NCBI GenBank assembly: GCA_949130485.1
Contig: OX422183.1
Coordinates: 21,879,202-21,943,201, forward strand
Origin: Agelas oroides
Taxonomy: Eukaryota > Porifera > Demospongiae > Agelasida > Agelasidae
Reading direction: 5' to 3'
Length of the DNA: 64,000 nucleotides
Part shown: positions 1-64,000 of the stretch, piece by piece
Position numbering within the stretch: the first letter of the stretch is position 1
Layout of the letters: every line of letters starts with the position of its first letter
Notes under the pieces: model-generated
What the model was told of the DNA's origin: nothing
What the model saw: the letters and a program-made list of their open reading frames with translations, nothing else
Databases searched by the model: none
Made by a program: the position numbers and the translations under genes

Positions 1-1435
1 CTGTCTTGTCTGTCTTGTCTTTCCATCTTGACTGTCTGTCTTGTCTGTCTTGTGTGAAACTGTCTGCCTTGTCTGCCTGTCTGTCTTGTCTGTCTCTGTC
101 TTGTCTGTCTGTCTGTCTTGTCTGTCTTGTCTGTATGTGTCTTCTCTGTCTGTATGTGTCTTGTCTGTATTGTCTGTCTGTCTTGTCTGTCTTTCTGTAT
201 TGTATTTGTCTTGTTTGTCGCTTGCCTATTTTGTCTGTCTTGTCTGTCTTTTCTGTCTGTCTGTCTTGTCTGTCTTGTCTGTCTGTCTGTCTTATCTGTG
301 TGACTGTCTTGTCTGTCTGCGTTGTCTGTCTTTCTGACTGTCTTGTCTGTCTTGTCTGTGTTTTGTGTCTGTGTCTTGTCTGCATGTCTGTCTGGTCTGT
401 CTTGTTGTCTGTCTTGTCTGTTATTCTGTCTGTCTTTGTCTGTGTCTGTCTTGTCTGTCTGCCTTGTCTGTCTCTGTATTGCATTTGTCTTGTCTGTCTC
501 TGTTGTCTGTGCTGTCTGTCTGTCTTGTCTGCCTGTCTGTCTTGTCTGTCTTGTCTGTGTGTATTGTCTGTCTGTCTGTTTTGTTTGTCTTGTCTGTCTG
601 TCTGTGTTGTTTGTCTGTCTTGTCTGTCTGTCTGTCTTGTCTGTGTGACTGTCTTGTCTGTCTGCGTTGTCTGTCTTTCTGACTCTTGTCTGTCTTCCTT
701 GTCTGTCTTTCTTATTGTATTTGTCTTGTCTGTCTTGTCTGTTTTGTGTCTGTCTGTCTTTTCTGCAGTCTGTCTTGTCATTCTTGTCGTCTGTCTTGTC
801 TGTCTGTCTGTCTGTCTTGTCTGTCTGTGTCTGTCTTGTGTGTCTGCCTTGTCTGTCTTTCTGCATTGTATTTGTCTTGTCTGTCTCTTGTCTGTGTTGT
901 CTGTCTGTCTGTCTGTCTGTCTTGTCTGTCTGTCTTGTCTGTCTGTCTTGTCTGTCTGTCTGTGTTGTTTGTCTGTCTTGTCTGTGTTCTTGTCTGTCTG
1001 TCTGTGTTGCCTGTCTTGTCTGTCTTGTCAGTCTGTCTGTCTTATCGTCTGTCTTGTCTGTCTGTCTGTCTTCTCTGGCTCTTGTCTGTCTTGTCTGTCT
1101 GTCTTGTCTGTCTTGTCTGTCTGTGTTGTCTGTCTGTCTTGTCTGTCTGTGTGTCTTGTCTGTCTGTCTTGTGTGTCTGTATTGTCTGTCTGTCTTCTCT
1201 GTCTTGTCTGTCTGTCTGTATTGTCGGTCTGTCTTGTCTGTCTTGTCTCAATCTGTCTGTCCTATCTGTCTTGTCTGTAGTCTGTCGTCTGTCTTGTCTG
1301 TCAGTCTTGTCTGTATGTCTTGTCTGCCTTTTTGTATTGTATTTATCTTGTCTGTATGTCTTGTCTGTCTTTTTGTATTGTATTTATCTTGTCTGTCTGT
1401 CTTGTCAGTCTTGTCTGTCTGTATGTCTGTCTTGT
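1..1435. repeat. TGTC/TGTCT microsatellite array 1
   Basis: Almost pure mixture of TGTC and TGTCT units, running off the left edge of the window. The repeat has few stop codons, so several frames stay open at once on both strands; these open frames are not genes. Occasional islands such as a TCTCTGGCTC variant near 1073 recur in the second array, so the two arrays share history. The array runs directly into retroelement coding sequence at its right edge. Confidence 0.97.
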
Positions 1436-1682
1436 GCAGGAATGACCACAAGCCCTTACACAATAGATTCAGAAACCATTTGAGAGAAATGTTCACCAAA
1501 AGACCAGCTAACTGGGTAGAAACTCGCCTGTATAGACATGTCCAACAGAACCACCACATCCCCTCTGACGTCCAAGTCCAGCCAGTTGAAAGCACAGAAG
1601 ATCGAAGAAGTCTGAAGAAGAAAGTGCTTGGATCAAGGCCTTAATAACAATAGAACCCTACGGACTAAATATCATGACATAG
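1436..1682 (+). pseudogene. GIY-YIG C-terminus of a Penelope-like retroelement, frameshifted
   Basis: The reading frame after the microsatellite holds PLHNRFRNH, RHVQQNHH and then, after a frame change near 1624, WIKAL and EPYGLNIM followed by TAG at 1680-1682. This spacing of R-x-R-x-x-x-H, R-H-x-x-x-H and W-I-x-x-L with P-x-G-L-N is characteristic of the GIY-YIG endonuclease C-terminus of Penelope-like elements and some other retroelements. The reverse transcriptase and the GIY/YIG motifs are missing; the microsatellite lies where they should be. The frameshift and truncation mark it as dead. Family assignment is by motif only. Confidence 0.65.
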
Positions 1683-2040
1683 CCTCCCTACACCTACTGC
1701 CATTGCTCCCGTTTTGTTGTCCCTCCAAAGTTCAATTCCTAGAATATACCTCCCTTATTATTTTTTGTTTGTATTTGAAGTCCCTTTAGGCCTTTTACAT
1801 GCTGTATCCCTTAGGCCTTACATAGTTTACGATAGCATGCTGTTGCCATGGCAAACACGCTATCACTAGATACACGCCGTTGCTAGTTATCATACATGCT
1901 GTTACTAAGCAAACCTATATTTAAGCGCTGTTTCATTTCATTGTACTTACCCTTGAAAAAGCTCTCCATAGATGAGCGAAACGTCGGGCCTCTAAACAGT
2001 GAATAAAGTTTTGCCAACCCCCTCCTACTGTCCTCATCAA
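1683..2040 (+). mobile_element. 3' tail of the Penelope-like element
   Basis: Noncoding tail after the GIY-YIG stop. Near 1968-1990 it contains GATGAGCGAAACGTCGGG. GAAACGTC preceded by a GATGAG block resembles the hammerhead ribozyme remnant reported in the terminal repeats of Penelope-like elements, but stem II is absent here, so an active ribozyme is not claimed. Confidence 0.45.
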
Positions 2041-2664
2041 TAAGCCTATACCGCAGTGCCGCAATATGACGTCACTTTTGAAACTACTGCACTATACTAC
2101 TCGCACCCACACCCTGAGATACGCACTTCGGTCCAGGGAGATCTATACCGAGGAACCGATTACATCCCCGGAGATACTGTCAGAGTCCCCCCAGATGCAG
2201 GATGACAGCATCAGCAGCATACAAGAGACACCGAACAGCCAATTCAGGCTGGTACTCTCGGTAATCCCGTGCATGCCCCGTATAAGTAGTATAGAATCTG
2301 TTAACCATAGCCCTTCCCCCTTACTGTTTAGCCCGGCCCACACCCACCGCAAGCCCAGTCCATGCCCCTACCCCTGATTCCACCCAGGACCAGCCACCTC
2401 CCCCTCCACTTAGCCCCACTAACAGTCTAACCTCTTCCCATAGCACTAGCCCCCAGCATGAAGAATCCCTATCTGGATCCAACGAACTATTCAGCCCCAC
2501 CCCCAGCATAATCCAGAACAAGTGGCCATCACCCCCCCTCTCCCGCAACGACCCCCACCATTAGGAGAAGACACAATTTACACAATTATGTGAGCCTTGA
2601 CTCAACAAATGGGAGCTACGATGTGTGTAGCAGTGTTGGCGCTCCCCCACCCGACACCCCAACG
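2041..2664 (+). other. Unassigned segment with a 103-codon ORF (2066-2377)
   Basis: An ATG ORF at 2066-2377 is rich in Ser, Pro and Thr and contains an SPEILSESPQ stretch; the Pro-rich composition continues out of frame to about 2560. No domain is recognised. Its position just after the Penelope-like tail would fit a tandem second copy's 5' end or the remnant of another element. It may be non-coding. Confidence 0.25.
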
Positions 2665-3900
2665 TCTGCCTTGTCTGTCTTTCTGTATTGTCTGTCTCTC
2701 TGTCTGTCTTCTCTGTCTGCCTTGTCTTTCTGTATTGTATTTGTCTTGTCTGTGTTGTCTGTCTGTCTGTCTTGTCTGCCTGTCTGTCTTGTCGGTCATG
2801 TCTGTCTGTCTTGTTTGTCTTGTCTGTCTTGTTTGTCTTGTCTGTCTTGTTTGTCTTGTCTGTCTTGTTTGTCATGTCTGTCTGTCTGTCTTGTCTGCCT
2901 GTCTGTGTTGTCTGTCTGTCTTGTCAGTCTTTTTCTCTGTCTGTCTGTGTTGCCTGTCTGTCTGTCTAGTCTGTCTATCTGTCTGTCTTGCCTGTCTGTC
3001 TGTCTTGTCTGTCTCTCTTGTCTGTCTGTCTTGTCTATCTGTCTTGTCTGTCTGTCTGTCTTGTCTGTCTTTGTCTTGTCGTCTGTTTATCTGTCTTTTC
3101 TTTCTATCTGTCTTGTCTATCTTGTCTGTCTTGTCTATCTTGTCTGTCTGTCTGTCTTGTCTGTCTTGTCTGCATGTTTTGTCTGTCTTGTCAGTCTGTC
3201 TTATCTGTCTTGTCTGTCTGTCTGTCTTCTCTGGCTCTTGTCTGTCTGTCTTGTTTGTCGGTATGTCTTGTCTGTCTGTCACTCTGTCTTGTCTGTCTGT
3301 CTGTGTCTTGTATCTGTCTTGTCTGTCTGTCTGTCTTGTCTGTCTGTCTGTCTGTCCTTTCTGTCTGTCCGTCTTGTCTGTCTGTCTAGTCTGTGTCTTG
3401 TATGTCTTTCTGTCATGTCTGTTTTGTCTGTCCTGTCTTATCTGTCTTGTCTGTCTTGTCAGTCTGTCTGTCTTGTCTGTCTGTCTGTCTTCTCTGGCTC
3501 TTGTCTGTCTGTCTTGTCTGTCTGTATGTCTTGTCTGTCTGTCACTCTGTCTTGTCTGTCTTGTCAGTCTGTCTGTCTTGTCTGTCTGTCTGTCTTCTCT
3601 GGCTCTTGTCTGTCTGTCTTGTCTGTCTGTATGTCTTGTCTGTCTGTCACTCTGTCTTGTCTGTCTTGTCTGTCTGTCTTGTCTGTCTGTGTCTTGTATC
3701 TGTCTTGTCTGTCTTGTGTGTCTGTCTGTCTGTCTTTCTGTTGTCTGTCTTTCTGTCTGTCTGTCCTTTCGTCTGTCTTTCTTGTCTTTCTTGTCTGTCT
3801 GTCTGTCTGTCTTGTCTGTCTGTCTGTCTTGTCTGTCTGTCTTGTCTGTCTGTCTTGTCTGTCTGTCTGTCTTGTCTGTCTTGTCTGTCTGTCTGTCTGG
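2665..3900. repeat. TGTC/TGTCT microsatellite array 2 with higher-order repeats
   Basis: Same unit mixture as the first array. It has visible higher-order structure: a block carrying TCTCTGGCTC, TCACTCTGTC and TCAGTCTG landmarks recurs at about 3227, 3491 and 3597, the last two 106 bp apart. Its right edge coincides with the left edge of segmental duplication copy 1, while copy 2 has only about 40 bp of TGTC repeat at the matching place (12478-12517), implying expansion in one copy or contraction in the other. Confidence 0.95.
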
Positions 3901-4387
3901 GTAAATTTTGAACTCAGCACATTTACTGGGTTTAACAGTTGCTGTATGCGGGGCTAACATGGCAATCCAAAAAGGAATAATGTATGTGTACCTGGTAGAG
4001 ACCAAAGCAGTTCACTTCTCCATTTCTCCAGCTTTTTACATCAGTATTGTCCACCATTTTCATACGTCAATAACTTAGATATAATGGAGACTGGCCATAC
4101 AAGGACTCCAAACACATGTTCACATTCACTAGCCTCATTACCCTACATGCATGTGCAAGGAGTAAAGTGATCAGTTGTGTCAGTCTGTCGTCGTTGTCTG
4201 TTGGTACAAACATGCCAGTTCTCTAGATCCAGGCCATTCTAAATACCTTCAAACTGTGTGAAACTTTAAACAACTACCTTGTCTGTGCTACTTCATGCTA
4301 GATACACTCAACAAGTGCTTAAAACCCTGCGTTTTGAGTTGGCATCCATAGACACGCCTACTTCTACACCCAAATACCTAGCCACGT

Positions 4388-4481
4388 TTATGTACAACGT
4401 CCATTAGTGAGACGATGGTTTGTTCCTATCCCCATTATGTACAACGTCCATTAGTGAGACGATGGTTTGTTCCTATCCCCA
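4388..4481. repeat. Local 46-bp tandem duplication in copy 1
   Basis: The block with TGTACAACGTCCATTAGTG through GTTCCTATCCCCAT occurs twice back to back. The matching site in copy 2 (about 13337-13382) has it once, so the duplication arose after the segmental duplication. Confidence 0.95.
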
Positions 4482-6454
4482 TGAAGCACATGCTTAGCTA
4501 CATGGCACATGCTCTAGTTTTCAGTTGTATTCATCACATTTTGTCGATGCATAATTTATGTATATAAATGTGTCTGAGGGCTTTTAGAATCCAGTGTAGA
4601 CTACAACAACTACTTTGCATGGTGGGGATTGATGAATTTCCAAATGCACAATACAATACCAATAATAATAATCATGCAATAATTATTTTCATGAGGCTCC
4701 TGATCAAGGTTACACTAAGTGTAGGGTTACACAAATTGTCTCCTGTCATCTTCAAAACTTCTGTTCCCAGGTTTGCCCTTCACACCTAACATTGTCTAGT
4801 TGATTTTTCTACTCATTTCACAGCATTTGCATGATGTTGGGAGTGCAATGAAAAATGTCTAGCTTGTTTATATGGCAGTTATTCAGATAATGTGAAACCA
4901 TAGAGATAAATAAAAGTAAGAACAGTAGAAGGACACATGTCATACACTGTTTTGTTCTCCACTTGCAGACGCATGCTGCTGAGGGACAATCATTATCAGA
5001 TGGAGGCAATCTGACAATTTTACAAAATTGGGAGCTGGCAGGACTTCTTCCCTCAAACAGGGTAAACTAAACTCAATTTGTTACTCACAAGTGCATTGCT
5101 CCCAGTGTTGTCAACAGCAGATAACATTTTCATGATGAAGGATTCAAAATGGGAAATCTGGTGGACTACCTTTAAGTAGTAATTACTCAAAAGTATCTGT
5201 ACAAATCCAGTGTAGGAAATCTGGTGGACTACCTTCAGGAATAATATCTGTGCAAAGCCATGTCAGATAATTGTTACTAACCAAAATCAGTGGATAAAAG
5301 ATCTTCATGGAGGTACAGCAAATTTTGGGATAAAAGCTGTGATAAAAATTAATTCACACAAATTTTGGTAAGATTTCCAACCAATATCGCTGTTAAAGTA
5401 GAATGCCATTATTTATGGGCAAAGGCTTAATTTTCTACAGCTATCCAAGCAGCAAGGCATAGCCAAACTCCTGATGCCTTCCTACACTTTCAACTACCTA
5501 CTCAACGAATCATGAGCATACAATTGATAGCACGCCACTTTTCCTCTCCTACTTAGCTAAGCCACTTGGTAAATGGGCTTGCTCAGGCTCAGTCATCTAA
5601 CTAACCTCCCATCTACAAAAGTTCTACCAACTTTATTCCAGGATACTATGGAAGGAATATTAGATCTACAGTGGAACCCCTCTATAGCAGACACCATTGA
5701 GAGCCAACACTTTTCTCCCTTATAGTGAGGGATCCCTAACTCAGAGGCTTCCAGTACATTTGTGGTAGGTGTGGTACTGCATAATCAGGCAATGTGGCCA
5801 TGTTTTTAGAACTTCCCTTGCTGTACACTAGTGAGGAAGACTAACCAGAGCCTAGTACTATGAGTAGAAGCACTAATACTCTATCGTCAAGTTGTTAACT
5901 CCAGCGGCGACAGTGAAAAATATTGTGGAAGGTCGACAAGTGTCTGCTATATCAGGGCCATTAAGTAGTATGATTAGGAGTGCAAAAATTGTCCGTTTTA
6001 TGAAGTAGCAGGGTATCTACTGTTTATGGATTGCTTAATCGTTGAAGTAAATGGAATGACTTTAGGGACTTTGGTAAGTGTCCATTATACATTAGATGTC
6101 CGTGTTCGTCAAGCAAGATTCCACTGTGTCACTATTATGGATACAAGTTGCAATAGTGAATTTGCTAGTACTACTTGACTTTCACAGCAGAGTGTATTAA
6201 GCAAAAACAATGAGCATGACCTTGTTGGTACTTTAACTGTGGAACATCATGTGTACATGTATCTGAACGTGGGCATTAGTCGAGCCTCTCACTCTATTGT
6301 ACATAACTGTATAGTCGATGACAACATGATTGGTGACCAAGCCAGTTATGGCTTTTGCTTACTTGTTGCATTACACGTCCGCACCATTCCAGCTAAATAG
6401 AGACTCTATCAACTCTCAGGTAAAAATACTGTCATGTTAGTTTGTTGTTTACAG

Positions 6455-7646
6455 ATGCTTGGAGCTCATGGAATGGACCTTCGAGACATCATTTGTGTTC
6501 AGGGCATCATTTAATAGTTGTACAGTGTATCTGTTAGTCTCAGTGATGCTGAAATTGTGTTTAACTTTCATCATGATTTGTTTTTCATTATGTATAGGAC
6601 ATCATTGAGAAGTTCATTTACCTTAGTAAGTTTGACTTTTAACCTTTGCATGTTGTTGTTTAAATTGCATGCTCACTCTATTCATGTAGCCTCAAGCATA
6701 TGTTTTGGCAGACCCTGTTATACTGCATTGCACTCACAATGTCATACTGTATTTATGTTGAAGAGTCTGAATTTTATATTCAGCTCGGAACAAACCTTGA
6801 GATCTAAGGGCCTACTAATGATACAAGTCGTACCGGTGATTGCCTACGTCTTACTGTCCAGATGGTGGATGTAGAAACCATATGGGAGTTGCACACTCTT
6901 ACTTTACATAAATAAGTACACTCTTGATAGTAACCAATGGTGAAAGTGTATGCAATATTATATACACATGATGTAGCACTCCTAGAACTAAAACTTACAG
7001 ATTATTGGCTTGATAACGTGCACTACCATTGTGTTTTGTACTATGATAATATGTTTATGTCGACTGTCTAGTATAAAATATAGGCTTGATTCTTCTAGCT
7101 ATATAGTTGGGAGTTGAGTTGTTTGGGTCTAATATTTGGTATGTGGGTATTTCAAGTAGTCCAAATAGGACCAACAAACGGAGTAGCAACAAAAACATCA
7201 TGATACATGTACAGCTGTGATACTGGAATTTGATGTCATGTGCAACACACCTCCCAATGTCTGGTTACAACAGTTAATTCTTCTACTAACAACGCGAAAT
7301 GTACCGCAAAATCATGCAATACAGGAAAACTCTGACTGGGCTATACAGCCAGCTGAATAGCCTAAAAGACACAACCAAACCACATAGGATACACAGGAGA
7401 GATAAAGTTGACAACTAGATAACGTATATTCAGGATATTACATGTGACTCTGCAGCCAGAAATGTCCAACAAACGGATTAGCAACAAATACATGTACAGC
7501 AAAAGTAACCATAATATACTGCAATCATAATATAATATCTAAGAGTTATTGGCCATTAAAGTCCACCACAGTACTCTAAAATCTTTTTCTCACTGATGTC
7601 CTCAGGTGATGACAGAAACATCCTGAAAGTTTATGTTGCTGGCAGG
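6455..7646 (+). pseudogene. Guanine deaminase remnant, copy 1
   Basis: Three pieces remain of the deaminase exons seen whole in copy 2. These are the start of the exon reading MLGAHGMDL (6455-6487), the exon DIIEKF (6598-6625), and GDDRNILKVYVAGR (7606-7646). A deletion near 6488 removes the intervening exons, including the one supplying the metal-binding aspartate, and another at 7647 removes the C-terminus and fuses the gene to a downstream exon. It cannot encode an enzyme. Confidence 0.85.
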
Positions 7647-7997
7647 GTGGTACAAATTTGGCTCCAGATGATAACACACCTTACGTGATGAGTGTGAGAA
7701 CCACAATTAGGAGGAAGATCTGGATACCTGGTATAAACCTAATGATAGTCCAAGCACTGTTGCATGTATCTATGTTGCTAGATAGAAAGGAGAACCGCGT
7801 AAAACTTGGGCATTACATAGTGTGCGTATTACATGTGGATGTATATACAATGCCAACACAGTGGGCGACTGTGTATAACGCTAGATCTTCAGAGAGATGT
7901 ATGTAGTTTGTCGATTATTTGTGCATGAACAATCAACGAACCACATCTCCCTTAAATATAGGGCTAGTTGTTACGCAAAGTCACCTATTGCGCAGGA

Positions 7998-8027
7998 GAC
8001 GTTTCGGCCAATACCAGGCCTCATCAG
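7998..8027 (-). ncRNA. Hammerhead-ribozyme-like motif (core intact)
   Basis: On the minus strand: CTGATGA, then G-GCC-loop-GGC-C forming stem II with a 7-nt loop, then GAAAC-GTC. These are the invariant hammerhead core blocks in order, with a minimal palindromic ACGT helix III and a GUC cleavage triplet, as described for type I hammerheads of Penelope-like elements. Helix I can be drawn only with an internal loop. Activity is untested. The orthologous site in copy 2 (21377-21408) has lost the core. Confidence 0.6.
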
Positions 8028-8549
8028 CATGCATATGGAAAAGGAGTACCTGTCAAGCTAGTGGGATGAACTAATGACACTTTTTTTCCCTCACATTCTG
8101 GTACAAACTTAGCATGGAAAACAACAGCTCTAGTTCTTATACATATGAGATGATTTTCCTACACAGCAAACTCTGCTATATGCACTGTACATCTCATCAA
8201 TGATGGAGTGACTGTGAAGGGAAACATGGCGACAGTGGAGTTTGCCAGTGCAGGCCCTGTTACTTCCTTTCAGTGCAATCTTGATCACCAGGGTTTTCTC
8301 CATGTGAGCTTGTGCAAATTACATGGAGTATAAACAGAATCGGGTTTTGAATGAAACATCAAACAAACACACAGAGCTCTGCAAGACATAGTATAACGAA
8401 TCACTTACCAATACAAAATTTAAAATGTGTAATTTAATGGGCTTGCTAATGATGAATCCTGATAAACTCCGTGACCTGTGTGTGAGGTATCTCATAGCAA
8501 CTTTGGGGAGTAGGCTGGGGCCAAGGGCTGTAGTAGCTAGATATTTATG

Positions 8550-8708
8550 TAGCCTTGTTCCCAGGCCTCCCCTGTTGTTTGTTCTTCGGTTTGCGTTCAG
8601 TATAATACACGGAAGTGGAAGAGTGGCGCTTCCATGTATTATACTGAATGCAAACCGAAGAACATAAACTGAAGAACATAAATGGGGGAGGCCTGGGAAA
8701 AAAGGCTA
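8550..8708. mobile_element. Palindromic MITE, copy 1
   Basis: Begins TAGCCTTGTTCCCAGGCC and ends with its complement GGCCTGGG...AAGGCTA; the interior is also a long inverted repeat. Flanks ATATTTATG and CTCTTTATG are a decayed 9-bp target duplication (7 of 9). The same insertion is in copy 2, so it predates the segmental duplication. Confidence 0.85.
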
Positions 8709-9415
8709 CTCTTTATGCGTAACATTACCTATGGGTTATAAACACTTGCTGGTGATCACTTTGATGGATCATTTAGCTCTCAGCTATGGGTGTGGCTGTC
8801 TTCGGAAGTAGGTTATCATAATTATATTAAGATGGTCTGGATGTGCATGCTGAGTTGTGTATCTGAACTTTAACCCATTAACAACTGATGATGCTTTTTG
8901 GTTTGGCCGCATGTTATCAGTTCGCGCAATCTGTTTTGAAGATAGGTTCTGCGCTAGCAGAAAGGGTGGGACAGGGAGGGGTGGCTGGGTGCACCACTCT
9001 GGCTGACAGTGCATGGCGGTTGCAGCTGGCTGTAGAAAAGCCTTGGTCGATGCCGGGTGGGCCATTTGTCTGCTTTCTTGTACAAACGGGTGTAGAAAAC
9101 GCTCCTTTCACCTTGTAGGGACTCCATTTCTGGCATTTTAGGCAGCTTTTAGTCCGGAGGTCTGGTCGGAGGGCCCTGACTATTGAACGCTCGCTAATGA
9201 GTGGGTGTGTCCAAGGTCATGAACTCACACAGCTATGGCAAATTAACTTCATATATAGTTGGTGTACTGTCCTTTCACAGTTATTTGTTCAAAGCTGTGA
9301 TGTCCTACATGTGGACAATGCTAGAGAACAGCCCATGTAACAAAACACACATGCATAGCCAACAGCCCTTTGTTATGTATACCTCACATTACTCTAGTAT
9401 GTTCTCTCAATGCAG
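8709..9415. other. No gene recognised (copy 1 intron-like sequence)
   Basis: Sequence between exons C and D of copy 1. Copy 1 has extra sequence here (about 8880-9210) compared with copy 2, including several overlapping short ORFs on both strands around 8888-9136; overlap on both strands without splice logic or a known domain argues against coding. Confidence 0.5.
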
Positions 9416-9796
9416 GCAGCAGCCTTCACATTTTCAGGGGGCTCTCACCAGGAAGTCATTCCGTGAAGATAAGACCAAGTGGCTGTGGAAGGAATCGACG
9501 ATCAGTTTCCACATCCTTTGTGGTGTTAAGCTAATTATGTTTGTTTAGGACCATATCGATGTAGATAGGCAGACAAGGAAGTTAATTATTTGCTTAGGCT
9601 AGTGAAGTGTTTCTCTTCTGAGTATGCATTCCTCTGGTAGATATGGTAGAGTGCAAAATTTTGATACAATGCTGTAAAAAAATTATGCATAGTAACTTGA
9701 AAGATTTAAAATAATTTGCTATGGGCCCACTTTTTCTGGACATCATATTCCACCAAAAAGCCTCCCATCTTGTTTTCAGGTATAACACACCACCTT

Positions 9797-10300
9797 ATGG
9801 ATCTCAGTAGTAACCTGGTCTTCATCCACGGCTCTAGGTAGTCTATTGTCTTGTGGATCTCAGTAGTAACCTGGTCTTCATCCACGGCTCTAGGTAGTCT
9901 ATTGTCTTGTGGATCTCAGTAGTAACCTGGTCTTCATCCACGGCTCTAGGTAGTCTATTGTCTTGTGGATCTCAGTAGTAACCTGGTCTTCATCCACGGC
10001 TCTAGGTAGTCTATTGTCTTGTGGATCTCAGTAGTAACCTGGTCTTCATCCACGGCTCTAGGTAGTCTATTGTCTTGTGGATCTCAGTAGTAACCTGGTC
10101 TTCATCCACGGCTCTAGGTAGTCTATTGTCTTGTGGATCTCAGTAGTAACCTGGTCTTCATCCACGGCTCTAGGTAGTCTATTGTCTTGTGGATTTCAGT
10201 AGTAACCTGGTCTTCATCCACGGCTCTAGGTAGTCTATTGTCTTGTGGATCTCAGTAGTAACCTGGTCTTCATCCACGGCTCTAGGTAGTCTATTGTCAT
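9797..10300. repeat. 56-bp minisatellite, copy 1 (about 9 units)
   Basis: Nine near-identical 56-bp units beginning TTGTGGATCTCAGTAG and ending TAGTCTATTGTC. Because 56 is not a multiple of three, no frame persists. Copy 2 has about ten units that mostly carry CTCGGTAG in place of CTCAGTAG, so the arrays have homogenised independently. Confidence 0.97.
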
Positions 10301-10887
10301 TGCAAAGTTTTGCTTGTGACTTCCTGCAAGTGAACAGATGCCAAACTAAGGACGGTGTGTTGGTAGAGGCTGAGATATCTGCAGCCTATGCAGGAGGAAT
10401 GAGAATTTTTGCTGGCACTTCTTGGCCACCTTCATCACTACATCCATGGACTTCAGAAGTTTAGGGAGCTTATCTGTACTCAGTTGAGTTTGGCACTGGA
10501 GTTGCAAGCACATTGATATTCGGGCAGAGCTTCTTCAGATGATTTTTAACATTACCTTCCTTTTGCATTCAAGCATCGTGTAATCCCCCTCCCGAATTTT
10601 ATTTTCTATGGCCTTGGACTGACACTATCTGGGCCACAGCTGCTACACATCCTGGACTCAAATGTTGGTGCATGCTTTGTGCACTTTATATCAAAGACTC
10701 AGGCATGTACTTACATACAGTGTAAGCTAAGCAGAGCTAAGTGCTGTACCTACAAGCTGGATTGTCTACACGGATTCAATTCTTTATGCACTGCCATTCC
10801 CAGCCCTGCAGCTGTAAGGAGGCTTATCCCCCCCCACTCAGAATTAATTTTTTGTTGGACCACTCTGGTTTTGATCCCTTTGTGTGA

Positions 10888-11150
10888 AAACCCAGCAGAT
10901 GCGATCTCAGAGGTCCTAAATTCAAAAATTTTCCTGGGGGGGCATGCCCCCAGACCCCCCTAAAAGAGCATGCTTCCGCATGCTAACTTTCCGCATATTG
11001 CGCAGCAACGTATATGTTGCCCTACCTGTGCCCAAGCAACTACCCTATTCTGGTTACACCACTGCATCAGCTTCTTTCAGCTTGGTTTCCTGTTTAAAAT
11101 CTATTTTTTATGCATGTAAATGTCACTTAGTAACTTGTGTACAAATTGTG
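10888..11150. mobile_element. Dispersed repeat fragment
   Basis: Immediately after the end of copy 1. Contains GGGCATGCCCCCAGACCCCC followed by a TGCGCAGCAACG tract and GGTTACACC. Related pieces are seen around 25390-25470, 36140-36285 and 50690-50795, so this is a degenerate interspersed repeat. Confidence 0.6.
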
Positions 11151-11475
11151 TGAGTTTATGTGTGTAAAGAAATTTTAATTGCTGCTATTTGCTTTGTACA
11201 CTTCAACAAAGCTATAGGCAAATTTATGACCACAAGACCAACTCAGTCCAGTGTATTACACCTTTAAATAGCTTATCAATACGGGGGGATTTCCATTCCC
11301 AGGTCAAAGCCACTGCATAAAAACGTGCACAGAAATTGAACCTGGGAGAACAATCAGTAGTAGCCTAAGTTAGTTCTACTCTGTACATCACCATGGCTCT
11401 TCCTAGCACCATTCTGTAGGGAATCCACACCTAAGAATGAATGATGTAATTAGTAAACCTCAACAGTAAACATAT

Positions 11476-12024
11476 CGTACTCACTCGAAATTACACCCCC
11501 CCCTTTTTGCTGATTAGATTTAGCTACAAGTATGATGGGGGGGGGGGCTTATAATTGTAGTCTCGTTTATATGCCCCCTTTCCTCATTGTGGAGCGCTCA
11601 AAGGGAAACAGCAATGGCAGAATGTCCGTCACCCTCTCGTGTGGCTTGCGATGAAGCTCATAGTGGCTCAGTTCTGCAGGGCAAAGGATCATGAATCAAT
11701 GAAGGCGCAGAGTGTGTGCGGTCAGAAAACGCGATGCAGTTTTTGTACCACCACCAGCTAGCTACGAGCCTGCCGCCGCGCAGCCAATCGCTTTGTCGGT
11801 GTATCGCTGGCAAGTAGGTAGCTAGACTCTATATAGGGTGGTACGGTGAGTTCTGACCTTCCTCTCGTTCGTCAGAGTCGCAGAGTTCTTCTGTTCTTAT
11901 TGTAAATTTTCCATGTATGGTCAAGGGGGGCATAAATTGGAGATAAACATACCTCCGCAACAAATTTTTGCAAGTAGTAAGGTGGGGCTTATAATCGAAG
12001 AGGGCGTAATTTCGAGTGAGTACG
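11476..12024. mobile_element. MITE-like element with 19-bp inverted ends
   Basis: Left end CGTACTCACTCGAAATTAC and right end GTAATTTCGAGTGAGTACG are perfect inverse complements; subterminal sequence (ACACCCCCCC against GGTGGGGC, TTATAAT) also matches in inverted orientation. There is no internal coding capacity. No clear target duplication was seen. Confidence 0.85.
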
Positions 12025-12477
12025 GTACATACAAAAGTTCATGCGTGAGAATACAAGAAAAGAATGTGTAGAGACGAGAGTATTTCCTACTGTTGTTGGT
12101 TTAATGTAAAAGTGTACTGTCAACCTAGCCATGTTTCTAAGCTCTCATTGCAGAATAACAAAGTTGTCCTTGGCAGCATGTTACAAACCAGTGGTGCTTG
12201 TTACGTAGCAAGTGTGTACTGTCTATGTACATGGTTGTTGTATACGGGATGGTGAAATGTTGACTCTTAATTAATCACAAGATAAACAATCCTATAAGAT
12301 AGCCATTTATTAATATTCGTGACAACCGATGAACTATATTTCCTGAAATGCTCTATCATGCATGTAAGACAGTAAGGTGGCTGGGCTTAACTCTGTGGTA
12401 AGTATTATATAGCATCTTTTTGTGCAGCTGTCCTCATTACCTGTGTGTGCATTCACGGAGGGGTTAAGCAACCATTT

Positions 12478-12517
12478 TTGTCTGTCCGTCTGTCTGTCTG
12501 TCTGTCTGTCTGTCCAG
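12478..12517. repeat. Short TGTC tract at left edge of copy 2
   Basis: About ten TGTC units with one CCGTC variant, directly before the first sequence shared with copy 1. It is the unexpanded counterpart of the 1.2-kb array preceding copy 1. Confidence 0.9.
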
Positions 12518-12629
12518 TGAAAAATTCTGAACTCAGCCCATTTAATGGGTTTAACAGTTGCTGTATGCAGGATTAACATGGCAATCCAAAAAGAAATAAC
12601 GTATGTGTACCTAGTAGAGACCAAAGCAG

Positions 12630-12935
12630 GGGCATAGCTAGCAATGAGGCAGAGGAGGTTTCTGTGTAAGAATGCGCACATGCATTGGCGATGTTCTATA
12701 AATAACTAGCGCATCCGCAAAGTAAATTACATCACTAAGACAGAACTCACCCGTACTATAAATAGAGACCTCATGGCTGGGAAAAGACCAGCAGCATTGA
12801 TAACGACTTTCTTTACAACGCGTGTATGTGGAGTGAAATGTAGTGGAGACACACACTATTGCGGAAATGGTGGAATTTAATCAGGTTATGAATAATTAAT
12901 TAGCAAAATTATCGCAAATCCTAGCTACGCCCTTG
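12630..12935. mobile_element. hAT-like nonautonomous element with 8-bp target duplication
   Basis: The insertion is flanked by CAAAGCAG at 12622-12629 and 12936-12943. Copy 1 shows the empty site at about 4002-4012 (ACCAAAGCAGTTC). Ends are GGGCATAGCTAG-like on the left and CTAGCTACGCCCTTG on the right, imperfectly inverted, of the GGGGCGTAGCTAG type common in hAT elements. There is no transposase inside. Confidence 0.85.
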
Positions 12936-13612
12936 CAAAGCAGTTCTTTTCTCCACTTCTCCAGCTTTTTTCTCTTTAACATTAGTATTGTCCACCATTT
13001 TGATACGGTCAATAACTTAGATACGGTGGAGACTGGCCGTATACAGACTCCAAGCACATGTTCGCATTCACTAGCCTCATTACCCTGCATGCATATGCAA
13101 GGTAAAGTGATCAGTTGTGTCAGTCTGTCGTCGTTGTTGTTTGTCTGTTGGCATAAACATGCCAGTTCTTTAGATCCAGGCCATTCTAAATACCTTCAAA
13201 CTGTGTGAAACTTTAAACAACTGCCTTGTCTGTGCTGCTTCTTGCTAGATACACTCGACAAGTGCTAAAAAGCCTGTGTATTGAGTTAGCATCCATAGGC
13301 ACGCCTACTTTCACACCCAGATACCTAGCCACGTTAATGTACAACGTGCATCTGTGAGACAATGGTTTGTTCCTATCCCATGGAAGCACATGCTTAGCTA
13401 CAAGGCACATGTGATATATGCTCTAGTTTTCAGTTGTATTCATCACATGTTGTCGATGCATATGTATATAAATGTGTCTGAAGCCTTTTAGAATCCAGTG
13501 TAGACTACAACAACTACTTTGCATGGTGGGGATTGATGACTTTCCAAATTCACAATACAATACCAATAGAATTATTACTTCATGCAATAATTATTTTCAT
13601 GAGGCTCCAGAG

Positions 13613-13676
13613 CGGGGTTACACTCAGTGCAGGGTCACACTCAGTGCAGAGTCACATTCAGTGCAAGGTTACACGA
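13613..13676. repeat. Short 18-bp tandem repeat in copy 2
   Basis: Three to four diverged units of the form GTCACACTCAGTGCAGG; copy 1 has a single unit at about 4710-4735. Local expansion after duplication. Confidence 0.85.
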
Positions 13677-15839
13677 ATAGTCTGCTGGCATCTTCAAAAC
13701 TTCTGCTCCTAGGTTTTGCCCTTCACACCTAACATTGTCTAGTTGATTTTTCTACTCATTTCACAGCATCTGCATGATGTTGGGAGTGCAATGAAAGATG
13801 TCTAGCTTGTTTATATCGCATTGCTTCAAATAATGTGAAACTATAGAAATAAATGAAAGTGAGAACGGTAGAAGGATGCATGTCATACTTTCGCTGTTTT
13901 GTTCTCCACTTGCAGACACATGCTGCTGAGGGACAACCATTATCAGATGGAGGCAATCTGACGATTTTACAAAATTGGGAGCTGGCAGGACTTCTTCACT
14001 CAAACAGGGTAAACTAAACTCAAGTTGTTACGCACAGGTGCATTGCTCCCAGTTTTGTTAAGAGCAGAAAACATTTTCATGCTGAAGGATTCAAAGTGGG
14101 AAGTCCAGTGGACTATCTTTAGGAATAATGTCTGTGCAAATCCATGTCAGATAATTGTTACTAACAAAAATCAGTGGATAAAAGATCTTCATGGAGGTAC
14201 AGCAAATTTTGGGATAAAATCTGTGATAAAATTAATTCACACGAATTTTGGTGAAATTTCCAACCAATATCGCTGGTAAAGTAGGATGCCATTATTTATG
14301 GCCGAAGGCTTAATTTTCTACAGCTATCCAATCAGTAATGCATAACCAAATTTCTGATGCCTTCCTACACTTGCAACTACTTACTCAAAGAATCATGAGG
14401 GTTGCCCAGCTCTCTCTGTTCTGACTTACCAAGGGAATTTCACGTAACTGTGCACATACAATAGATACCAGGCCACTTTTCCTCTCCTACTTGGCTAAGC
14501 CACTGGGTAGATGGGCTTGCTCAGGCTCGGTCATTTAAGTAACCTCCCATCTACAAACATTCTACCAACTTTATTCCAGGATACTATGGAAGGAATATTA
14601 GATCTACAGTGGAACCCCTCTATAGCAGACACCATTTAGAGCCAACACAGTTCTCCCTTATAGTGAGGGGTCCCTAACTCAGGGACTTCCAGTACATTTG
14701 TGGTAGGTGTGGTGCTGCATAATCGGGCAATGTGGCTACGTTTTTAGAGCTTTCCCTTGCTGTACACTAGCGAGGAAGACTAACCAGAGCCTAGTACTAT
14801 GAGCAGCAGCACTAATACTCTATTGTCAAGTTGTTAACTCCAGCAGCGACAGTGGACAATCTTGTGGAAAGGTTGACAAGTGTCCGCTAAATCGGGGTTG
14901 TTAATTATATGATTAGGAGTGCAAAAAGTGTCCGTTACATTAAGTAGTGGGGTGTCCGCTATTTAGGGATTGCTTAATTGTTGAAGTGAATGGAATGACT
15001 TGAGGGATTTTTGTAAGTGTCCGTTATATATTAGATGTCCGTGTTCGTTAAGATAGATTCCACTGTATCACTATTATGGAGACAAGTTACAATAGTGATT
15101 TGCTAGTACAACTTGACTTTCACAGCAGAGTGTATTAAGCAAAAACATGCAAAACAATGAGCATGACCTTGTTGATACCTTCACTGTGGAACATCATGTG
15201 TGCATGCATCTGAACGTGGACTTTAGTCACGCCTCTCGCTCTATAGTTTCATAAGAAACTATTGTACATAAATGTATATTTGATGCCAACATGATTGGTG
15301 ATCAAGCCAGTTATGACTTTTGCTTATTTGTTACCTTACATGTCCAGCTAAATAGAGGAATACCCGCCATTGTCCTACTTCTAGTGTAGTTTCTATGTAC
15401 AGCCTGGAGTAGGACACTTGAAGAAACAGCAGAGTGAACATAATTCACGCCAAAGCTGTTTTCAGTTGCATTTTGAGACATATGCCCACAGATGGACTTC
15501 ATGGATGAAATTTTTACACTCTCAGGTAAAATACACTATATACTGTCATGTTAGTTTGTTGTTTACAGATGCTTGGAGCTCATGGAATGGACCTTCGAGA
15601 CAATGAGCTGGAGTTTTTCAGCCAAAGAAATCTATCCATTGGACACTGTCCCAGTTCAAACCTGAAGTAAGCACCTCTATTTGTAGTTGATAATTGAGTT
15701 GAAGCCATGCAGTACTGACTTTGTATGTATAGTGTATGAATTTACAATGATAGCTACATGCTTGCCCACAGCTTGAGGACTGGCATCCTGGATGTGAGAA
15801 AAGTTCTAAACTTGGGAGTCACGATTGGCTTGGGGACAG

Positions 15840-17050
15840 GTAAGGATACTTTTCATTTCACATTGTCAACATACTAATGTTTGTATAAATAAGTTCCATC
15901 TTGTGTGCCAGTGATCACAAAAGAAGGAGCATACAAGGCCAATTTGAACAAGATTTAAAAGTGGCGTGACTTCTCTACAATTATGTCGTCAACTAGAGAC
16001 TTAGCCTTTTGTCATTTGTACATGAAAGCCATATCAAAGCCAGAAAGATAAAAGAGCTGGCACCATAAAGAAAACTCTGTTTTCATGTGCAGTCATTTCC
16101 CATTGAAAAATGCAACCTCACTTTAATGACTTCTTTCTTTATAGAGGACAAACAGACTGGTCCATGTAGTTCTCAAGTTGGTTTTTAACTACATGATAGT
16201 TGCCATTCCTCTTGTTATGCACTTGGTAGTGTAGTCACTAGAAGAACTATATATTTGCATCGCAGGGTAAACATCGCATACAAAATTGTGGAATCCTGAT
16301 GGGTGTTCACTCGTCTAATTCAGTGCATACTGGTCTGGCTGTTAATTAATAGGGAAGCATGGAATGACCCAACCTGATTTTCTCCAAAGCAGTGGAATTA
16401 TTGGTGTGGATGTAGCCATCAGTGAACTAACACTTAGTATATAGCCAGTATCTAGATTTCGTTCTGTGCTGACCTGCATTCAATCCTATGCAGATATAAA
16501 CTTGAAAGAGACAAATATTGTATACATACCTGCATCGTCTCTTTGCACATGCTTCGTTTTTTGTATTCAGTCAAACGAGGCTAGCCCAGTGATGGAGAAA
16601 GCTGTATCGTGCTACAAAACAGACTGACCCATAGCTTTGTTGCCAAGCCTCTGCAACCTTCATCACTTGCAGTACATGAAATTTGAGCTGTAAACAAAAA
16701 ATGCTGTGGACAAGTCTATGAACCCGTATGTGAACCTTTGTCGTGGCGCCTGAAGCACATCAGAATGATTGCAGCTATGTACATTAGCTTAATGATAATA
16801 CATACAAACTGTGAAATGGATCTACACTCACTGCACAAAAATTTCACACGGTGGGTGGTTACACAGAACTATCAAAATTAGTCTGTGGGCATTTGCATGG
16901 AAATGGGCGCTTGCTTGGAAATGGGCGCTTGCTTGGAACAACATGGTGTAAATCTATACTGCTTAATTTTGCCACACACTGTTACTGGAACTGTAACTTC
17001 TGTTCTGTCATCCTTCTGCTTACATTCTACCTTCCCTACTGTCCTCTCAG
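15840..17050. other. Large intron-like gap, no gene recognised
   Basis: About 1.2 kb between deaminase exons 2 and 3. A small 12-bp-scale repetition (GAAATGGGCGCTTGCTTG) occurs near 16900-16930. No domain or splice-consistent coding was seen. Confidence 0.5.
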
Positions 17051-17864
17051 ATATATCTGCTGGGTATTCTCCTTCTATATTCAATGCAATGCGAGTTGCC
17101 ATCCACACTTCAAAGTCACTCAGTCTCACTGTCAATCAAACCAACTACCAACCACTAACCCACCATGAGGCTTTCTATATGGCCACTCTCGGAGGAACCC
17201 AAGGTTGGCCAGCTTGCAATAGACTATGAAGAATTGATGTGCGCTAGACACCAAGCTGTAATATTATTAACATTGTACCACATCCTCACTAGCTAAAGTG
17301 TGTGAAAATACTGAACAGACCACTTATATAACCACCTGATTGTTGTGCGTTTGTGCATGCATGACAGTAGAACTGTTACAAGCCTTCTGGTTTACTTGGT
17401 GCTTCATTAATAATCATACTGTTCGTTTTATTATTCTCCAGCACTGGGAATGGATGATACAATTGGTAATTTTGAGGTTGGTAACTACATGCAAACACCA
17501 TGCTGGTACCAGGAAACTAAGATAGCACACCTTCATGCAGGTTGGAAAGCAGTTTGATGCTCTCCTGATTGATACCCAGGCTCCTGATGCATCAAACCCA
17601 GTCTTTTACACTTTCCAATAGGACTCCATGGCTGTAAGTCTCTATTGCTCACGCTTAATTGCATGTATAGACCCTTCATTCAAAGGAATGTTATTATAAA
17701 CTTGGGACATTGTTGAATGTTTCAAATTATCTGTGTGTTGTTAATGCAGGGCATTGTTTAGTAGTTCTACATCAGACTACATGTATCTGTTATTCTCAGT
17801 GATGCTGAAATTGTGTTTAACTTTCATTATGTACAGGACATCATTGAGAAGTTGATTTACCTTG

Positions 17865-19245
17865 GTAAGTTTGACTTTTAACCTTTGCATGTTCCTGTTT
17901 AAATTGCATGCTCACTTTATTCATGTAACCTCATGTTCATGCACATATTTTGGCAAACCCTCTTATACTGCATTGCACTCTACATGCCGTATTTATGTTG
18001 GAGAGTCTGAGTGTAAAACATGGTACATGTATATTCTGCTAACAACAAAACCTTGAGATAGATCTAAGGGTCCACATAAATGATACAGGTAGTAGCAAGC
18101 ATTTATTGCTGAATTCCTTTGTGTGAGCATGTGGGCGTGGCAGCCGCTGGTGAGGTCTTATTCTGAGGTTTCTGTGAAAACAGTAAAAAGGTTTTTTACT
18201 ATAGAGTGTTCACATAGCTAATGTACACAAGCATCTAGAATGGGTTCATGTTAAGTATACTTGCTAAGCATAGTAACTGCTGATTGCCTAAGTCATACTG
18301 TCCAGATGGTGGATGTAGAAACCATAATATGAGAGTTACACACTCTTTACAAATAAGTATAGTAACCAATGGTGCAAGTGTACACTATCTATGAAATATT
18401 ATATAAACATGATGTACTACTTCTTGATCTAAACTCACAGATGATGGCTTGAGAAAATGTAAATGTATAATACCATTGTGTTTTGTACTATGTTTATGTC
18501 GACTGTCTAGTATTAAATAATAATTATAGGCTTAATTCTTCTAGCTATAGTTGACATTTTCTGGGAGTTGAGTTATTTGGGTTTGATATTTGGTATGTGA
18601 GTATTTCAAGTTAGTATTTTCTAAGTTAGTATCTAAGTTAGTATTTTGAAAATTGTGGAAGTTAACATTCTAGAACATGGCATATAAATCTGAAAGTTGC
18701 TATCCGCAAGACCAAGAGTTTGCGATACATACTGTGATACTGGAATTTGATGTCACATGCAACATACTTCACAATGTCTGGCTATAACAGTTAATTCTTC
18801 AACTAACAACACAAGAATCAAAATGTACCACAAACTCACGTGACCAAAATATAATACAGGAAAACCCTGACTGGCTTATAATTCTGCCAGCTGAATACCA
18901 GCGGAAAGAACCATGCGCTTAATAAGTAATATGCGCTTCTTAGCCAGTTGCGCTTATTAACCTGTGTATACGGTAGCCTGAAAAACACAACCAAACCACA
19001 CAAGATACACAGGAGATATGAAAGTGACAACTAGATAATTATCACCTACAGGCTATTACATGTGACTCTGCAGCCAGAATGTCCAAATAGGACCAACAAA
19101 CGGAGTAGCAACAAATAAATCATGATACATGTACAGCAAAAGTAATCATATAATTATGATAATACTGCAATCATAATATTTATATCTAAGAGTTATTGGA
19201 CGCACCACAGTACTCATAAATCTTTTTCTCACTTAATGTCCTCAG
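17865..19245. other. Large intron-like gap, no gene recognised
   Basis: Between the last two deaminase exons; largely collinear with 6626-7605 in copy 1, with an additional roughly 150-bp segment near 18090-18250. No coding evidence. Confidence 0.5.
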
Positions 19246-19497
19246 GTGATGACAGAAACATCCTGAAGGTTTATGTTGCTGGCAGGGAGGTATTTTCTGA
19301 ACCTCGTCCTCCCCGACCAGGTGCTTTTAAGAATCATTTTGTACTGTAGTTTGAAGTGTTATTCTACACAATCAAGAGACAGTCTCATTCCAATGGGCCT
19401 GGAAACGAGGCTAAATCAAGAGAATGATAACAGGAACAGAATGTTGCGTGGTTCATTGATTGTTCATGCATGCATGAATCTGCTCATTGTACTTCAG

Positions 19498-22400
19498 GAC
19501 AAGTAGTGAGCCTGATCAATGACAGTCCAAGGGTGGAAGGAAACAACATCACAGTTGATCTTGAAACAGACCATCCTGTTCGGTGCAGTATAAGGCTCGC
19601 TACAATGACTTCTCCTCTGAAAGATTGTGAGTCAGTGATGAGCTTTCTCTTGCATGCTTTTACATAAGGTGTGTTAGGGACCTCTAAAAATCCAGCCAAG
19701 TTGATAAAAAGAGGCAGTTCCTGAGTTAGCTGGTCACCACTACAGACAGCAGTAGTTTGTGCTGCTACAAGCAGGTGGTATGGTTTGTACCATCTTTTTA
19801 GAATATTGCATGCATCTATATAGTGCACAATTGTGATGGCAGATGTTTGTTACTGTTCAGACTTTTGTGAAAAGAGTAGTCTGAACAGTAAGGACTACTA
19901 TAAAGTAGCTCAAACACGAAATGTCACTGTCAAGATTACCACCAGGCTATTTGCAAATTACCTTAGAGGGGCACTGTCATAGGGTGCCGCACTCACTAAT
20001 ATATGGGAGCACAGTGGCACAGGTATTTGGAGCCTCAGTAACTCTCCTCACCATTTCCAACTGCAGCATAGCCCACAATGGGGATAATTTTACTCACTAA
20101 ACTGTTAAATGAGATGGCACATGGTAGGACAGTAGTCCTGTGTGCTTGCAAATTGTGGTGCTATAAAACTTGACTCCAAATGCATTTTGAGATATATAGG
20201 CTATTATGATAAGCTTAGCCCAGGCTGTAACAAAGGGTAGCTATAATCTGTTTACTGCTATTGTATTCTTCATATTCCACAACAGGTTCATCAACGTCTT
20301 TTAGTTTTACAAATTTGGCTCCAGATGATAACACACCTTACGTGATGCGTGTGGTTGTCCACCATGACACTGTCACCAGTGTGAGAACCACAATTAGGAG
20401 GCAGATCTGGATACCTGGTATAAAGCTAATGATAGTCCAAGCACTGTTGCATGTATGTATGTCACTAGATAGAAAGGAGAACCGTGTAAAACTTGGGCAT
20501 TACATAGTGTGCGTATACATGTGGATGTATATACAACGCAGTGGCGGATTTAGGGGGGGTAAGGGGGGTGCAAATGCACCCCCCTTTGGCGGCTAGTAAT
20601 GTATTTTGCGTACATAACTGCACGAGTCCATCAAATGATTATGCAGCAGTGGCATGCAGCAACAACAACCAGGCACAGTTACACATTCACGTATCAGTTC
20701 CTTACTGATCTCCAGACGTTTGACTACGCCTAGAGTTGCTTCGAGATATTCAGTTCGGCCCGAGGGGTCCGCCACGGCGCGCCTCGGAGTACGAGATTTC
20801 GAAATCCACTGGATTTCACGTGGATTTCGGATTTAAGAGTGGATTTCTGGATTTCTGGATTTCAGTTTGGATTTCTGCCGACAGGTTTCTTCTTGTATGT
20901 TCTTGGATATTTTAGTTATAGTTCCCAGCTTAGCAAAAAAATTTTACTTAGTTGTAGTTTTGGTTAACTAAATTTTAAAAAGACCATACTAAAATGTATT
21001 TAGTTAAAGTTATAGTTAACTAAAACAACACTGTCGGACAGTGTATATACGAGATTTCGTTTGTGACGGACCCCTCGGTTCGGCCTTCCAGTTATATATT
21101 ATTGTATGAATGCGTTCACGTGACCGAAAGTGGGCGTGGCAACCCAAAAATTTCCGGCGCGCTATGCGCGCCGGTGCCTGAACCCCCCTTTCTAAATTCC
21201 TACATCCGCCACTGCAACGCCAACACAGTGGGCGACTGTGTATAACATTCTATATAACTAGACCTTCAGAGAGATGTATGTAATTCATCGATTATTTATT
21301 TGTGCATGAACAATCAACGAACCACATCTCCCTTAAAAATAGGCCTAGATGTTATGCAAAGTCACCTACTGCGCAGGACGCATTTTGGCCAATACCAGGC
21401 CTCATCAGCATGCATATGAAAAAGGAGTACCTGTCAAGCTAGTGGGATGAACTAATGACACTTTTTCCCCCTCACATTCTGGGTACAAAGTTAGCATAGA
21501 AAACAACAGCTCTAGTACTTATACGTATGATATGCTTTTCCTACACAGCAAACTCTGCTATATGCACTGTACATCTCATCAATGATGGAGTGACTGTGAA
21601 GGGAAACATGGCGACAGTGGAGTTTGCCAGTGCAGGCCCTGTTACTTCCTTTCAGTGCAATCTTGATCGCCAGGGTTTCTCTCCATGTGAGCTTGTGCAA
21701 GTTACATGGCTGATATAACAGTATGAACAGAATCGGTTTTGAATGAAATTATCTAAACGTCAAACAAACACACAGAGCTCTGCAAGACGTAGTATAACAA
21801 ATTACTTGCCAATACAAAATTTAAAATGTGTAATTTAATGGGCTTACTAATGATGAATCCTGTTAAAACTCCGTGACCTGTGTGTGAGGTATCTCATAGC
21901 AACTTTGGGGAGTAGGCTGGGGCCAAGGGCTGTAGTAGCTAGTTATTTATGTAGCCTTGTTCCCAGGCCTCCCCTGTTGTTTGTTCTTCGGTTCGTGTTC
22001 AGTATACTACACAGAAGTGGAAGAGTGGTGCTTCCATGTATTATACTGAACGCAAACCGAAGAACATAAACTGAAGAACATAAATGGGGGAGGCCTGGGA
22101 AAAAAAGGCTACTATTTATGTGTAACATTACCTATGGGTTGTAAACACTTGCTGGTGATCACTTTGATGGATCATTTAGCTCTCAGCTATGGGTGTGGCT
22201 GTCTTCATAATTATACTAAGATGGTCTGGATGTGCATGCTGAATTGTGTATCTGAACTTTAATATGTATGATCATGAACATCTGTTAGGAGCTACAGCTA
22301 TGGCAAGTTCAACTTCATATATAGTTGGTGTACTGTCCTTTCACAGTTATTTGTTCAAAGCTGTGATTGCATGGTAGTCCTACATGTGGACAATGCTAGA

Positions 22401-22615
22401 GCCACAGCCAACAGCCCATGTAACAAAACACATGCATAGCTAACAGCCCTTTGTTATGTATACCTCACATTACTCTAGTATGTTCTCTTAATGCAGGCAG
22501 CAGCCTTCACATTTTCAGGGGGCTCTCACCAGGAAGTCATTCCGTGAAGATAAGACCAAGTGGCTGTGGAAGGAATCGACGATCAGTTTCCGCATCCTTT
22601 GTGGTGTTAAGCTAA
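19498..22615 (+). CDS. Two extracellular beta-sandwich-like modules, partial gene
   Basis: Four exons, all in matching phase (1 to 1): A 19498-19626, B 20286-20417, C 21549-21686, D 22497-22615 with TAA at 22613. A+B reads VVSLINDSPRVEGNNITVDL, then SPLKDC|SSTSFSFTNLAPDD and YVMRVVVHH. C+D repeats the plan: CTVHLINDGVTVKGN, FQCNLDRQGFSPC|SSLHIF, GLSPGSHSVKIRPSGC. Each module is thus encoded by two exons split at the same conserved Cys. The F-x-C-x-L-D...F-S-P-C pattern followed by a G-L-x-P-G-x-H-x-V strand resembles Ig/fibronectin-like modules of extracellular adhesion proteins. No signal-peptide exon was found between the deaminase stop and exon A, so the gene is 5'-incomplete or truncated. 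The exact family is not recognised. Confidence 0.6.
20539..21214. mobile_element. hAT-like element in copy 2 with 5-bp target duplication
   Basis: Ends CAGTGGCGGATTTAGGGGGG and, inverted, CAGTGGCGGATGTAGG; flanked by CAACG at 20534-20538 and 21215-21219. Copy 1 is empty at this site (about 7840-7860, ATACAATGCCAAC). CAGTGGCGGA ends are typical of hAT elements; a 5-bp duplication is unusual for classic hAT (8 bp) but known for some subgroups. There is no transposase. It carries a further nested palindromic element. Confidence 0.85.
20760..21078. mobile_element. Nested MITE inside the hAT-like element
   Basis: Left end CGAGGGGTCCGCCAC and right end GTGACGGACCCCTCG are near-perfect inverse complements, with ACGAGATTTCG also present near both ends in opposite orientation. 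The interior has a GGATTTC-rich degenerate repeat (20805-20880). Confidence 0.75.
21377..21408 (-). ncRNA. Degenerate hammerhead-like motif in copy 2
   Basis: Counterpart of 7998-8027. CTGATGA and the GCC/GGC stem II with identical loop are kept, but the GAAAC block reads AAAAT and two bases are inserted before GTC, so the catalytic core is lost. Confidence 0.6.
21952..22111. mobile_element. Palindromic MITE, copy 2
   Basis: Counterpart of the element at 8550-8708. Ends TAGCCTTGTTCCCAGGCC and its complement; flanks TTATTTATG and CTATTTATG retain 8 of 9 bases of the target duplication. Confidence 0.87.
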
Positions 22616-22871
22616 TTATGTTTGTTTAGGAACAATCTGTGTAGATAGGCAGACAAGGAAGTTAATTATTTGCTTAGGCTAGTGAAGTGTTGCTCTTCTG
22701 AGTATGCATTCCTCTGGTAGATATGGTAGAGTGCAAAATTTTGATACAATGCTGTAACAAAATTATGCATAGTAACTTGAAAGATTTAAAATAATTTGCT
22801 ATGGGCCCACTTTTTCTGGACATCATATTCCACCAAAAAGCCTCCCATCTTGTTTTCAGGTATAACACACC

Positions 22872-23435
22872 ACCTTATGGATCTCAGTAGTAACCTGGTC
22901 TTCATCCACGGCTCTAGGTAGTCTATTGTCTTGTGGATCTCGGTAGTAACCTGGTCTTCATCCACGGCTCTAGGTAGTCTATTGTCTTGTGGATCTCGGT
23001 AGTAACCTGGTCTTCATCCACGGCTCTAGGTAGTCTATTGTCTTGTGGATCTCGGTAGTAACCTGGTCTTCATCCACGGCTCTAGGTAGCCTATTGTCTT
23101 GTGGATCTCGGTAGTAACCTGGTCTTCATCCACGGCTCTAGGTAGTCTATTGTCTTGTGGATCTCAGTAGTAACCTGGTCTTCATCCACGGCTCTAGGTA
23201 GTCTATTGTCTTGTGGATCTCGGTAGTAACCTGATCTTCATCCACGGCTCTAGGTAGTCTATTGTCTTGTGGATCTCGGTAGTAACCTGGTCTTCATCCA
23301 CGGCTCTAGGTAGTCTATTGTCTTGTGGATCTCGGTAGTAACCTGGTCTTCATCCACGGCTCTAGGTAGTCTATTGTCTTGTGGATCTCGGTAGTAACCT
23401 GGTCTTCATCCACAGCTCTAGGTAGTCTATTGTCA
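22872..23435. repeat. 56-bp minisatellite, copy 2 (about 10 units)
   Basis: Same unit as at 9797-10300. Most units read CTCGGTAG where copy 1 units read CTCAGTAG; the first and sixth units keep the copy-1 version. This shows independent homogenisation. Confidence 0.97.
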
Positions 23436-24340
23436 TTGCAAAGTTTTGCTTGTGACTTCCTGCAAGTGAACAGATGCCAAACTAAGGACGGTGTGTTGGT
23501 AGAGGTTGAGATATCTGCAGCCTATGCAGGAGGAATGAGAATTTTTGCTGGCACTTCTTGGCCACCTTCATCACTACATCCATGGACTTCAGAAGTTTAG
23601 GGAGCTTATCTGTACTCAGTTGAGTTTGGCACTGGAGTTGCAAGCACATTGATATTCGGGCAGAGCTTCCTCAGATGATTTTTAACATTACCTTCCTTTT
23701 GCATTCAAGCATCATGTAATCCCCCTCCCGAATTTTTATTTATTTTTTACTCTATGGCCTTGGACTGACACTATCTGGGCCACAGCTGCTACACATCCTG
23801 GACTCAAATGTTGGTGCATGCCTTGTGCACTTTATATCAAAGACTCATGCATGTACTTACATACAGTGTAAGCTAAGCAGAGCTAAGTGCTGTACCTACA
23901 AGCTGGATTGTCTACATGGATTCAATTCTTTATGCACTGCCATTCCCAGCCCTGCAGCTGGCCATGTGTAAGGAGGCTTATCCCCCCCCCCAACTCAGAA
24001 TTAAGTTTTGGTTGGACCACTCTGGTTTTGATCCCTTTGTGTGGATTCAGAGTGACAACTTCAAACAGCATACTGACATTCACCAGGATGAGCTCTCTCT
24101 TGGGATACAGGTCCAAACTGGGTGGGTGAAGATGAAGTGTGTAACTAAATCCAGCTAGGTTGTACCTGTAAACTGTACTTCCACTGCTAATAGATCATTA
24201 GCAGTGGAATTTCCCTCTCAGAAAACATGAATTTCCACCCCAAAGATTCATGATGTATATGTTAAGGTACTTTGGACAATGCATAATATAATATAGTTGC
24301 AGTTGAGTCTCAGAAGTCACTAAATATCACCACAGAGCAC

Positions 24341-24530
24341 AATTCTGATTGCACAGGGTGAACACAGCAACTTTAGACACTACTTGGATGATGACTGTAA
24401 CAGCTATGTGTCCTATGATTACATGACAACAGCAGCACTAACCAGGCATTTGGATCTAATCTCCCCATGAGTCATACAATGGCGAGCGGCTCAACTGTGA
24501 CAGTGGCTATGTAGTTTTGATTATCAGTAC
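24341..24530 (+). pseudogene. Remnant of an astacin/C2-type paralogue
   Basis: The segment 24341-24444 aligns by eye with 30095-30205 of the intact astacin-C2 gene (shared ACAGGGTGAACACAG and TTGGATGATG blocks), reading AQGEHSNFRHYLDDDC and YVSYDYMTTAALT against GQGEHSNIKHCLDDAC and YVMLTTATLT. A second short match at about 24497-24525 (GGCTATGTAGTTTTGATTATC) resembles the extreme 3' end of the same gene. The sequence between them is missing. A stop follows soon after the first match. This is a broken duplicate. Confidence 0.65.
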
Positions 24531-24894
24531 ACATACATTGTAGATTTGATCAAAAACCATTGTACATAGCTACATTATCACCTATGAAAATGTACAGTGT
24601 ACACATGTAAGCTCCAGTAATTATTAATGAGTACCAACTTAGGATATGCATGGGGATGAGGGATTAGATCTGTTATTATACATGGTGGTATGGAAGTGCG
24701 TGCCCATTAATAGAATGGTGCTAATAAAAGATGCAAGGTCAACAATCATCATACCCACTGTCTGCGTACCCACATATGAGGTCTTTGTTGCTGTTGCATG
24801 CCTGAGATAGCTGTCAGGATCTATTGGCTTATCATGTTAATTATCCCCAATTTGGGCTTACTCTAACAGGAGGGTTGCTACTGTCAATTGATCA

Positions 24895-24987
24895 CAGTGG
24901 GGCGGGGCCTGGGAATGAGGTTACATGTGATCAATTGCAGTTCGATTTTTCATTTATGTGTGGGGAAAGCCTGGGAACAAGGCTAAG
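24895..24987. mobile_element. Decayed palindromic MITE
   Basis: GGGCCTGGGAATGAGG near 24902 and AAGCCTGGGAACAAGGCTA at 24967-24985 are recognisable pieces of the TAGCCTCGTTCCCAGGCC family; the left terminus is lost. Confidence 0.55.
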
Positions 24988-26265
24988 AATACCAGTACAT
25001 GTGGTGGAGCTATATCACTATTATGAGAGAAACTCTATACCGTTCAAAGGCGTAGGAACAAGGGGGCTACGTAGCCACCCCCCTTCCCCATCCTTCCCAT
25101 CCCTTTCCCCAAATCTCAGCACTGGAAGTGATCAGCCCCTCAATATTTGTTCTGGTGGATAGTTATAGCTAGGCTATCATAATATTATATCCGCGTAACT
25201 CTTTTCAACTTGCAGCACAGATTTAGCCATTGGCTGGCATCATTCAAATTCACAATTGTTAGGGTAGGTGAGTGTAGACTCAACAACTTGGGATCAACAA
25301 ACGACATGAAATCTGACGTTTAAGCTTCACCTGGCTTGCACCTGCACATTCTTGTTTGGTTACGATTGCTTACTGAAAAACCTATTTAGGTGGCTGTTTT
25401 GAACCAAAATGGCCTCAGAAGCAATCTCAGAGCATAAATTTTCTTGGGGGGTGGGGCATGCCCCAGCTGTAAACTGATAGTGGCAACAAGGATCAGTGAG
25501 CTAGTTTTCTTTGGCAATATTTCATTCATGCCTGTAAAATGTATTTGGTTATACCCTGATGTTGGTTTTGAGAACATGTTTCTATCATGGAATGGCAGTA
25601 TATTGGCCATTTAATAGGAAAATGGTCTTTAGGGTGATTTCTCGAAATTTGCACCAAATTTTACAACACCTATCTGGCAAAAAATGCTTGTTGAATAACT
25701 TACTATTGCCAAAGTTAGATTTCTTAAAACCAACACATGACATTGTACAAAAGACAACTTTGAGAGATAATAGTTCAAAGTTCGACACGTTTCATGCTGG
25801 ATGTAGGCATGTGTGCATATCACGTTCTGGTTCTTCTAGCTTAGTCATTTGCAATTGAATTGAGTACATCTCACCCTCATGAAAATTGACTGTAACAGTT
25901 GTCAACCACATCCACTTTCTAGCTCTTTTTGTGCTAGTTTCCTTTCATTGTCTGAATTATAGGCATAAGAACATTTGGCTTGTGATCCTCATTTAAGCCA
26001 ACTCTAGCAATCATGGTGCCAAGATCTGATTAATCTTCATTCCCAATGTCCACATCAGAATCTTCTGCCATGACCATTAGTGTTCCTAGGTCCTTCAAAG
26101 CAAACCATAAAATTAATCATAAAATTCCTCATTCTGTTCAGTGAATGCAGCTAAGAGTGCTTCATCTTAACATGAATGCCATAGAGTTATGTCATCACTA
26201 GTAGTAGCTATAGTTCATAGCAGCTGTATAAAACATACTACTAGAGCAACTTACACAGAAATACA
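24988..26265. other. No gene recognised
   Basis: Contains a short purine/pyrimidine palindrome near 25050-25085 and a dispersed-repeat fragment at about 25390-25470 (TTTTCTTGGGGGGTGGGGC, ATGCCCC). Short ORFs on both strands near 25559-25858 overlap each other and show no domain. Confidence 0.5.
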
Positions 26266-26274
26266 GCTGCATTC

Positions 26275-26374
26275 TAGCCTCGTTCTCAAGCCACTCCTAG
26301 ATTTTTTCTCGCAGCCGTGGAGATAAATCAGGAGCTGCGAGATAAAATCTGGGAGTTGCCTGGGAACGAGGCTA
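26275..26374. mobile_element. 100-bp palindromic MITE with perfect 9-bp target duplication
   Basis: Begins TAGCCTCGTTCTCAAGCC and ends TTGCCTGGGAACGAGGCTA; flanked by GCTGCATTC at 26266-26274 and 26375-26383. The 9-bp duplication and the end sequence match the MULE described at 52256-57585 better than hAT. Confidence 0.92.
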
Positions 26375-26559
26375 GCTGCATTCCACATGCCATGAGCGCT
26401 TCCTGACATGGGAGTATGCATCAGTTAACCTTAGGATTGTGGCAACTCAAACTGCAATAATCCATATTTCACGTAATTATAGCTCTGAATATTCATAAGC
26501 TTCACCTTTTCCTATAAAATGGCCCATATAGCTACAGTTTGTGTTCACTGTAATTATGT

Positions 26560-27300
26560 TTATGTGCTAGTAGGCCTCAGATTCTTCTTGGCCATTAATA
26601 ATTCTCATGCCGGTCTGCAAGTGTGTTAGGCATGCAACCAAATTTGTGTATTGGCAACATCCATCTTCATGCTCACATACAAAAATCCTCTGGGCTGCAA
26701 TAGTATCACTTATCCGAACACAACAGTTGGGTACTGCCCTAAAATGCAAACATTGATTATAATTCAGTGTGAAATGCATTCCTCTCTTCTTAGTGGCTGT
26801 GCCCATCTCCCACTTCTTCGGGAACAACGCTATCTGAATGCAAGTTCATTGTACTTCTACAATGTGTCTGCAGTATTGGAGAATGACAGTATACTGAATG
26901 TAATTGGGTGTCATCATGACAACTAACCTGCTCTTGGTATATTCTCATGCATGGTCTGGGGTGTATGGAATTTGTACATTTAGTGCAGTTTACCTGTGCA
27001 CTTGCAGAAGCCCACAGTACAGCTGATTTGTAGTTTTGACAGCTTTGACAAAAACAATACAGTTGCCATGGTAGTGTCTCTTGGTCTGGCTTCAAAGCTA
27101 CCTGTTAGTGTACATGAATACTTTACCATGGCAGCTTCTTTGATACACCCACATATGATGATGCAAGGTATCATCATCATACCTTCTATGAGTGCACTGT
27201 TCATAGCCTATACATGCAGCTGGAATGGTTTTGGCAGGACCACCTTTTTGCAGATATGTACACATTTTGTTGTTACCATTAATCATAATTATGTGAACAC
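26560..27300 (-). other. Possible minus-strand exons of unknown family
   Basis: Two Cys-rich minus-strand stretches have plausible splice signals. One (about 26567-26740) reads CVRISDTIAAQRIFVCEHED with an upstream TTTTAG acceptor. The other (about 26997-27103) reads YCFCQSCQNYKSAVLWASAS between an AG acceptor and a GTAAAC donor. No domain is recognised and the two have not been joined in frame. Plus-strand ORFs overlap the same bases. Confidence 0.25.
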
Positions 27301-27358
27301 TTAAAGAGAGATTGGATGTTTTGAGGTTAAAATAGAAGAAAGTGAAAAGGCCAGCAGT

Positions 27359-27415
27359 TGCCAGGAATCGAACCCAGCACACCTGAGTTGTGCAGCCAGT
27401 GAGCTATGACAACTA
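27359..27415 (-). repeat. tRNA-like sequence (possible SINE head)
   Basis: The minus strand has a box-A-like TAGCTCACTGG and a box B GGTTCGATTCC, and the ends GTTGTCA and TGGCAAC can pair as a 7-bp acceptor stem. Only 57 nt separate the ends, so the cloverleaf is incomplete and a working tRNA is unlikely. Confidence 0.35.
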
Positions 27416-27639
27416 GACAATCCCAGCCCTCACAATCCTCTATATAGCTATACTGCACAGGTGGTACTAAAGTGCCTCAGCCTTACACCAGGCAGCAACT
27501 CAGTATGTGCTGTCAGAACTTTGTTAGAAGTTGACCAAATCCTCTCCATTGGAAGAGAACCCATTCTGAGTGTTGTTTTTTCTTCAGTCTAAATGCTTAG
27601 AACTCTTGCCCCTAATGTTGGTTACACCCCAAGATGCAA

Positions 27640-28085
27640 CTTAAAGGACCCGCGTAAATAAATAAATAATTCACAAGCCAGAGGAAGCGTTGCACATCCA
27701 ATCTGAGTTGATATTCGTTAATGGCATGGTGCACTTACCCCGCGAATGAAACTTTGGTAAAGCAACAACTCTCCCTTCACCAGCTACACCACCGTCACCC
27801 CTCATTGATAAACTGATGTCTGGCTCCTCCCTTGAGGGTAAAGCTTTTTTAAGAAGCCACAAACTCTGAACTGTAAGGCTTTCTACTCCAGGTAAATTTG
27901 CAGCACAAAATCCTGATCTCTAAAACCTTCCACTTCAGGTCTTGTGGCTAAGTAGCAGTGAACTATATTCCCTAAAGCCTACTAACAAAGATTTAACTTA
28001 AGTATAGCACTGAACTCTAAAGTGTTCGAGCAAAGGTAAACCTGCAGCACTAACCTCCCGTGAGCATCTTGGGGTGCGGTTACTT
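27640..28085. repeat. Dispersed repeat R, copy A
   Basis: Matches 60870-61448 and 61480-62066: shared AAATAAATAATTCACA, TGATATTCGTTAATGGCATG, GCTCCTCCCTTGAGGGTAAA and TGAGCATCTTGGGGTGCGG. It lacks an internal segment of about 150 bp that both other copies carry between CACCCCTCA and TGATAAACTGATG. Confidence 0.9.
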
Positions 28086-28671
28086 TGCTCGAACAAAGAG
28101 AGATTAAAATGTTTTGAGGCGAAAATAGAGGAAAGTTATTCCCAGCAAAAGTGATTCCTGGCAACTGCCAGTCTTTTCACTATCCTCTATTTTTGCCTCT
28201 AAACATTTTTTTATTCCAACATGAGGCAAGAGCTCTCAGTGTATGTGAACACTTGTATCATAGACCAGCTTCAGATGTTGTTGTACATACCTGTACACAG
28301 CTATTATGCACTGGGATGGGAAGGTGGGGGGAAGGAAGCACACATTTTATCTATAGTGAGAGTATCCTGTCTACAAAGTCTGTTCATCCTGTCTATGCTG
28401 AAAGTCTGCATAAATTGGACAACCTGTCTACAGCCTGAGTAGGATATCCTGTCTATAGAGTCTGTAGCCAGAATCGTCTAAGTAAACACATGACCTTTTT
28501 CAATTTTTTATTATTGAAAAGCAATTTGGATGGAGCAAGTTCCTGAAGATTCCCCCCCTTACCTCCATAGGGGTTTCCATTTCCCATTAAGTTCAACACT
28601 CTCTTTGGTTTGTTCTTCCTGCTTTCAAGATGATTTCATGTCTCTAACTTAAACGGAAACAGACTCTAAGT

Positions 28672-28679
28672 TATAAAAG
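28672..28679 (+). promoter_or_regulatory. TATA box of the astacin-C2 gene
   Basis: TATAAAAG about 230 bp upstream of the chosen ATG, with a candidate 5'-UTR intron between (28765-28896, donor GTAAGA, acceptor TCTACAG). Its placement suits a transcription start near 28700. Confidence 0.55.
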
Positions 28680-28904
28680 AAAAAGCATTGATCATTGAAC
28701 AGCTAGTGTACAGGCTTGCCGGAATCTCACGAACTTACCACGTCCAGAACACCGCTGCTCAAAGGTAAGATGCTGTACCACTTGTTCCGCATAATAATTA
28801 TGAGTACATGTACTCTATTTTTAGGTCCATCTAAGAGGTAATTACATATGCCACTCCCATTAAATTGTGTTTATGCTTTCATTATATGCTCTACAGATTT
28901 TCCT

Positions 28905-31034
28905 ATGGCGGTCACTGCTTTAGTCTTGATTTTCATGACCACTACCACCATGCTGCAGAGTGTAAATGCTGCACCACTGATCAGCACAGATGATACTCAA
29001 GATACCAACCTGATCAAAGATGAAGGCGTTGAGATTAATGCTATGCAAAAATTTTCACTCTTAGAAGATGGTCTGTTTGAAGGAGACATAGCAGTCACAG
29101 AAGAGTTCATTTGCCAGCACTATAACTTCAGCAGCATACCTGGAGGTGAAAAATATATGACACACGAGAATGAGAACAATTTGACTACTGGAGAGATAAT
29201 GAATAAGCGAGCTGCTGTAAGGAGTAACCACCGATTGTGGACAAACGGAATAGTCCCATATCAATTTTCCACCAGCATTCAAACAAATTATAGACACACC
29301 ATTCGAGACGCTATGGATCATTGGGAAGATCATACTTGCTTACGGTTTACACTCCGAAATGGTGAGAGGGACTATGTGGAGTATAACAACAAAGAGAACG
29401 CATGTTGGTCTTACATTGGTAAAATTGGCGGTGATCAAACAATTAACGTATTCTCAGACAGCAGATCCCGGTGTTCATTTAGAACTATTGTGCATGAAAT
29501 TGGGCATGCTATTGGCTTCTGGCATGAGCAGAGTAGACCAGACCGAGATAATTATGTTCGAATCAACTGGAACAATATCGAACAAAGTAACCAGCATAAT
29601 TTTATGAAACGGACAAACGGTGATGTTGATTCTCGAGGCTCAGAATATGACTATGGTTCAGTGATGCACTATAGTACAAGAACATTTGTGCGAAGGAACT
29701 GCAGAGGTTGTCAATCAATACAAGTCACCAACACCACTGCCTATCGTGCACAGGGTAGTCCAACACTTGGAGAAGCAACTGGACTCAGTGCCAGGGATAC
29801 TGAGCAAGCCAACCGTCTTTATTCATGCCCAAGACGTGGCATAACTGGAGTGCTTGTGGTGCATGTGAATAGTGGACAATCTCTACCAGACACCAATACA
29901 GCTCCTGATCCCTATGTGAAGATCACGGCAGTTGACTCCTCTGGTAGTCATCATGTACGAACAACCAGCGTAAAGCAAGACACCGCAAATGCAACTTGGA
30001 ATGAGGATCTGGAAGTTCCTGAGCATGAGTGGCAGTTTTTCAGAATCCAGGTATGGGACAATGGTACTGATAATAAAATGTCAATTTCAGAGACAGTTGT
30101 GATTGGACAGGGTGAACACAGTAACATTAAACACTGCTTGGATGATGCCTGTCATGGCCATGTGTCATACAACTACGTGATGCTGACGACTGCAACACTA
30201 ACCGTAAATGTGAGATACGGTAAAAATCTGCAAGACACAGATCCAAGAGACAACATTCCTGATCCCTATGTCATTGTGCAAGCCACGAGTTCAACAGGAT
30301 CACACTCCAAACAGACTGCTTGCAAAAGAGAGACTGTGAATCCCACCTGGAACACAGAATTGAACTTTGGTTGTCGAAGATGGGCACCATTGATTGAACT
30401 GCAGGTCTGGGACAATGATGAATCGAGAAATGAAGATGATGCTATGTCTACAAAACAGAAGATAATACTTTCACCTGGGAATCACTCAAATAACATGCAC
30501 AATGCCTCTGGCAGTGGTTACATGATATTTGACTATGACTTTGTCTTAAAGGATGAATGCAGCTCAGATCCTTGCCAAAATGGAGGAACCTGTATAAATG
30601 GATGTGCTGGTTACACTTGTTATTGTAGACATCCTTTCTCAGGACCAAACTGTGAGGATTTGTCTGGCAATCTTCGAGTTTATGCTCGCTATGGACGTAA
30701 TCTAACAGATGAAGATGGACTACCAACTAAAGACGGAGTGGGGAATAACAGTGATCCATACCTGGAGATCATTGCAATTGATGCCTATGGCAACTCAGTC
30801 AGAAAGAAGACATCAACTAAGAGGAGTGATCTGAGCCCAGACTGGAATGAATGGGTTGATTTTGGAACACGTGGATGGAAGCAATTCAAAGTCCGTGTCT
30901 ATGATCATGACAGTAATGCAGATGATCCATTGTCTGATCAAGGTACTTGGACAATATCTTCATATGGGTCACAAAATAGTGTCAGGTTTGACTGCTACAC
31001 GGGCTTTGTAGTTTTTGATTATCGCTTCAATTGA
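28905..31034 (+). CDS. Secreted astacin metalloprotease with three C2 domains and one EGF
   Basis: 709 residues in one exon. Start chosen at 28905 because it lies just after a splice acceptor and gives a good signal peptide (MAVTALVLIFM... cleaved near AVNAAP-like sequence); the frame is open to an upstream ATG at 28848 inside the putative 5'-UTR intron. A propeptide is followed by the astacin catalytic domain (about residues 110-310): zinc site HEIGHAIGFWHEQSRPDRD with first His at 197, and Met-turn SVMHYS with Met 254. Then come a C2 domain (about 315-425, DPYVKI, TWNED), a second (426-548, DPYVIV, TWNTE), an EGF module (549-585, six Cys, CQNGGTC) and a third C2 (586-709, DPYLEI). Astacins are zinc endopeptidases acting on extracellular substrates; extracellular C2 repeats suggest Ca-dependent lipid or matrix contact, which is inference. 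No frameshift or missing catalytic residue was seen. Confidence 0.93.
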   Translation: MAVTALVLIFMTTTTMLQSVNAAPLISTDDTQDTNLIKDEGVEINAMQKFSLLEDGLFEGDIAVTEEFICQHYNFSSIPGGEKYMTHENENNLTTGEIMNKRAAVRSNHRLWTNGIVPYQFSTSIQTNYRHTIRDAMDHWEDHTCLRFTLRNGERDYVEYNNKENACWSYIGKIGGDQTINVFSDSRSRCSFRTIVHEIGHAIGFWHEQSRPDRDNYVRINWNNIEQSNQHNFMKRTNGDVDSRGSEYDYGSVMHYSTRTFVRRNCRGCQSIQVTNTTAYRAQGSPTLGEATGLSARDTEQANRLYSCPRRGITGVLVVHVNSGQSLPDTNTAPDPYVKITAVDSSGSHHVRTTSVKQDTANATWNEDLEVPEHEWQFFRIQVWDNGTDNKMSISETVVIGQGEHSNIKHCLDDACHGHVSYNYVMLTTATLTVNVRYGKNLQDTDPRDNIPDPYVIVQATSSTGSHSKQTACKRETVNPTWNTELNFGCRRWAPLIELQVWDNDESRNEDDAMSTKQKIILSPGNHSNNMHNASGSGYMIFDYDFVLKDECSSDPCQNGGTCINGCAGYTCYCRHPFSGPNCEDLSGNLRVYARYGRNLTDEDGLPTKDGVGNNSDPYLEIIAIDAYGNSVRKKTSTKRSDLSPDWNEWVDFGTRGWKQFKVRVYDHDSNADDPLSDQGTWTISSYGSQNSVRFDCYTGFVVFDYRFN

Positions 31035-32454
31035 AGTTCAAACACTAATACTTTACCATTAATCCAGACAATGCTATAGACAATACACATACTTAGTATA
31101 CATGTACACATTACAGTTATTTTGTACATAAAGTATGTAGCCATGCAATTGTATGAATAAGCATCATGGTCCATTATATTCAGGACCTCTACAGTCCACA
31201 GTTTAACCATGCAAGAACATTTCTCTACTACTGTTGGCAATAAGAAGAGGTCATTTAATTCAGAGTGGTATAAGAAATACTAATGGTTGGAACACTGATT
31301 AAAGAAAGATGCAGCGTTTTGTTGCACTAGTCGATTTTTTGGTACAGCAAGTCGATCTGCTGATACATTTACTCTAATAAGATTTCATGACTGGAAGCAT
31401 ACAACCAGTCAGTCAGGAATGTGACTAAAACATGACACATCTAACAGACACAAGCCATCAACACTATCATGGTGTGAATATCCAAAAATACTAAAAAGTT
31501 ACCACAATAACACATAGATTTGATTCCTGAAGAAGGGTTCAGACTCTAAGGTACTATTGAAAACAGTAGCAAACGTTTTACTGCTTTGTGGTAGACAAGA
31601 TCTTGCTCTCAAGGGGCACTGTGAATCCCAATCATCATGTAATAGAGGTAAACTTTCTCGAAATTATCGTAGTTGCTAAGCATGACAAATATGTGTCAGC
31701 CGTACCCAGTTCATTGAGTACATTATTATATTTATGGATGAAACACTTTGTCGTATGAGTGCTAACTTAAGATGATATGTCTTGGTAAGGGCTAATGCAC
31801 TCTATCACCATTTCACAAAAACTGCTTCATCCAAATACCTCACCCAATTCAGCTATAAATGCACACCCAATTATCAACCACTATCCCCACCCACCCTCCA
31901 GTGCAACAGTATCATTTATTTATTATGTGTCTTTAAGTCATTACCAGAAGAACATATATTGAAGAACAACCAGATGTACCACTAGCCACTCCTGAAATTC
32001 TTGCACAACCGCCAAGTGTGACGGTCTTTTGATTCATATTTCGCGGCGATGGTATTGCGCATGTGCAGCAGTACATCATGTTCGAGCATGCGCAGTGGAG
32101 TGCATTGTGCTTCGCGACCACGAGAAGGTAGCTCGTCGACTTAGTCTATGCATGAGTCATGTGAGTAGAGGTTTCAGTTTGTCTGCTGCGATGTTTGTTT
32201 TTTGTTGTATCTGGTAAGTATTCAGGCTGCGTTACCACGCATGTAATAGTGATATTTTGATAGAAAAGGCGTTTTTTTTTGTTTTTTTTTTTGCGTTTTG
32301 TACAGCTTACAATACAATCTGAGGGCGTGTGTCCAGGTGTGCGAAGGTCGCTTCTACAATCTTACTCGGTAAGTGTTAAAGCTACTCTACTTTTGTGTCC
32401 TTTTGATAAAGAGCCTATTTTTTGTTTGTACAGCTGTACAGGCAACTAATCAGA
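31035..32454. other. Intergenic, no gene recognised
   Basis: 3' flank of the astacin-C2 gene. Short ORFs only; a T-rich tract at 32271-32292. No MITE ends were seen. Confidence 0.5.
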
Positions 32455-33023
32455 AACTATTTTTTCGCACGCGGAGGGGAAAAATAGTCTGGTCAACTGC
32501 CTATTCAATTTTTGTTCCGTGCGGTTTCAAAATTGGTGACGCAACGTTTTTAAAAATGTATTATGTGACGTCACAGAAAGCTTTGAAACTACGAAAGAGC
32601 TCTAAAGAGACGGCTCGTTGCAGGAATCATCCTTCTCCGAGCTTCCGAAAGCCAAGAAACGAAGATTCACAAAACATAAAGCCTCAGTCAACCTCAGAAA
32701 GCCCCGAGACAATCTTACTGGCGGCTTTGAAGCTCACGAACTTCACACGCCCAGTTTTCAAGCTCAGAAACACACAGTGTCCGTTCACAGAAGCCCTGGA
32801 ATTCCTTCGCTGGTCGTTCTCTGGTTCTACCTGGCTTAGTTGCCTGCATAGCCCTTGAACCGCCTAGCCTTTGGTCGCCATTCAGTGCAGTACGTGACGT
32901 CATTCTCATGAAGCAATCTGATTGGAGCGCCACAATCGTGGCGCTTGGAACAAAGATTCAATAGGCAGTTGACCAAACTATTTTTCCCCTCAGCATGCGA
33001 AAAATAGTCCGGGCACGAGACTA
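32455..33023. mobile_element. MITE-like element with about 65-bp inverted repeats
   Basis: Left 32456-32520 (GGGGAAAAATAGTCTGGTCA, ACTGCCTATTCAA) is inverted at 32943-33010. The right terminus continues to GCACGAGACTA at 33023, whose complement TAGTCTCGTGC resembles the MULE terminus TAGTCTCGTCC; the left counterpart is missing. A 161-codon ORF across it (32373-32858) has no domain and lies in repeat sequence, so it is not called a gene. Confidence 0.7.
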
Positions 33024-35271
33024 CCTGTACATAGTAGCAGTGAAGCATCATTCCCTGCGCACAAAAGTGGCCTGTGGCATAAGTGTAGGAACTAGGAGCT
33101 TTCAATCCATTGATGTGTTAGCTAGTAAGAGAATCCAACATGGTGTAAGACTAGCCTTGTACACAGGCTCTTTCTGGCAACATCTGGGGGTTGGAGCCAT
33201 TTACTTCTGCTAAGTCATGAAATTATGTGATTTACAGTGAAGCCACCCCATTCCAAAAATTATTTTGCGAAGATACGCGCACAAGTTTTCGAACAGTTGT
33301 AGAGAAGGACAGAGAAAAGCAACGCAAACTGTTAGAAGAACAAGGTAAATCGTATGCAAGACTAATCATGTAATGGCAGCATAGAGTCTACAATGCAGGT
33401 AACCTTACAATTTACTTACGTAAATTTCTAGTTTTAACAGCTGTCTTGGTTGTCCTTTCCTCTTATAATACCCTTGTGAAAGCTGTGATCACTTAGTGTC
33501 TTGAGCGATGATGTGCAGTAATAAGTGAATAGCTGGCCATACCTCCGGTATTGCTAAATTTTGAATTCAAAGCATTTACTAGTGTTACAACATGCAGGCA
33601 AACGAGCAAATTAAGTTTCCTCAACAATGTCGTCATGCCATAGGCCACCGTTAGACACCAACACAGCGGGTTTTAGCAGTCATATCACTCCGTGTTTGTC
33701 TTTAGCTCGGTAATTTTTAGTCACCACACCTTTAGAGAATCACGCAGCTACGTGATTTCATTCTGCAATCTGATTAGAGGCACCTTGTCTGAGCCGCCAA
33801 GAGTTTGCATTGAATTTTCCTCACTCAAAAGAGCCTACTAATAAGTAAAGTGCAAGCTTGTGGCTACCTCAAGAGTATACATATTGTGATCTGTTAGGAT
33901 GGCTGAGGGACAATCTATCGTCAGCTTTCAAGCTTGCTAGATTGAGATCAGGTTATCTTTCATGTGATAAGCTTACATTTTATGCTTAGAGCATGCAATG
34001 GAAGTAACAGTTCCTGGAATAAAAACGTTTCTGAAACCACAAAGGTTGGTAGGAAATAGCGTTCTCACCACCAGAAAAGTTGCTAGAACGAGGCTACCTG
34101 CACCGGTAGCGAATTGTATTTCGGAGCCTCCGGATACACTACAACATAGTCAGTTTACTACATGGTATTACCTCTTTTATCCCACTCAATCAGCAGAGTT
34201 CAAAGTTTATGCTACATCATCATGACATCACACATTTCTATAAAAGGGACATCACCTGCTCCATCCTGCCTTTTTGCCCTGCTCAAGCTTGTAGTATGAC
34301 GTAATGCAGCCGGGCACGCTGCACACAACGATGAAGGTAGGGCTAGCTACCCCTACAGTTTGTAGGACAGAAAATGTCATTGGCTGGAAGGTGGATCTAT
34401 ACCTAGCTTTGGAACTTGGGCATAAAGTTTTGTAGCGAGGTTGTGCAGTATACTGTAGTGTTGACCTGCAGTGCATTGGTTAGCACTATTAAGTTCGCCT
34501 AAACTGAGTCCGGACTATAATTTCAGGGAAAGAACAGCCTTTGAAAGAGACATCTTTGCTGTTCCAACCAAGTGGACAAACGTGAGGTGTGAACCTGAGT
34601 CAATAGAGCTGGGTTCTCCTATGTTTTCTGATGCTGGCTATAGACGGTGGTGTGCATAGAGTAGATAGACTATAAAATAGTTGAGTACTAGCTGTCCTAC
34701 TACTGTACTAGACCTAAGAGTATGCACAGTAAACCTAACCAAATAGTCGAGTAAGTGATCTAGTTAGCTACTAGCACTGCATGCAGCACTTACTGTAAGT
34801 TTCATTCTTCACAAATCGGTGAAGTTCACTTTATGAATGAGGCACATTTGACCTTAATTGCCCCATGGCTTGTTTGGTCATAGTAAAGCTTCAGTCTGTA
34901 CATACAGTTGTGATATGTATCTTGTATTCTTCAGCCTGCAGATGCACTGTCACATGTACACATGGGTGGTGTCACCTCACACAACATCAGTGAGGCAACA
35001 AGTAAGCTATAGCCCCATGTGGTGAATGCATGGGGAGTTGAAGGTTTTGTACAATCGTCATGTATCAGCAGCTTATGTCCATTGTTATCAACTGTAGGTG
35101 TACAGGCAGATATGCTAGTATGCTGCCTCGCTTGCCCTCCAGTGATAATGGACATCTCTGAGCAGTGGATCCCAGCTGGTGTCATTGTTTCCTAAATGAG
35201 TAAGGGTGTTTCTTAATTTACATGTGTCATACTAGACCCCACCACCCGAACATGTTAGCGTGTGTGAATCA
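33024..35271. other. No gene recognised
   Basis: Several 60-85 codon ORFs. Two with possible splice acceptors were inspected (about 33037-33210 reading LYIVAVKHHSLRTKVACG, and 34525-34660 reading FERDIFAVPTKWTNVRCEP); neither shows a known domain. Confidence 0.45.
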
Positions 35272-35279
35272 ACATAGTT

Positions 35280-35660
35280 CAGTAGGGCTGCCATGATATA
35301 TCGTATGTCGTCATGTCATGACATAAAGTAGTCTTGACATGATATGACATAAGCCAAGTCTATATTGATACTTTAAACAGTGTGCATTTGCATAATTCCT
35401 TAGCTGGGATTTACCTGAACACACAAGAAGCTGACATAAAATGTAGGAAATTTGAGCCAACAAACCTACTTGTGAGAGGTCACATATACCCATAACTCGC
35501 CAAACACTAGCGTACTAAGTTAATGAGTCACTTAAGAGTTTTTTCATGCAGTGATAGATTACAATTTCAGAAACAAACCTCATGTCATGACATATCGTCA
35601 TATCATGACATAAAATTACATGACATACGATATAAAATTTAGCCATGTCGTGGTAGCCCT
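35280..35660. mobile_element. hAT-like MITE with perfect 8-bp target duplication
   Basis: Flanked by ACATAGTT at 35272-35279 and 35661-35668. Ends CAGTAGGGCTGCCATGATAT and, inverted, AGGGCTACCACGACATGG. The interior is rich in TCATGACATA palindromes, giving strong self-complementarity. No coding capacity. Confidence 0.9.
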
Positions 35661-35668
35661 ACATAGTT

Positions 35669-36535
35669 GTATCTGTTTCTGAAGTATGAGTAATAATAAC
35701 CCATTTTTCATTATATTGAGAGTGCTGAAATGCTCATATTTGAACACTTTCAAATTGATTGTATTAGGAGTTCTATTTACTGGCGAGGGTAAACCTGTCA
35801 CTACAGACACTGGTGAACCAATACAAACTTTGGGTGGAGAGGTTAGAAGAGGAAGAGGTCTACCTGAATCAACTTATCATGACAGTACCATGGACTAAAG
35901 ACACCCTCATGTACATTTTCATCAAGAGAGCGAATATCAGGTAGGACCGATTCTCCTTTTGAATGTCTAGTGTAGTATAGCTATCTGTATCATTATGATG
36001 TCTCGTATGCTCCCCTGATCTAAATGTATGCAAGTTTGCCGTAAGTAGTAAAGTGACTTTACACTGTGCACAGGCTTGTACCGAAGGCATGGTCGGAAGT
36101 GCTCCTGATTCAAGGTGACTGGACTGTATGGCCTGAAGAATCGACCTGGGAAGCTCATAAATTTCCTGGGGAGGATGCCCCCAGACCCCCTAGTTGCTTC
36201 TGCATTTTGCACAGAAGTTTTCGCTAACGTGGTGTGCCCATGGTGTGCCCTGGCATCAGCTGTGTTCTGGCTACACCTCTGATACAAACCTGTTTTGCCA
36301 CAGGATTGTGATTAAACCCCCAACTGTGGTAATGGAGTCCAAGGTGTTGCTTGTCTGTTTTATATGCTTTTGCCCCTATACTGTGTAGCTCGATTTCAAC
36401 ACCTTTATGTAATTTTTAGTGCCTGATTCGTGATTTACAACAGTACATTTGGCACCAATAATTTTCAGGTGCACCTACACTGGTGGGGCACAGCCTCTAG
36501 TTGCTACAGCACGTGCTCTAGCTTGGTACACCATA
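35669..36535. other. No confident gene; dispersed repeat fragment at 36140-36285
   Basis: A 70-codon ORF (35686-35898) has no domain. The segment 36140-36285 contains ATGCCCCCAGACCCCCTAG and TCTGGCTACACC, matching the repeat seen at 10888-11150. Confidence 0.45.
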
Positions 36536-36991
36536 TAGCCTCGTTCCTAGGCCTCCCCCATTTCTACCTTCCGTTTGCGTTCACAATAATAAACGGGAGC
36601 GGAAGACCGGCGAAAAACGGGGAAGGCCTGGGAGCATTCATCATGTGAGTGGACACGAGGTGGACGTGGGGGGGGGGGGGGGGGCAATATTCAGATATAT
36701 ACGTACTGAACTTGAAAGCGAGTTTCTTACCGGTCAAGACGAGTAGCTTCCATCACGCTAATGTCTGGAGTCCGAAAACGTGGTAGAGCACTCGAACGGA
36801 TAGTCCTGTGCGTTGTTTTGGCAGTTGGGCTCCTTCCCCCCTATACGTCCACCTCGCATCTACCTGACGTCATTCACGTGATGAATGCTCCCAGGCCTTC
36901 CCTATTTTAATTTTTGCCAATCTTCCGATTCCGTGTATTATTGTGAACACAAAGGGAAGATCAAAACGGGGGAGGCCTGGGACCGAGGCTA
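36536..36991. mobile_element. Palindromic element of the TAGCCTCG family, 456 bp
   Basis: Begins TAGCCTCGTTCCTAGGCCTCC and ends with the inverse GGAGGCCTGGGACCGAGGCTA. The inverted symmetry extends inward (GGGAGCATTCATCA against TGATGAATGCTCCC at about 36640 and 36880). A 17-base G run sits at 36669-36685. No clean target duplication. Confidence 0.8.
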
Positions 36992-37488
36992 GCTACACCA
37001 CTGTTGTGTATTACTAAAGATTTCAAGTTGTTGTACTCAAAAGTGGCATATGCACACTATGGTAAACATGTTCCCTAGCCATTCTTAACATTGATATCAG
37101 TATCATTGTAGACAAGCCAGTCTGAGTGTATGGGTTTGTCTGAGTGTACATGTACCATTTTTGAGTATGACACAACAAACTTAAAATTTCCAGTATTTGT
37201 GCTAAGCAGTGAACATCTCATTTACATATCGGATCTTGATTGGGTACTAATCAACATGGAAGAAACAAAACAAATGCTGATCAGCAGTGCTTATTTTTTC
37301 ACCATTCTGACTCATTGTCAGAGGATAGCAAATTTTAATCGACAAACTCAAGAATTGATCTGACATGTTTACATAAATGTGACTGCTGATTCAGCAATTT
37401 TTATTGTCTTTCCACCGCGACATCTGACTTTCGCTATTATAAATCTCTGGATACCAGCTATGGGCAGGAAATGATGACTAGTGTGTAG
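36992..37488. other. No gene recognised
   Basis: A 77-codon ORF (37130-37363) has no recognisable domain. Confidence 0.4.
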
Positions 37489-37755
37489 CTATTGCCCCTC
37501 AATACTCCATTTCCAGGAATCAATGTGAACCTTCCAGTAGTACATTAGCTCCATTATCAGTGCACACATACCGGTTTCATCCTCTGGAACATGAAAAGGC
37601 AGAGGCTCTTCACCATGTGCATGGCTGGATGCGGCATCAAAGGGTTTATTATACTTGGAGGCATGCGCCTGCTTCTCAGTACATACTGGTAGTGGCATTC
37701 GTGAAATAATGGCACAGGACATCATGTGCAGCTGTGACCATACGTGCTTGAGCAT
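37489..37755 (-). other. Minus-strand ORF of unknown family
   Basis: Reads KYNKPFDAASSHAHGEEPLP then FHVPEDETGMCALIMELMYY. It lies 3' of the decayed minus-strand coding block at 38786-39790 and may be its continuation beyond the inserted 794-bp palindrome. No domain was recognised. Confidence 0.3.
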
Positions 37756-37983
37756 TGCATTGACTTAACACCACTTTGCAACTCAGATTTAGAAGATGCC
37801 AAAGAAAGGCCGGAAATGAGTACCCAAATCTGTAAGACCCTCTGATTTGTTTGGCTAGACTGTTATAGTCTATTACTGTATTATCGGAAACAATAATACA
37901 CTAATAGCCTATCATTTCTGATTCTGATGAAGTTCATTCATCAGAATCAGCACGAATTCATTGTTTTGCATCATCGTTTTGCA

Positions 37984-38777
37984 TAGCCTCGTACCCAGGC
38001 TCCTCCCCATGCCGAAAAGCGGGGAGAGAGCCTGGACGATCTGATCACGTGCCCCGTGACGTACTATGTGTGGTTTTATGTGTGGTTTTGATAATCGAAT
38101 TATTGCCCACGCAGTCCGTACTCAGCGTTATTAGCGCTGACACGGCCGTTGTTGTATGTTGCTGAGACTACAGATTGGCACTGAAAGGCTGTTCACTATT
38201 ATCTAGCTGGACTCAAGCTCCCGGTATGGTATTTCAACTATAGCTTCTACCGTAACGCCAAGTTTTACGCTGCCACGACGTTGTTTCGTTCAAACGACGC
38301 AGGAGGCCAGTCGCCTTATCGACGTTGACAGCGTTGGCTATCGCTCACTGTGTCAGCAAGGAGTCTTTGGAAGGCCTCTGTGAACAGCTGTGAGTTCTGT
38401 ATACTCCTAGCATGCTGTCATAGTGAGCGGTAGCCAGCGCTGTGAACGTCGCTAAAGTGACTGTCTTCTAGCGCCGGTTGGGCGGAACAGCGAGATGTAG
38501 AGTAGAAGCTACACTGCTTACCAAGCTAGCTAGATAACAGTGAAACAGCCTTCCAGTGCCCATCTGTAGTCTCAGCGACATCCACTGATCCAGAACTCCA
38601 ACAACGGCTACAACGCACGAGTACCGCTAATAATGCTGAGTACGGACAGCGTGGGCAATAATTCGATTATCAAAACCACACATAAAACCACACATAGTAC
38701 GTCACGGGGCACGTGATCAGATCGTCCAGGCTCTCTCCCCGCTTTTCGGCATGGGGAGGAGCCTGGGTATGAGGCTA
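37984..38777. mobile_element. Fold-back element, 794 bp, with perfect 8-bp target duplication
   Basis: Flanked by GTTTTGCA at 37976-37983 and 38778-38785. Ends TAGCCTCGTACCCAGGCTCC and its inverse; the inverted arms extend beyond 150 bp (through GATCACGTGCCCCGTGACG and CAATAATTCGATTATC). The centre has further inverted symmetry around AACGCTGTCAACG-type motifs. Same terminal family as the short MITEs but much longer. Confidence 0.93.
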
Positions 38778-38785
38778 GTTTTGCA

Positions 38786-39790
38786 TGCATTTTTGCCAGC
38801 ATTACAGATATTCTTCGCAACACAATGATAACACCCTTCAAGGCATTGAAAGGCAGCATAGATTTAGGACCTCCATAGTACTGTGTAGCAGCTTGCAAAT
38901 CCTCCTCTTTTGCTGATCCATATTGTCAAAAACCAACTGCTTCAATAAGCCGCTGACCAAATGCATTAAGTTCTTTATCAACAAGATAATCTTCTTTGTT
39001 GTAAATGTCAGAATACAAGCTGTGGCGATAAGGAGATGCTTTGTCGTGTCTATGTGCATCCAGAGAAGTAAACTTGATACACCCCCAAAACAGTGATGGG
39101 TGTGGGATGGGTTCTGTTTTCCACTTGTATCGAAGGATTTTTACAGCGCCACACCGACAATGTGGCTCACCAGAATTCCAGTAGTCAGTCATCTGATAAG
39201 GGGCTTCAGCAATACACCTCTGAGAAGAGAATTTTTAACGGCAGCTTGTTGGTCATTGAAACCATCTGGCTGGATGATGGAGCATTAGACACACAAATTG
39301 AAGTTGCTCGTTTATTATGTCAGCGACAGTAAGGTAGGTGTCTAGCATAAGCCCTGCATGTTCTAGTTTGTCTATGACTGCACTTTGGGGATTACCCTGA
39401 AGCAGATCTGCTTCTGAGGGCAGTGCACAATTTGCTATCTGATCAAGCTCAGAATGAAACATGTACCATAATGGTGTACATGGACTGACACGGCTTGGAG
39501 AAGTAACTGATTCAACAGCTGGAAGGTCTCCTTCAAGGTTTTCATGCAACACTTTGTACACTGTGAGCACTTCATCTTTGGATGGGTCAGTTCCTAGTTT
39601 TTTCCCAATCTGTTTGTATGAAAGGCCAAGTTTTCTGTTCTTGAGAAGTTCAGAGTACGTAAAAATTGGTTTTTCAGACTGTGAAGAAAGAGGTACAACA
39701 CCTCAACGGTTTACCCGCAATGGCTTTGTCCTTCCCAGCTGCTCGTACTTTCTTCCGGCTCTCAGAATGCTCCTTCTGCATTAATTATAA
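38786..39790 (-). pseudogene. Decayed coding sequence of unknown family (minus strand)
   Basis: From about 39779 downwards the minus strand reads MQKEHSESRKKVRAAGKDK, then after a frame change or intron TYSELLKNRKLGLSYKQIGK and VYKVLHENLEGDLPAVES, GLMLDTYLTVADIINEQLQF (39253-39570). After further breaks come DYWNSGEPHCRCGAVKILRY (38926-39192) and YYGGPKSMLPFNALKG (about 38840-38890). The collinear order of good reading frames separated by stops indicates one broken gene. I do not recognise the family; a domesticated or lost transposon gene is possible. The fold-back element at 37984-38777 lies at its 3' side. Confidence 0.45.
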
Positions 39791-39962
39791 TGAGAATAAC
39801 ATAGGTGCATTATCTGTACAGTTGTGAACCATGCTGATCACATACACACATTAGCCTCGTCCCCAGGCTCCTCCCCCCACTCCTCTCCTTCTGCCTTTGA
39901 GAATAGCATAGGTGCATTATCTTATAATACAGTTGTGAATAGTGCAGATCACATACATCTGC
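39791..39962. repeat. 60-bp direct repeats flanking a MITE fragment
   Basis: GCATAGGTGCATTATCT-type blocks at about 39791-39850 and 39899-39960 (first reads ACATAGG) surround TAGCCTCGTCCCCAGGCTCC (39853), a half of the palindromic family. This looks like an imperfect local duplication associated with the insertion. Confidence 0.7.
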
Positions 39963-41561
39963 ACATTTGTTAGTGCCTTGATCCACAATAAGAAACTCAT
40001 TGTTTACATACCACTATTGAAACGTTAAGTGGGAAGCCAGGCCAAGCAATAGAGGACATCCGTGTGATCTGGTGCTACAATATAGGCCCGATTTCCTGTT
40101 TATGCTCAAAGTTTACTCCTGTGGGCACCCACCCTGGAGTGAGCTTAGCATGGCCAATAGAGCACACTTGGTGGAGTTTCGAGGACCACAAGCGCTATGC
40201 ATATCTGATACTTTGCCAATGGTTGTTACAAGGTGGTTTTGCATAGACAGACGTAGCTAAATCTTGTAGCCCTGCTCACTATCTAACCTAACGGCGGTGT
40301 GTTGCTATTCAGATTGTAGTGTGCCGTCAGAACTTCAGCTTCATGGCTCCATTGTCTGCATATAAATTTTCTTTCCAAACTTGTGCTGTCTACTCAAGCA
40401 GGGTGATGGATATGGGGGGCATTGAGTCATAGTAAATGTATATAGGTGCTCTTTCATGATTAAATGTGGAAGCACTTGATTGAATGCCCACCCCCTCTTT
40501 AGCTAACTTGTAAGGTGTCCAAACCATGGACGCTTTTTTACAAGACTATGGTACACACTCCAGAAATACCTGCTGCCAAAATGTGCATTATTGCAATGAT
40601 CAAATTACATGGTGGAACATGGCATGTTCTGTCTGCGCATAAGTGGCTCTGGCTTGCAGAACAATGCCCTGAGTACCTCAAGTTCAGTCTAAATCATGCA
40701 GTTCCCTTAATCTCAACTTCTGTTATAATGACTAACCATAGCCATCTGCCTCTTCCTGCCAGTTTTCTCCACATATTCTTCATCACTCTTTAGTTCAAAT
40801 AGATCACTCTCTGATCCATTTTTATGCATCAATGAGCTGGGACGCTCCTTATTTGCTTCATCATTGTGGTCAGCTAGTAGTAAGCATACAAAAACTACTT
40901 ATATCATAGATACTAGAGTAGCATACTCTACTATCCAGGTTATAACTTACAACTCCTAAATTGATATACCATCTGCCTATTTCAAGACCTTATGGTGACA
41001 GTAGTCCACTCAAGAAAAATCTAGGCAGTAGCTGAAATAAGCAAACGTTGGGGGATATGTGGCTAAGGAGCACATACCTACCAAGCCTTGGTCTTGCTCC
41101 AAACCATCAGACCTCACTTCAGACTGCTTCCCCTTCTTACATCTCTACATAGATAGGAATATTGGACGACTGCTAGCAGCATTGCAAATTTCTTGAGCAA
41201 CTGCTTGGGTACATTTCTGCAGTGCACCGCAGTCGTCAGCGGTGCCTCGTAGCTGGATGGTTAGGGCTTAGTGTTAGGGTTAGGGAATAGGATTTTCTTT
41301 TTTTTTTTTTTGTCTGTGTTAAAAGTGACAAACACCTTTGTCTTGCGCGTTAACGGTAGCTGCGACGTTCATGGCGTAAGAACAACAACTCTACATGATA
41401 TAACAATGATGTATTGCAAGGAACGGTACATGGAGAATGTGCCAAAGGAGCAGGTAAATGTGAGAGCGGTTTAGGGTAAAGAATTTCTTGAGCAACTGTT
41501 TGTGTACATTTCTGTAAAATGTTAGCACAATTTGATGCAGTAAGTCTGTATTTTTACTGTT
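39963..41561. other. No gene recognised
   Basis: Short ORFs only. Around 41262-41286 there are three TTAGGG-like words, too few and too degenerate to call telomeric. Confidence 0.5.
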
Positions 41562-42009
41562 CATACTGTATTTTTCTCAAATAAATTTACACATGATCCA
41601 ATCTAGCGCAAGAAATTCAATTTTGGAAATTTATGGGTGGATCCAACTTAGCACAAGCTGCCACTAATTAATTTTGAGTTGATCCAATTTAGCGCAATAC
41701 CAGGAATGAAGCCTTATTGTGGCAACAATGGGCAGTCAACAATTTCCTGGAAAAAGAGCTATCCCATAAATGTTCTACTTTGGTGCTTGTAAGACTTTTT
41801 GTTGCGGCAGCTGCTACTGTCTACCAAGAATCTCATTTCTGGAGAACTGAAGGCCAGGAACTCTTGCATCTCACCAAAAAATTTTCATGTTTGATGCATG
41901 ATCTAATCTAACCCAAGAAATTCAATTCCTGGAATTTATGGGTGGATCTAACTTAACGCATGCCCACTCAAATTATTTGCATGTGTTTTATTCGAATAAA
42001 TACGGTATG
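41562..42009. mobile_element. MITE-like element with CATACYGTATTT ends
   Basis: Left CATACTGTATTTTTCTCAAA and right TTCGAATAAATACGGTATG are imperfect inverse complements. Inside are two 65-bp direct repeats, at about 41591-41655 and 41898-41962, sharing AAGAAATTCAATT and GGAATTTATGGGTGGATC. Confidence 0.7.
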
Positions 42010-42655
42010 ATTAATTGCACTGTTCCCTGGTTTTTATCTCCAGTTGCATTCTATCTGCACTTGTTAGAGTAAGTGCTTGTTTCATGTCTTCTTTCGTAGG
42101 TGGTTGTGGACCAGTTTCAGAATCTGGGAGAAGGACCATTGTGTGCCGTGGAGGCCAGGGTGGGTGCCCACAAGAACTTCATCTCATCAGCAACTTACTC
42201 AAGCTCCTTGTATTATGTGTTATGTTATGCCATCCACATTTTATGTTAGGGAAAAGGTGTTCTAGAACTATTATTAACAAAATACTAAATTTAAAATAGG
42301 TGCTAACTTTTACAGCTATTAAAGATGGTGCTAACTTCTAGGGTTTCTGATAACGTTATCATATATACATCCATAAGTCAACAAGACATTTTTCAATTCC
42401 TCCTTCATAGTTCTTGATGAAATTATATACTCATTTCTGCTTAGTGTATACACTCCTGGTAGTCAAACACTTACTATATAGCACTTTGTCACGGCTTACT
42501 GAGACAATACTTGGTTGAGAACAGCCTAGTGAATAGGGATTATAGGATGCCACATTATTATATATCATCAGTAAATTCTCCACTGTCCATCTGCTCACAG
42601 AAGTCTTAGATTTCGAGGGAGCATCTTAGCTAAATCTCATGATCTGTTCAGGTGT
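42010..42655. other. No gene recognised
   Basis: ORFs at 42015-42299 overlap in two frames and show no domain. Confidence 0.45.
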
Positions 42656-42659
42656 CAGT

Positions 42660-43240
42660 ATGGACAGCTTTTCTGTAGGCACCATCACCGGACAGCTTTT
42701 ATGTAGGCACCACCACTGGACAGCTTTTATGTAGGCACCACCACTGGACAGCTTTTATGTAGGCACCACCACTGGACAGCTTTTATGTAGGCACCACCAC
42801 TGGACAGCTTTTATGTAGGCACCACCACTGGACAGCTTTTATGTAGGCACCACCACTGGACAGCTTTTATGTAGGCACCACCACTGGACAGCTTTTATGT
42901 AGGCACCACCACTGGACAGCTTTTTCTGTAGGCACCACCACTGGACAGCTTTTTCTGTAGGCACCATCACTGGACAGCTTTTTCTGTAGGCACCATCACT
43001 GGACAGCTTTTGCTGTAGGCACCATCACTGGACAGCTTTTTCTGTAGGCACCATCACTGGACAGCTTTTATGTAGGCACCACCACTGGACAGCTTTTATG
43101 TAGGCACCATCACTGGACAGCTTTTTCTGTAGGCACCATCACTGGACAGCTTTTTCTGTAGGCACCATCACTGGACAGCTTTTGCTGTAGGCACCATCAC
43201 TGGACAGCTTTTCTCTAGGTACCATCACTGGACAGCTTTG
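42660..43240. repeat. 28/29-bp minisatellite (about 20 units)
   Basis: Units GGACAGCTTTTATGTAGGCA + CCACCACT (28 bp) and variants with TTTTTCTG and CATCACT (29 bp). The two unit types occur in blocks (first A-type, then B-type, then a mixed section), which shows the order of expansion. Confidence 0.97.
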
Positions 43241-43920
43241 ACTAGAAGTCTCATTCTGAGATTGAGATTCAATGACTGAAGGAGGGCTACTGCCAAACAT
43301 GTACCAGTGATTTTAGCCTTGCAACTTCTTCTCGGAGTGATTGGTTTTCTGTATATTTTCTTGACACAGTTTAGCAACTTCACTGGAACTGTCATCAAGT
43401 TTGTGAATTACAGTCATTGATGAAGGGGTCATCTTTCCCTATGCGTGCCGAAAGTGCTGACCACATTGATTCAGTGTTACTTGCTACACTTAGAGAATAT
43501 GAGGTACTATGTTAGAATCAGGTTTAATGAATTGTGAAATAAATGAAACCACTGCTTTTGCCACGTTGGTACATACTGGAACCTATGTAATGAAGATTCA
43601 GATATTTGCATGCTAAATCTTTTGATCCTTCAACATAAAATATCAGACCATCTCCCTTAGTAAGGATCTGGAAAGGCCATCAGTGTGCCTGCCAAGTTTA
43701 AGCCATGTCATGATGGGCCAGGTCGTGACACTATAGTTGCATGCGTGTACAATATGCAAAAGGTGGCTTATCATACAAGCATTATAAGGAATCAGCTTGA
43801 GAGGAAGCAGTACGTTAGCTACTATATCACAACCACTAGCAGCACTGCAATACCTGCTGTGTGTCCCTCAACCACTGCATCAGAAAGAACAGGTCATGGT
43901 AATTGGAGTGGCTAGGATAG
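43241..43920. other. No gene recognised
   Basis: A 76-codon ORF (43685-43915) without a known domain. Confidence 0.45.
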
Positions 43921-43924
43921 GTGT

Positions 43925-44450
43925 ACATTGCTGTCCAGAGACCTGAGCAGGTACACACTCATGAGGCTACAGCACTTGGACTGCCTGCGAGGAGGTGGCT
44001 ATTCTACATATTGAATACACATCCAGGGGCAGGCCTCTGCATGGCTGTTGTAAAGAGCCCTGTGCAGGCACCACTCCTGTGTGCTGGCTACAGCACTTGG
44101 ACTGCCTGCAAGGAGCTCAGGTGGCTATTGTACATATACAGTACTCGTCCAGTGGCAGGCCTCTGCATTGCATGCTGTCCACAGACCTGAGCAGGTACCG
44201 CTCCTGCGTTCTGGCTACAGCACAGCACTTGGACTGCCTGCGTTCTGGCTACAGCACTTGGACTGCCTGCGTTCTGGCTACAGCACTTGGACTGCCTGCG
44301 AGGAAGTGGCTATTGCAGATATACAATACACGTCCATTGGCAGGCCTCTGCATTGCTGTCCAGAGACCTGTGCAGGTACCACACCTGCGTGCTAGCTACA
44401 GCACTTGGACTGCCTGCGAGGAGGTGGATATTATACATAAACATTACATG
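43925..44450. repeat. Degenerate tandem repeat, unit roughly 115-180 bp
   Basis: Landmarks CTACAGCACTTGGACTGCC, AGGAGGTGGCTATT, GGCAGGCCTCTGCAT and GTCCAGAGACCTG recur in order about four times, with the CTACAGCACTTGG piece further triplicated near 44213-44300. Long ORFs in two frames arise from the repeat and are not taken as genes. Confidence 0.9.
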
Positions 44451-44621
44451 TCCAGTAGCTTTTGTTGCTGACATGCTATTTGTAGTAACAGTGGAACCCT
44501 TGTTGGCATTTAATATCGTATACGGGACAGCTTTTACAACCTAGACACTGAGCTGAAGTGACTGGTCATATAGTAAGTGCTGTAGTATTTAAAAATACAA
44601 GTAGTTGATGCTCATTCATAG

Positions 44622-45008
44622 CTAGGCCATACCAAATTGATCTTATGTTTCACGGATCCGGCCGGGTCTTTTTTTTGAAAATTGAAAAAAATATGTAAAA
44701 ATGCAATTAATATGCACACGTAATCCAGTACTCTCTAGCCTCGTTCCCAGGCCTTCGCGCATTCGTCGATAGCACTACAAATTATCGTGCAGCAAGCGAC
44801 GAACGTGTGAAGGCCTGGGAACAAGGCTAAGTACTCACCACGTGGCAAGAATGGAGGATGGCGAGCTGTTTTGTGTGACTGAGTAGTATCTAATTAAATT
44901 CATGAGAAGTTCGGTCATTTTTATTTTTATTTTTTTGCCTGCCTACCGGGTCATGTTTCTGACCTAAGCAATCCGTGAAACATAAAATCAATTTGGTATG
45001 GCCCTAGC
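44622..45008. mobile_element. Inverted-repeat element disrupted by a MITE
   Basis: Ends CTAGGCCATACCAAATTGAT and, inverted, CTAGGGCCATACCAAATTG with symmetry extending through TTATGTTTCACGGA. It contains the 94-bp MITE at 44736-44829, which therefore inserted later. Confidence 0.88.
44736..44829. mobile_element. 94-bp palindromic MITE with 9-bp target duplication
   Basis: TAGCCTCGTTCCCAGGCCTT at the left and its inverse ending GGGAACAAGGCTA. Flanks AGTACTCTC (44727-44735) and AGTACTCAC (44830-44838) match at 8 of 9 bases. Confidence 0.88.
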
Positions 45009-48000
45009 ATTATTAACTCCACGGATGGGTGCAGGTTTAGGTTTCAAGCGTGCTAACTGCGGTGTGAAAAAGATGTAGGGCTGGGGCATAGCCTTTATGT
45101 TGACCTTTGCTTTTATGTTATCATCCCTACCTTGTTTGCATACTTTTGGCAACTGTACCGACTGGAGTATACTATGTGAAAACTGACCGTCCAGGCGTTA
45201 CCCAAAGCTGTATTTTTTTAGTGTAGCTATAAGTAAGCAACTAAATGCAACTCCATACTTACGTGGTGTCCATGAGCCTTTCCCACAAGGATGCCGTAAA
45301 GTACAGCGTAAACTCCGCATTGAACGTATAAATACAACTTACGGTACGATAAACTGCGCATGCGTACTTCTAAATTTGTCGCGGGTACTTCGCTGGCAAT
45401 AGCAGCGATAGTAGCATGGCGAGCAAAGAGAACCCGGCAGGGAATGAGTCTGGAAGGCAAGAGATTGATGATCTTCCGGAGAAGAGTCACTTGGGCAAGC
45501 CAGAAATTAACAATGACAAGCAGAAATTGGACAAAGGTAGGTATATAAAAGCATAGACAGTATGGCAAATACATAACATGCCTGTATTATAATTTATGTG
45601 GAAGAACTGGCACTTTGCAGTTCAACATTGCAACCTTTCTCAACTACACTTTGAAACAGATACACATATACTGGGTCGCTGCATCTCATGCTACAAGAAC
45701 AAGAGAGGGGCAGAGTACTGTCGGTTGGTGCAGCAGCACAAGGCTGTTCGGGCAACTGCATGCTGTGAATGTGAACAAAATGGGAACAGTGTCACAAAAT
45801 GTCGACAAGAATTGCACCATGATGGTGAAAATGCATTCTACATGAACAAAGTTACCTCAACAGGGTCAGAACTCCCACAATGTTGCCTGGAACTACAAGG
45901 TCTCCAGATGAAGTGCTACTCCTCAAGACCTGGAGAAATGAACGAGCCATATGTAACAGGGTACATGGTGCCTTACAGTGACCGCAACTGGGAAGATTGG
46001 TTTCAACGATTCACTCTACAGACAGGATGTGAATACACAATTCGCTCAGGAAAGCAGAGCAACACACAGTCAAGGGAGACAGGAATGATGGAGACGGAAG
46101 GAAAACTTTTCACATACACTTCTGCATGGTCGCACGCCTATAGCTGCTTGCGTGGTGGTACAGGTCGATTCAAGTCACTTTGTCTTGGGAAGAAAAATCG
46201 CTCATCACTTGGAACTAGACGATTCGGATGTAAAGCAAATTTGCAGGTGCGACTCTTGAATGTGAGTAACGGTGTGCAAGTTTTGGAAATCTAAATACCA
46301 ATGATGAGTGCTCACTTACCTGCACACAACCCATCCTCGGTCACTGACCAACTGACCATGAAGCCGCTTCCACAGATAGAGGAGAAAATTGCTGAGCTTG
46401 TTCAAGAGTCATTTCTGAACCAAAGGGCTTTAAGGCTTTCCCTAAAAACGTGGGTGGAGAAGGAGTTGATACCCAAACACCTCAATGAAGGTGTGATAAC
46501 CAGCAAGCCATCTGATTACAATCGAGCATACTACCCAACGGCTGAAGACATCAGAGTGATGGTCAAAAAGGCAATTACACGAGAGCGAAATTCCCTTTTT
46601 GACCAGGAGGCAGTACTTCAGCTTCTAAAAGAAGAACAAGCCAGGAATGGTTTGAAGTACTATTTTCGGCAGTACAGCAAATGTGATAAAAGGTAATGCA
46701 AATCTAAATCAGTAGCTATTAATTGTTGCATGCACTCAAGTCTTGTACAAACAGCATACTAATTGCCAGCCATTAACCCGCCTCTGTTTATGTAACACTA
46801 TACTCTGTGGTATGTATGGAACATAAATATATGCCTCAGTTGTGACAACTACTTAGGGCAAAGGAAGTGGTCCTCCTTTGAAGTATAGGTGATACTGAGC
46901 TCAGGGCAATAGGAAGCAATAGGAAGTGGGTTCTTTATTTAGAGTACTTACTTGACATTTACTTATTCCTAAAGGAGTCGTTTAAGTGGAGAACAGCCAG
47001 ATAACCAAGCACAAACTGAAAGGTAGGTTTTGCGGAAATTATGGAAGATATATTGTAAGTCTACTAGTCTCTATACACAATTCACTTTAGAAATCCAGAC
47101 ATTCTGAAGGAGATACATGAGGCAGTTAAAAATCTGCGAGAAGTTGAGTCAGAGGGGCTTATTACTCCAGATGCAGACCAATCATTTCTCTTAGTCCTTC
47201 AAACCAAGCAGCAAAGTAAATGGCTGCAGCAGTATGGGAACATAATCACATGCATGGATGCAACATACAAAACACTACGGTATGGATTCCCGTGCTTTTT
47301 TCTGGTGGTAAAAACTGCACTTGGAATTGGTCGTGTGGTGGGGACTATCATTCCTCAATACGAGACAGAAGAGTTTATACAGGAGGAGTTACAGAAGTTA
47401 AAAGAATGGAATCCAGGATGGTCTCCTCAGTTTTTCATGACTGACAAGAGTGCCCAAGAGCTATGTACACAATTGTATGGGGATGTGATGTATAGTATAA
47501 ACAATGAATTGTTTTTGCTGTACCTGATCCACCAGGAGCTGTTGGTGAAGTTCACCCTCACTGCATCAGGTTGATCTGTGACTTCCACACTTTCCAAGCA
47601 CTTGAGAGATGGGTTAACTGCTCATAGCATGGTGTTCCACCTGAAGTGAGAAGCATTGTCAAGGCAGCATTCAAGGAGCTTGTTTATGCCAAGAGTGGTT
47701 AGTAGATTGAACAGACAGCATTTTCACACGTACAGTTGTACATACTGTACTTTCTCAATCTGCAGAGGGACAATATGATGAAATGCTGTCTAAGATCAAG
47801 GGTTCCCACTGGTACACAAACAATGCTCAGCTACAGGCCTACCTAGAAAATGAGTGGCTCAATTGCAAACCTGTAAGTGTATCCCACCTCTTTAAATAGT
47901 ATGAGTAGTAATGGTATTGTTATTGGTTACCACAGCTCTGGTCTCACATACATCGACAACGTTTCCACAACAGTGTTGACACCAACAATTTTACAGAATC

Positions 48001-48405
48001 TGTCAACAATGTCCTCATAAACCATTATCTTACCCTTCGCAATGACAAGTCAGTCTTTTCTCTTACCAAGATTCTCCTCCAGTGTGTCTTCCCAGACCAA
48101 GAAAGAGAATATACTGTTCTAACAGCCAGACAGACAACAGCTTACCGACAGCCAAGAAATGCCTTACCTCATTTCTTGACAAATCGACCAAGTTCAGTCA
48201 CGAGTGCCTGCTTACTTAACATTGAAAAAGGTAAAGCAATAGAAATCTCTTCCATCAAAGAAGAGGATGCTGTGAATGGTGTGTACAGTGTAAAATCAAA
48301 CAGAGGAATGTACAAAGTACAAATCCAGGAAGGAAGTTGTTCATGCCCTTACTTCACACAGAGTAGAATCCCCTGCAAGCACATCTTCAGCATTATCCAG
48401 AATTT

Positions 48406-48663
48406 CAGAACGATATTCCACAGTTGAAAAAGAGTGTTTGGCCATCAAACTTGCAGTGCAAGCCTTCAAAGTCTATCTGTTGGGAAGACCATTCAAGATA
48501 CAAACATCATCGTGCACTTGTGTGGTTGGACCATTTGAAAGAAAATAATGCTCGGTTAACTCGGTGGAGTTTATCACTGCAACCTTATGTGTACTCAGTA
48601 TGCCACCGCACAGGCAGAGCAAATGGGAATGCAGATGCCCTCTCTCGTGCCACGTCAAACTAG
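48406..48663 (+). pseudogene. RNase H fragment of a Ty3/gypsy-type LTR retrotransposon
   Basis: Reads ERYSTVEKECLAIKLAVQAF and YLLGRPFKIQT, then after a one-position frame break HRALVWLDHLKENNARLTRW and HRTGRANGNADALSR, a standard RNase H end in Ty3/gypsy polyproteins. The reverse transcriptase and the integrase expected on either side are missing. Confidence 0.87.
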
Positions 48664-48671
48664 TTTGACGT

Positions 48672-48689
48672 AGGAGAAGGGGGGAGGAG
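48672..48689 (+). other. Polypurine tract
   Basis: AGGAGAAGGGGGGAGGAG immediately 5' of the LTR, the usual plus-strand primer site of LTR retrotransposons. It confirms the LTR boundary. Confidence 0.85.
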
Positions 48690-49071
48690 TGTGAGAGACT
48701 AGACAATCTCACATAATTGTGACTTGCACCTAGAACGTTGATAGTTTGTGTTAATAGTTGTTGGTTATTTGCAGTGTTAAGTTCCTTATTTTGACTCAGT
48801 AGATTAGTACATCAGTGTGCTAATTTGTGCTAACGTGCTACATTTAATCTAGCTACATGCTAATTATGTTTTCCTGCATGTGTGAGTTTAGTTGCTATGT
48901 GTAGACCAGTATAAAAGTAGTTCAGTTTTGTAGTTGTATTGGCTAGTAAATTGGTATTGTGAATCACACTATTCAACTTGGGGAGTCTCTTAGTAGCTAA
49001 ATTGGACCGTGCGGTGATAGTTTCTGCTAGAAAGAGAGCAGCATCTATTACATTTACCTCACTCCCTCACA
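48690..49071 (+). repeat. 3' LTR, 382 bp
   Basis: Starts TGTGAGAG and ends CTCCCTCACA (short inverted ends TGTGAG/CTCACA). It carries a TATAAAAG box near 48911. The host transposase reading frame resumes directly after it (SPFMTLDND), so only a 5'-truncated retrotransposon is present. Confidence 0.85.
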
Positions 49072-51137
49072 GAAAGCCCATTCATGACACTTGACAATGA
49101 CATACTACAGGACGAACACTCTGATTTGTGTGTTGTTGAAGAGGACAAGTCGGCTCCATTTACATCAACTCCAATACCACTCCATCAGACACCTGGCTCC
49201 AAACTGCTTCGCCTGCAAAAGCAGTTGAGGGATGAACTTGCCAAGTGCAGTGCAGCTGTTTTCATGGTTGATGATATAACCATCTTGGAAAATGTGCAGA
49301 GAAAGGTACACAGCATCCATTCAGAGCTGCTATCAACATCTTCCATCTGCGAGAAGGAAGAGGAGCTACCCATTCTCAAGAACTTGATGAAGGAGGAGGT
49401 GTCAGAGTATCGGAGAAAAGCAAAAGTCATAGCACGAGCAAATTAGCTGACTCGTCGATACAAGAAACTGAAGTCAAAGAGCAACACAGGATGTCCAATA
49501 CAACCCAAACGACTAAGACTAAAGGACGATCCCCTCAATGCAGCAACAAGACCTAGTGTGGGTCGCCCTAAAAGCAAAAAGGCAGACACGAATAAGAAAA
49601 CGACTGGCACAGGTATGAGTCACCCCATCTATCACCAGTATTTTCCTTCAACCTTCTTACTTTTTCATGCATTTGGCTATCAATAATTCTTTTGCAGGTA
49701 ACAGTAATATTGCATTCGAGCACCAAGAATTGGATGTATTACCCAAGATTGAAAGCAACAAGGTACCTTTCTTTTCACCCTAGTAGTATTGTTGATAAAA
49801 TCGGTTCATATATCAATGTTTCTTTTGCACAGGAAATGACTGATCTCCCCAGCAGCATTACCACTTTGGCACAAAGTCAACTTAAACCAGGTACCTTACA
49901 CATACATGTAGGTACATCAAATAAACAATCTACAGTTAAACACAATCAACAGTCTAGTGCAGACATCCTTGGGACCAAAATATGTAAGGTGTCTTCATTT
50001 TAGGAGGAGATTAGGATCATGAAGTTGGACATAGTCGAATGTCCTGATCAGATTTAATTCTAGCATGTCCTTCAAAAGGGATTGATTATGCTGGTCAGTG
50101 CAGGGCATGCAAGAGTGTGGATTGTGGTCAGTGCCGATACTGCTTGGATAAGAAGAAGTTTGGTGGGCACAACCGGCTAAAACAATGCTGCATCCACAGA
50201 CGGTGTAATACCTACAATACTTCTTTGAGTGAAAACAAACAACCTCCACCCACACAATCAGCCTTTCATGACACAATCAAGGAATTTCGTGGTATGTTTG
50301 GCTGATGTTTGTTTACAAACTACTACATGCAAGTGTTCAATACAAGCTTACCTCAATTAGGGCACAGTGTGTCGCTGCTAGGATGTCAAACACCTGCAAA
50401 ATCAAAAGAAGAAGTACTGAAAGTAAGTGATACATGGTGCTGCATTGCAATGGAGTAGCTACACCAGGACCCATGCAGGCCTAAGACCTGCTGAATTGAG
50501 TGAGTGCCCAAGTAAAACAATATACTAATAGTAATCCAAGGTCAAAAATCATTGCCCAAAACTAAGGTGCTTTGCATCCTCACTCGTTGATGCATTTGCC
50601 ACCTTGTTTGCATGCTTACTGTCTGTTTGGTGGGGATCGAGATACTGTATGCGACTATGTGCATACACTACTGTAGGTATAGTAAGAAGTGCTCTTGGCA
50701 GATGACAATGGCCTAAAAATGGCTTCAGAATGGCTCTAAATTCAGAGATCATGCTGTGCCCAAGTATCTTTAGAATCCTGGCTACACCACTGGTTCAGTA
50801 TATCATGTGATTGCATAAATTATACCTCTACACTACTATAGGAATTACTAACCAATTCAGCATATGTAAAAATTGGAGACTTTCCTGACGAACCTATCCC
50901 ACCTGAAGTAGGGAACCCCTCCAAGATGCCCAAGTTCAAGGCAGAAGACATTGCACACATTTTGAGCTGTAGTGGTAGGAAAGTGAAGAAAATGCTACCA
51001 GATGGAAACTGTCTCTTCAGAAGTCTATCATTTTGCCTCCATCGTTCCCAAGACAGGCATCTAGAGATAAGGAAAATACTTGTGCAATTCGTTGAAAGAA
51101 ATGGTAACAACTACAAGCATTTACTAGCGATATCGGG

Positions 51138-51842
51138 GTAAAAATTGAAATTCATTTATCACATTAACAACTATGATTTTTGAAAAGAGCATGAAATGGC
51201 GATTCTAACGGTACCAATATCAATAACTTTGAGTCCACATAGCAGGTTGTATGAGCTTAGAAATGCAAGTGATTTGCAGAAAATTTATACGTCGTTTTTG
51301 CGTGATTATGCGTCCGGTACACGTTCCGCAAGCGACTGCAAGTCCAATTGAGATGAAACTCGCTGTGAAGGTTAGTCAGTACCTATTCAGTCCAGTCAAG
51401 GTTGTTCACTTTGAATATCTAGTGTAATGCCTGCACTAGGCTTGATAAACGCTTAAAAAACGGCGTTTTTCGGTTGGAAATAGTAGCATTTCTGCAGGAG
51501 TTGGATCAAAGTCGCAATCAAATACTGCACTGTCCCCTTGGACAACCAGTCTGGTATGCAAAAATGGTTGTTCATTGTTGAATATTGAAAGTCATTGTGA
51601 GCAAAAGTACAAAGTCTGTTATTACCTCAAAAATACACAGAAAAAGGATGAAATATGACGAAAAAGTGCATGCATTCTTGACTAAGGCAGACATTTTCAC
51701 AAAATTAGTAAATGCAAATGTACCTAAGCATCTAAGAAACCTTTGTACTCAATTTGATGCAGATACGTTGTAGCAATGTGTAGATATGGCCTCTGTAGAC
51801 GAAAACTGGCATACTTCTGGAGACTCAAACATCGCTACATTT
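51138..51842. other. Noncoding interruption in the OTU domain of the older MULE
   Basis: About 700 bp separates the first OTU half (ends KHLLAISG) from the second (begins RTLSEHLESTKKSFVWGTQ). The left edge could be a weak GTAAAA donor, but no AG acceptor sits at the right edge, so an insertion is more likely than an intron. No terminal repeats are visible. Confidence 0.55.
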
Positions 51843-52246
51843 ACTTTTTGGACGTACACTTAGCGAACACTTGGAGAGTACGAAGAAATCATTTGTGTGG
51901 GGTACTCAGCTTGAACTTCAAGCTGCTGCAGACTACTATGAGATGTGTATTTATCTTCTCACCAAAAGACAGCAGCAAGAGAGGTACCATTGGCATCGAT
52001 ACACACCCAGGAACAGTGCTGTACCTACAGACAACTTGCCACACATCGAACTTGCTCACCCAGGATCAGTACACTTTGATCCCATCCTTGATGCCGCCAC
52101 ACTTCAGATTCCGAAGTCCGTCCCTCAACTGGATGGTGCTACAGAGTACCTTGAAGACATTCTTTAGTGTTTTACAGTACGTAAGCAAGAACGAGCTAGG
52201 CTATGAATATCAAATTCTATTTATACGTTCAATGCGGAGTTTACAC

Positions 52247-52255
52247 TATACTTTA
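52247..52255. repeat. Target duplication, left copy
   Basis: TATACTTTA, matching TACACTTTA at 57586-57594 at 8 of 9 bases. A 9-bp duplication is diagnostic of Mutator-type insertion. Confidence 0.85.
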
Positions 52256-55200
52256 TAGTCTCGTCCCCAGACCTAATTTTTCGTGCGTGCCCTGCGGACT
52301 CGTCGAAAAATAGGGTCTGGACACGTTCACTGGTAAAACTGGGGCGTAATCATACGAGCGTATTGGCATGTTGTCGCACCAATCAGATTGCTCAGGTAAA
52401 GTAAATTGCGTTATGCGTCATCACAAATAGCCAGCTTGCAAATTTTTTGGCGCCAAAGCAAATGCTGCTGGTAGCTGATAATGTAATTAACACTTACAAT
52501 TACCCAATTTACGGACCGCCGTATGTAAACGGGATTCGCTTTTTTCACAGCGGTTCATGTGGTCACGTGCGCACTTACCAAGTTTAACCCGGTATGTAAC
52601 ACTGCACTGGCGGCAAGTTCCAACAGATCCGGTGTGCTCGCTGACTGTTAAGTTGACCACCAGGTATGTATTGATGGACAGACTAGAAATCATTCTCTTA
52701 CATGTGGAACGTAAATAGCATCAATGACACTATAACATGTAATGCAAACATTCGTCTGGGCATACAATTGATTAAAATTCTTTGGTATGCAGTGGCATGT
52801 GTGCACAAGTATCAGAGATGGCTCCAAGGTGGGCTGCAGGTTTGCATCAAGTTGGACTGTACTTTGAAGGCTTTGTCAATGATGCACCAGCAGTCTTGGA
52901 GGAATACTACAAGGAGACAGTCACATCTTTCGGTGTGCGTAATTCCAGCAGGAGATGTCACTCACAGCTAGAGCACAAGGAGAATGATGAAACTCAAGAT
53001 GGCAGAAAGGTACAGTTGTACATGTAGATTGAATACTAGCCAGTACATATGGTGTTAATTTTTTACAGAAACCTCAGCCCAGAATATACTGGAGTTACAA
53101 ACAAGGGAATACTACAGTGGAGTTTGGAAATACACCCTTTATTGTAGGAGACAGCCAGCATCTCCAATGCCAGTATGGTCCTCAGTACTATAAATCCAAA
53201 CCAAAGAAAGGAAAACAATTACGTTTGCAAAGCACACGTAAAATTGGATGCCCTGCACATGTTGTCGTCAAACACTACACTCTATTCCCAGAGTATGCTA
53301 TACACCCTGATGATATTGAGGGGAAGAGCAAATACAACCTGCGACTCCTAAAGGAACAAACACTGAAGAAATTGCAGAATGAAATCGAATCTGGATGCAT
53401 CAAGCAGACGACAAGATACTGGTTATCTTTGCCAACAGTAGAGGCACATGAGAAAGCACACCCAGTGAAACAGGCTGCAGTTTTCTCACAGAAGGTTAAC
53501 CCAGCTGTAGCTCAAATGATAGCTGAGTTAGTTGCAGATGGTATTACTGAAATTGATGATGTGAAAAAGTCACTTCGACATCGCATCAACCACTACCTCT
53601 GCAAAGATTCCCCACCAGACCCAAATGATCGAGCATACTTCCCAACACATGATGACTTGAGGAATCATATATACAGAGCAAAACAAGCTCTACAACATTC
53701 AAAATACGACCAAGAAAACCTCAGACTAAAGGTCCTCAACTGGAAGAAAACTCATCCTGATGCAAACTTCTTCTTCCGTCCACGCTGCATTGACAGTGAC
53801 TGCAACAGCACTGCTGCTGAAAGTAAAAAAGAAGGTGAAGTTGATGGCCCTACAGCTAAACAGTCACAGGAAAACTCGTTTCTCTGGATTCACCAGCAAA
53901 AATGGCAAAAAGACCTAATTTTGAAGTATGGGAACACCATTTCCCTAATTGATGCTACACATAAAACCACAAGATATGAGCTTCCACTATTCTTTGTGTG
54001 CGTTCGTACCAATGTTGGCTACTCTGTTGTTGCAGAATTTATTCTGGAATCAGAAAGTACAGAAAGCATCTCTGAGGCACTGCATATTCTACATTGCTGG
54101 AATCCAGAATGGAATCCAAAGTTTTGGATGTGTGATTACTCAGATGCTGAGATATCTGCTCTTGAATGCTGTTTTCCAGACACAATCGTTTACCTCTGTG
54201 ACTTCCATCGTGAACAGGCATGGGAAAGGTGGGTCAAAGATGGGAAACATGGCCTGACATCAGAGGAAGCGGACCAACTCCTGGCTGAGCTGCGGGCTTG
54301 TGCATGGGCACCACCTGGAAAAGAGGGTGAAAATATTGGCATCTGCTACGAAGAATCAGTACGGCACCTCAAACATTCAAAGGTGTGGAAAGATCACCCA
54401 TGTGTCCAGCAGTGGTTATCAACAACATGGCTTTCCATATCACAGGTACCTACATGATGTGCATATGAATGTAATTATGTGGCTGGCTTCTTGACCACAT
54501 ACCAATTAGCAACCCAGTAGCAATGTAAACATGTTACCATGGAGACAAAAGATCCATATCTAGTGTTATGTGTTAGAGCACAAGGTTCTATGGGCTCTCC
54601 TTGGGTTTTCTTATAGGTGGACAAAACCCAGGGACATGCATGGTCATTAGTGTAAACCAAATTCTACCTTGATTGTATCCATTCATGTTGCAGAGATGGG
54701 CACATGCCTATCGTGATTCTGTGTACCATGCTGCCGTCAATACAAACAACGGCATAGAAGCTCAGAATAAGCTCTTCAAGTACAACTTCCTTCCTCGCAA
54801 CAAACAGAGGGCAACTGTCTCTGCCATCACAACTCTACTTGTTGAAGACTACTTGCCAACAGCCTATCAAAAGTACTTGCTGCAAAACTATAAACAAACA
54901 TCTATGTACCGAACCTACAATGACTTTGTGCCTGATAACCTCCGGGACAGACCCAGAAACATCATTCTGCATTGTCTTGACAGGATGGCAAGAAGCCACA
55001 AGCTCACAGCCAGTAACATTATTGACAATGATCAGGAGAAGGGAATATTTGAAATTATGAAATCATCTGGTGCTAAATACAGAGTCAGCTTTGGCAATGA
55101 CAACCCAGATTCTATGCCCTCATGCACATGTCAAGACTGGACAAATTGGCACATACCGTGTAAACACTTTTTCGCCATCTTCAAGCACAGGTCAGCATGG

Positions 55201-57585
55201 CAGTGGAGTAACCTACCACCGAGCTATCTTCACAGCCCATACATATCAACTGATGTTGAGGCTCTGAAGAAGCATTTTGATGGATCTCCTGTTCTCAATC
55301 TGAATGATGACAACGATGTCCATAATGCTGAACTGATACAACAGTCTACACAAAATCTGCAAGTTAAAGTATGTGTTATAATGTACATGTACATCATTAT
55401 GATTTTGTGTATGTTAAAATTGGGCTGGCTGGAGGTAGTAATTTGTGTGGGCAAACAGTACAAACATTTAATTGTTGGTATTGCCGGTCATGTTCAGGTA
55501 TGTCCTTTTACATGTTTGATTGAAAATGCCATCTTTATGATAGTTTGATGATTATTATGACATAAAAATGTTGCTGATAACATGTCTGTATGGTGCTCAC
55601 CTTTCACCCCAGGCAAGGTCTGTTAGTGTGGAGAAAGCCGGTCAGAAGGTTCGCATTGCGCTCAAAAGACTCGAAACATTGTCATATGTGTGTACAGATG
55701 CAGAAATGTTGATGAACTTGCAGTCATCGATACATGACATCACTGAGATGTTCCAAGAGAAACTTCCTTCTCAGGATGGACTCCTTTTGACAGCTACCCA
55801 AACACAAAAACAAGCACTTCGCACAAAGAAGAAATACAAGTCAATCTCTTCAAAGCTGAAACTTGGATATGGTTCCCTACCAAATCCCAAGAGACATGGA
55901 CGAAAAAGAATGAACTCCAAGTTCAGGAATCGTGTTGGGATTCGAGCCAGCAAGCTGCGGAAGGTATGCGTATATCTACACTGGGTGCATGCTTGTGGCT
56001 AAAGTCTTCCTTACATCTACAGTGAAATCTTTTTTTGCTAGGCCTGGTATTTCATGCCAGTATCTTGCTAGTTCAGTATCACATCTACTCACTTGTTTTA
56101 GTTGCTAAGCAACAAACAACAAGGATTCACTCACATCCAACATGAAGATATCTGTTCATACCTTTGTATAGGCACTTGCAGTCTCCAGCAAATCAACCTC
56201 TCTGTCTGACACTGGTTGTCTGCCAAGCCCCTGTGACAATGTACAAGGGAAGAGTGAGCCCACTAAACCACACACAGGTATGATTTATGCAAGCAGAGAC
56301 AGCAGACAACAAATTATCATACGTACTTCTGTAACTATGATCATAGGGATGAAGAGGAAGCGCTGTGGCACCTGTGAAGGATGCCTTTGTACAGACTGTG
56401 GCAAATGCAAATATTGCCTCAACAAGCCAAAGTTTGGGGGACATGGTACACTGAAGCAGTGCTGTGCTAAACGTAGATGTCTTGGGTTAACATCTGCGGA
56501 AGAATCACAAGGTAAGGATATAACATACCTGGCTGAATCACTTTTATTTGTGTTGAATACATTGTCTTCTTAGGATCTCATCAGATGAAGCCTGCTCTAA
56601 CCTCAGGGCCTGCTCCAGCTACACAGCAGATAGGAGATAAGGTGTGTAAAACATACAGTAAACATGGGATCTAATATTATACAGAGTGATCTCAATTCAT
56701 CCACAGGATCCTCTTCAGCAAGCAATAGCTTCTCTATCTGCAAGGGATTGCAAAGTCAAACCTATCTCTGGAGATGGAAATTGCTTGTTCCGTGCCCTTG
56801 CTTTTGTGTTGTATGGCAATGAAATGTGCCATGAGAAAGTACGTGAGCTATTGGTCCAGTTTGTCTCGCAGAACCGAGATAGCTTCAGACCGTACATTGA
56901 TGGTGACTTTGAAAGATACTTGTCTAATATGAGATGTACAAGGGTGTGGGGCACAGCAGTTGAGATACTAGCAACAGCGTCGCTCCTTCAAATTCCTGTA
57001 TTCACCCTAATTCCCAATGTGAATACCTACAAATGGTTCCGTTATAATCCTCTCCGTGGGGATAGGCTTACTTTTCCATCCCAAGATCCACCACCCAAAC
57101 AGCTGTCTCGTCTAAACCACATTGAGCTTCTTAATGTCAGAGGATGCCACTATGACTGTATTTTATCACAACATGGAGATTATCCATTAGATGAGCCTCC
57201 TCTCAACCAAAGTGTTCGTCACTACTGTATTATATAGTTTGTCTGTACATCTTTTATATTGTTTGTGTTATAGACTTTTATATTGTTTGTGTTATAAAAA
57301 GACTTATTTGTACCTTACTATTGGCATTCAAGGTATTCCTACCACCGTCGTCCTGCGTGACCACTCTTTCAGTCATTGTAAATTCGCACTCAGATCCTGT
57401 TTATTTCTAGCGCTAGCGTAGTGCTGTAGGGGTTATTCTTCGCACGTGACCACATGAACCGCTGTGAAAAAAGCGAATCCCATATGTAAACTTGCCCCAG
57501 TTTTCGTAGTGAAAGTGTCCAGACCCTATTTTTCGACAAGGCCGCAGGGCGCGCGCGAAAAATTTGGTGTCTGGGGACGAGACTA
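52256..57585 (+). mobile_element. Younger MULE, 5.33 kb, apparently complete
   Basis: The left end TAGTCTCGTCCCCAGACC is inverted at the right end (GTCTGGGGACGAGACTA). Matching continues through AAAAATAGGGTCTGGACAC and ACTGGGGC, then, after an extra 175 bp on the left only (52346-52520), through GGGATTCGCTTTTTTCACAG and GGTCACGTGCG. The right repeat covers about 57434-57585. Flanked by 9-bp target duplications. Contains one eight-exon gene on the plus strand. Confidence 0.92.
52818..57237 (+). CDS. MULE transposase with SWIM, CXXC and OTU domains (1154 aa, intact)
   Basis: Eight exons: 52818-53009, 53069-54445, 54694-55368, 55613-55963, 56172-56277, 56347-56511, 56574-56641, 56707-57237. All have GT-AG borders and phases that join without a stop (3465 nt). 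Domains: N-terminal basic Cys region with GCPAHVVVKH (about 98-133), a WRKY/GCM1- or FLYWCH-like DNA-binding candidate; MULE DDE core with D359 (LIDATHKT), D420 (WMCDYSDAE) and E545 (NNGIEAQNK) plus LCDFH; SWIM finger C667-x-C669-x9-C679-x-H681; CXXC domain 907-945 (CGTCEGC, CGKCKYC, KFGG, KQCC, RRC), the unmethylated-CpG reader fold of DNMT1/KDM2-type proteins; OTU cysteine protease with C1004 in SGDGNCLFRAL and H1126 in CHYDCI. The OTU part would cleave ubiquitin-type conjugates if active. The ATG is the first Met in the only frame that splices on; an earlier exon is possible. The gene fills the element and is likely its sole product. Confidence 0.92.
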
Positions 57586-57594
57586 TACACTTTA
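57586..57594. repeat. Target duplication, right copy
   Basis: TACACTTTA; see the left copy at 52247-52255. Confidence 0.85.
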
Positions 57595-57739
57595 CGGAAT
57601 CCTTCGAAAATCGCCTCTTTGGTGCGGAGTTCCGTTCCCAGACTGTCTGGAACGAGACAACGTTGGATCATGGAGTCATGGACTGGCTGCCTTGATCTCG
57701 TGACGTGTGGGGGAGAGCCTAACAGACCCAATTTCGAAG

Positions 57740-58689
57740 ATGCCTCCCAATGGTCCAGCTGAATGGCGTGCTAGAATAGGTCACTGGGAGAACAGAAAGC
57801 TGCGGTGGTACCAAGCGCACTGCGGGTGTCGCCCGCGCGTCCCGCTACATCTACACCTGGAGCGGGTGATCTCAGAGGCGCCTCTGTTGTGTGTCCTGCT
57901 GCTACTGTCGCTGATGGGGAAGGTGTCCACCCGCGTATGCGAGACAGGAAATGGTGCGCTCTCCTCTCTGGGCAAGCTATCTCGGTGCTGTGCGAGGGGT
58001 CGGCGTGGAAGGGTATGGGCCACGCCCCTTTTATCTCTCTTTCTGGCACTGTCTTTGTTGCTGGTGGTAGCAGGTGACGTGGAAACCAACCCGGGCCCAA
58101 TCAGCGGTGAGGGAAAGCACTAATTCTTAATGTGACTGATGCCAAGACGTCACTAAGTTCCAATGTGACGGTCATACATGATTTCAAGGTGTTATTTCTT
58201 GTTCCTCAGATGAGCGCCTTGCTCAAGTTGATGATTCTGAGCTAAGTAAGTTTACTTGTGATGTCCTTCAATCTCCAGTATACTGAATAATTACGCATTA
58301 GGTTCATAGGTATACCTCATGGTTCTTGTGCATGGGTAGAGGAAAGAGCTTGAGTTTGTGCATGCTTAGTCCACCAGGATTTCTGAATTGTAAAAGTTCA
58401 GCAAACCACTCTGTTTAATGAACTTTGCATGAATCAGCCAATTTCTCCCTTACAAAAGATATCTTTCACTGACAATGCTTGTGTGAACAATGACGAGGAA
58501 GTGATAAAAATACTCACTCTTTGTTTACAAGAATTATAAAAGTACTGTAGTAGCGATGTAGTAAATGATACAACATGTGCTATTTAAAGTTCACCGATTC
58601 CTTCAATCGATAATGTCTGACTGTTACTATTATATAATGTCACTGAAATTGTCTGAATGTTCACAGGGAACATAACCATACATCAGCAG
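57740..58689 (+). CDS. Leader with 2A translational-recoding motif, 5' part of a gene
   Basis: Exon 1 (57740-58106) starts at ATG (MPPNGPAEWRARIGHW) and ends in a hydrophobic stretch (TPLLSLFLALSLLLVVAG, residues 95-112) directly followed by DVETNPGP (113-120), an exact match to the 2A consensus at which the ribosome skips a peptide bond between Gly and Pro. Another hydrophobic segment lies at about 47-59. Splice donor GTGAGG follows; exons 2 (58210-58245, DERLAQVDDSEL) and 3 (58667-58689, RNITIHQQ) are in phase. Hydrophobic 2A leaders that also work as signal peptides are described for sea urchin and other invertebrate NLR-type proteins, and 2A motifs also occur in non-LTR retrotransposon ORFs; no retrotransposon domain was seen here. 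The remainder of the gene was not identified; the death-domain exon at 63568 is a candidate. Confidence 0.75.
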
Positions 58690-59128
58690 GTAAACTAAAT
58701 TGGCTGTGTAACAGAGTCATTTACCCAGGAGATTTTATGCATGTGGAAACTAGTTATCTCAGCATGCTGCTTTTCCATCTACACACACAGTCAATTTCAC
58801 TATCTTTGCATAAGCTAACCAACTAAGTGCTGCGGCTGAAAACCTTGTTATAGGGATAGATCACTTAGAAGCAATTTACAACCCTTGCTTGCTGATGCAG
58901 TTATAGAAGGCCTTAGAAGGTTGTGCTTTGTGGGCTTGTCTTTGCAAAGGACTGTAACATGCTATGGTAGCATGATCATAGCATGGAAATCCTAGAATTA
59001 GGTTGTCCGTGCACGTCGGTAGAGTGTTATACATTCTGTCTTGTCACTGGAACACCCTTCATAGTCAGTGGTGTGCTGGCAGTGTTCCAGTATGCAAGAC
59101 ATTTGTCTGTATGTATTTCAGCAGTGAG
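58690..59128. other. No gene recognised
   Basis: Possible intron of the 2A-leader gene. No splice-consistent exon was recognised. Confidence 0.4.
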
Positions 59129-59591
59129 TACCGTAGTCTTGCGAAAGAGCACCCATGGGCGGAGCACCTTACAAGTCTGCTAAAGAGGGAGGTGGGCGCT
59201 CTTTTGAGTGTTTCCACATTTAACCATGAAAGAGCACCCATGTCAAGTTTACAGCGACTTGATGCCCTTGAAGCAAATAATTGGACAAATAATAACGTAC
59301 AATGGAACCACCAGCAGCTTCGAAGTCAAGTCATAACACTCTGAACGGCACCATGTCACTGTAAGCATGGCAGTGTGCACCGCATTAGCTATGTCCGTCT
59401 ACGCAAAAATGCCTTGTACTACCCTTCGGTGGAGTATTACACGAAGTTTCTTACCTCAGACATGCATAGCGCTTGAGACTGTGCTTCTCAAACTCCACAT
59501 CAAGCTCGCTCCAGGGTGGGCGCTCATTCGAGTAAACTTTGACCCTATACACAAAAGTAGGGGGTGGGCGCTCTTTCGTGAGACTACAGTA
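59129..59591. mobile_element. MITE-like element with inverted ends, 463 bp
   Basis: Left TACCGTAGTCTTGCGAAAGA and right CTTTCGTGAGACTACAGTA are inverse complements with few mismatches, and the subterminal GAGCACCCAT / GGTGGGCGCTC blocks match too. Additional GGGTGGGCGCTC and GGTGGGCGCTC words recur inside. No coding domain. Confidence 0.8.
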
Positions 59592-60869
59592 TATGCCAAA
59601 TTTTTGCAAGACCAGAATTGCAGTTATTAAGGAACATTGGTAATATGTATTGTACTGTAGCTAAATGAAATACTGCAACCTGATTTGTCAATTGCAGGTA
59701 GTATAAATCACTTATACCACCTGAATTAAACTTGTAGCATGGCAGCCGTACAAATCAAAGGCACCACCTGCAGTTAATAGTGTAGACGCGAACGTGGCAG
59801 TTAGAACACACCAGTTAAGAGAACACAGTCATCATGGCAGTTAGAACACAGGATGGCTACACCCCAAGATGCAACTTAAAGTGGCAGAGAACCCTGCACT
59901 TTCAAGGTCGACAAACCTGGAATCCAAGCTGATAGAATTCTTTGTCTTCTTAAAATTTTAGCACACAGTCCGTTTTGGGTGTCTCAAACCGTTCACTGTT
60001 CGTTGGCATTGGCATCCAATAATCAGTTTATAATTAAGTTAGTTAAGATGTGGCCTGGTGGAACCCCTCATGTGGTGGTCGGAACTTTGAAGATAAGCTT
60101 AGATCGACTTGAAAAAAAAAATTCATAAAAAATTAGTTTAGTAGAGTGCTGTAGTGTCAGTAGCTGTGAGTAGTGCGTAATGCCTGCTTGTGAAAGCAAG
60201 CTTGTGTCTAGAAGGAGCAGAAAGACCACAGTGGCCAACACTGTACTCATTGGGTAGTCCCAGGTCTTACGATCGTATGCCAAGCCTAGTAGGTGAGCGT
60301 GGCCCGGAGCTTCGAGTGCTGGGCTGGGCTTTAACTAGAATGCGCAATATATCGTTGGTACTACGCTGAAGTGGACAAGAAAGCTGAAGAGTGGTTGTGT
60401 GTGGAACAGAGCCGTGAGTTGTTTAGCAACATAAGGGGGAGAGGTGGGGCTAGTAATGCTTGCTTGCACTCGTGAATGAGCCCCTCCCGTAGACAAGCTG
60501 TGAATTTTTTGAAATGTGCATTCATTTTGGTGCAGTCAAAGTTGTCCATTCCAAGAGTAGTGACAAACATGAGTCTAGCCTGACTTTGAGAGTAGCTCTG
60601 AACAAAAGCTGGCACAGACTGATTTGAGATACATTGGTGGTTAGGACGCTACCTACAGTGAGCATGTAGATGCGTCCATCGAGTGGCAATTTTGGGTCAT
60701 GAATATATTAATAAGCTACTAAAACCCTTTTTTAAAATTAGGCAAAGCAAGATTGCCCTAAACCAAACCCTAACCCTGAAACTAGGAGTAACACTGGTCC
60801 TGACTGTAACCCAGGTTTATGTTTTCGTTAACCTCCGCCAAGAGACTTCCACCGCCACAAAAAAACCTG
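59592..60869. other. No gene recognised
   Basis: Short ORFs on both strands. The block CACCCCAAGATGCAACTTAAAG at about 59861-59882 also occurs at about 27627-27648, next to dispersed repeat R. Confidence 0.45.
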
Positions 60870-61448
60870 CGTAAATAAATAAATAATTCACAGGCCAGAG
60901 GAAGCGTTGGACATCCATCTGAGTTGATATTCGTTAATGGCATGGTGCACTTACCCCAGGAATGAAACTTTGGTATACCAACAACTCTCCCTTCACCAGC
61001 TACACCACCGTCACCCCTCACAGCGACTCCCGAAGCGCTTACGTGACGTCACACGTTAATATACTACGTATAAAATCATTGCGTGTATTGAGCGCGCTAC
61101 TGTGCTTCAGGCTAATATTATGCGCGTAACGCGCGAGTATGAAGCAGGCGAAGGCGTGTTGATAAACTGATGTCTGGCTCCTCCCTTGAGGGTAAAGCTT
61201 TTTTAAGAAGCCACAAAACTCTGAACTTTAAGGCTTTCTACTTCAGGTAAATTTGCAGCACAAAACCCTCATCTCTAAAACCTACTTCATGCAGGTCTTG
61301 TGGCTAAGTAGCAGTGAACTTTTTTCCCCTAAAGCCTACTAACAAAGATTTAACCTACGTATAGCACTGAACTCTAAAGTGTTCGAGCCAAGGTAAACCT
61401 GCAGCACTAACCTCCCGTGAGCATCTTGGGGTGCGGTTACTTTGCTCG
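60870..61448. repeat. Dispersed repeat R, copy B
   Basis: Matches copies A (27640) and C (61480). Contains the extra GC-rich internal segment (about 61020-61160: TGACGTCACACGTTAATA, GTAACGCGCGAGTATGAAGC) missing from copy A. Confidence 0.92.
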
Positions 61449-61479
61449 ATAATAATACAAATTACACCCTATAACTAAT

Positions 61480-62066
61480 ATAATACACAGGCCAGAGGAA
61501 GTGTTGGACATCCAATCTGAGTTGATATTCGTTAATGGCATGGTGCACTTACCCCAGGAATGAAACTTCGGTACACCAACAACTCTCCCTTCACCATCTA
61601 CACCACCGTCACCCCTCACAGCGACTCCCAAAGCGATTTTGCTGCTTAAGTGACGTCACACGTTCAATAAACCTATGTATAAAATACTTGGTACGTGTAT
61701 TATGCGCGCTACCGTGCTTTGGACTAATAATACGCGCATAACACGTAACGAGCAAGTATGAAGCAGGTGAAGGCATGATAAACTGATGTCTGGCTCCTCC
61801 CTTGAGGGTAAAGCTTTTATAAGAAGCCACAAAACTGAACTCTAAGGCTTTCTTCTTCAGGTAAATTTGCAGCACAAAATTGTGATCTCTAAAGCCTTCT
61901 ACTTCAGGTCTTGTAGCTAAGTAGCAGTAAACTTTGTTCTCCTAAAGCCTGCTAACAAACCTTTTACCTGCGTGTAGCACTGCACTCTAAAGTGTTCGAG
62001 CCAAGGTAAACCTGCAGCACTAACCTCTTATGAGCATCTTGGGGTGTGGTTACTTTGCTCGATACA
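61480..62066. repeat. Dispersed repeat R, copy C (tandem to B)
   Basis: Begins again at CACAGGCCAGAGGAAGTG, about 600 bp after copy B, and ends GTGTGGTTACTTTGCTCGAT. Carries the internal segment with TGACGTCACACG. Confidence 0.92.
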
Positions 62067-62098
62067 AAATAAAGGGTAATTCATATATCACTAAAAAG

Positions 62099-62700
62099 CT
62101 AAAACTGAGTCCATGAACACGTCCATGAAAGTTCTGGATCAATGGCTGGTTGAACACTTGCAGTTTTAGGAGAAACAAAGAGGGCAGATGGCACCACAGA
62201 AGTAGCATGAAATGAACTGGATGCTTGCAGTGGGCTGCAATGGTCCCACTGAGGGCTGAGTTGCACTACTACAAACACATCTCCCGACAAGGACATTGCA
62301 CTGAATGGGGGACATCCTGGCTGCAAACATAGCAAACCAGTGTCTTCGGTGGTTAAAGACTTACCGTTCATTTTCCAGGTTTCCATCAGAAACAAACGCA
62401 GAACCAAGCAGCAAAGTTCAGTACACTCCTTGTTCACTGGCTTCAGACTTATACTATCGACAGTATGCACTATGCTGATTTCACACGACACAATCCATTG
62501 TTTAAACGTTGAAACTGCCCACTTTGTGTTCTCGGTATTTTCCGAATGTACCGCCCCTTCGAAATAGTCTTCCAACGATAGCTCTTCAGCGAAGTGCCCT
62601 GCTTTCCTTTAGGAGCAGATGGCTTCGTGCGCCGCTTCTTTGTAGGTTGAAGATCATCCTCCTTCTCTTTCTCACTCTCGAAACCACTCCTGTCATTCAT
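62099..62700 (-). pseudogene. Crypton-recombinase-derived (KCTD1/ZMYM-like) N-terminus, frameshifted
   Basis: From ATG at 62700 the minus strand reads a basic stretch (EKEKEDDLQPTKKRRTKPSA), then after a frame change within about 62595-62615 continues HFAEELSLEDYFEGAVHSEN, TENTKWAVSTFKQWI, and ELCCLVLRLFLMETWKMNGK to a stop at 62099. The pattern N-T-K-x-A-V-x-x-F-x-x-W followed by L...L-x-x-F-x-x-E-x-x-K-x-x-G-K is the N-terminal part of proteins carrying a Crypton-type tyrosine recombinase fold. The catalytic C-terminal part is absent. A sequencing error could explain the frame break. Confidence 0.5.
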
Positions 62701-62819
62701 CGCATACTTACGTCTTTCTTATTGACACTAACGATTGCCAATGTAGGAGAAAACACAAATGCTTTCTTCTATGCTGCTGCAGTCAATAATCCACATTCAA
62801 ACTCTGGGATAATTTAATT

Positions 62820-63264
62820 ACGCCAGCGTTCAACCAGTAAAATTGCAGAACGGTTTTGCTCAAGCAGTTTCTATGCAACTGTTGCTAAGCGCTAGCCTTT
62901 GATTTGTATGGCTGCCCAGCTACAAGCCAGGTAAATCACCCGCTAGGCTTGTTTACCTAGTAATACACTCGACAGTTCCGGGTATTACTGGTAAACATGC
63001 CTAGGGGTGGTTTATGTATAGCTTATACCGCCTGTGATTTAACTTTTACCGCCTGTAACTGAAATTGCAGTTTAATACCATCAAGCGCTACAAATATAGC
63101 AACAAGTTATCATACGGTTTGCATGTGCAAAGCACTTATATAGCTCTTTAGTGGCTGTATGACGATGGCTGCAGTCTGAAAACATAGGTAGCGGTGAAGA
63201 AAGCGAATTTGAACTGTAGCATTGCTAGGCAGTTTTGTTGCTAAGTAGAAAAATGGCTAATATC
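62820..63264. other. No gene recognised
   Basis: An imperfect inverted repeat around 62937-63013 (TTACCTAGTAATAC against GTATTACTGGTAA) is the only structure seen. Confidence 0.45.
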
Positions 63265-63402
63265 TTATACGATGAAACCCTTGGGCCTACGGGATTTAGA
63301 TCCCCTTGGAAACCATAAACACCCTTTCACTTCACATGCGGGTGTTTATATAGGTTTTCACACGTATCTAAATCCTGTAGACCCCTTGGTTTCATCGTAT
63401 AA
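63265..63402. mobile_element. 138-bp hairpin MITE
   Basis: TTATACGATGAAACC at the left and its inverse GGTTTCATCGTATAA at the right, with symmetry continuing through ATTTAGAT and AAACACCC to the centre. No clean target duplication. Confidence 0.85.
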
Positions 63403-63567
63403 CCTATATTTGTCTTCATGAGAAAATGTCAACACTTGTTCTCTCCCCAACATCAACCTGATAAGTAAGCTATGTCCATATGTAGCTTGACGCATTCATA
63501 AGCACGTAATACATGCACTTGAACAGTAGCTTATTATGAGTCTGTCTCACTGTATATACACTACCAG

Positions 63568-63858
63568 CTGACAAGGACATTCATGATGTGTATGGTGAGG
63601 TGGTTGATCTTGCTGGGAGATGGTCAAGCATGTGCCTGGCTTTGAGACTACTACCTGCAGATCAGAGTGCAATTGCAGCTGCTCACCCTGGAAACCCTCA
63701 TGATTGTCTTCAAACAGTCCTTGTTAAGTGGCTGCAAAAATGTTATGACTACCAGCGATTTGGGTCTCCGACCTGGAGGATGCTGGTCAAAGCAGTGAGT
63801 GATCCAGCTGGAGGAAATAATAGTGCCTTAGCAGAAAGAATAGCGAAAAACCATGCAG
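63568..63858 (+). CDS. Death-domain exon (internal exon of a larger gene)
   Basis: A symmetrical phase 1-1 exon of 97 codon equivalents between acceptor CTACCAG and donor GTAGGT. It reads DVYGEVVDLAGRWSSMCLAL, RLLPADQSAIAAAHPGNPHD, CLQTVLVKWLQKCYDYQRFG, SPTWRMLVKAVSDPAGGNNS, ALAERIAKNH: the six-helix death-domain pattern with Trp in helix 2, a conserved W-L in helix 4, and T-W-x-x-L in helix 5. Death domains mediate homotypic assembly in apoptosis and innate-immune signalling; sponges have many such genes. A further acceptor (TCTCTCAG) ends at 63998, so the gene continues past the window. It may or may not join the 2A leader at 57740. Confidence 0.82.
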
Positions 63859-64000
63859 GTAGGTGATTTGAATGTATATCATGTAAATTGTGTGTATTCT
63901 GTGGTGTGTGTGTGTAACATTTTAACAACCAAAAACAAGGTTCTTCAACCCTTGGCTGGGCTATTTCCAGTTTTACAAAATGAATTGTTTTCTCTCAGTG

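Follow-up and report, generated by a model that had tools for sequence, protein, structure and literature searches.

The sponge Agelas oroides harbours a Mutator-like element (MULE) in whose predicted protein a CARF/ALS2CR8 domain is followed by the DDE (MULE) core, then by a SWIM and a CXXC finger and, at the C-terminus, by an OTU domain. The element lies in a stretch of 64,000 nucleotides, referred to here as the window. Comparison with its relatives supports its being a young copy that has transposed recently, apparently an autonomous one, and places it in a diverse group of MULEs carrying CXXC and OTU domains in this genome.

The gene is predicted to contain eight exons (52797-57237) with GT/AG junctions, which join in phase into 1161 codons without a stop. 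The original prediction had described the same stop-free frame at 1154 residues, a length that corresponds to a start at Met8 rather than at the codon at 52797. In a Pfam search of the whole protein, matches are found to ALS2CR8/CARF (aa 70-278, 1.3e-28), a domain missing from that prediction, to MULE (aa 364-451, 7e-10), to zf-CXXC (aa 908-952, 1.2e-11) and to OTU (aa 1007-1084, 5.2e-14); SWIM (PF04434) is not reported in this search. The SWIM finger originally proposed is matched in all six members of alignment A2 (best 2.2e-5), while the window copy, searched as exon 3 alone, gives a weak match (E 0.0035) under the curated cut-off. The other key features had been recognized correctly, including the CXXC domain: the triad named as D359, D420 and E545 is D366, D427 and E552 in the 1161-residue numbering, and Cys1004 and His1126 of the OTU domain are C1011 and H1133. 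PF10551 is matched in 6/6 members of alignment A1, with both aspartates invariant in the six, and the catalytic glutamate of the NNGxE motif is present in five of the six A2 rows, the sixth (L054) stopping short of the site. The core matches MULE and ZSWIM1-3_RNaseH-like, which sets the element apart from Ginger1, and no integrase family is among the matches reported for it. With an exon 2 profile, no match to a solved chain is obtained up to E 1.

According to the available excerpts of PMC3685328, type-1, CpG-specific CXXC domains possess zinc cysteines, KFGG and a KQ/RQ DNA-reading pair. The window domain is a CXXC finger with these features (zinc cysteines, KFGG linker, KQ pair), for which CpG binding is predicted, and its nearest solved chains are KMT2/MLL and DNMT1. 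The same cysteine pattern, KFGG and KQ are found in CFP1, MLL, KDM2 and DNMT1, but these are host chromatin proteins, whereas the window domain sits in a transposase (PMC3685328). KQ is kept in seven of the nine rows of the CXXC alignment A4 and replaced by KK in two, and one of the nine lacks the first cysteine. The OTU domain, whose nearest solved match is OTUD5, is a putative ubiquitin protease; PF02338 is matched in all six members aligned, and the cysteine of DGNC and the C-terminal histidine are invariant in them.

The MULE is inserted into a 369-bp MITE, empty copies of which exist elsewhere in the genome. Once the MULE and one 10-bp duplication are removed, the rejoined flanks align without gaps over 369-370 bp with the empty copies L020, L021 and L022 (97.8, 97.6 and 96.8% identity), and the alignment with other copies of the MULE is confined to ~52526 to ~57495 of the window. 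The element borders first proposed (52256..57585) are ruled out by the alignment with other copies and by the MITE's empty site: the TIRs at 52256-52345 and 57494-57585 and the 9-bp duplication TATACTTTA/TACACTTTA, taken for the MULE's own, are both the MITE's. The two sides of the MULE's own duplication are identical at nine of ten positions. MULE target duplications measure about 8-11 bp, and the element belongs among Mutator-like elements by its 41-bp TIRs and 10-bp duplication.

Table 1. Features of the MULE, of its insertion site and of a decayed relative upstream (window positions)
Feature	Position	Strand	Basis
Second, decayed relative (start approximate)	46295-52167	+	profile matches
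Decayed relative: transposase pieces, ZSWIM/MULE-type, 2.1e-15	46295-48403	+	profile match
Decayed relative: CXXC, 1.3e-11	50093-50206	+	profile match
Decayed relative: OTU piece, weak, 0.042, below cut-off	50959-51117	+	profile match
Decayed relative: possible further OTU piece	51799-52167	+	by eye
369-bp MITE, left part (contains the TIR first proposed)	52256-52530	+	empty MITE copies L020-L022
Left target duplication, 10 bp, GTATGTAAAC	52521-52530	.	copy comparison
MULE element proper, 4951 bp	52531-57481	+	extent of copy alignment, termini, duplications
Left TIR, 41 bp, starts GGGATTCG, TTCAC from position 14	52531-52571	+	100% complementary to right TIR
Exon 1, aa 1-71, N-terminal stretch kept in relatives	52797-53009	+	joined frame, relatives
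Exon 2, aa 72-530, CARF/ALS2CR8 and MULE core, D366, D427	53069-54445	+	frame, Pfam, alignment
Exon 3, aa 531-755, E552, SWIM finger ~55078-55167 (weak match)	54694-55368	+	frame, alignment, Pfam
Exon 4, aa 756-872, linker with matches in several relatives	55613-55963	+	frame, relatives
Exon 5, aa 873-907 plus one base	56172-56277	+	joined frame
Exon 6, CXXC aa 908-952 (DNA to ~56480), KFGG and KQ present	56347-56511	+	Pfam, alignment
Exon 7, aa 963-985	56574-56641	+	joined frame
Exon 8, aa 986-1161 and stop, OTU, C1011 at 56782-56784, H1133 at 57148-57150	56707-57237	+	frame, Pfam, alignment
Right TIR, 41 bp	57441-57481	-	100% complementary to left TIR
Right target duplication, 10 bp, ATATGTAAAC	57482-57491	.	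copy comparison
369-bp MITE, right part	57492-57585	+	empty MITE copies

Eleven further copies of the MULE are located in the same genome, and the frame is open in three copies (the window copy, L039 and L043). Exon divergence from the window copy is 0.2-0.6% in eight copies, and the 10-bp duplications of the nine copies with both ends are exact in five, carry one mismatch in three and two mismatches in one. Recent transposition, originally argued from the TIRs and 9-bp duplication now assigned to the MITE, is supported by this low divergence, by the exact duplications and by the empty MITE site. The decayed relative upstream (Table 1) had escaped the original prediction.

Across the genome, a CXXC match is followed by an OTU match within 3.5 kb in 53 of the 91 CXXC matches listed, against a random expectation of 0.18 on average and at most 3 in 1000 randomisations. 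Among the matches listed, 39 of these 53 pairs have a transposase upstream on the same strand within 9.5 kb, in agreement with the proposal that CXXC and OTU are part of the MULE's predicted gene and are kept by other copies. The domains are also matched apart, among the matches listed in searches made without introns: 88/119 MULE matches have no downstream CXXC or OTU, 38/91 CXXC matches no OTU and 34/87 OTU matches no CXXC. In nine diverged loci fetched and searched by tblastn, the transposase is found in all and is accompanied by both CXXC and OTU in seven; L055 has an OTU with no CXXC seen, and in L056 the CXXC and the start of the OTU are detected by frame search only. Three of the four diverged families with paired TIRs show an exact 10-bp duplication, four of five relatives examined share the position of intron 2 and its GT, and a search of viral contigs found no relatives. 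From the recurrence of the CXXC-OTU-transposase combination and the existence of diverged relatives, it follows that the window MULE represents a diverse group and not a one-off fusion.

It is very unlikely that the CXXC and OTU domains form a separate or host gene lying by chance downstream of the MULE. Among the matches listed, 14 of the 53 pairs do lack an upstream transposase match, but the only one of them examined, L061, has a weak upstream match of ZSWIM type. Moreover, the joined frame is stop-free across its predicted splice sites, the CXXC lies 1.7-2.9 kb from the MULE match in 23 of 26 cases among the matches listed, the exon 4 linker is matched by tblastn in several diverged relatives and, where ends are found, the whole gene lies between TIRs with 10-bp duplications. 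The two domains might instead be passengers, captured from the host and kept without function, as plant Pack-MULEs are described to pick up gene pieces in the available excerpts of PMC6431247. The recent copies look neutral, with similar exon and intron divergence (0.0032 vs 0.0035) and a nonsynonymous-to-synonymous ratio of 38:9 among singletons (sites 3.65:1), but they give no signal of selection because they are too young to show any. Among diverged families, which share 46-52% identity with the window copy in exon 2, codon positions 1+2 agree better than position 3 in every pair compared: 15/15 for exon 2 and 15/15 for the OTU (six members each) and 21/21 for the CXXC (seven members). By this measure the transposase, CXXC and OTU codons are all under constraint, which, together with the invariant catalytic Cys and His, makes passengers highly improbable. 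The OTU is the least conserved part relative to the transposase and the CXXC, and transposase and OTU distances show no significant correlation among six members (Mantel r 0.19, 161/720 permutations as high).

For this young, apparently autonomous MULE, we consider it probable that the CXXC anchors the transposase at non-methylated CpG, in CpG-bearing TIRs and/or CpG-rich target DNA, and that the OTU removes ubiquitin there. Such binding would tie transposition to unsilenced DNA, and the OTU, brought to the same place, would strip ubiquitin from the transposase that carries it, from repair factors or from chromatin, favouring transposase survival or completion of the jump. DNA-methylase-family matches are present in the genome, and its bulk DNA is CpG-poor (30 halves from 15 of 16 systematic stretches, one of which reads N). 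The 500-bp flanks of full MULE copies have a mean CpG o/e of 0.76 (19 flanks, window copy included) vs 0.40 in window tiles, and those of MITEs sharing the TIRs 0.94, with control values of 0.78 for a Harbinger-like MITE and 0.72 for the 369-bp MITE. Full copies (17 flanks from nine of 12 copies, excluding the window copy, flanked by the MITE, and L041 and L050, which have no recognisable ends) show no significant difference from the Harbinger-like set (16 of 261 matches; p 0.21). Flanks of the TIR-sharing MITEs (20 one-sided flanks of 76 TIR matches, being exact matches outside full copies in listing order, skipping C1:14114328, C6:6080882 and C8:5914080 and ending at C10:4204816) are somewhat CpG-richer than this set, weakly so (p 0.037), and CpG-richer than those of the 369-bp MITE (36 flanks from 18 of 20 loci, window copy and partial L032 dropped; p 0.0039, or 0.0075 when each site of this MITE is counted once), the two flanks of a site not being independent. 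Targeting by the CXXC looks strong against bulk DNA, but because the two control families largely share CpG-rich sites, steering of insertion into CpG-rich DNA is only suggested. The original idea that the design serves to escape CpG-methylated chromatin and to edit ubiquitin marks on host factors stays conjectural. The control families favour a narrower reading, possible though rather doubtful, in which the CXXC serves to bind only the element's own non-methylated TIRs and CpG-rich targets are general to the DNA transposons of this genome. All five families have CpG within the first 29-32 bp of their TIRs (a count that may reflect chance), and element ends reach a CpG o/e of 0.6-1.2 vs 0.27-0.35 in interiors, with the exception of one L060 end at 0.18. 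However, the low interior values may reflect coding sequence, and the sites of TIR-sharing MITEs exceed both controls.

The DDE core, SWIM, TIRs and ~9-11-bp duplication are common to other Mutator-like elements (MULE/MuDR; animal ZSWIM/CARF-type), to which the window MULE adds the C-terminal CXXC and OTU; the N-terminal CARF/ALS2CR8 is a possible further difference. Mutator elements that encode a Ulp1 protease, cited in PMC2836005 from hydra, lancelet and plants, likewise carry a ubiquitin/SUMO-type protease, but Ulp1 in place of OTU; the term CXXC is absent from that paper, which deals with these elements and Ginger1. In Ginger1, too, a transposase of the cut-and-paste kind has OTU (or Ulp1) at its C-terminus, yet it is of the Gypsy-integrase type and not of the MULE type (PMC2836005), and Helitrons/Helentrons with OTU are DNA transposons relying on a rolling-circle Rep-helicase instead of a DDE transposase (PMC2836005, PMC6431247). 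No earlier description of a MULE with CXXC or OTU was found among the open-access titles, abstract openings and passages listed, including passages of PMC10027918, PMC12221973, PMC12460157, PMC2836005, PMC3685328 and PMC6431247, an absence that is weak evidence because Repbase and most subscription journals lie outside this coverage.

A bolder and unlikely extension of the proposed mechanism is that the CXXC-OTU tail acts as a portable anti-silencing and targeting device, stripping ubiquitin from H2A at non-methylated CpG-rich DNA so that ends and landing sites stay open for transcription and transposition. DNA of this kind is also where the host CXXC protein KDM2B, with PRC1, puts ubiquitin on histone H2A; if this extension were true, the tail would mirror, on a transposon, the Polycomb module of CXXC and ubiquitin ligase. 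Several types of DNA transposon are described in PMC2836005 as carrying ubiquitin/SUMO-pathway proteases, whose role is only proposed there. Here such a protease and a domain of the CpG-reader type occur together in a diverse group of MULEs that includes young, near-identical copies. This opens two questions to direct testing: why ubiquitin-pathway proteases are found on DNA transposons, and whether reading DNA methylation is something that a eukaryotic transposase can do by itself.

The MULE in the window is inserted in a 369-bp MITE, and the borders of the original prediction, which had carried the element out to 52256 and 57585, had to be abandoned. In blast comparisons the other close copies of the family (loci L039–L050) align to the predicted element only from ~52526 to ~57495, and terminal analysis finds MULE TIRs starting GGGATTCG with 10-bp duplications directly outside them. 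These duplications are exact in L040, L042, L043, L048 and L049; a single mismatch separates them in the window copy, L047 and L045/L046, and two mismatches in L039. In the three other copies, L041, L044 and L050, the fetched DNA is missing at least one end. Three MITE copies elsewhere in the genome (L020, L021 and L022) cross the empty MULE site gap-free at 97.8, 97.6 and 96.8%. The outer inverted repeats and 9-bp duplication, formerly taken as the MULE's own, are thus ruled out as such and belong to the MITE, so that the locus is a nested insertion.

Features of the window and one related locus elsewhere in the genome
Feature	Position	Strand	Description
Low-complexity repeat	649-4011		Long, several frames open; 1435-2663 recurs in the MULE locus L041 at 94%
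Single open frame	28842-31034	+	730 codons; astacin protease, three C2 stretches, EGF domain
Harbinger-like MITE	44625-45003		379 bp, ends GGCCATACC; class guessed from a 3-bp duplication (CTA or TAA); ends match genome-wide 143 times forward and 118 reverse
Decayed MULE relative	46295-52167	+	Just upstream of the window MULE; weak OTU match
Weak retroelement RNase H-type match	48367-48660		Inside the decayed relative
369-bp MITE	52256-52530 and 57492-57585		Ends TAGTCTCGTCCCC, 9-bp duplications; family loci L020-L038; 40 matches scored among 583 candidates; own CpG o/e 0.93-1.33 (18 copies)
MULE	52531-57481	+	4951 bp, 41-bp TIRs
Eight predicted MULE exons	52797-57237	+	
Short frame	57704-58123	+	Starts ~120 bp past the 369-bp MITE; hydrophobic stretch, then GDVETNPGP, a 2A-type sequence, then a possible GT donor
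CXXC-OTU locus L061	G000:C8:4990000-4995000		Three more CXXC-OTU pairs within ~360 kb on the same contig

The joined exons of the predicted gene give 1161 stop-free codons with GT/AG at all internal junctions, which bears out the eight in-phase exons first proposed; the catalytic residues named then were all found, numbered seven places higher in this model. Pfam reports ALS2CR8/CARF, ZSWIM1-3_RNaseH-like, MULE, zf-CXXC and OTU on the window protein, while SWIM, also predicted, falls under the cut-off in the window copy and matches in all six members of the exon 3 alignment; the original reading of the domains stands. The nearest solved chains to the CXXC domain are those of KMT2/MLL and DNMT1, and the window copy retains KFGG and KQ, which a passage of PMC3685328 describes as type-1 CXXC features, KQ being the CpG-reading pair; KQ is kept in seven of nine rows of the CXXC alignment. 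The nearest solved match to the OTU domain is OTUD5, with Cys and His retained in 6/6. The activities of both domains are ones that we infer.

Twelve MULE copies were fetched, the window copy counted in, and their blast pieces are ~97–99.8% identical, save in L050, where pieces are at 93–96% apart from one short exact piece. All eight exons can be spliced in seven other copies, two of which (L039 and L043) are open throughout; stops or frame changes interrupt the other five. In the four copies left, some exons are absent or incomplete. Eight copies differ from the window copy by 6–22 exon substitutions per 2878–3486 bases, and exons and introns diverge at equal rates (0.0032 versus 0.0035), a pattern that a recent burst would produce. 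With up to one mismatch allowed, 76 sites match a 23-bp piece of the TIR, most of them outside full copies; five pairs of these, spaced 417–444 bp end to end, show that a MITE family has the same ends as the MULE.

The architecture extends to diverged relatives. The transposase was matched in all nine diverged loci fetched, and tblastn matched both CXXC and OTU in seven; L055 has the OTU domain with no CXXC match, and in L056 CXXC and the start of OTU are visible by frame search only. In several of the nine, at least one exon is interrupted by a stop or a break in the frame. Paired TIRs were recognized in four, three with exact 10-bp duplications and one (L057) with no exact duplication. The TIR ends of five families (window, L052, L057, L058 and L060) have in common a terminal GGG, a TTCAC starting at position 14 and CpG within the first 29–32 bp, and intron 2 holds the same position in the relatives examined, with a GT donor in four of five. 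Identity at codon positions 1+2 exceeds that at position 3 in every pair compared, for exon 2 (0.64/0.36), CXXC (0.70/0.40) and OTU (0.51/0.32).

Beyond the close copies, a CXXC-OTU query matches many genomic places at 30–48% identity. Profile searches for CXXC, OTU and PF10551, the MULE transposase profile, scored a limited number of candidates exon by exon, which makes the pair counts lower bounds; they rest on 91 zf-CXXC hits and on 79 OTU hits plus eight from the CXXC-OTU query. At least 53 of the 91 zf-CXXC hits are followed on the same strand by an OTU hit no more than 3.5 kb away, against a mean of 0.18 and a maximum of 3 in 1000 random placements. PF10551 lies within 9.5 kb upstream in at least 26 of these 53 pairs, and a transposase in at least 39 once 40 further places (from 119 listed rows) are added. 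Downstream of the 119 PF10551 hits listed, both domains are found in at least 26 cases, CXXC only in four, OTU only in one and neither in 88. Fourteen pairs have no transposase hit; L061, the one among them that was inspected, shows a weak upstream ZSWIM1-3_RNaseH-like match just under the cut-off (E 1.1e-5), so the tail may also occur in another transposase lineage that is more distant.

The bulk genome is CpG-poor (mean o/e 0.37, 15 systematic stretches), and it holds DNA-methylase-family hits, one of which, on contig C15, is ~4 kb away from a zf-CXXC hit. Within 250 bp of the insertion, mean CpG o/e reaches 0.96 in 17 flanks of full copies and 1.05 in 20 flanks of the TIR-sharing MITEs, against 0.36 in systematic stretches and 0.42 in window tiles. 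Both control MITEs also lie in CpG-rich DNA (0.78 beside 16 Harbinger-like copies, 0.72 beside 18 copies of the 369-bp MITE), so that CpG-rich landing is largely common to all three families of DNA transposon compared. The additional richness at insertions of the CXXC family is modest: TIR-sharing MITE flanks differ from Harbinger-like ones at p 0.037 and from the 369-bp MITE at p 0.0039 by flank and 0.0075 by site, and full MULE copies from Harbinger-like ones at p 0.21. The 369-bp MITE, with its MULE-like 9-bp duplication, may itself depend on a MULE.

Passages of PMC2836005 describe Ginger1 transposases that end in an OTU or Ulp1 domain, Helitrons that carry OTU and Mutator elements that carry Ulp1, and propose a role of the ubiquitin pathway in transposition; placozoan Mutator elements are reported at promoters in a passage of PMC12221973, which names targeted integration among the possibilities. 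Among the titles, abstracts and passages listed in searches of an open-access library, none describes a MULE with CXXC or OTU, and the passages of the cited papers do not mention CXXC on a transposase. The mechanism first suggested, in which the element would target or escape CpG-methylated chromatin and edit ubiquitin marks on host factors, is possible and unproven; the union of these domains is a recurrent, well-formed combination within a known superfamily, the MULEs.
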